Assembly (NCBI GenBank): GCA_900753715.1
Contig: CAAEAE010000033.1
Span: 1-30,342 of the forward strand
Direction of reading: 5' to 3'
DNA: 30,342 nt
Source: an uncultured Roseburia sp.
Lineage (GTDB): Bacteria > Bacillota_A > Clostridia > Lachnospirales > Lachnospiraceae
In this document: in pieces, positions 1 to 30,342 of the stretch
Numbering within the stretch: the stretch's first letter is position 1
Layout: each line of letters opens with the position of its first letter
Program-made: the position numbers and the translations under genes
The notes under the pieces: generated by a model
Database searches by the model: none
What the model was told of the DNA's origin: nothing
Seen by the model: the letters and a program-made list of their open reading frames with translations, nothing else

Positions 1-349
1 ATTATTCTACCTTATATACGCTATATTTCGCTTAACCAAGTAAAAGATTGTAAATTTCTCTTTATATAGTCGTATATTAAAACATAAAGTTCTTTCTCAA
101 AACCAGCTATAATTCTACCCTTTTCTACATTTAGTTATAAATCTAAAAATTATATATATAATTTAATATTTCTGTATAAGCACAAAAAAACAGGAAACGT
201 CAAAAATTGACTCACCTGTTTTTTTACTAAAAAATATATTAATTAAACCAATACCACTGAATACTCGCATTAGTCAATAAATACATACTGCATTTTATTG
301 GATCCATTGCACAAGCTTTCACTCTCTACGGGTTCATTCTTTTTAGCAA
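1..349. other. AT-rich intergenic region at left edge
   Basis: I see no convincing gene here. The only clear structure is the hairpin at 184-225 (separate entry). The rest is low-complexity AT-rich sequence lying downstream of the ABC exporter operon. Confidence 0.5.
184..225. terminator. Bidirectional intrinsic terminator after the ABC exporter operon
   Basis: An A7-CAGG arm pairs with a CCTG-T7 arm, and inside them GTCAA pairs with TTGAC. The T run on each strand lets it work in both directions. On the minus strand it lies about 125 bases past the stop codon of the distal ABC gene, so it most likely ends that operon. Confidence 0.7.
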
Positions 350-2056
350 TTACAACTCTACTACAAAATCCGCATGAGCCAGCGTGGACTCACGGTGCGC
401 AATCACAATAGTGGTACGCCCCGTCATCATTCTGTCCAATGCCTCATTTACCAATTTTTCAGAGTTATGATCCAATGCTGACGTTGCCTCATCCAAAATA
501 AGTATAGGTGCATTTTTCAAAATAGCTCTGGCAATGGCAATTCTCTGACGTTGCCCACCAGATAACAAATTTCCGCGTTCCCCTACTTTAGTCTCATATC
601 CATCTTTCAACTCCAAAATAAAATCATGTGCATTTGCAAGCTTTGCCGCATTGACAATATCCTCTTGACTTGCGCTGGGATTTCCATAACGAATATTTTC
701 TGCAATGCTTACATCATAGAGATATGGTTCTTGAGGCACATAACCTATCAGTTGCCGCACCTCTGCTAAAGAATATTCTTCATAGGCCTTTCCTTTGATA
801 AAGATTTTTCCTTTCTTTACAGGATATAGACCTAATATAAGCTTGGCAATGGTGCTCTTACCCTTCCCTGATTCTGCTTTAAGAGCCACGCATTTTCCCT
901 TGGGAATGTCCAAATTAAAATGTCGTAAAACATTCTGCCTGCCATCGTAGGAAAAGGTCATATCTCGGATACTGATTTCTGCATCTCCCTGAAAGGAAAT
1001 CGTCGATGCACTCTCATAGCGTTCAGGTTCCTCTTCAAAATCCAAAAACTCAAACACTCTTTTAGCATTAGCCAGATAACTTGCCATAGACGGAATATAA
1101 AGTCCCACTTGTAACAAATTCCAACTCATAGACCCATATAACAAATAAACTGCCGCCAGCCTATCCACCGTAGTAATTCCCTGACTAACAAAAACAAGTC
1201 CTAACGCAATAAACACTAAAGATCCAAGGAGTTCAAAGATCTGATTCAGTCCATCCAGTTTTGCAGACATAAGATTCATCTTGTTTTGCTCTTTACGATA
1301 TTTTTCATTTTCTTCAATATATTGTTCTACCATCACAGATTTCAAGGAAAATATTTTAATTTGTTCCATTCCTGACAAAATATTGGAAATTCGTTCGGTA
1401 ATGGATACATTGGTGGTGGACATTTCTCGGCTGACTCTTTGCATGGGTTCGATAAACATTCCATTTATCACAAACAGCGTAGCACTGGCACCGAAGAGGC
1501 AGAGCGTCACCTGCCAACTGAGTATCAACATTCCTATCAGGTAAAAGCTCATCATTAAAAATGGCATCAAAACCCGCCGAAAGCGAGAACCGTAGATACC
1601 TTGGGCCCGTTCACAATCATTAATTACTTTTGACATAAAATCGCTGCTGCCCGTCTGCTCATAATAGGAAAAAGGCAGCCGCATACATTTAGAATATAGA
1701 GCTTTTTGCAAATTAGCACCGCCTTTTTTTGCCTCCATAGTATATACATAAAAAGACAGTGCATAAACAAAAAGCGTCAAAAATCCTACCCCTACACACA
1801 TCAACACCTCCTCCCAAAGTCCCGTAAACATGTTCATCTGTGCATAATTTTCTACGCGAAAAATAATATTTTTAAACAAGAGTGCAGTTATCATATCAAA
1901 AACAGACAAAGCTACACTCATGAATATAATAGCAAAAAGATATCTGATAAGTCCTGTCTTCATCATTTTCAACATCCGCCAAAGGATGCGCAAGTCATTA
2001 TTGCTGTCCACATCTTTTGATCCACACTGTCTAATAATCACATCACTAAATGCCAT
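350..2056 (-). CDS. ABC exporter half-transporter (permease fused to ATPase), second of a pair
   Basis: A membrane exporter subunit with an N-terminal six-helix transmembrane domain (about residues 30-330) and a C-terminal ATPase. The Walker A is ESGKGKST, the signature is LSGGQRQR and the Walker B is ILILDEATSALD, followed by an H-loop in IVIAHR. All catalytic motifs look intact. The start ATG has a GGGAGGT ribosome site and overlaps the end of the upstream ABC gene by 11 bases, so the two are co-translated and probably form a heterodimer. The protein stops right after FVVEL, where relatives usually carry a short extra tail, so the last residues may be lost. The substrate cannot be told from sequence; peptides, lipids or drugs are all possible. 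A divergent AraC regulator lies upstream of the pair. Confidence 0.93.
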   Translation of the reverse strand: MAFSDVIIRQCGSKDVDSNNDLRILWRMLKMMKTGLIRYLFAIIFMSVALSVFDMITALLFKNIIFRVENYAQMNMFTGLWEEVLMCVGVGFLTLFVYALSFYVYTMEAKKGGANLQKALYSKCMRLPFSYYEQTGSSDFMSKVINDCERAQGIYGSRFRRVLMPFLMMSFYLIGMLILSWQVTLCLFGASATLFVINGMFIEPMQRVSREMSTTNVSITERISNILSGMEQIKIFSLKSVMVEQYIEENEKYRKEQNKMNLMSAKLDGLNQIFELLGSLVFIALGLVFVSQGITTVDRLAAVYLLYGSMSWNLLQVGLYIPSMASYLANAKRVFEFLDFEEEPERYESASTISFQGDAEISIRDMTFSYDGRQNVLRHFNLDIPKGKCVALKAESGKGKSTIAKLILGLYPVKKGKIFIKGKAYEEYSLAEVRQLIGYVPQEPYLYDVSIAENIRYGNPSASQEDIVNAAKLANAHDFILELKDGYETKVGERGNLLSGGQRQRIAIARAILKNAPILILDEATSALDHNSEKLVNEALDRMMTGRTTIVIAHRESTLAHADFVVEL

Positions 2057-3725
2057 TTGTTCGTACCTCCCTTCTCACAATTTCGCCATTTTCAAAGACA
2101 TATATCTCGTCTGCATCCGCAATAGTGTTTAGTCTATGTGCAATGGTTATCACCGTTCGATTGCGTGAAACTTCTCTCAAAGTTTCCTGAATCTCTCGCT
2201 CTGTCTCCAAATCCACTGCCGAAGTTGGTTCATCCAAAAGCAAAATAGGTGCATCCTTTAAAAAGGCTCGGGCAATTGAAACTCTCTGTTTCTGCCCTCC
2301 GGACAATCTTGCCCCTCGTTCTCCTACTTCCGTATCATAACCCTGAGGCAGTTTCATAATAAAATTATGAATATTCGCCTTTTTACAAGCCTCTATGATC
2401 TCTTCTCTGGTAGCGCTAATCCTACCATAAGCCACATTCTGTGCAATAGTGCCAGGGAACAAAAAAACATTCTGGGACACCAAACTAATATGTTTACGCA
2501 GCGCATTAATATTCCATTCTCTAAAATCATGTCCATAAATGCGGTATTGCCCGGCCTGTGGATAATAAAAACCACACAAAATCTTCATAATGGTAGACTT
2601 ACCCCCTCCAGAATTACCGATCAATGCTACATTACTGCCCCTTTTAATGGTCAGATTAATATTCTTCAAAATCTGCTTTTCTTCTGAATAACCAAAATTC
2701 ACATGCTTCAATTCAAAGGCAATCTCACCTTCAGGCGCAAAATCACCTTTTCCAGACACTTCCTCTTCCTGATTAAGAATCTCCTGTAATCTTTTTATAG
2801 AAATGCTATATTCTCGGATGGAAGCAATCTGACCCGGAATATTTCCCATAGGCTTTGAAATCTGATCCAGCAGCATTGCATAGGCCAAAATTGTGCCAAC
2901 GGTCATCCGTCCATGATATGCCTCATAGATGCAGAACAAATAACAGCAGAGCTTTGGTATCCATCGCACCAAATCCCCCACAACAAAGTTCATCGCCAGT
3001 ACCTTGGTTCGGCGTGACTCATTTCGCACAATCTCATCTGTTATATCAAAAATACGTTTCTTCTGTAGTTCATATAAATTAAAGGTCTTGCCAACTAAAA
3101 TACCTTGAATTACATCATAAGCAGAATTTTCCAATTTATCATACAACTGCCTGCGCACTACAGCTATTTTTCCAACCATTTTTGTCAGTTTCCCTGCACT
3201 CCAAAACAGCAATGGATAGCATACCATCGTCACTAACAACAGACGTACACTTTGTAAGCCTATGTAACTGCACACAGTTACTATAGTGATTATTGCTACT
3301 AAAAACTCCGGGATACACTCCGCAAACAGTGTCTCAATCTGATACATATCCGACAAAAGTTTATTCATTAAAGTTCCCGTTCCTTCTGAATCGAAATACG
3401 GAATACGGATCTTTACCAGCTTACTTACCAACATATTGCGAATATCCGTTTGCATACAAATACTGAATGTATTCTTGGAATAACTCTTTCCAAAAGCTAT
3501 TCCCCCTCCCAAGAGCATGAGAATAATAAACGGAATCATAAATTCTAACAAGGCAACATTTTCCCCGGTAAATAAGTTGTCTGTAGCGTTAGCAATTTTA
3601 CTACTTCCAACCACTATTATCAGAACTAATGCATAGGAAAAAAATATATACAAGAAACAAAAATACCAATATTTTCGAATAGCGTTCAAAAGATCAGAAT
3701 TTTTAGGGAATATAAAACTCTTCAT
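2046..3725 (-). CDS. ABC exporter half-transporter (permease fused to ATPase), first of a pair
   Basis: A type I ABC exporter half-molecule of about 560 residues: a transmembrane domain (about residues 15-320) followed by an ATPase. The Walker A is GNSGGGKST, the Q-loop region is SLVSQNVFLFPG, the signature is LSGGQKQR and the Walker B is ILLLDEPTSAVD. It is the first gene of a two-gene operon with the next half-transporter, which fits a heterodimeric exporter. The start ATG is preceded by AAAGGAGAGG at good spacing. The divergent AraC-type regulator 183 bases away is the obvious candidate controller. The exported compound is unknown. The regulator-plus-pair arrangement is common in Clostridia and need not be linked to the biosynthetic operon at 5159-9356. 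Confidence 0.93.
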   Translation of the reverse strand: MKSFIFPKNSDLLNAIRKYWYFCFLYIFFSYALVLIIVVGSSKIANATDNLFTGENVALLEFMIPFIILMLLGGGIAFGKSYSKNTFSICMQTDIRNMLVSKLVKIRIPYFDSEGTGTLMNKLLSDMYQIETLFAECIPEFLVAIITIVTVCSYIGLQSVRLLLVTMVCYPLLFWSAGKLTKMVGKIAVVRRQLYDKLENSAYDVIQGILVGKTFNLYELQKKRIFDITDEIVRNESRRTKVLAMNFVVGDLVRWIPKLCCYLFCIYEAYHGRMTVGTILAYAMLLDQISKPMGNIPGQIASIREYSISIKRLQEILNQEEEVSGKGDFAPEGEIAFELKHVNFGYSEEKQILKNINLTIKRGSNVALIGNSGGGKSTIMKILCGFYYPQAGQYRIYGHDFREWNINALRKHISLVSQNVFLFPGTIAQNVAYGRISATREEIIEACKKANIHNFIMKLPQGYDTEVGERGARLSGGQKQRVSIARAFLKDAPILLLDEPTSAVDLETEREIQETLREVSRNRTVITIAHRLNTIADADEIYVFENGEIVRREVRTNGI

Positions 3726-3807
3726 TCGTACCTCTCCTTTAGTATAAGTTATGTTGGAAACACTATCTCTTCATTTTCACCAAATTATACAGCATCTTTC
3801 AAGAGAA

Positions 3808-3831
3808 AACCTCTATATATACATAGAGGTT
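3808..3831. promoter_or_regulatory. Inverted repeat in the divergent ABC / AraC promoter region
   Basis: A perfect 9-base inverted repeat, AACCTCTAT - 6 bases - ATAGAGGTT, lies between the divergent ABC operon and the AraC-type regulator. No T run follows directly on either strand, so an operator is more likely than a terminator. The binding protein is not known; the adjacent regulator is a guess. Confidence 0.45.
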
Positions 3832-3908
3832 GCTTGATTTTTCAGTTTTTTTAATATATTTTAGAAGTAAAGAATTTATTTTGTTAAATAAGCATAAGGA
3901 GAACTACC

Positions 3909-4745
3909 ATGCCAGCGCCAATCCATCCAGACTACAATTTCAAAGTAAATCATAAAAAACGCGATAATCATTACTCTATGAATACCGCTGCATCCTATGA
4001 AAATATGTACGGTATTGGTTATATGCTTTCCGGAGACCGTATCATCGTTACTCCTCAAAAAACAATAACTGTACATCCCGGCACAATTCAGTTCATTCAC
4101 AAAAATCTTATACATCGTACTACTTATATTTCTGAGGGAATTTATGAAAATATTGATATAAAATTTCGGGAATCTATACTAGAACATATCATTTCAGTAA
4201 TCGGGCAGGAACGTTTTAATATGCTTTATGACCAAATTAGCATTACTCTCACCCCACAAGCCACCGAACAAATCGATCAGACTGTTAAGCTTATTGAACA
4301 TGAATGGAATAATTACGACACCTACTCGGATGCCATTATTCAAGGCCTTGTTGTACAATTTTTCGTAATAGCATTACGTGGACAATCATTTTCCCCCAAA
4401 AACGACGTCATTCTGAAAGAAACTCATTTTTCCTTAATAAATGCAATCTATTACGTTCAGTGCCACTATGCAGAGGATCCTTCCTTAAAAGAAACGGCAG
4501 CGGCAGTGCACCTATCTGATGCATATCTTTCCAGACTATTTACGTCTCGCCTAGATACAACCTACTCCCGTTTCCTCACAGGGGTAAAAATTTCTCATGC
4601 CATGGCATTACTTGTTAATACAAATTTGACCATTACAGAAATTGCCGTCCAATGCGGATATGACAACAGCAATTATTTTTCCGATGCATTTAAAAAAAAT
4701 GTCGGTATTTCTCCCTTAAAGTATAGAAAGACCCCTCTATATTGA
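3909..4745 (+). CDS. AraC/XylS-family transcriptional regulator
   Basis: A 278-residue regulator with an N-terminal cupin-like sensing region (about residues 1-150) and a C-terminal double helix-turn-helix (about residues 180-275). The second HTH carries the family signature ITEIAVQCGYDNSNYFSDAF, followed by the typical ending GISPLKYRK. The start has an AAGGAG site 8 bases upstream. It is divergent from the ABC exporter pair and probably controls it, in response to an unidentified ligand. The length is normal for the family and nothing looks broken. Confidence 0.92.
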   Translation: MPAPIHPDYNFKVNHKKRDNHYSMNTAASYENMYGIGYMLSGDRIIVTPQKTITVHPGTIQFIHKNLIHRTTYISEGIYENIDIKFRESILEHIISVIGQERFNMLYDQISITLTPQATEQIDQTVKLIEHEWNNYDTYSDAIIQGLVVQFFVIALRGQSFSPKNDVILKETHFSLINAIYYVQCHYAEDPSLKETAAAVHLSDAYLSRLFTSRLDTTYSRFLTGVKISHAMALLVNTNLTITEIAVQCGYDNSNYFSDAFKKNVGISPLKYRKTPLY

Positions 4746-5158
4746 TAACCTATTTTCAAAATAATAACCACCCATTAACGAGTGGTTTACTTCCCTCCTA
4801 CAGGATACAACTATTGTTCAACACCCAAAGCCACTAATTTCACTTTGTTCAAATCTATAACACCTTCAGAAAGACACTTGTGCAATCCCCAACAATTTTT
4901 TGCAGATGTCTTTCTATTATTAATGAGTGTCTATTTTTCTTTTAACTGAACATATATCCATTACATAGTCCATCCGTTGATTTGAAAAATTTAATATTTT
5001 TTAAATTTCTAAACTTTGTAGAGATTAATCAATATGCGAGTTATTTGCATGATACTCTTAATGCACAAGGTATGTATGAAAACCTTTTTAGTGAGTTTTA
5101 CGATTTGGCAACTTTTTAGTTTTCATCCTTCGCTTATAAATATAATTCTCGCATATTT
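4746..5158. other. Intergenic region with two hairpins and an orphan coding-like stretch
   Basis: It lies downstream of the AraC gene and downstream of the minus-strand nitroreductase, so it is a convergent spacer. AACCAC/GTGGTT at 4766-4787 is a small hairpin just past the AraC stop, without a T run. A longer imperfect hairpin spans 4868-4914, with AGAAAGACA pairing with TGTCTTTCT. A coding-like fragment follows (separate entry). Confidence 0.4.
4946..5119 (+). pseudogene. Possible C-terminal remnant of an unidentified protein
   Basis: There are 57 open codons ending in a TAG, with no usable start codon or ribosome site. The last 30 or so residues (QYASYLHDTLNAQGMYENLF, then SEFYDLATF) look like real amphipathic protein rather than random AT-rich translation. 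I do not recognise the family. It may be the tail of a gene cut off by rearrangement at the edge of the AT-rich island, or chance. Confidence 0.25.
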
Positions 5159-5668
5159 CTAATAAATTTCTTTATAAATCAATTTACTTAATTCTTTTCT
5201 ATCTGTTCGAGCCATAGCTCCATCTGCATATCCGATGCAAATTACAGCCATAAGCTCATAAGTCTCTGGTACATTAATGATTTTGTTCACTTCTGTTTCC
5301 CTTTGCAAAATTTCTCCTATCCAACATGTATCTATATTCATTGATGATGCCTGTAAACAGATATTTTCAATTGCAGCTCCAATAGCTTGCAAGTCTTTCT
5401 TATAATTATAAGAACTCTCATTGTCTAAATATATCATAATAAAGGCATCTGCTTCTTGCATCCACTCTCTATATATGGAACAACTAGCAATTTTATTTTT
5501 TGTTTCTTTTTCTTTTACAACTACAAATCTCCAAGGTTGACCATTTTTTCCTGAAGGTGCCCACCGTGCCCCCTCCAATATCGTATAAATATCCTGAATA
5601 GATACTGATTTTGCTAAAAATTTTCTACAACTTTTTCTACTTTTAAGCAGCGAATGAATTTCACCCAT
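5159..5668 (-). CDS. Small nitroreductase-family FMN oxidoreductase
   Basis: A 169-residue protein of the nitroreductase superfamily, whose members use FMN and NAD(P)H. The FMN-binding signature RKSCRKF (residues 11-17), the APSGKNGQPWRFVVV stretch (37-51) and the late GAAIENICLQA helix followed by WIGEI (97-121) are all present. It is at the short end for the family. The start has an AAGGGAG site. It is the last gene of the five-gene operon, 24 bases after the acyl ligase. In carrier-protein and RiPP pathways this fold often oxidises a bound substrate (amine, thiazoline or oxazoline) or reduces an enoyl or imine, so a tailoring role is plausible. The actual substrate is not predictable from sequence. 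Confidence 0.88.
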   Translation of the reverse strand: MGEIHSLLKSRKSCRKFLAKSVSIQDIYTILEGARWAPSGKNGQPWRFVVVKEKETKNKIASCSIYREWMQEADAFIMIYLDNESSYNYKKDLQAIGAAIENICLQASSMNIDTCWIGEILQRETEVNKIINVPETYELMAVICIGYADGAMARTDRKELSKLIYKEIY

Positions 5669-5692
5669 ATGGCAAGCTCCCTTTATTAACTT

Positions 5693-7147
5693 TCAATTTT
5701 CTTCTTGACATTTGGATCCTCTTACTAATTTACCAGATGCGTTCCTTTTCAACGCATCTACAATAGTAATTTTATCGGGCAACAAATGTCCTGGTAGCAT
5801 TTCACATAATATTTTCCATAGTTCACTTTCTGTTACTATCTGTTTTAACACAATATCTACATAAATTTGTTCTGTACCATTGCGTTTAACTCCATATGCT
5901 ACACAATTCTCTACATATGCGCATCTCAATAGAACACTTTCAATTTCTCTAGGATATATATTCAACCCCGCTTTTATAATCATATCATCGGCTCTTCCCA
6001 ATATATATAAATTATTATTCGGATCCTTATATCCCATATCTCCTGTCCATAAATAACCATCTCGAATTTTTTTGTTGGTCTCTTGTAGATCCTTATAATA
6101 TCCCACCATAATAGATTTTGATTTTACAATCACATGACCGAGTTTACCACTTTCAACATCGTTCCCCCTATCATCAACTATCCTTATTAGTGTATCTGTC
6201 AGCCCAATACCTACTGATTCTGGAAATTCGTCAAATTGGGAAGGCGGCAAAAAGCTAACTCTTGGTGAGTTTTCTGTCAAACCATAAATATTATATATTT
6301 CAGCATTCGGAAATGTCTTTCTAATATTTATAGCAATTTCTTTGGTTAAACATTCCCCACTCAAAGCCATTTTTCGAATTGATCTATTTATTTCTGCTCC
6401 CCTATACAGCCTCGATAATTGATTAAAAATTGTGGGAGTACCACACATAACTTCAATATGCAGGTCGTCAATCGTCTTCTTGATCAGAAATGGATCATAC
6501 TTTCCACTGTAAAATATCAAATCCAAGCCATTAACTAATGACACCAAGAGCTCACCTGTTAAAACAGCGCAATGATAAAAGGGACGCGATATTAATATTT
6601 TTTCCTTTTCTTTTATATCAAAATAATTTTGTATTGCTTTTATATTTGATAATAATCCTTGATCGCTAATCATCACACCTTTGGGAGTTCCAGTTGTCCC
6701 CGAAGTACACATGATTAAAGCTACGCTTTGTAAATAATCTTTTTCTGGACTATGCATGATAGAGGGCTGTTTGGGGTCATTAATATTGTATACTGGAATT
6801 TCAAAAGACATTTCATTTTCTGCAAAATCAATAGCTACTATATCTGGCTTTGTTTTTTCTATTATTTTCATGCAATGGTCTTTTCCATAGTTTTCAGACA
6901 TAATTATCGGTATTACTTTTGCCTTCAAACAGGATAAAATAAATGCACATTCATTCGTCTTATTTTTGCATAAAATTGCACATTTTGTTTTTGGTAAAAG
7001 AAGACTTGTAAATTTGTCATATAAATCATTAACATTACATATCAAATGTTCATATGTAAATTGTCTTCCTGATTCTATGTCCATAATACAAGACCCTTTA
7101 TGTTTATTTATATTAGTCTCCAAAAAATCCCATAACATAAACATCAC
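5693..7147 (-). CDS. AMP-forming acyl/aminoacyl ligase (ANL adenylating enzyme)
   Basis: A stand-alone adenylation enzyme of 484 residues. It activates a carboxylic acid with ATP and hands the acyl group to a thiol. Visible motifs are the P-loop TSGTTGTPKGV (about 148-158), YGLTE (288-292), TGD (368-370), hinge GRADD (384-388) and the catalytic lysine in NASGK (473). It directly follows the carrier protein gene, with GTGATG overlapping the carrier stop by 4 bases (GTG at 7147 or ATG at 7144). The natural reading is that it loads that carrier, as BtrJ-type or DltA-type ligases do. The acid could be an amino, aryl or fatty acid; I could not assign the pocket code. It sits in the AT-rich operon at 5159-9356. 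Confidence 0.9.
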   Translation of the reverse strand: MMFMLWDFLETNINKHKGSCIMDIESGRQFTYEHLICNVNDLYDKFTSLLLPKTKCAILCKNKTNECAFILSCLKAKVIPIIMSENYGKDHCMKIIEKTKPDIVAIDFAENEMSFEIPVYNINDPKQPSIMHSPEKDYLQSVALIMCTSGTTGTPKGVMISDQGLLSNIKAIQNYFDIKEKEKILISRPFYHCAVLTGELLVSLVNGLDLIFYSGKYDPFLIKKTIDDLHIEVMCGTPTIFNQLSRLYRGAEINRSIRKMALSGECLTKEIAINIRKTFPNAEIYNIYGLTENSPRVSFLPPSQFDEFPESVGIGLTDTLIRIVDDRGNDVESGKLGHVIVKSKSIMVGYYKDLQETNKKIRDGYLWTGDMGYKDPNNNLYILGRADDMIIKAGLNIYPREIESVLLRCAYVENCVAYGVKRNGTEQIYVDIVLKQIVTESELWKILCEMLPGHLLPDKITIVDALKRNASGKLVRGSKCQEEN

Positions 7148-7380
7148 CCTAAATTTTCTACCACTAATTCAATCACATTATCTACTGTAGAAAATCTACT
7201 CTGCGAAAGCATTGAATCATCAAAGCAAATATTAAATTCTTCTTCCAACATTACAGCAAGTTCAACATTTTTCAAGGAATCATACCCTAACTCTTTTAAT
7301 GTCATTCCTTTTTGAACCGCAATTCCAGTATTTACAACTTCTCCAATTACTTTAATAACTCTTTCATCTACATTGCTCAT
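7144..7380 (-). CDS. Acyl/peptidyl carrier protein
   Basis: A 78-residue four-helix carrier protein. The phosphopantetheine attachment serine is in LGYDSLKNVEL (serine 35 from this start), matching the conserved DSL motif. An in-frame TTG at 7386 would add two residues, but the ATG at 7380 is better placed. It overlaps the end of the upstream gene and is overlapped by the acyl ligase, so translation is coupled to both. Its job is to hold the acid activated by the ligase for the next enzymes. The DDSM stretch and acidic surface are typical. It is unlikely to be the housekeeping fatty-acid AcpP, because no fab genes are nearby. Confidence 0.92.
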   Translation of the reverse strand: MSNVDERVIKVIGEVVNTGIAVQKGMTLKELGYDSLKNVELAVMLEEEFNICFDDSMLSQSRFSTVDNVIELVVENLG

Positions 7381-8302
7381 ACACAATATCCATCCTTTCT
7401 AACGCCTTTTTCTTAACATTTTTTTGAATGCCTGTTGCTTCACCAACCAAGGCAATTACCTTGTCTAAATCATGGTTTTTTCGGATATTCATATACTCTA
7501 ACCTTAAATAAATGTTATCCAATCTTTTTATTTCATCCTCAATAAATTTGTCTGTTCCATATGCGCAAAAGAAAGCTTGCAATCTTTTTACTACAACTCG
7601 GTAAATACCTATACTATCTCTTATTTTCCCGAATCCAAGGTATAAATTTCCACTTAATATAACCTGAGACTTTAATTTCTGCTCTAGCTGAACTATTTTT
7701 CCCCTGTTGATTATAGATCCGATATTCTTATGGATGACTCGGATACTAAAGGCATGTTCTCTTCCTATATATTTTTTCAATTCAGCACTTTCAAAATTAC
7801 CTGTAAGATATGGTCGATCATTTACATAGGTATACAATCCATTTGTATTCTTACAACACATAATATAATGATCATTCCGCCACGCATTGATATTTAATAA
7901 TTCTTTGGTAGCACTTTCATTCAATTCCATCAAAAAAATTTGTTTAGAATCAATTCTTTCTATGTCTTCTAAATTCATCTGGACTAATTCTAACATCCCA
8001 TCATTAACCAATGTATTTTGAATCCGTTCAATAAACTTAATGGAACTATACTCTTGGCCTTTAAAAAGAAGATAATTTATTATTTCTTCAATGTCAAAGT
8101 AACTTTTATAGAAAATGCATTTCCAATTATAAGTTTCTCTACTCAGAACATATATAACATAATCTTCAACACAAGACAGTCCGAATTCATTTTGAAAATA
8201 ATCTTCCTCAAAAATCATATATACTCCATAGCAATATATTAACAATGTTCTGTTACATATACTTTCCAAATCATTACGCAAAAAGTCTCTACTCTGTATC
8301 AA
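7364..8302 (-). CDS. Hypothetical protein, possible BtrH-like acyl-carrier transferase / papain-fold protein
   Basis: A 312-residue protein I cannot place with certainty. Residues 139-190 read NAWRNDHYIMCCKNT, then GLYTYVNDRP, then an ELKKYIG helix. That layout (a histidine in HYI, a turn, then VND before a helix) resembles the catalytic His/Asp region of BtrH-type and C39-like cysteine enzymes. Cysteines 16 and 24 are candidate nucleophiles, and the C-terminal third is helical. BtrH moves an acyl group from a carrier protein to an amine in butirosin biosynthesis, which would fit the ligase and carrier next door. The start is TTG at 8302, overlapping the upstream stop by 14 bases; the next Met is residue 29. 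The family call is inference. The gene itself is well supported by operon position and coding character. Confidence 0.75.
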   Translation of the reverse strand: MIQSRDFLRNDLESICNRTLLIYCYGVYMIFEEDYFQNEFGLSCVEDYVIYVLSRETYNWKCIFYKSYFDIEEIINYLLFKGQEYSSIKFIERIQNTLVNDGMLELVQMNLEDIERIDSKQIFLMELNESATKELLNINAWRNDHYIMCCKNTNGLYTYVNDRPYLTGNFESAELKKYIGREHAFSIRVIHKNIGSIINRGKIVQLEQKLKSQVILSGNLYLGFGKIRDSIGIYRVVVKRLQAFFCAYGTDKFIEDEIKRLDNIYLRLEYMNIRKNHDLDKVIALVGEATGIQKNVKKKALERMDIVYEQCR

Positions 8303-9356
8303 TCAATTCAAGTGCTGCTATTCTATTTCTAAGTTCGAACCATTCAATAAAACTACAATTATATTGATATATTTTTTTCTTAATAGGATCATAAATCTGT
8401 TTCATATATGCCAAATCATGAGGACATATTTGTAATAAAAGTTTTTGAATATTTGCAATCTTACCTAATTGCGGAAAAATTTCAACAGTACGAAATATCG
8501 CATAATAGCATTCTTTGTTTAATTCCAAGTAAATTATTCGTTTTACTAGGGTATTCATTTGTTCAAGATCAAAATAGTAATTAAAAATAAGATTTAAATC
8601 ACTAAACTTATATAATAGTAAATCTTTTCTACGTTTTACCCAATCATATACTGTTGCTTCCTTATACAAATGGCAGCATAAATGTATAATAAAATCATTT
8701 ATGTTCAAACACTTAAATATATTCCCTTCATATGCCACATCAACTATATTATTTAATAATTCTTTTACTATTCTTTTTTCTTTTTCCGGTTTATAGTCAA
8801 TCGAAAAGTTTAAGTCAACCACTAATGGCTCTCCATTATATATTTTAACAAACGGAATTGTTTCACCAAAATTCATTCTTGCTAGTAATATATCTTTTCT
8901 AGTTGCTGGCACAATTTTTTTGCCCTTATCCAAAAAACCTTGTATAAATCCATGGTCAATAAGCACATTTTGACATTTCGACAAATCTTCCTCTTCAATA
9001 AGTATGTCTATATCATTAGATGTTCTCATACCATTTTTGTATAAACATGTATTTAAAAAAGCCCCTTTTAGTAATGCATATTTAAATCCTGTAGCTTCCA
9101 TAATCTGTGCAATATATTTTACATCTTCACAATACTTTATGTTTCTCTTAAGATTACTTTCATAAACAATTTTTAAATTTTTTATAATTTCGTTGGATAT
9201 ATTTATATTCGAATTGTTTACAAGGTTTTTATATGCAATACCTCCAATTCTATTCATACAAATTTGTCCTAAAAGCAATTCCAAATCTTCTCTTTGAAAA
9301 TCATAGTCAATTTGTGGCATAGTAGCATCGGCTAAAATAAATAATATTTTTTTCAT
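8289..9356 (-). CDS. Nucleotidyltransferase-fold family protein (NTP_transf_5 type)
   Basis: A 355-residue protein with the core of the uncharacterised nucleotidyltransferase family found in RiPP, capsule and natural-product clusters. LLKGAFL (95-101) is followed by the metal-binding RTSNDIDILI (111-120), where the DxD aspartates are 115 and 117. The N-terminal 80 residues and the C-terminal half are helical. It is the first gene of the five-gene operon, with ATG at 9356. A promoter with TTGACA and TTTAAT lies at 9405-9433, and an extra extended -10 (TGCTATAAT) is closer to the gene. The family is thought to transfer a nucleotide to a small molecule or protein, but its chemistry is largely unproven, so the role here is open: product activation, self-protection or regulation. 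Confidence 0.85.
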   Translation of the reverse strand: MKKILFILADATMPQIDYDFQREDLELLLGQICMNRIGGIAYKNLVNNSNINISNEIIKNLKIVYESNLKRNIKYCEDVKYIAQIMEATGFKYALLKGAFLNTCLYKNGMRTSNDIDILIEEEDLSKCQNVLIDHGFIQGFLDKGKKIVPATRKDILLARMNFGETIPFVKIYNGEPLVVDLNFSIDYKPEKEKRIVKELLNNIVDVAYEGNIFKCLNINDFIIHLCCHLYKEATVYDWVKRRKDLLLYKFSDLNLIFNYYFDLEQMNTLVKRIIYLELNKECYYAIFRTVEIFPQLGKIANIQKLLLQICPHDLAYMKQIYDPIKKKIYQYNCSFIEWFELRNRIAALELIDTE

Positions 9357-9404
9357 TTTTACTTTTTCCCATTCTTAAATATTATAGCAAGTAGTTAAAA
9401 TAAA

Positions 9405-9433
9405 ATTAAATTGCTCAAACTCATTTTTGTCAA
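9405..9433 (-). promoter_or_regulatory. Sigma-A-type promoter of the five-gene operon
   Basis: Read on the minus strand, TTGACA (9433-9428) is a perfect -35. A 17-base spacer leads to TTTAAT (9410-9405), one base off the -10 consensus. It would start transcription near 9398, about 42 bases before the first ATG of the operon. A second extended -10, TGCTATAAT with its hexamer at 9381-9386, may give a shorter leader. Confidence 0.65.
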
Positions 9434-9806
9434 CGTATACTTATGTATTATTATGCCTCCTTTGTATTCAATTCTTTATTAAATAAATAGTAACTTACTC
9501 AGTATTTCAAATAAACCAACTATTGTTCTCAAAAGTCTGTACGTATGGTAGTAAGCGTCAAGTCAATCTTCTTGATACGTTACCACTATTTGTAATATAT
9601 TTTTACACATTTTTTAGAAATATTTTTGTCTACAACAGTATCCAATATTTAACAAATGATAAAAGAATTTCATCTAAAATGACATAAATATACTTTTATA
9701 TTGAAAAAAGTGATCCGATTAGCAAAAGCCGACAGTCTTATATTAGTAGGGAAGGAGGAAACTGTTTAATAGAGAAACAAATGGCTAAATGCAACCAAAT
9801 AATTTG

Positions 9807-9813
9807 AAGGAGG
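9807..9813 (+). promoter_or_regulatory. Ribosome binding site fixing the start at 9822
   Basis: A perfect AAGGAGG lies 8 bases before the ATG at 9822. No comparable site precedes the TTG at 9877. Translation of this locus should therefore begin at 9822, in the frame that is later interrupted. Confidence 0.75.
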
Positions 9814-9821
9814 AACATATT

Positions 9822-9917
9822 ATGAACAAAATAAATTGGCGGTGGATTTTGTTGGCAATTGTGATGTTAATATGTATTGCAATCCTTTCTTATCTCAAGT
9901 CTCAAGGAAAAAATTAA
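9822..9917 (+). CDS. Out-of-frame N-terminus (single membrane helix) of the repeat protein
   Basis: Thirty-one codons with a perfect ribosome site encode a short basic start followed by a hydrophobic helix (WILLAIVMLICIAIL), then SYLKSQGKN and a stop. The frame ends inside the start of the large repeat protein, which lies in the +1 frame and has no ribosome site of its own. Deleting one copy of the 7-base repeat at 9893-9906 fuses the two frames into ...SYLKEKIKNTEII..., a smooth two-helix N-terminus. I therefore read this as the 5' end of one gene rather than a separate peptide. It could still be made as a 31-residue membrane peptide in the present sequence. Confidence 0.6.
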   Translation: MNKINWRWILLAIVMLICIAILSYLKSQGKN

Positions 9918-11088
9918 AAATACGGAAATAATAGCGAGGCTGGCCGCTATTATTGCAGTTGTGTCCGCTATTATAGGTTTTCTACCTTCATTTTGGAATA
10001 TATATCCAACAGATTATAATCCCTCACCGAGTCTAGCATCTTCATCTGAAGTAGTAGAAACTACACCAAAGCCAACACCAGCTCCGAAACCGACATTAAC
10101 TCCCACCTCAACAGTGCTACCGGAGGCAACGAATACCCTGCAGCCAGATTGGAGCATTTTGGAAAGTGAAGTAGTCAATGCAGGATCTGAAAGATTACCT
10201 GCAATTCAGGGGAATTTCTTTTCGGGTGAATTAAAATCGGAAAATCAAGATGATGTGTATAGCTATACGGCACCAATGTCAGGAATATATCGTTTTGATT
10301 TGGATTCCAGTGATGTGCAAACATCATATAAATTTTGTATATATACGACAAACAATACACAACTATGTAGTGTATTAACTTCTGATCGCAGTGGGCAAAC
10401 TGTTGAATTGGAAGCTGGACAAGAGTACATCATTCATTTGAAACAATATTCCGGCTATCAACAATATACAGTTACCATAGGAATCCCCAATGAAGTAAAA
10501 AATGTAGAAGGAACCAGTATACAGGGATGTATTTCTTTCACGGATCAAGAGGATAACTATTTATACGTGGCTCCGGAGACAGGAGTGTACTATTTTGACT
10601 TTGGCACGGATAATGTTCAATCAACATATTCTATCAAAATGTATAAATCTAATAATGAATATGTAATGTCAACATCCAGTTCAGAAGGTGGTAGGAAAAT
10701 TGAACTTGAAAACGGGGAGACGTATAAAATCAAAATAGTTCAGTATAGTGGTACAGAAAATTATAATGTACAAATAGGAGTGCCTAATCCAGTGCGGGAA
10801 ATGGACGGAAATGTGATCTATGAGCGTTTTGCCTTTCAGTTCCAGCAAAATATTTATTTGTATACGGCTCCATATTCTGGAAGGTATGAGCTGACTTTTG
10901 AAGAAGATGATATGCAATGTACTTATAATATAAAAGTATACTCTCCCATCAATGAAATCATATTGTCTGGATCAAATACGGAAAATAGTAAAAAGGTTGA
11001 TTTGATAGAAGGACAAGTTTATACAATAAAAATCATCCAGGGAACAGGATGTCCGGAATATAAAGTAACGATTGATTATGTAGGGTAA
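9877..11088 (+). CDS. Membrane-anchored protein with three beta-rich repeats (PPC-like)
   Basis: As it stands the frame opens with a TTG at 9877 (403 codons). The true start is probably the ATG at 9822, reached after removing a 7-base duplication (see the repeat entry). Features in order: a membrane helix (about residues 21-37, AAIIAVVSAIIGFLPSF), a Pro/Thr/Ser-rich stalk (about 45-90), then three repeats of roughly 95 residues. Each repeat has a YxYxAPxxGxYxFD-type strand, a short turn and a final YxIxIxQxSG strand, reminiscent of bacterial pre-peptidase C-terminal domains. It probably faces the outside of the cell and binds carbohydrate or protein, but no catalytic domain is present. Neighbours on both sides run the other way, so it is monocistronic. 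Confidence 0.8.
   Translation: MQSFLISSLKEKIKNTEIIARLAAIIAVVSAIIGFLPSFWNIYPTDYNPSPSLASSSEVVETTPKPTPAPKPTLTPTSTVLPEATNTLQPDWSILESEVVNAGSERLPAIQGNFFSGELKSENQDDVYSYTAPMSGIYRFDLDSSDVQTSYKFCIYTTNNTQLCSVLTSDRSGQTVELEAGQEYIIHLKQYSGYQQYTVTIGIPNEVKNVEGTSIQGCISFTDQEDNYLYVAPETGVYYFDFGTDNVQSTYSIKMYKSNNEYVMSTSSSEGGRKIELENGETYKIKIVQYSGTENYNVQIGVPNPVREMDGNVIYERFAFQFQQNIYLYTAPYSGRYELTFEEDDMQCTYNIKVYSPINEIILSGSNTENSKKVDLIEGQVYTIKIIQGTGCPEYKVTIDYVG
9893..9906 (+). repeat. Perfect 7-bp tandem duplication (TCTCAAG x2) causing a frameshift
   Basis: TCTCAAG occurs twice back to back (9893-9899 and 9900-9906), just where the reading frame of the repeat protein breaks. Removing one copy joins the frame starting at 9822 to the 403-codon frame without any other change. 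Seven is not a multiple of three, so gain or loss of a unit switches the gene off or on. Confidence 0.8.
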
Positions 11089-11234
11089 GGTTATAAATAT
11101 TAATAACTTAAGAACATATAACATGGCATTTATTACAGTGACATGGGAAAAGTTATTTCTATAAATTCCCTCGATATTCTATGATAATATATTAGCAGAA
11201 GACTCAGAACTTGTGTTCCATCTTTATGTAAATA

Positions 11235-11690
11235 TCAACTTCTGCGCCCACCTTTAAATTTCAAGTTTTTCGCTAAAGTCTCCTCTAGCCAAGGAATCCG
11301 CTTATCCAGTCTTGCCTGATCTATATTTCCTTTTTCGTCATAGTACTTCGACAACTCTGTACGGATATACCTGAACTAATAATATGGGCGCAGATTTTTT
11401 CAGTTTGACCGTTTCACAAGTGGACTAGTTCTTGTTCCTTTTTCTATATTATAGAATACCTCGTTTTCTTACCAAGCCAGAAATTTCGAATAGCCCGTTC
11501 CAAAGCAGAATTATCGCTAGGATCATTTCTACTTATTAGAAATGCTTTTAATTATTTCCCCTTATGGATGATGAAACGCAATCCTTGCCCGGTTTAGTTT
11601 TCCAGATGTACCACATACTCAATCACCTGCTGCTTTACCCTCACAAAGAAGTCCTCAACCAGTGGCTTTAATCTTAGTAACGCCCCCTAA
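11235..11690 (-). pseudogene. Decayed IS66-family transposase, C-terminal part
   Basis: Reading the minus strand across several frames gives recognisable pieces of an IS66 transposase in the right order. They are LKPLVEDFFVRVKQQV, then GLRFIIHKG, then SDNSALERAIRNFWLGKK (the conserved DNSAxERAIR catalytic-domain region), then RPYY and YIRTELSKYYDEKGNIDQAR, then LDKRIPW. Stops and frameshifts separate the pieces, and only the last third of the usual 500-residue protein remains. No inverted repeats or accessory ORFs were found. It is dead and marks an old insertion between the repeat protein and the kinase gene. Confidence 0.75.
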
Positions 11691-11758
11691 CAAGTATGCC
11701 ATATTATTTAGGGACTACTCTCAAACTACGCGTTTACTTATTTAATTTTAATGTTTAT

Positions 11759-11805
11759 ATAAAAAAGCTACACTTTAATAATTTTTAATCAGTTAAAGTG
11801 ATAGC
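11759..11805 (-). terminator. Intrinsic terminator downstream of the kinase / UDG-like genes
   Basis: On the minus strand GCTATCACTTTAA pairs with TTAAAGTGTAGC through a 12-bp stem with one bulge. The stem is followed at once by TTTTTT. It lies about 240 bases past the stop of the kinase gene and is the first good terminator there. Confidence 0.7.
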
Positions 11806-12048
11806 CCTTTTACTAAAACCAAATATTGAACGTTATTGAGTGGTAAAATGCATTCATAAATCCTGCTTTTTATTGCTATGCCCTTAAACCTTCAAAGTGT
11901 TTTATTATTCTTAAAATATTCATCAATTCCTGTCTGATTATTATACAAGCATCTTGCTTCTGCACAATTCCTGCCTTATTATTGCAATCGCATTAATTTT
12001 ATTAAAACATACGAAACAAAAACATAAGATAAAAAGATATTTTTCCTG

Positions 12049-12681
12049 TCATTCAAACATTATCTTTTCCAATTGTCTCACTATTTGTTCATGTATCTGT
12101 TCTTTTTCCAAAGATGCATCACAAACAAAATAATCATTTTCATTACAGTATAAATCAAATCTAATTTTTGCTCGCTCCATTATATCAAAATCGCACTTTT
12201 TCTCCAATTTTTCGCCTGTAAGCTTCACTCTAGCCATTAATCTTTTTCGCGCTTCATTTACAGATAAATTCATATAAATACTAATATCTGGATTTGGTAA
12301 AATATCCAACATCTTGTCAACCAACTCTTGATTGCAATCTAATAAAGGTGCATATATTTTTGATTCAATTTTATACTTATCGCAAATAACAATATCCCCC
12401 ATAGAAAGTGCACGTTCTATTAAACTATAATATTTGTCATACATATCTAAAATATATGCAGTAAATCTAACTTCAGGCGTAAATGTTTCATAATACGATA
12501 AATCGTACCTTCGACACACCTCTCTTAAACATCTTGCATGTACTGACGGTTTAAATCCATGAATTACCTTTACACTCAAGCCTTTGCCTTCGAAATAGTT
12601 TTTTAAAAGCTCTGCTTGAGTTGTTTTTCCGCTTCCATCAAGACCACAAAAACATATAAATTTACCTTTACTCAAATTCAT
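12049..12681 (-). CDS. Thymidylate-kinase-like P-loop kinase
   Basis: A protein of the dTMP kinase family. Such enzymes move a phosphate from ATP to a nucleoside monophosphate. The Walker A is GLDGSGKTT, right after the start as in true Tmk. The usual DRY motif is DKYKIES, so the arginine that grips the substrate is lysine. A LID-like stretch (RLMARVKLTGEKLEKK) follows. These changes, the AT-rich composition and the partner genes suggest a specialised kinase rather than the housekeeping enzyme. The ATG at 12681 has AAGGGA before it; an in-frame ATG at 12696 lacks a ribosome site. The gene overlaps the end of the UDG-like gene, so the two are coupled. Confidence 0.85.
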   Translation of the reverse strand: MNLSKGKFICFCGLDGSGKTTQAELLKNYFEGKGLSVKVIHGFKPSVHARCLREVCRRYDLSYYETFTPEVRFTAYILDMYDKYYSLIERALSMGDIVICDKYKIESKIYAPLLDCNQELVDKMLDILPNPDISIYMNLSVNEARKRLMARVKLTGEKLEKKCDFDIMERAKIRFDLYCNENDYFVCDASLEKEQIHEQIVRQLEKIMFE

Positions 12682-13258
12682 ACTTCCCTTCTTCATCTGA
12701 ATTTTTCTGCACTTCCAACACTCTTCTTATCACATCTCTAATACCTGAAATATACTCTTGGACATCTCTCTTTTTATATATATATATATATGATGGATGC
12801 TGAATCGGAATAAAATAGCACCCTCCAATATCTGTATAGTAATATTTATAACCCCTCCACTTCTCAAAATGTTCTTGGTAATAATTTGCTACAGCTAAAG
12901 ATACTTTCTCTCCTAACAAAAAAACTATTTTAGGGGTTAAACTTTTTATTTCGTCATCAAGATTCTTTATGCATGTTTGTATTTCCGCATTTGTTGGATA
13001 TCGCAGTTTTCCCCTCTCATTTAACGGAGGACATTTAACTAAATTGGTTTTATATGTCACCATGTTAGGGATATCTTTTTCTATCATCTGAATAATCCTA
13101 CCAGTATTTGTTTCCGATGATAAAGGTCCTAACATTTTAGAACTTTTTTTGGCGGATAATCCTACCCAAAAAATTGCATCACTATTTTCTATATCCAAAG
13201 TTGGTTTTTGATTACAGCATAAACTACACTTATTGCAGATCAAAATATGTTCAAGCAA
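12668..13258 (-). CDS. Divergent Fe-S uracil-DNA-glycosylase-superfamily protein
   Basis: A 196-residue member of the UDG superfamily, closest to the Fe-S type (families 4/5). Cysteines 8 and 11 (CNKC), 76 (KTNLVKCPP) and 96 are spaced to hold a 4Fe-4S cluster. LTPKIVFLLG and the C-terminal HPS (154-156) match family landmarks. The N-terminal catalytic motif, usually GEAPG, is VGLSA here (32-36), so ordinary uracil excision is doubtful. The start is TTG at 13258 with GGAGGA at ideal spacing. It overlaps the kinase gene and follows the radical SAM gene by about 140 bases. It may process an unusual base, nucleotide or nucleoside, or repair DNA; the sequence does not decide. Confidence 0.82.
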   Translation of the reverse strand: MLEHILICNKCSLCCNQKPTLDIENSDAIFWVGLSAKKSSKMLGPLSSETNTGRIIQMIEKDIPNMVTYKTNLVKCPPLNERGKLRYPTNAEIQTCIKNLDDEIKSLTPKIVFLLGEKVSLAVANYYQEHFEKWRGYKYYYTDIGGCYFIPIQHPSYIYIYKKRDVQEYISGIRDVIRRVLEVQKNSDEEGKYEFE

Positions 13259-13400
13259 ATCAAATCCTCCAAAAATGTATATTTTCTTTTAAATTGTATT
13301 ATATCAATAGTTTCTTGTCCATATTATTGTTCTTAATTGCTACTATGCTTGTTATCATAATTATTATAATTTTATCTATTTTTAAAACTTACATTTATAC

Positions 13401-14729
13401 CTATGACAGTGTTAAGCTTTGAGTTTTTATTATATACTCATTTAAAATTTCATCCGTTTCTGAACTATAGTTGCCCGAACTAAAATTAAACTGCGCTCTC
13501 TTTTGCATCGCTTTTAATGTTTCATTAGGATGGCAAGGCGAAATGCTTCCATTCTCTTCAAGTATTTCATTATAAAGTTGAGTTCCATGATATGGACGAA
13601 ATTGAAACACACTTGTTCTAAATTTTCCTTTTGTATCCCTAGATATTCTTACTATATTTTGGGCCAGTTTATAGGTAGCCTCAAAATCTGCCTTTGTCTC
13701 TTTAGGAAATCCATACATAAAATAACCTTTTAAATCTATTCCATTTGCTAATATAGCTTCAGCCACCTTTATTACATCATCTATTTCCCCGAGTTTATTT
13801 ATTCTTTTTCTAATAGTCATTGAACCTGATTCAATTCCCATAAATAACTCACGGCAATTACACTCCTTTAATAGTTTTATTTTTTCAGTTGAACTAACCA
13901 AAGATAAAACATGCACCATTGCTCTCCAACTCAATTGTGGAAATTGCGAAAATATTCGTTGTGCCATATCAATACTTTCTCTATTTCTTAAGAATAAATC
14001 ATCCAGGATTCGTATACTCTTAACATCTGGATATAATAATTTAATCTCTTCGATTTCATTTTTTACACTTTCTTCTGAGCGTATCCGTATTGATACATCT
14101 TCATTAAGTCCCCTTGCACCACCACAGAAAGCGCAATTATAAACACAACCTCTTGACGTTATCATTGCAGCTTCTTTCTCTCCATAATGATTTTCAATAA
14201 TTTCATTTCCTAAATACTTACGATTTAATCGTACATTAGATATATCTTTTGGATAATATATTGAATGTTTATCAACTTTATATACCTTCATATTTTTCTT
14301 TATTAGAAATGGCGGCTCAGCACACTTATCCAATACAATGGATGGAATAATATATTCTCCTTCACCAATTATTATATTCAAATCACTATTCACGTTCCAT
14401 TCTAATATTTCATTAAATATACTTTTTACTACTTGTCCACCGATAAAACAACTTCCTTTTATCTTCATTTTTTCAACAATATACTTCACTATTGAATAGT
14501 TTTGTGTAAAAATGTTTATACCCCAAAAATCAGGATTAGCCTGATTAAGATAAGTAATAATGTCTCCCACACTTAATTTTTCTTTTACACAATCTACAAG
14601 TTCTACTTCTATTTTTTCTTCCTCAAGTCTAGTTGCAATATATCCTAATCCTATTGGTGACAAATAGTTTTCATTTTCTCCTTCACTATTCCAAAAAATG
14701 GGGGAATTTAATAGTACAAATTTTTTCAA
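13401..14729 (-). CDS. B12-binding-domain radical SAM protein
   Basis: A class B-type radical SAM enzyme. The N-terminal 150 residues form a Rossmann-like cobalamin-binding domain (SPIGLGYIATRLEE, FIGGQVV, IIGEGEY) without the DxHxxG base-off motif, as in many relatives. The radical SAM cluster motif CVYNCAFC (CxxxCxxC) follows, then FMGIESG and GYFMYGFP. Such enzymes methylate or rearrange unreactive carbons. The TTG at 14729 is the likely start: GAGGAG at 14738-14743 gives it good spacing and overlaps the in-frame GTG at 14738. The substrate is unknown. The gene leads the group with the UDG-like and kinase genes, separated by a 142-base gap that may hold its own promoter. Confidence 0.9.
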   Translation of the reverse strand: MKKFVLLNSPIFWNSEGENENYLSPIGLGYIATRLEEEKIEVELVDCVKEKLSVGDIITYLNQANPDFWGINIFTQNYSIVKYIVEKMKIKGSCFIGGQVVKSIFNEILEWNVNSDLNIIIGEGEYIIPSIVLDKCAEPPFLIKKNMKVYKVDKHSIYYPKDISNVRLNRKYLGNEIIENHYGEKEAAMITSRGCVYNCAFCGGARGLNEDVSIRIRSEESVKNEIEEIKLLYPDVKSIRILDDLFLRNRESIDMAQRIFSQFPQLSWRAMVHVLSLVSSTEKIKLLKECNCRELFMGIESGSMTIRKRINKLGEIDDVIKVAEAILANGIDLKGYFMYGFPKETKADFEATYKLAQNIVRISRDTKGKFRTSVFQFRPYHGTQLYNEILEENGSISPCHPNETLKAMQKRAQFNFSSGNYSSETDEILNEYIIKTQSLTLS

Positions 14730-14737
14730 AATTTTCA

Positions 14738-14743
14738 CTCCTC
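14738..14743 (-). promoter_or_regulatory. Ribosome binding site that selects the TTG start of the radical SAM gene
   Basis: GAGGAG sits 8 bases before the TTG at 14729 and overlaps the alternative GTG at 14738, which therefore cannot use it. Confidence 0.65.
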
Positions 14744-15058
14744 TTTAAAATATTATGGTACTTAATAATTTTACAAACTCTTGATTTTATTTAATTTTTG
14801 TTGTTCTAAATATAATCAACAATGCAAAAATTTTTTTAATAATATTAAAAAATATCTATATTTTTAGATATCATTAACTTCTTAAATTTCAAAAATCATT
14901 TCCATATGGAAGTTTTCTTCCTTTTTTGAGCCCCTATTGTTGAGCAGATTTATAACCCATTTTTACTAAAATTATAGTATTATTTTTCTTTAATTAAACC
15001 AGCTATTGTTCTAACTAACATACCTTTAGTAGACACCAATTATTTTGGATTCACACAA
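14744..15058. other. AT-rich junction between the cargo island and the conjugative remnant
   Basis: No gene was seen. An AT-only inverted repeat lies at 14852-14871 (ATATCTA / TAGATAT). A 17-base motif, AAACCAGCTATTGTTCT, at 14996-15012 has a near copy at 9513-9529. This is where the sequence passes from the conjugative module to the AT-rich genes. Confidence 0.4.
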
Positions 15059-15422
15059 TTATCCATGTTGATATATTTTCCCAGAATCCTTTTGTTTCTC
15101 TATCATAACTATAAAATTTAAAAGTTCCTTGTTTATATCATAATGAGCCCATACCATGCTCCACCTAACTTGCACAGTATCCTTTTTTTGCTTACTATAT
15201 AATAGTTTGTTTTTGCCTCCGTTTTCCAGCCAACATTGTTTCTTGCGTATCTCCGAATCTTCGATTGCCCTTTTGACCGTGCTGACAGACAGGTGCAGTT
15301 ATCCGTCAATGGTACCGATTGCCTGATAACTGCACCTGTCTTTATTGGCACGGCTCTCCAGATACAGGTACCGCAATGGCTCTATGTGGCAGATTCGTCT
15401 TATAAATTTCTCTTTTACTCAC
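15059..15422 (-). pseudogene. Decayed helix-turn-helix protein downstream of VirD4
   Basis: A GTG at 15422 with AGGAGGAGA before it begins MSKREIYKTNLPHRAIAV, 8 bases after the VirD4 stop. The frame then shifts to continue YLYLESRANKDRCSYQAIGT. An in-frame TAA (15299-15301) follows, and after it the recognition helix LHLSVSTVKRAIEDSEIRKK and the ending ENGGKNKLLYSK. Put together this is the small winged-helix/HTH protein that commonly follows the coupling protein in such elements. At least one frameshift, one stop and probably a short internal deletion make it non-functional. It marks where the element is broken. Confidence 0.7.
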
Positions 15423-15430
15423 CTCTCCTC

Positions 15431-17224
15431 CTAATCTTCTGTGCGTAATGTCTGCCGTCGTCTTTTTGCAGGAGAGGGATCCTGATTCTGTTGCATGCCT
15501 CCACTTCTGACTGTAGAATTGTTTTCTACATTTTCGCCGCTTTCCATGCAACACACATATCTGCGGATAATCTCCTCTTCTATTTCTCGCTTGTCTGCAT
15601 AAGCTACTTTTCGTGCCGCCTTTTCCTCGACTTCATACGGTTCTTCAAAGGTGATGCCCCATTTCAGAAAAAGCTTCAGCTTCGTGCGCATCGGATGGGC
15701 TCCTGTCTTGGCTACGATAAAGTTTCCTTTCGGCAGAGACTTTAATTCATCCGCAGTCATCACAGATCTCTGCATCATCTGTAAAGACTGACTCGGATCA
15801 TTTTTCCCTCTGTTTACAGATCCGGACAGTACAGTCCTGTTTCCAAGATTTTTAGATAATACTTCCGCAGACTCTGAGTTCGGTGCAAATCCACCGAAGA
15901 TCGTATCCTGGCAGTTATCGATGATGATCTCTGCTCCTTCTTTTCCATAGTTTTTCTGTAGCTGTGCAAAAGACTGGATCATGGCAACGATACTCACTCT
16001 TCGGGAACGGATTGCAGAAAACATCATCTCGGCACTCTCAATTTTCGGTATGGTTCCTACCTCATCCCAGAAAAACATCACACGGTTGTCCAACTTACCG
16101 CCATTCTCATCTGCCACCACAAGGATCTCCCGATAAAGCTGTTGTAAAATCAGGGAAATGATAAAGTATTTCGTATTATCCTCTTCCGGCATCACCAGAA
16201 ATATCGCTGTCTTCTGCTTACAGAACATCTCTGCATCAATCGCCGTATCAAAACACAGAATCTGTTCCAGTTCAGAATCCAGGAAAGCATTCAGCCTGGA
16301 CAGCGCCGTAGAGAGAACCGATTGCATGGACTGTTCTGCGGTATTAAGTGCCGCCCCTGCAAACCACTTTGCTTTGTGAGTATCCGGAAGCTTTGCCATT
16401 AACAGTTGGAATTGGTTCTTCCCCTTCACTTTAGAGGGAGCCAATAGATCCTGTATCAGTTTAAACACGCTGATAATGTGTCTTTTCCCCTCTGGGCAGA
16501 ATTCTGCTATGAGTAGGATGGCCGCCGTCAGTATTCCCTCCGCCGCATCATAGAAGAAAGCGTTCTGTCCATAGCTGGAACTGTCCGCACCCTGGGATGA
16601 AATAATGGTCTTCGCAGTGATCTTCGCATATTTTTCGGCTTTTGCTTTGGCGCTCAGATTCGTCGGATCCGCTAGATATACATCCATGTATTTATTTACA
16701 AGGTGCAACATATTATCACCATCGCTTCTGGTCGGATTGCGGAGATCGATGACCGCCGTTTGATACCCGTAGTATTTTTGAGCAATTCCTGCATAATTAC
16801 GATACAGGTCGCCTTTCGTGTCCGTTGTCAGAAAACTCATTCCACTGGCACAGGCATATTCAATGTTCGGGTATAGAAAATGCGCTGTCTTTCCGACACC
16901 GGCCGCTCCGATCATCAGGCAATGTACGTCTCCAGTATCCACCAATGCATAAAGTTTTCCCGCTTTTTCAACACTTCCCAGTATCATTCCCTGTGCCGTC
17001 GGCAAATGTTCTCCCTTCCGCCAACGTTCCGGTTCATAAGGGATGCTCTCATAGGTTTCCGCAATTTCTTTTTGGGTAGCAAATCGTGCCGTGCCATACT
17101 GTCCATCGCCTACTGTTCTGCTCTTGATTCCATTTAAGGTGTAATAGTGCGATAATAATGACAGTCCGCCGATCATAATGAACATTGCACTTCCTGCTAT
17201 CAGCAGTATCACGACTGGCTGCAT
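15431..17224 (-). CDS. VirD4/TraG-type conjugative coupling protein (T4CP)
   Basis: A 597-residue hexameric ATPase that feeds the relaxase-DNA complex into a type IV secretion channel at the inner membrane. An N-terminal membrane helix (about residues 4-25) precedes the Walker A GAAGVGKT (106-113), the Walker B VMFFWDEVGT (about 382-391) and the family motif IIIDNCQDTIFGG. All nucleotide-binding residues are present. Its start overlaps the end of the toprim gene by 16 bases. The C-terminal tail is basic and rich in Gln/Arg. No VirB4 or channel protein is encoded in the window, so it would need to work with another element's machinery. Confidence 0.95.
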   Translation of the reverse strand: MQPVVILLIAGSAMFIMIGGLSLLSHYYTLNGIKSRTVGDGQYGTARFATQKEIAETYESIPYEPERWRKGEHLPTAQGMILGSVEKAGKLYALVDTGDVHCLMIGAAGVGKTAHFLYPNIEYACASGMSFLTTDTKGDLYRNYAGIAQKYYGYQTAVIDLRNPTRSDGDNMLHLVNKYMDVYLADPTNLSAKAKAEKYAKITAKTIISSQGADSSSYGQNAFFYDAAEGILTAAILLIAEFCPEGKRHIISVFKLIQDLLAPSKVKGKNQFQLLMAKLPDTHKAKWFAGAALNTAEQSMQSVLSTALSRLNAFLDSELEQILCFDTAIDAEMFCKQKTAIFLVMPEEDNTKYFIISLILQQLYREILVVADENGGKLDNRVMFFWDEVGTIPKIESAEMMFSAIRSRRVSIVAMIQSFAQLQKNYGKEGAEIIIDNCQDTIFGGFAPNSESAEVLSKNLGNRTVLSGSVNRGKNDPSQSLQMMQRSVMTADELKSLPKGNFIVAKTGAHPMRTKLKLFLKWGITFEEPYEVEEKAARKVAYADKREIEEEIIRRYVCCMESGENVENNSTVRSGGMQQNQDPSPAKRRRQTLRTED

Positions 17225-18339
17225 AATGTCATGCCTCCTTCCGGTTCTTTCCTTGACTCCTGGGTATCTTCCTTCACCGATTTTAGCTGAGGTTCCTTAT
17301 ATTCAACGGCAACAAAAATATGAGCCCGGATGCATTCCATCGCAAAGCTCATACATTTTTTCACAAGAAGTTCTTTATTCTCTTTTTGTTGTAAATCTTT
17401 GGTTGCAAATACTTCCAGTGTCTCTTCATATGCCGTCTGCATCTGTCGGATCCGGGTATTGAAGTTTCCTTTATCCTTATGTGACCGGTAACGTTTCAGC
17501 AGATTCTCCAGAATCTGATTTGCACCGGTTTCTACCCCAAGGGCGACTCCTTCCTTCTCCATGCAGCGAACAAGAACACCGGTAAGTAACATTCCCGGCC
17601 CGTCAAAAGCATCCGTCACCTGTTCTTTGCTTCTGCCTTTCTTTAATTCTTCATAGATTTCCTGATAATACCGGCAGATATATGTTTTGTCCGCATACTT
17701 GGTTCCTATGGTTTCCGTCACTTTTTTCAACACTTCGATCCACGTCTGACACTCTTGCATCTTGGGATGTTCCTGCGCTGGAATTGCTTCTTCTCCACAC
17801 CGATTCTTCAGATCTTCATTCCAGTCTTTATAGGTCGACTGCAAACGCTTAATGTTTTTGTATCCGTTCCGCTTCAGAATCTCTGCCAGTCTGCCACAGG
17901 CTTCAATTCCCGCGGCATCATGGTCCAGACAGAGAATGACCGTATCCAGTTTGGAATTATCTTTTAATGCCTGCAGCATAGCATGCTCTGACACACCATT
18001 TAAAGTCATGTAGCTGTTCTCCTGCCAGTTATGAGGATAGAGTGTCAGAAAAGACAGCAGATCAATGGGAGCCTCAAACACATAAAGTCTGTTGCCGCCT
18101 CCCCGGTATCCGAACCCATAAGAGGAATCCGATCCTTCTTCATTCAGTCGAAAGCTCCTGCCATCCGAACAGGTTCCCTTAATATGAATATGGCGAATCT
18201 TCCCTTCCTTGTCCAGTCCGACAAACACGATATTATGATGCTCTGTGGATTCATAGAGTGTTCCCGTTTTTGCAAAGTAAGATAGAATCTCCCGGCCAAT
18301 ATGACGTTTTTGCAGAAGATACGCATAGACTCTTTTCAT
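17209..18339 (-). CDS. DUF3991/toprim-domain protein, C-terminal part of a frameshifted gene
   Basis: A primase-like protein with a toprim fold: the catalytic glutamate in FEAPIDLLS (89) and the DxD in CLDHDAAG (138-144). It begins MKRVYAYLL. The same frame is open back to about 18429, giving a linker that ends VLKPPEKNPT just before this Met, and no ribosome site precedes the Met. The N-terminal half lies in another frame directly upstream (18372-18734). The two halves together make the usual protein of about 500 residues. A one-base loss in an A-rich stretch between 18372 and 18429 would explain the split. It acts in replication or processing of the mobile element DNA. As it stands it is probably broken. 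Confidence 0.85.
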   Translation of the reverse strand: MKRVYAYLLQKRHIGREILSYFAKTGTLYESTEHHNIVFVGLDKEGKIRHIHIKGTCSDGRSFRLNEEGSDSSYGFGYRGGGNRLYVFEAPIDLLSFLTLYPHNWQENSYMTLNGVSEHAMLQALKDNSKLDTVILCLDHDAAGIEACGRLAEILKRNGYKNIKRLQSTYKDWNEDLKNRCGEEAIPAQEHPKMQECQTWIEVLKKVTETIGTKYADKTYICRYYQEIYEELKKGRSKEQVTDAFDGPGMLLTGVLVRCMEKEGVALGVETGANQILENLLKRYRSHKDKGNFNTRIRQMQTAYEETLEVFATKDLQQKENKELLVKKCMSFAMECIRAHIFVAVEYKEPQLKSVKEDTQESRKEPEGGMTLCSQS

Positions 18340-18371
18340 TGTCGGATTTTTTTCAGGTGGTTTTAGTACCT

Positions 18372-18734
18372 TCAGTTCTTTTTCTTCCTTTTTTCCATGT
18401 GTTTCTTTTTCCCAACTTTCTGATTGATTCTATCTGTCTGACATTTGCTGCCTCCCTGCATAACCTCTCCGGTCTCTCCATCCAACAGATAAGTTACCGC
18501 TTCCGGGTATGTCATCCCGAAAAACTCTTGCATAAAATCGATGGCATGACTCCCCACCTGCTGGCTGTGGCGATACCAACTACTTCCCCGAAATGTCACA
18601 CTCTGATGCCCCTTCCACCGCCATTCGTTACCGGATCGGATCACTTCCTCCCGTTCCCTGCGAAGAATGTCGGCAATCGGAACCGCATTCGCCCGTTCCT
18701 TCTGTTCCTCTGTAAAATAAATAAACTCTCCCAA
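18372..18734 (-). CDS. N-terminal DUF3991-type domain, first part of the frameshifted toprim gene
   Basis: A 120-residue frame whose first 90 residues match the N-terminal, primase zinc-domain-like segment of DUF3991/toprim proteins: FTEEQKERANAVPIADILRR, then GNEWRWKGHQSVTF, then GSHAIDFMQEFFGMTYPEAV. It ends in a lysine-rich run (KKKHMEKRKKKN), which looks like an out-of-frame linker. The downstream half continues in the next frame at 17209-18339. The zinc-binding cysteines of true DnaG are not seen. The gene sits 24 bases after the relaxase stop, in the normal place for this family in conjugative modules. Confidence 0.8.
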   Translation of the reverse strand: MGEFIYFTEEQKERANAVPIADILRREREEVIRSGNEWRWKGHQSVTFRGSSWYRHSQQVGSHAIDFMQEFFGMTYPEAVTYLLDGETGEVMQGGSKCQTDRINQKVGKKKHMEKRKKKN

Positions 18735-18758
18735 CGAAGCCTCCTTTTCTAATAGTTT

Positions 18759-21425
18759 CTACATCATTTCCTGTTCCCTGTCGTCTTCTGCATGTCCCTG
18801 CGCGATCTTCTTCTGCCGGATCTTTCTCGCCAGTTTTCTGTCCATTCTCTGCCTGTTGCCTCCTTTCTTACCTCTGCCCATGTTCTCTTCTATCACATTC
18901 CCCAGATGATGCATCAATCTGGTTGCCATCAATAGCAGATCCGGATGGGGCATATCATTCCAATGCTCCAGAAAATAGGCTGCATATATATTTCCCTGCT
19001 CTGCTAAACGTGAAAAATACTCATATGCCTTCTCCCTGTCCTGCTCTATCTCTTTGCCGATCAGATATAGTTTGCCGAGGACATATTGCGCGTATTGATT
19101 TCCGGCTTCTGCCGACATGTCCAGATAATATAGTGCACGTTCTATATTCTTCGGTAAGTCTTCTCCTATAAGATAAAGTCTGCCCAACCGGTATGCCGCA
19201 AGTTCATTTTTCTGATCCGCCGCCAGTGTCAGATACTGCACAGCAGCAGGAATATTTTTATACTCCTCATCCAAATAGATCTTTCCAAGCTGGTACTGTG
19301 CAAAGCTGTTCCCAGCATCGGCTGCCCGTTGCAGATGGAAAACCGCCTTTTCCATATCTTTTTCCAGTAACACCCCCTCCTTATATAACCTTCCCAGTGC
19401 ATAGTCTGCAAATGGATTCTCCTGTCTGGCTGCTTCCTCCAGCCACTTGACTGCTTTTATGATTTTTTCATAGTCAGGTGTTGCTTCTGGATCTTCTCTT
19501 AGCTTTTGTGTTTCCTGTCGGATATAAAGTCTGGCAAGCTGGTACGCTGCATGGGTATTCCCATAATCATACGCTTTTTTCAAATAGCGTTCTGCTTGTT
19601 CTTCATCCGGTTCTGTACCGATTCCATGCAGATACATACAGCCAATGCGATACCAGAGCGTATCATCTTTAGCCTTCTTTTCCATGTTTATAAATCCTAA
19701 GAACGCTGCCCGGTAATAGTTTTGTGCTTTCTCTGGATTTCTGACCGTTCCCCTGCCTGCCTCACAAAGTTTTCCAAGTTCATATGCGGCATAAGGATTG
19801 CCACCATCGTAGGATCGAAGAAATAATCCGTATGCTCTCTCATCGTCCCGTTCCACTCCCTGTCCTCTGAGATAAAGCATCGCAAGCGAATAACACGCAT
19901 AGATATGTCCTTTCTCTGCCGCCTTATGAAACCACCACACAGCCTCCTCCGGGTTTTCTTCTGTTCCAAGCCCATACTGATACATCTTGCCGATCCGATA
20001 TTCCAGGTACACCCTTTCCTGCGTTTCTTCCAGAAGAAGTAATGTGTTCAGGGATTTTCCATACCATTCTTCTGCCTGTTCTCTGCTTGCCTGCGCCCCG
20101 ATTCCCTGTGCATAGATTTTTCCCATGTCATGCATTGCATAGGCATTGCCAGCTTCTGCTTCTTCCAGCATAATCTCGTAGGCTGCTTCCTCATCAGCTT
20201 CTGACTCCGCAGTACCGTAAAGATACCCCCTTGCTTCTTTATACCGGTTTGTCCATTTTGCATAGTATGTGACCTCATCTTCGTTGTCCGCTTCTTCCAG
20301 ATACAGATATCCCTCCCCAAAGCGAACCGCCTCCCGGATCACCATGTTTTTAATACTTTTCAATTCTTTTTGTTGTGAGAGGGGGATCCGCTCTATATCT
20401 GCATCCTTGTAGTAGTGCTGAATCTCGTCTCTACACTTCTGCCATTCCCTGTAACACTCCGCTACGCATTCTTCTTTCGCCAGTTCATCCACAATAGTAT
20501 TCACAATGGCTTTGACATCTGCCTTTAAGTAACCATACACCTTTTTCCCTCCGGTATTTTGCAGCCGTTTGGATAAAAACTGTATCTGCTCTGCAATTTT
20601 AGGGTTATGACAGATCCCTTTCTGCATTTGCTGCAATAAAAAAAGCAGACTTTTTTCTGCCTGCTCTTTTAATCGGTCTCTTTGTTTGGTTGTCTTTTCA
20701 TAGATGCTTATAAAATCCTGTCGGAAGATATCGTGTGCATATGCTGACCGCATAGCGTTGATCCCCTTCGTTGTCAGATACCCCTCGGAAAGATTTTTCG
20801 AATATACTACCATGTGTACATGGGGATGATGTGACTCATTGTGAAAGGCCGCATACCATTTGAGATTTCTACTGTCAATCTTGTAATTTTCACAGAGAAG
20901 CTGCACCCTGCTCCGAAGCAAAGTCTGCCACTGTGCGGCACTGTCATAACCCAGTCGTTCCGCATCCTCTCTTCGCAGGCTGATAACATTTGTCCAGATC
21001 ACTCCGGTGTGGTCAGCGACCTCCTCTGCCACACGGGACAGTACTACTGGATCCCCTTCATTAGAAAACAGACCGTGAGTACCTATAATCTCTACTCCCG
21101 GTCTGTTTGCAAGATAATCCATGTAATTTTTCTTCTTCGCAATAATGTCAAGGTTGTTTTCCAATGCCTGAGTGATAAACTCTGACGCATTCTCTCTGGT
21201 AGGTCTCTGCTCATAGTCATGATACTCATGCATCCGCTTGGCATCTGGGATCTTGGTCAGAATATCTGCGATCAGTTCCTTCTGTTTAGCGGTCGCTGGC
21301 AGTAAGACCGTCGTGCTGCTCACCTTCTCCACACCATCACGAGTGCCAATGTAGTTGATGTAATTGGCTAGGTGCGCTGGTGGGGAATTCTTGAGGTAGT
21401 TGCAACGGAGAATCAGTTTTGGCAT
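18759..21425 (-). CDS. MobP-type relaxase with C-terminal Sel1 repeats
   Basis: The relaxase nicks the transfer origin and stays bound to the cut strand. The N-terminal domain carries candidate catalytic tyrosines 22 and 25 (NYINYIGTRDG) and the metal-binding histidine cluster HHPHVHMVVYS (199-209), typical of HUH relaxases of the MobP3 kind. Residues about 410-850 hold ten or eleven Sel1-type helical repeats (for example YRIGKMYQYGLG, YELGKLCEAGRG, YVLGKLYLIGK), a protein-binding scaffold. The tail is very basic. The start ATG lies within the end of the HEPN gene (13-base overlap) with GGAAGA just upstream. The gene looks intact, so the element might still be mobilised by a helper. Confidence 0.93.
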   Translation of the reverse strand: MPKLILRCNYLKNSPPAHLANYINYIGTRDGVEKVSSTTVLLPATAKQKELIADILTKIPDAKRMHEYHDYEQRPTRENASEFITQALENNLDIIAKKKNYMDYLANRPGVEIIGTHGLFSNEGDPVVLSRVAEEVADHTGVIWTNVISLRREDAERLGYDSAAQWQTLLRSRVQLLCENYKIDSRNLKWYAAFHNESHHPHVHMVVYSKNLSEGYLTTKGINAMRSAYAHDIFRQDFISIYEKTTKQRDRLKEQAEKSLLFLLQQMQKGICHNPKIAEQIQFLSKRLQNTGGKKVYGYLKADVKAIVNTIVDELAKEECVAECYREWQKCRDEIQHYYKDADIERIPLSQQKELKSIKNMVIREAVRFGEGYLYLEEADNEDEVTYYAKWTNRYKEARGYLYGTAESEADEEAAYEIMLEEAEAGNAYAMHDMGKIYAQGIGAQASREQAEEWYGKSLNTLLLLEETQERVYLEYRIGKMYQYGLGTEENPEEAVWWFHKAAEKGHIYACYSLAMLYLRGQGVERDDERAYGLFLRSYDGGNPYAAYELGKLCEAGRGTVRNPEKAQNYYRAAFLGFINMEKKAKDDTLWYRIGCMYLHGIGTEPDEEQAERYLKKAYDYGNTHAAYQLARLYIRQETQKLREDPEATPDYEKIIKAVKWLEEAARQENPFADYALGRLYKEGVLLEKDMEKAVFHLQRAADAGNSFAQYQLGKIYLDEEYKNIPAAVQYLTLAADQKNELAAYRLGRLYLIGEDLPKNIERALYYLDMSAEAGNQYAQYVLGKLYLIGKEIEQDREKAYEYFSRLAEQGNIYAAYFLEHWNDMPHPDLLLMATRLMHHLGNVIEENMGRGKKGGNRQRMDRKLARKIRQKKIAQGHAEDDREQEMM

Positions 21426-22645
21426 TCTTCCTTTTGTCCCTTTAGTGTTTCCATAATAGAATTAGAGTTGGATTCCAGTTTTTTTGTTACATAGTCAATT
21501 AGCGCCAATGAATATAAGTATTGAACTTGACGGTTGTTGTCTGTCTTTCGTTGTGAATAATTTTCTTTGTCATAAAGATTTTCTTTTGCTAAAAGAACTT
21601 TAAATGACGACGTATTAAAGGGAACTGACTGTCCATCATAAAGCAACTCAGTGCCTGATTCCTTTAATCTTCTATTAATTTCTCTAATACATCTATTCCT
21701 TGTAAATATACAATCTGTTTCGCTTTCAACATAATTTGTTTTGCAATATGTTACTAATTCATCATAATATTTCTTACCAGCATATAGAAGGTCATGCCTC
21801 CCACACAATTTTCGTAATTGATATGCATCAGAATCCTGTGGTGTATCCAATATCTCGCCATTTGACAATGAATAGAAATACTTTTTTATTATATCATAGG
21901 AACCAATAATATTTTTATATAAATAATCATCTATCATTTTTGCAGCCAAATAAATCAGTCTTAAGTACTTTAAAATCCTCTCATGTGATATCCTTGTAGT
22001 CTCTTTCGGCTCAAAATCAATTGGCGCACTATATTCGTCCTTTCTTCTTCCGAAATAATGTCCCAAATTATTTCTAGTAACTCTTAACTCGTCCAAGTCT
22101 TGGGTTAAATCTAATAATTCAGATGGTAATTTACCAAAATATTTTTGGAATGCGCAAAAACGTTTTGCCCATTCCCCACGACACACTTCCTCAATTACCT
22201 CTCCAAAACGATATGATTTATCATTCATGTTCCCATACATGATATCTTTTTTTAACAATGCTGCCCCATCAACCGCATCTCGGCAATTAATAATCACTCC
22301 AGGTTTAGACTCAAACGAAAGAGAAACCACCGTCCGTAAGTATGTTTCAAAGCAAGAACTTAAAAGCATAATAATATTTAATCTCGAGTAATTTACATAT
22401 TCCGAAAAATTATTTTTCCATTCACCATATGTTGGAGCCACCATACGATCTTCTTCATCTGGAATCAAAAAAAATGTTTTCGGATCAGCATTATCTTTAA
22501 GTAACGTCTTCTTTGCAAATGACTTGATAGTATTTGCTGCTGGAACAAACGCCCAATATGAACGATTTATTTCCTCAAAATGTTGCTTAAACAAATTAAA
22601 TGCTAATGAATACGGAAATGGAGATTCCCAACGCACATTGCCCAT
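21413..22645 (-). CDS. HEPN-domain protein (putative ribonuclease, cargo)
   Basis: A 410-residue protein with an RNNLGH motif (191-196), matching the R-x4-6-H active site of HEPN ribonucleases. It lies in a helical region preceded by LLSSCFETYLRTVV, a typical HEPN helix. The C-terminal half (from about 270) is of unknown type. Many HEPN proteins cleave RNA as toxins or antiviral effectors. No partner antitoxin such as an MNT nucleotidyltransferase is adjacent. The gene is clearly more AT-rich than the relaxase next to it and sits between the RHH gene and the relaxase, so it looks like inserted cargo. Its end overlaps the relaxase start by 13 bases, tying the two in translation. Confidence 0.8.
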   Translation of the reverse strand: MGNVRWESPFPYSLAFNLFKQHFEEINRSYWAFVPAANTIKSFAKKTLLKDNADPKTFFLIPDEEDRMVAPTYGEWKNNFSEYVNYSRLNIIMLLSSCFETYLRTVVSLSFESKPGVIINCRDAVDGAALLKKDIMYGNMNDKSYRFGEVIEEVCRGEWAKRFCAFQKYFGKLPSELLDLTQDLDELRVTRNNLGHYFGRRKDEYSAPIDFEPKETTRISHERILKYLRLIYLAAKMIDDYLYKNIIGSYDIIKKYFYSLSNGEILDTPQDSDAYQLRKLCGRHDLLYAGKKYYDELVTYCKTNYVESETDCIFTRNRCIREINRRLKESGTELLYDGQSVPFNTSSFKVLLAKENLYDKENYSQRKTDNNRQVQYLYSLALIDYVTKKLESNSNSIMETLKGQKEECQN

Positions 22646-22679
22646 ACTATTTACCCCTTTCGCCAGTCATACCTAGATC

Positions 22680-22694
22680 AGATAAATATTATCT
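22680..22694. promoter_or_regulatory. Inverted repeat upstream of the HEPN gene
   Basis: AGATAA - ATA - TTATCT lies 35 bases upstream of the HEPN start, in the 129-base gap after the RHH gene. It may be an operator or chance in AT-rich DNA. Confidence 0.3.
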
Positions 22695-22774
22695 ATCCCG
22701 TCGTCAAACTTCAAAGTAAAAACAAAATACTGTATATTTATTTTATAATGATATCATACTCTTGAACTTCATGG

Positions 22775-23242
22775 CTACTCTTTTTGATATTCATAGGCTT
22801 TTTCAAAGCTAATCGTTCCATTAATATGTTTTACTTCCTCTGCACACTTTGCTTGGAGTTTTCGCAATGCCTCTTCATCCACACCATGGCTGTATGCGAT
22901 CACATGGGACAACTTGGAAGTTTCTACTGCCAGCTTGTACATCGCACGGGCCATTCGATTCTCACTGTCTTTCACGGTTGCATGCATGACGGAGGAGATG
23001 GTCGTCAGCATATAATTCTCTATTTTCTCTGAAGTAAGATATCCAATGTAAAACTTTAATGCCTGATTGACAAATTCATTCCTTGATCTCACGTCAGCCT
23101 GTTCCAGTAGGTCATCCACCTGTTCCAGTAATTCCTCATCTATATAAAATGCTTTTCTGACTTTTTCCGTTATCAGTTTCCTCCTTACGCTTATTGTTTT
23201 TTCTAACTGTTTCCTAGTTATCATTTTCTTGCGGTAAATCAT
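22775..23242 (-). CDS. Ribbon-helix-helix relaxosome accessory / regulatory protein
   Basis: A 155-residue protein with a ribbon-helix-helix DNA-binding core: the strand VRKAFYIDEELLEQVDDLL, then RSRNEFVNQALKFYIGYL. A helical C-terminal region follows. In these elements an RHH protein encoded just before the relaxase binds the transfer origin and represses its own operon, as MobC-like proteins do. The ATG at 23242 overlaps the end of the upstream gene. An in-frame ATG at 23224 (MITRKQLEK) is an equally good start, and neither has a strong ribosome site. It is separated from the relaxase by the HEPN cargo gene. Confidence 0.82.
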   Translation of the reverse strand: MIYRKKMITRKQLEKTISVRRKLITEKVRKAFYIDEELLEQVDDLLEQADVRSRNEFVNQALKFYIGYLTSEKIENYMLTTISSVMHATVKDSENRMARAMYKLAVETSKLSHVIAYSHGVDEEALRKLQAKCAEEVKHINGTISFEKAYEYQKE

Positions 23243-24101
23243 AGTCTTTTCTCTTAGGCTTCATCTTATCTCTTTCCGGTCCCTTTGGGAATGGACTAAT
23301 ATGTATCACTTTACCACTTTTATAATGTCGCAAATGTCCAGATACCATCCATACATTTGTGTGTCGTTTCATTGTTTTTTCTTCCGCACCCTCTTTATTT
23401 ACACAAAAGGGTACCACTTCAAGTTGAACCTTCTCCTCTAAGTGAATTACTTTTTTCTTTATTTTTGACCCGTCAGTAAAATCATTTTCTATTTTCATCT
23501 GTTTTGCCTTTCTTATTGACTCTACTGATTTTTTGTCTCTATCTAGTAAAAAGTTAATTGCTGAAAAAGTACTAAGTACCTGATTCAAAATAATGCCAGT
23601 TTGGTTATCACAATTTTTTTCTTCTCGCCTCGCAAACTCTTTCACTATCAAATACTCCATAGGTGTATAATAGTGTTGCAGTTCTTTTTCAGAAAAAACA
23701 TCAAAAATAAAATTTTTCATACAACCATATCTACACAATTCATACCTTATGCCGGTCTCTTTCCTGCACATTTGGATTCCATTTACCGTTATTCCATATC
23801 TCAAATAAAAGTTCCCATTATGTAGATTGTATTCAAAAATAGCAAGATCAAAGTCATTTTCTCTATTAGCGGTCACACAGAAATATGTATAAAATATTTC
23901 ATCACGCTTAGTTGTTGTCTTAATAACCCCTTCATCAATGAATGGATATAATATTTGGTATCCTAAAGACTGTGCTAAGATATCCTCTCCATACTTTTCT
24001 GCCAACTCTACTGTGACATTATTAGCTCTGCGCAAGTACTGTGTAATTCCGTTCTTCCAGGATTTCTTCACACATTTTCTGTTCCACAATATCCATGCCA
24101 T
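23214..24101 (-). CDS. Hypothetical protein of the conjugative module
   Basis: I do not recognise a domain with confidence. The C-terminal 60 residues (HTNVWMVSGHLRHYKSGKVI, then HISPFPKGPERDKMKP) resemble a short conserved tail seen in many mobile-element proteins. The middle region (FCVTANRENDFDLAIFEYNL) looks like a beta-rich globular domain. Cysteines are frequent, but no clear metal site is formed. The frame is open from 24101, yet its first 26 codons overlap the previous gene. A TTG near 24038 or another start close to the previous stop is more likely than the first ATG. Composition is more AT-rich than that of the relaxase. The next gene (RHH) overlaps its end. Confidence 0.65.
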   Translation of the reverse strand: MAWILWNRKCVKKSWKNGITQYLRRANNVTVELAEKYGEDILAQSLGYQILYPFIDEGVIKTTTKRDEIFYTYFCVTANRENDFDLAIFEYNLHNGNFYLRYGITVNGIQMCRKETGIRYELCRYGCMKNFIFDVFSEKELQHYYTPMEYLIVKEFARREEKNCDNQTGIILNQVLSTFSAINFLLDRDKKSVESIRKAKQMKIENDFTDGSKIKKKVIHLEEKVQLEVVPFCVNKEGAEEKTMKRHTNVWMVSGHLRHYKSGKVIHISPFPKGPERDKMKPKRKDYDLPQENDN

Positions 24102-24666
24102 ATCTTTCGATCACAAAAGCATTTACAATAAGTCTCAATATCTCATCCGGTACCAGTTCTCTGTCTGTCAATTCCGACAGGCGGATATGCTTTGTCCCGT
24201 GATAAGCATCTTTTGCCGCATGGAACAGAATATATTGTTCCAAAGTAACACTTCCCAACCGAACCTGATTAAAATAAATTCCGGTATCTGACATCTGCCT
24301 GCGTGTTTTTTCCCATAGTTTTTCATCCGCAGAAAGTAAAAAAACAGTAGCTGCATAGTTCGGTAACCTCGACAGTGTATTCTCTTTCGATCCCGACCAT
24401 AATAAATAGAATCTTTTTTTATGGTCGCTGTCGTAGAAAAAGTGTTCATCCTCTGTCTGATCGAAGATCTCACTGATTCTTTTTTTCAAATATTCCAAGT
24501 GCATACGGTCAATAACATAATCCACGATTTCAGAGTAAGCTCCCATCTCCTTCCACTCACTCATGTCTTCTACGCTGCCATGTCCCCTCGCCCGATACCC
24601 AGGGGGCTGCCGCATCTGTTTCTCCAGTCTTTGCAGTTCCGGGCTGTTACAAAACAATCCTGCCAT
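24022..24666 (-). CDS. Hypothetical protein of the conjugative module (possibly DUF6075-like)
   Basis: A 214-residue soluble protein. After an Arg/Gly-rich start, residues about 75-180 contain FFYDSDHKKRFYLLW, then AATVFLLSADEKLWEK and ILFHAAKDAYHGT. This resembles the DUF6075 pattern (an H..RF motif, then a run of helices), a family common on Firmicutes mobile elements without known function. The assignment is tentative. The start has a strong AGGAGG and lies about 30 bases after the hairpin at 24693-24728. It ends inside the start of the next gene, so the two are translated together. Confidence 0.7.
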   Translation of the reverse strand: MAGLFCNSPELQRLEKQMRQPPGYRARGHGSVEDMSEWKEMGAYSEIVDYVIDRMHLEYLKKRISEIFDQTEDEHFFYDSDHKKRFYLLWSGSKENTLSRLPNYAATVFLLSADEKLWEKTRRQMSDTGIYFNQVRLGSVTLEQYILFHAAKDAYHGTKHIRLSELTDRELVPDEILRLIVNAFVIERYGMDIVEQKMCEEILEERNYTVLAQS

Positions 24667-24692
24667 AAAATATTATCCTCCTTTATTTTTCA

Positions 24693-24728
24693 TAAAAAAG
24701 CAGCGCCTATTTTTTAATAAGCGCCGCT
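24693..24728 (-). terminator. Hairpin with T run after the ArdA-like gene (H2)
   Basis: On the minus strand AGCGGCGCTTATT pairs with AATAGGCGCTGCT (11 of 13 positions match) and is followed by TTTTTTATG. It begins right after the ArdA-like stop and ends about 30 bases before the next start. It can end the upstream transcript or attenuate the downstream one. It closely resembles the hairpin at 27472-27513. Confidence 0.7.
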
Positions 24729-26360
24729 TTACATATGCATCTGTGTTTCCGTATTCTGTACCTGTTGTTCCCCTATAAGTTCTCTCTCTGTCATGACACT
24801 CCAAAAACTTTTTCTGCTCCAAAAGCTGATATAGATTTCCCCATCTTCTACTGTAAGTGGTTGCCGTTCAAATCCTTCTCCCCAGCCATCACTCATCTGT
24901 CCTGTCCAAAAGTCTTTCAATATCTTGATTTCTTCTTCCGTTAAAGGATCCCTGATTTTACATTCCAGCACACCATACAGCTCACCATCCACATCAGCTA
25001 CCTTTGGATGTGCCGATACTACTTTTGCTGCCACTTCCCTGCTTTCATCGAAATAGTGCATAAGTCCTCTTGCTTCTTCCCCCTCACACTTTTCTCTTTC
25101 AATTGCCTCCTCTATTATTTCTAAATACTGTACAAGATCACTGCCGTACAGTTCTTCTTCAGCTATTCCTCTCATGTTCAGATTTGCAATCAATGGACTA
25201 AACAGACAGAATTTTTCCAAGCCCTCCTCCATAATTTCCAATGGATCCGCAAATTCTCCCTTGTACTGACTATACTCTTCTATTGGTCTGGTTACCCCTA
25301 CAAATCCATCATCTACATAACCGCTTACTTCAAATGTCCCCGCTTTTTTATCCGCTCCAAAGGCTGCATAATTAATATGCGGCAGCAACAACTCATCCAC
25401 TTCAAACAATCCCGATTCCGTTATTAAATACTTTCCATATTCTTCATCGTTATGTACCGTAGGATTAATTTCAAACTCGTTAAGATGCGTCGCAATATAA
25501 GCAACATTGGAGAAATTGATTAAACCGGTAAACTGCACAGCCGCCGCAAGCTGCTTCAGTTCTGCTTCTTGAAATCTCCTGACTTTTCGACACATTTCAT
25601 TAAACAAGGTTAACTGCTGAATCTCATTTATATCCTCTGGTATCGGCACAAGAGTATCAGGTAAACGTAGATTTTTCACTTCCGTCACTTTCATCTCCCG
25701 ATATTCCCTCACCTGCAGCCTTTCTTTTACTTTATCCATGGAACAGATATCCGTAGGCAGATACAGATATTCTCTATCCCCAGTAGTATTCTGTACCTCG
25801 ACAACTACAACCGTCTCCTCTGATACAATAAATTTCGGGAATGTCTTTCCATTATATACTTCCACCAATTCAAATCCATGATCTACCAACACTCCATAAG
25901 GTAGTACTTTCACATTGCTCTCCTTTAAGGCGTTTTTTGCAAACTCTGTGAAATCCATCTGCTCTTCTGGTATTTCTAAAAACTCGTCCGTATAAAGACG
26001 TACTCCCACCTGACTGGCATCTGAAAAATCTGTGAGTAGAGAAAGGCCTTTCATACTAAATGTCAGATTGATCAAATCCTTTATTGTACTCACGTCACAG
26101 TCATTGGCATATACTGCCAAAACTTTTCTTTCATATTCTGTCAGGTGCTCCATTCTCCTGGCAAAGAAATTTACCTCATCCATATTCAAAAACTGTCCTT
26201 CCAGTTTTTGTAAGGGATTATCCTTCTCTGATACTTTCACAAGTTTGCCCTTAGGTATCGTTTCTCTAATGCCCATCTGTCTTATTTGAAAATTTAGTTC
26301 TTCATCTGACAACGGAAGTTCAATACTTCTATGTCCCCCGTTTAATATTGTAATTTTCAT
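24729..26360 (-). CDS. ArdA-like antirestriction protein, extended
   Basis: A 543-residue acidic protein. The N-terminal 160 residues follow the ArdA plan: LPLSDEELNFQIRQMGI, then LQKLEGQFLNMDEVNFFARR and LTEYERKVLAVY. ArdA proteins mimic DNA and block type I restriction when an element enters a new host. The long C-terminal extension ends in SDGWGEGFERQPLTVEDGEI, a stretch seen in related mobile-element proteins. The protein is strongly Glu/Asp-rich, which fits DNA mimicry. An AGGAGGAGAGG ribosome site precedes the ATG. It lies 50 bases after the tandem-HTH gene, so the two probably share a transcript. The exact family is inferred from pattern only. Confidence 0.72.
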   Translation of the reverse strand: MKITILNGGHRSIELPLSDEELNFQIRQMGIRETIPKGKLVKVSEKDNPLQKLEGQFLNMDEVNFFARRMEHLTEYERKVLAVYANDCDVSTIKDLINLTFSMKGLSLLTDFSDASQVGVRLYTDEFLEIPEEQMDFTEFAKNALKESNVKVLPYGVLVDHGFELVEVYNGKTFPKFIVSEETVVVVEVQNTTGDREYLYLPTDICSMDKVKERLQVREYREMKVTEVKNLRLPDTLVPIPEDINEIQQLTLFNEMCRKVRRFQEAELKQLAAAVQFTGLINFSNVAYIATHLNEFEINPTVHNDEEYGKYLITESGLFEVDELLLPHINYAAFGADKKAGTFEVSGYVDDGFVGVTRPIEEYSQYKGEFADPLEIMEEGLEKFCLFSPLIANLNMRGIAEEELYGSDLVQYLEIIEEAIEREKCEGEEARGLMHYFDESREVAAKVVSAHPKVADVDGELYGVLECKIRDPLTEEEIKILKDFWTGQMSDGWGEGFERQPLTVEDGEIYISFWSRKSFWSVMTERELIGEQQVQNTETQMHM

Positions 26361-26410
26361 TCCTCTCCTCCTGTCTCATAATTGTCTTCCTGTTCTGTAA
26401 AAATGCTTCT

Positions 26411-27439
26411 CTATATTTCCATGATCATTCCCCTCAGCTGTTCCAGCTTTTCTGCTTTTACCTCAGCATAGATTTGAGCAACATCTACACAATCTGTGAC
26501 AAAGTCATATCCTATAAGCTGCGGGTATAAAGGAAACTCCTGTTTGGGAACTTTTCCACATTTGTACTTAGAATATCCCATCTTACGCATTTCCTCATAG
26601 GAAACTGCTTTCCCGCCTATAATATGTTTTTCTCGTTTCTCCCTCTGCATTTGAACTAATGCTTCCAAAATTCCGGCACATCCATTTCTTGCTTTGTAGG
26701 TACTAATGGCCCTTGTTGTAATTTTTAATTCAGATGCCAATTCAGCAATACTCTTATACTCCTTTCCCCTGATAATACACATAGGAATTCGACTTATCAT
26801 ACGGTCCGCCGGTATCCCCGCTTTCTCTTTTACCTCCAGTAAAATGTCTGCAGCAGTTTTAAAGTCTACGTTATTATTGACCATCATTTCATGAATGCAT
26901 CCAACACTTATTTTCATTTTCCGCGAGAAATCTCTTTTACTTTCATATGTTATTCCGTGATACTTTATTTTGCATTGAGGCTTATTCCTTCTCCTGATCA
27001 GGCTGAACAATGCTTCTTCCAAATTCATTCCATTTGATAACCTCTCCCATATCAATGACACATCCTGGCCATAATAACAGCTAAGCTCCGTCAATCCGAG
27101 AAATTCTTTTCCTTGAAAAAAAATCACTTCTTTTTTGAGTATTTCTGCGAGAGCTTCCTCAACTGTTTTTCCCTGTTTCAATTTTTTTGAAATAGTTGCT
27201 GGACTAATTCCATACTCGTTTGCCATCTTTGAAACGCTACAATATTTCTTTCCCCATACAACATAAATTTCTGCTTCCTTTGCCTTCTGTGCTATTTTCA
27301 CGGCCTTATCTACATTTTTCGTTCGATAATAATTATGCACAATTGAAGAATACGGTAATTCTAAGTCTTTACTTAGTTCACTGAGCGAATCATATTTCTT
27401 TCCCTGGTATTCTACCTGATGCCCTTTTCTTAGTTTCAT
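26411..27439 (-). CDS. Protein with five tandem HTH-like repeats
   Basis: A 342-residue basic protein made of about five copies of a unit of roughly 50 residues. The unit has a strand ending in GKxY, then SLSELSKDLELPYSSI-type HTH helices, then a closing G..xEEAL helix. Examples are GKKYDSLSELSKDLELPYSS, GKKYCSVSKMANEYGISPAT and GKEYKSIAELASELKITTRA. A degenerate sixth unit precedes the C-terminus. The unit resembles the small DNA-binding modules (NUMOD1/IENR type) attached to homing endonucleases, but no nuclease domain is present. It probably binds DNA along several sites. It is the first gene of the conjugative block, with GGGAGG before its ATG and a leader hairpin upstream. Confidence 0.78.
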   Translation of the reverse strand: MKLRKGHQVEYQGKKYDSLSELSKDLELPYSSIVHNYYRTKNVDKAVKIAQKAKEAEIYVVWGKKYCSVSKMANEYGISPATISKKLKQGKTVEEALAEILKKEVIFFQGKEFLGLTELSCYYGQDVSLIWERLSNGMNLEEALFSLIRRRNKPQCKIKYHGITYESKRDFSRKMKISVGCIHEMMVNNNVDFKTAADILLEVKEKAGIPADRMISRIPMCIIRGKEYKSIAELASELKITTRAISTYKARNGCAGILEALVQMQREKREKHIIGGKAVSYEEMRKMGYSKYKCGKVPKQEFPLYPQLIGYDFVTDCVDVAQIYAEVKAEKLEQLRGMIMEI

Positions 27440-27471
27440 TTATCCTCCCGTTTTTTCTAAATTTACTGCAT

Positions 27472-27513
27472 AAAAATAGCGGTGCTTATTTCATTTCTAA
27501 AATAAGTACCGCT
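27472..27513 (-). terminator. Leader hairpin upstream of the tandem-HTH gene (H1)
   Basis: On the minus strand AGCGGTACTTATTT pairs with AAATAAGCACCGCT (one mismatch) and is followed by ATTTTTATG. It starts only a few bases after the start site predicted from the -10 at 27524-27529. It is therefore more likely a 5' leader attenuator or stabilising hairpin than the end of an upstream transcript. Confidence 0.6.
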
Positions 27514-27523
27514 TCTATTTGAT

Positions 27524-27529
27524 ATTATA
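27524..27529 (-). promoter_or_regulatory. Extended -10 promoter of the conjugative block
   Basis: On the minus strand TGTTATAAT gives a TGn-TATAAT extended -10; no good -35 is seen 17 bases upstream. It would drive the tandem-HTH gene and those after it. Confidence 0.5.
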
Positions 27530-27629
27530 ACATCTGTTGCGTTTTCCGCCACTGCTCTTCGCTGATAATCGATTCAACATAGCATCTATTTTCTACCATT
27601 TTTCTCTAATGTATCTATGAAAAACGAAT

Positions 27630-27675
27630 AAAAAAATAGGGCAAAAACTGGTTTTTTTCTCTCCATTTTTTGCCC
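27630..27675 (-). terminator. Intrinsic terminator of rlmD
   Basis: On the minus strand GGGCAAAAAATGG pairs with CCAGTTTTTGCCC (12 of 13) around a loop of about 11 bases, then TATTTTTTT. It lies 35 bases after the rlmD stop and separates the backbone from the conjugative block. Confidence 0.85.
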
Positions 27676-27709
27676 TCAAACCACTATATATTGTGGTTTA
27701 CTATATTAT

Positions 27710-29185
27710 TTATGCTTGTTTTCCACAATTCCGCATCAGAATTACTACTTCGACATTTGCTGTCCATGGGAACTGGTCCACAGCGCATGCTTTTTCCACC
27801 ACGTAGCCACCGGCCAGGAAGGCTTCCAGATCCCGCACGAGACTGGTGGGTTTGCAGGAGATGTAGACGATGTGCTCCACGCCGTAGGCAATGATCTTCG
27901 GCAGTGCCTTGGGGTGGATACCGTCTCTGGGGGGATCCAGGATGATCATGTCCGGCTTCTCTTCCACTTCATCCAGTACCTTCAGCACATCTCCGGCAAT
28001 GAATTCGCAGTTATGCAGTCCGTTGGCCTCCGCATTTTTCTTCGCTGCCTCCACGGCTTCCTCTACGATCTCCACACCGATGACTTTCCCGGCGGCCGGT
28101 GCCATGAGCTGTGCAATGGTGCCTGTGCCGCTGTAGAGGTCGAACACAGTCTTATCTTTGCCGCCCAGATCCCCAACATACTCACGTGCCGTCTGGTACA
28201 GTACCTCCGCACTATAGGAGTTAGTCTGGAAAAAGGAGAATGTAGAAATCTTGAATTTCAACCCCAACAGTTCCTCATAAAAATACTCCTGTCCGTACAA
28301 CAGCTCCGTATGATCACTCTGCACCACATCTGCGATGGAATCATTGGTGATATGCAAAATACCAACAAATTTTCCCTGTAGCTTTCCGTCCTGTTCCAAC
28401 GACAGTAAGCATTCTTTAAATCCGGCAATCAAATACTGTGTCTGCCCACTGCCCATGGAATCTGCCATTCCTGTTTTGCCGTCCGTAAGTGGATCTTCCA
28501 ATTCCATACGATTCCACGGATTCTGGGAGGTCGTCACCAGCGCCACCAGAATCTCTCCGGTGCGGGATGCCTTACGTACCAACAGATGACGTAAAAAGCC
28601 TTCATGACTCAGTCTGTGGAAAAAGCTTACCTTTGCCTGTGCAAAATAGTCTCTCACCGTCTGTAAAATCAGGCGGTAATCCGCATCCACGATCTCACAG
28701 TCCGTTACCGTCACAATATCATAAAAGCTGCCTCTCTTGTGCATGCCCAGTGCCAACGGTCCGTCCTTGTACTCGTCTCCGAAAGAAAATTCCATCTTGT
28801 TGCGGTACTCATAAGCCTGCGGACTGCCCTTGATACCTTCAAATATCCAGGGTTCCTCCTGTTTATCCAACACACTGTCTAACAGCCGCTTTACCTGCTC
28901 CTCTTTGACCTTCAGCTGTTCCTCATAGGGAAGAGACAGATAAGTGCATCCGCCGCACAACCCAAAAAGGGAACACGTCCGGCCGGTTTCTAAAGGTGAC
29001 TTTTCCGTCACCTCTAAAAGCCTTCCTTCCGCCTTCCCTTTGCGTACTTTATTCACCGAGAACTTTACTTTCTGTCCGGGCAGGCTGTTCTTGACTACAG
29101 CAGTCTCATCTCCCACACAGACGATCCCTTTGTTGGGAAAATCGACCCTTACAACAGATCCTTCATAAACCTGTCCTTTTTTCAT
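27710..29185 (-). CDS. rlmD: 23S rRNA (uracil-C5)-methyltransferase RlmD (RumA family)
   Basis: A SAM-dependent enzyme that makes 5-methyluridine in 23S rRNA. Which position it modifies (1939 or 747, E. coli numbering) is not certain, so RlmCD is possible. An N-terminal TRAM domain (1-60) binds RNA. Cysteines 71, 77, 80 and 163 are placed for a 4Fe-4S cluster. FDLYSGTGT (348-356) binds SAM, and DPPRDG (417-422) with the nucleophile Cys444 in YISCKP completes the site. Length is usual at 491 residues. The start has AAGGAG. The C-terminus ends VEVVILMRNCGKQA; this 3' end is a known integration target and the conjugative remnant begins just beyond it. The gene follows the small acidic membrane protein by 3 bases. 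Confidence 0.95.
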   Translation of the reverse strand: MKKGQVYEGSVVRVDFPNKGIVCVGDETAVVKNSLPGQKVKFSVNKVRKGKAEGRLLEVTEKSPLETGRTCSLFGLCGGCTYLSLPYEEQLKVKEEQVKRLLDSVLDKQEEPWIFEGIKGSPQAYEYRNKMEFSFGDEYKDGPLALGMHKRGSFYDIVTVTDCEIVDADYRLILQTVRDYFAQAKVSFFHRLSHEGFLRHLLVRKASRTGEILVALVTTSQNPWNRMELEDPLTDGKTGMADSMGSGQTQYLIAGFKECLLSLEQDGKLQGKFVGILHITNDSIADVVQSDHTELLYGQEYFYEELLGLKFKISTFSFFQTNSYSAEVLYQTAREYVGDLGGKDKTVFDLYSGTGTIAQLMAPAAGKVIGVEIVEEAVEAAKKNAEANGLHNCEFIAGDVLKVLDEVEEKPDMIILDPPRDGIHPKALPKIIAYGVEHIVYISCKPTSLVRDLEAFLAGGYVVEKACAVDQFPWTANVEVVILMRNCGKQA

Positions 29186-29188
29186 TAC

Positions 29189-29491
29189 TTAGTTCTCTCC
29201 TTCATCCTCGAAGAAGTCATCGTCGTCATCTTCTTCTGCAGTGTCCTCTTCGTCTTCGAAGTCATCTTCAAAATCGTCCAGATAATCCTGTGCAAAGAAG
29301 AAACGGTATACCGCATAAGCCACTGCTGCCACTGCAGCTACTGCACCGATAATGGCCAATACCCATACCAGGATATTGCGCTCCTTCTTCTCTTCCACTT
29401 CCTTGCCCAGAAGTTTATTCAATTTTTTCAGTTCGCTGACCTTCAACTCATTCAACTTGTCAAGATCTACCAGATTTTCTAATTTGTTCAT
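29189..29491 (-). CDS. Small acidic-tailed membrane protein
   Basis: A 100-residue protein from the ATG at 29491. It has a charged coiled N-terminus (LDKLNELKVSELKKLNKLLG), one membrane helix (ILVWVLAIIGAVAAVAAVAY) and a tail made almost entirely of Asp and Glu. I do not recognise a named family; similar proteins may occur next to rlmD in Lachnospiraceae, but I cannot check. The frame is open to 29542. The ATG at 29515 has its ribosome site too close, while a GGAAAGG lies about 15 bases before 29491, so that start is preferred with some doubt. It is co-transcribed with rlmD. Confidence 0.7.
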   Translation of the reverse strand: MNKLENLVDLDKLNELKVSELKKLNKLLGKEVEEKKERNILVWVLAIIGAVAAVAAVAYAVYRFFFAQDYLDDFEDDFEDEEDTAEEDDDDDFFEDEGEN

Positions 29492-29645
29492 ATCATTTAC
29501 CTGCCTTTCCAGCATCCTTTTCTCTTTATGGATGCAAAGCAATTGTTTTCATTCCTTTATATGATACCATATTTTCATCAAAAATACTATAGAAAAACCA
29601 TATTTGAGGAAATACGTTTCTTATTCTTATGATTTCTTACAATTC

Positions 29646-30342
29646 TTACAACGACATTAGTTTTGCAAAAGAGGCATACATAATCTTCTGTCCCGCCTGG
29701 TCAAACTCTACGGTGACTTTATAGTCTCTGGGTTCTCGCACAATATTTAATACCGTACCTTCTCCATATTTAATATGACGCACCCTGTCACCTACCGTGT
29801 AGTCCAATGCATCAGGGGCCTTGAATTCCGTTCCCTTCTGCAATCCTGCCAGCTGGTTCAACCCGCTGATTCCCTTGGAAATATAGGGTTTGTCCGCCTT
29901 TGCCGTAACCCTGGGCTTCAAGGTTGCCTTTGGTCTGGGATCAAATCCGGTATTGCCTAAGCCTCCGAAACCACTGCCGGAACCGGATCTGGGCGAAGCT
30001 ATTGCCTCTAACCCCATGGCACGAAGTGCTGCCTCATTGGCTCTCCTTGCCTGAAAATCATCCAGGTCATCATCATGATATCTTCTGCCGGGCGGCAACG
30101 TGTTATCCATCAGTTCTTTCGGAATCTCTCTGACAAACCGGCTCACCGGATTGTACTGTGTCTCTCCCCGGAGCATCCGGCTCTTGGCACAGGTCAATGT
30201 CAGGTCTTCCTTGGCTCTGGTAATTCCCACATAAGCCAGTCTTCTCTCTTCTTCTATTTCCATAGGATCGTCAGAAGCAATGGTCATGAAACTGGGGAAT
30301 AATCCGTCCTCCATGCCCGCCAGATAGACCACTGGGAACTCC
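29646..30342 (-). CDS. pcrA: ATP-dependent DNA helicase PcrA, C-terminal part (runs off the window)
   Basis: The 3' part of a UvrD/PcrA-type helicase. The reading frame stays open to the right edge (EFPVVYLAGMEDGLFP), so the start lies outside. Helicase motif V (MEDGLFP) and motif VI (EERRLAYVGITRAKEDL, with the catalytic arginine) are present. A Gly/Ser-rich linker follows, then the small Tudor-like C-terminal domain (VGDRVRHIKYGEGTVLNIVR) that binds RNA polymerase in Gram-positive PcrA. The protein unwinds DNA in repair and rolling-circle replication. It belongs to the conserved chromosome. Its stop is about 150 bases before the small membrane protein gene. Confidence 0.94.
   Translation of the reverse strand, partial: EFPVVYLAGMEDGLFPSFMTIASDDPMEIEEERRLAYVGITRAKEDLTLTCAKSRMLRGETQYNPVSRFVREIPKELMDNTLPPGRRYHDDDLDDFQARRANEAALRAMGLEAIASPRSGSGSGFGGLGNTGFDPRPKATLKPRVTAKADKPYISKGISGLNQLAGLQKGTEFKAPDALDYTVGDRVRHIKYGEGTVLNIVREPRDYKVTVEFDQAGQKIMYASFAKLMSL

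Follow-up and report, generated by a model that had tools for sequence, protein, structure and literature searches.

A rare five-gene carrier-protein operon as a candidate amide-forming assembly line with a nucleotidyltransferase partner

What might a single carrier protein, encoded together with four free-standing partners in an uncultured Roseburia sp., be used for? This question is raised by five minus-strand ORFs at positions 5159–9356 of a 30,342-nucleotide stretch of DNA (the window). Clusters without polyketide or nonribosomal peptide synthetases are easily missed by genome mining, and closthioamide and lincomycin arise from such chemistry. With five proteins and one carrier, the present system is also small enough for in vitro reconstitution. 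We favor, with a probability of about 0.6, the interpretation that these genes specify a small thiotemplated assembly line of free-standing proteins whose product, a specialized metabolite, would be formed as an amide by way of gene 2. This interpretation is built on the conserved order of the genes, on signs of selection, on motifs, a predicted fold and invariant residues, and on carrier fusions in relatives. The catalytic steps, the substrates and the product are all inferred from these features.

The operon and its five proteins

The five ORFs form a single compact operon and lie where a sequence-only reading of this DNA had placed them. All are on the minus strand: gene 1 (8289–9356; NTP5 below) codes for a nucleotidyltransferase-fold protein of the NTP_transf_5 family (PF14907, 355 residues), gene 2 (7364–8218) for a papain-like, candidate carrier-dependent acyltransferase or amide synthetase (284 residues from ATG 8218), gene 3 (7144–7380) for an acyl/peptidyl carrier protein (PF00550, 78 residues), gene 4 (5693–7147) for an AMP-forming acid ligase (484 residues, assigned by Pfam and motifs), and gene 5 (5159–5668) for an accessory flavin oxidoreductase of the nitroreductase family (PF00881, 169 residues). 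As previously described, the ligase and carrier genes overlap by 4 bases, the carrier gene overlaps gene 2 by 17 bases (ATG 7380) or 23 bases (TTG 7386), and 24 bases separate the ligase and nitroreductase genes. The 14-base overlap also described for genes 1 and 2 requires gene 2 to start at TTG 8302. Most gene 2 homologues begin at the residue encoded by ATG 8218, just upstream of which lies a GGAG motif. By these sequence features ATG 8218 is the most likely start, which would leave a gap of about 70 bases in place of the overlap.

The operon is AT-rich, as the sequence-only reading had noted (27–34% G+C in 2-kb windows across 4001–10000, compared to up to 46.6% elsewhere in the window). 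The same reading had also listed one good promoter. Scanning does not support this claim, since promoter-like sites in 3600–10000 are not enriched over shuffled sequence (32 versus 37.9). A possible promoter or operator is a 48-base block at 9503–9550 (minus strand), 150–200 bases upstream of the operon, which is 87.5% identical to positions 8669–8716 of L001, the closest relative of the operon, from a Lachnoclostridium MAG. No other blastn match lies just upstream of the operon. On the 3' side, a terminator-like stem was found on the operon strand at 4766–4787.

Profile searches placed four of the proteins in the families proposed earlier, each above its Pfam cut-off: gene 1 as NTP_transf_5 (111.6 bits, cut-off 31.2), gene 3 as PP-binding (28.7, cut-off 20.8), gene 4 as AMP-binding (169.8, cut-off 29.9) with its C-terminal domain (35.5, cut-off 24.5), and gene 5 as nitroreductase (112.3, cut-off 23.5). 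Pfam scans of 19 window proteins found neither condensation nor ketosynthase domains, in agreement with the earlier view that this is not a standard cluster. The carrier serine that had been called intact (Ser35 in GYDSL) is invariant across seven aligned carriers. Gene 4, which was also placed in an alignment of four ligases, has intact motifs (TSGTTGTPKG at 148, TGD at 368 and the C-terminal Lys473). The best PDB match of the ligase is a feruloyl-CoA synthetase. In a single alignment, to 8xjz chain C (a peptide synthetase), its Ala194 occupies the position of an Asp in the first A domain. In peptide-synthetase adenylation domains this Asp binds the α-amino group. Because Ala194 replaces this residue, an aryl or acyl acid appears more likely as substrate than an α-amino acid. 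Gene 5, with 3e39 as best PDB match, looks like an ordinary nitroreductase family member by sequence, and stays below the cut-off of each of the 11 NCBIfam models that it matches. Within this family, an oxidase has been described that introduces a double bond into N-acyl-tyrosine (PMC10404671).

Gene 2 had been called BtrH-like. BtrH itself is described, in the accessible portion of the source, as a papain-like protein that passes a carrier-bound acyl group to an amine (PMC10318531). Gene 2 did not match BtrH_N (PF14399) in Pfam even at E ≤ 10, and its profile found no PDB relative by sequence. Its predicted structure instead fits a different papain-like class, the fold of CcbD, AziU3 and CtaG, which was matched across the entire chain including the C-terminal helical part, at identities of only 6–14% to CtaG, AziU3 and CcbD. 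Cys16, His117, Asn133 and Asp134 are invariant among 25 aligned sequences (of 45 proteins found; near-duplicates, fragments, chimeras and P0033 were omitted). A putative Cys-His-Asp/Glu set of catalytic residues is present, and in terms of sequence positions its spacing resembles C11/H128/D144 of CtaG (as named in PDB titles). From the modeled fold we regard gene 2 as a candidate amide synthetase; a fold in common is no proof of this activity. One chimera among its relatives (P0018, Waltera sp.) joins the N-terminal part of gene 2 with the C-terminal 108 residues of a thioesterase, which are 72% identical to those of the L001 thioesterase. By its sequence, this chimera is a deletion within this cluster in another genome.

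Gene 1 has the features of its family in addition to the Pfam match, namely an intact DxD motif and a third Asp. Its Lys97, Gly98, Asp115, Asp117 and Asp181 are invariant in an alignment of 31 sequences (30 of 120 listed homologues plus gene 1). The fold is closest to that of MenT-type nucleotidyltransferases, in a group that also takes in LnuA and ANT(2'')-Ia. The substrates of the latter two enzymes are small molecules.

Relatives of the operon and its constant partners

Genome contigs were scanned with 19 aligned gene 2 proteins, and the 104 candidate stretches led to one locus, L001. All five genes are found there in identical order, so that the gene order proposed as a unit recurs in one other genome. 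The encoded proteins are 70% (NTP5), 67% (gene 2), 83% (carrier), 82% (ligase) and 76% (nitroreductase) identical. At the DNA level, window positions 5137–9351 match L001 with 78.8% identity over 4.2 kb spanning all five genes, which is more than chance, and dN/dS is 0.14–0.27 for all five pairs, a ratio that averages both lineages. We conclude that the operon is genuine, conserved and subject to selection.

Six loci, the window included, contain gene 2 relatives in context; one of them, L009, is cut by a contig end. A carrier gene directly follows gene 2 in all six (that of L009 being cut by the contig end), and in the gene 2 relatives P0029 and P0043 the carrier is fused to the transferase. 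The NTP5 gene lies directly upstream of gene 2 in five of the six; L014 has a shorter PF14907 protein (71.9 bits) 2 kb upstream. A ligase is likewise present in five loci (L009 cut), and a nitroreductase in two (tblastn, E ≤ 1e-3; L009 cut). The most constant partners of gene 2 are the carrier and the NTP5 protein, to which the sequence-only reading had assigned no role, and not the nitroreductase. L014 also encodes an FkbH protein (229.5 bits, cut-off 146.65), three carriers in all, an ABC exporter and a BtrH_N-like protein just below the cut-off (26.6 of 29.7).

The distribution of the set is rare and patchy. Gene 2 relatives occur in 3 of 397 genomes of the family, 2 of 392 of the order (one being G001 again) and 4 of 391 of the class, the last comprising G001, one strong match and two weak ones. 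The weak matches (G877 and G1081) were dropped, as they scored about 20 bits and one contained an internal stop. G001 was the only gene 2 match in 61 genomes of the genus and also in 61 relatives. Searches of plasmids (by DNA), phages (by protein) and viral contigs gave no match. In the open-licence literature we recognized no paper describing this gene set among the matches listed, and NTP_transf_5 by name gave no match.

The association of NTP5 proteins with carriers extends beyond gene 2. A carrier lies within 6 kb of the NTP5 gene in 9 of 11 NTP5 loci, compared to 1 of 8 comparison stretches (124 kb in total); with rows already in the search profile set aside, 6 of 8 NTP5 loci are carrier-linked. 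Fusions among relatives join carriers to NTP5 (P0078) and to a thymidylate kinase (L024) as well as to the transferase, and kinases adjoin NTP5 in some relatives of gene 1. The link is not universal, because no carrier was found at the NTP5 locus L045 or in the 20.8 kb around a Streptomyces plasmid homologue (25% identity), one of two plasmid records (25–26%) recovered with gene 1. This family, called an uncharacterized nucleotidyltransferase in Pfam, thus recurs with acyl carriers, which raises the question of how it acts on a carrier-bound acid. As a tentative idea, NTP_transf_5 proteins, accompanied in some relatives by thymidylate-kinase-like kinases, might phosphorylate or nucleotidylate a carrier-bound acyl acid, after which the branch represented by the window might release an amide by way of the papain-like enzyme.

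Several NTP5 loci have layouts of their own. In L024 (5897–6799) the carrier domain is fused to the thymidylate-kinase-like protein beside NTP5 and a ligase. L047 (4963–10308) and L044 (3480–8225) contain variants of the set, ordered NTP5-kinase-carrier-ligase-two papain-like candidates and carrier-kinase-NTP5-radical SAM-like-ABC, respectively. In L043 (4627–6153) a carrier is fused to a diaminopimelate-decarboxylase-like protein (lysA, 307 bits, cut-off 298) beside NTP5. The longest contigs of several gene 2 and NTP5 clusters have identical sizes (5239, 5786, 5778, 29572, 87854 and others), which hints that they may be the same contigs.

Neighboring genes

Downstream of the operon, the window contains an AraC-family regulator gene (3909–4745, plus strand; PF12833, 77.9 bits) and the two halves of an ABC exporter (2046–3725 and 350–2056, both minus strand). 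The AraC gene lies between operon and exporter and encodes a possible regulator of one or the other. In L001 the same position is taken by genes for an AraC protein and an ABC pair, but these are not close orthologues of those in the window, with only 28% identity over 174 residues (AraC, DNA-binding part included) and 24–35% identity over part of their length (ABC). The ABC pair of L006 has a 14-base overlap with the carrier gene there; the window pair is a full-length relative of the same subfamily (40% and 34%). In a control search of 100 family genomes with one exporter half, a single match above 262 bits occurred in two (G023 and G095), and the match in G001 came in two pieces. Equally close or closer pairs (tblastn, window halves b/a) were found in L015 (44/41%), L017 (42/39%) and L016 (38/36%), where gene 2, NTP5 and the ligase all lack a relative in the 11–14 kb around the pair; L017 has one carrier near likely fatty-acid genes. 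Whether the window pair belongs to the unit of the operon is undecided.

On the other side, at 12668–14738, a B12-binding radical SAM gene and a UDG-superfamily gene look like a separate two-gene unit. This pair recurs in L049 (60% and 53%) beside a gene that by eye is integrase-like, and the 11 kb there contain nothing that matches the profiles for kinase, carrier or NTP5. Of 120 family genomes, one has the UDG gene, which had no plasmid match. A thymidylate-kinase-like gene of the window, a neighbor of this pair, was considered as a further operon member and rejected for now, as it fits better with the radical SAM/UDG unit. Its product shares only 24–26% identity with the carrier-linked kinases of the subfamily in L007, L024 and L029. 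Two observations run counter to this rejection: the only PF02223 match of G001 is near the cluster, and that of G392 lies 13 kb off with B12 radical SAM-like genes (by eye).

A divergent gene at 9877–11088 encodes a protein with a likely membrane anchor and repeated similar blocks (by eye), and has only sub-threshold Pfam matches. A mobilization module spans 15431–26360, with a T4SS coupling protein, a Toprim primase-like protein, a MobL relaxase with Sel1 repeats (888 residues), an EC042_2821 endonuclease-like protein, an RHH protein and an ArdA-like antirestriction protein. The operon may be cargo of, or neighbor to, an integrative element that ends near an RNA methyltransferase-like gene (by eye) at 27710.

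Proposed pathway and comparison with known systems

In the proposed assembly line, the carrier would be armed by a phosphopantetheinyl transferase of the host. The operon contains no gene for this enzyme or for an amine source, which speaks against the model. The ligase would activate a small acid as its adenylate and load it onto the carrier; this carboxylic acid is probably of aryl or acyl type. Gene 2 would take the acyl group on Cys16 and pass it to an amine, a step modeled on CcbD, for which it is reported, and on CtaG, for which it is proposed. Gene 1 would probably add a nucleotidyl or phospho group to the carrier-bound group or to the amine partner, and the nitroreductase might oxidize or reduce either the carrier-bound group or the product. 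Ligase loading and acyl transfer by gene 2, as anticipated by the sequence-only reading, fit the evidence; the nitroreductase, for which a possible tailoring role was given there, is an accessory, present in two of six loci.

This assembly line may be incomplete, because the operon of L001 runs on into three further genes (13115–14704, 14728–15414 and 15420–15641) that are missing from the window. The first of them (13115–14704) codes for a BtrH_N protein, at 31.4 bits against a cut-off of 29.7; a thioesterase (102.4 bits) and another carrier follow. The window could then be a cut-down remnant of an eight-gene cluster that makes an intermediate only, or nothing. A short ATG-led stretch past the nitroreductase gene weakly resembles (by eye) the start of the missing gene, and the deletion seen in P0018 affects the same region elsewhere. 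We nevertheless consider a remnant unlikely: none of the five reading frames is interrupted, their motifs are intact, and the lineage-averaged dN/dS values against L001 are low. The DNA match to L001 extends only about 22 bases beyond the stop codon of the nitroreductase gene, which leaves this origin unproven. Furthermore, the three extra proteins have no tblastn match in L006, L007, L009 and L014, and so are not general parts of the set.

Less probable still is a defense or regulatory system in which gene 1 modifies nucleic acids or nucleotides with an acyl group supplied by carrier and ligase. The fold of gene 1 is nearest to MenT-type nucleotidyltransferases, but its fold group includes LnuA and ANT(2'')-Ia, the relatives bear traits of metabolite clusters (FkbH, thioesterase, PLP decarboxylase-carrier fusion and exporters), and the radical SAM/UDG pair is found elsewhere without NTP5. 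A housekeeping system that acylates the envelope, of Dlt-like or fatty-acid type, seems very improbable. DltA and DltC belong to the same broad superfamilies as the ligase and the carrier, but these proteins reach only 139 of 476 bits (DltA) and 24.4 of 68 bits (DltC). In NCBIfam, neither the carrier (17 models listed) nor the ligase (best 25 of 110) reached a cut-off, no MBOAT/DltB or fatty-acid synthase was found among the 19 window proteins scanned, and the distribution is rare and patchy. The Dlt or fatty-acid identity named beforehand as a refutation of the earlier reading is hence not borne out by the models listed.

The preferred assembly line resembles several known systems in part. 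BtrI, BtrJ and BtrK are further proteins of butirosin acylation. The decarboxylase-carrier fusion of L043 recalls the BtrK/BtrI step, and relatives of the operon include the BtrH_N protein of L001 and BtrH_N-like proteins just below the cut-off in L014 and L047. Unlike in butirosin biosynthesis, gene 2 has no BtrH_N match, and no aminoglycoside gene was noticed in the loci read. PsmN, a tailoring protein of lasso peptides, is annotated as a nucleotidyltransferase and paired with the kinase PsmK, as in some relatives of gene 1 (PMC9266682, available part). It acts on a ribosomal peptide, and the likeness to gene 1 is one of annotation.

Closthioamide biosynthesis (cta; CtaG, CtaH and CtaI from Ruminiclostridium) uses free-standing carriers and a ligase, as the operon does, and CtaG is a papain-like peptidyl transferase with the fold of gene 2, proposed to act on a carrier-bound acid (PMC6772006, accessible part; PDB 9qvj and relatives). 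In contrast, the thioamide synthetase CtaC and the ATP-grasp protein CtaD are absent from the 19 window proteins scanned by Pfam, the operon adds NTP_transf_5 and a nitroreductase, and the identity of gene 2 to CtaG is within the same 6–14%. The best structural match of the gene 2 model is the lincosamide synthetase CcbD/LmbD. The available portion of its description reports that CcbD forms amides from a carrier protein by a ping-pong mechanism with a Cys triad, joining carrier-bound proline to a thiooctose, and describes no NTP_transf_5-family nucleotidyltransferase (PMC12945683); gene 2 is 8–10% identical to CcbD. The operon can hence be viewed as a variant of the logic that combines a carrier protein with a papain-like amide synthetase, of which the nucleotidyltransferase partner is the most interesting part.
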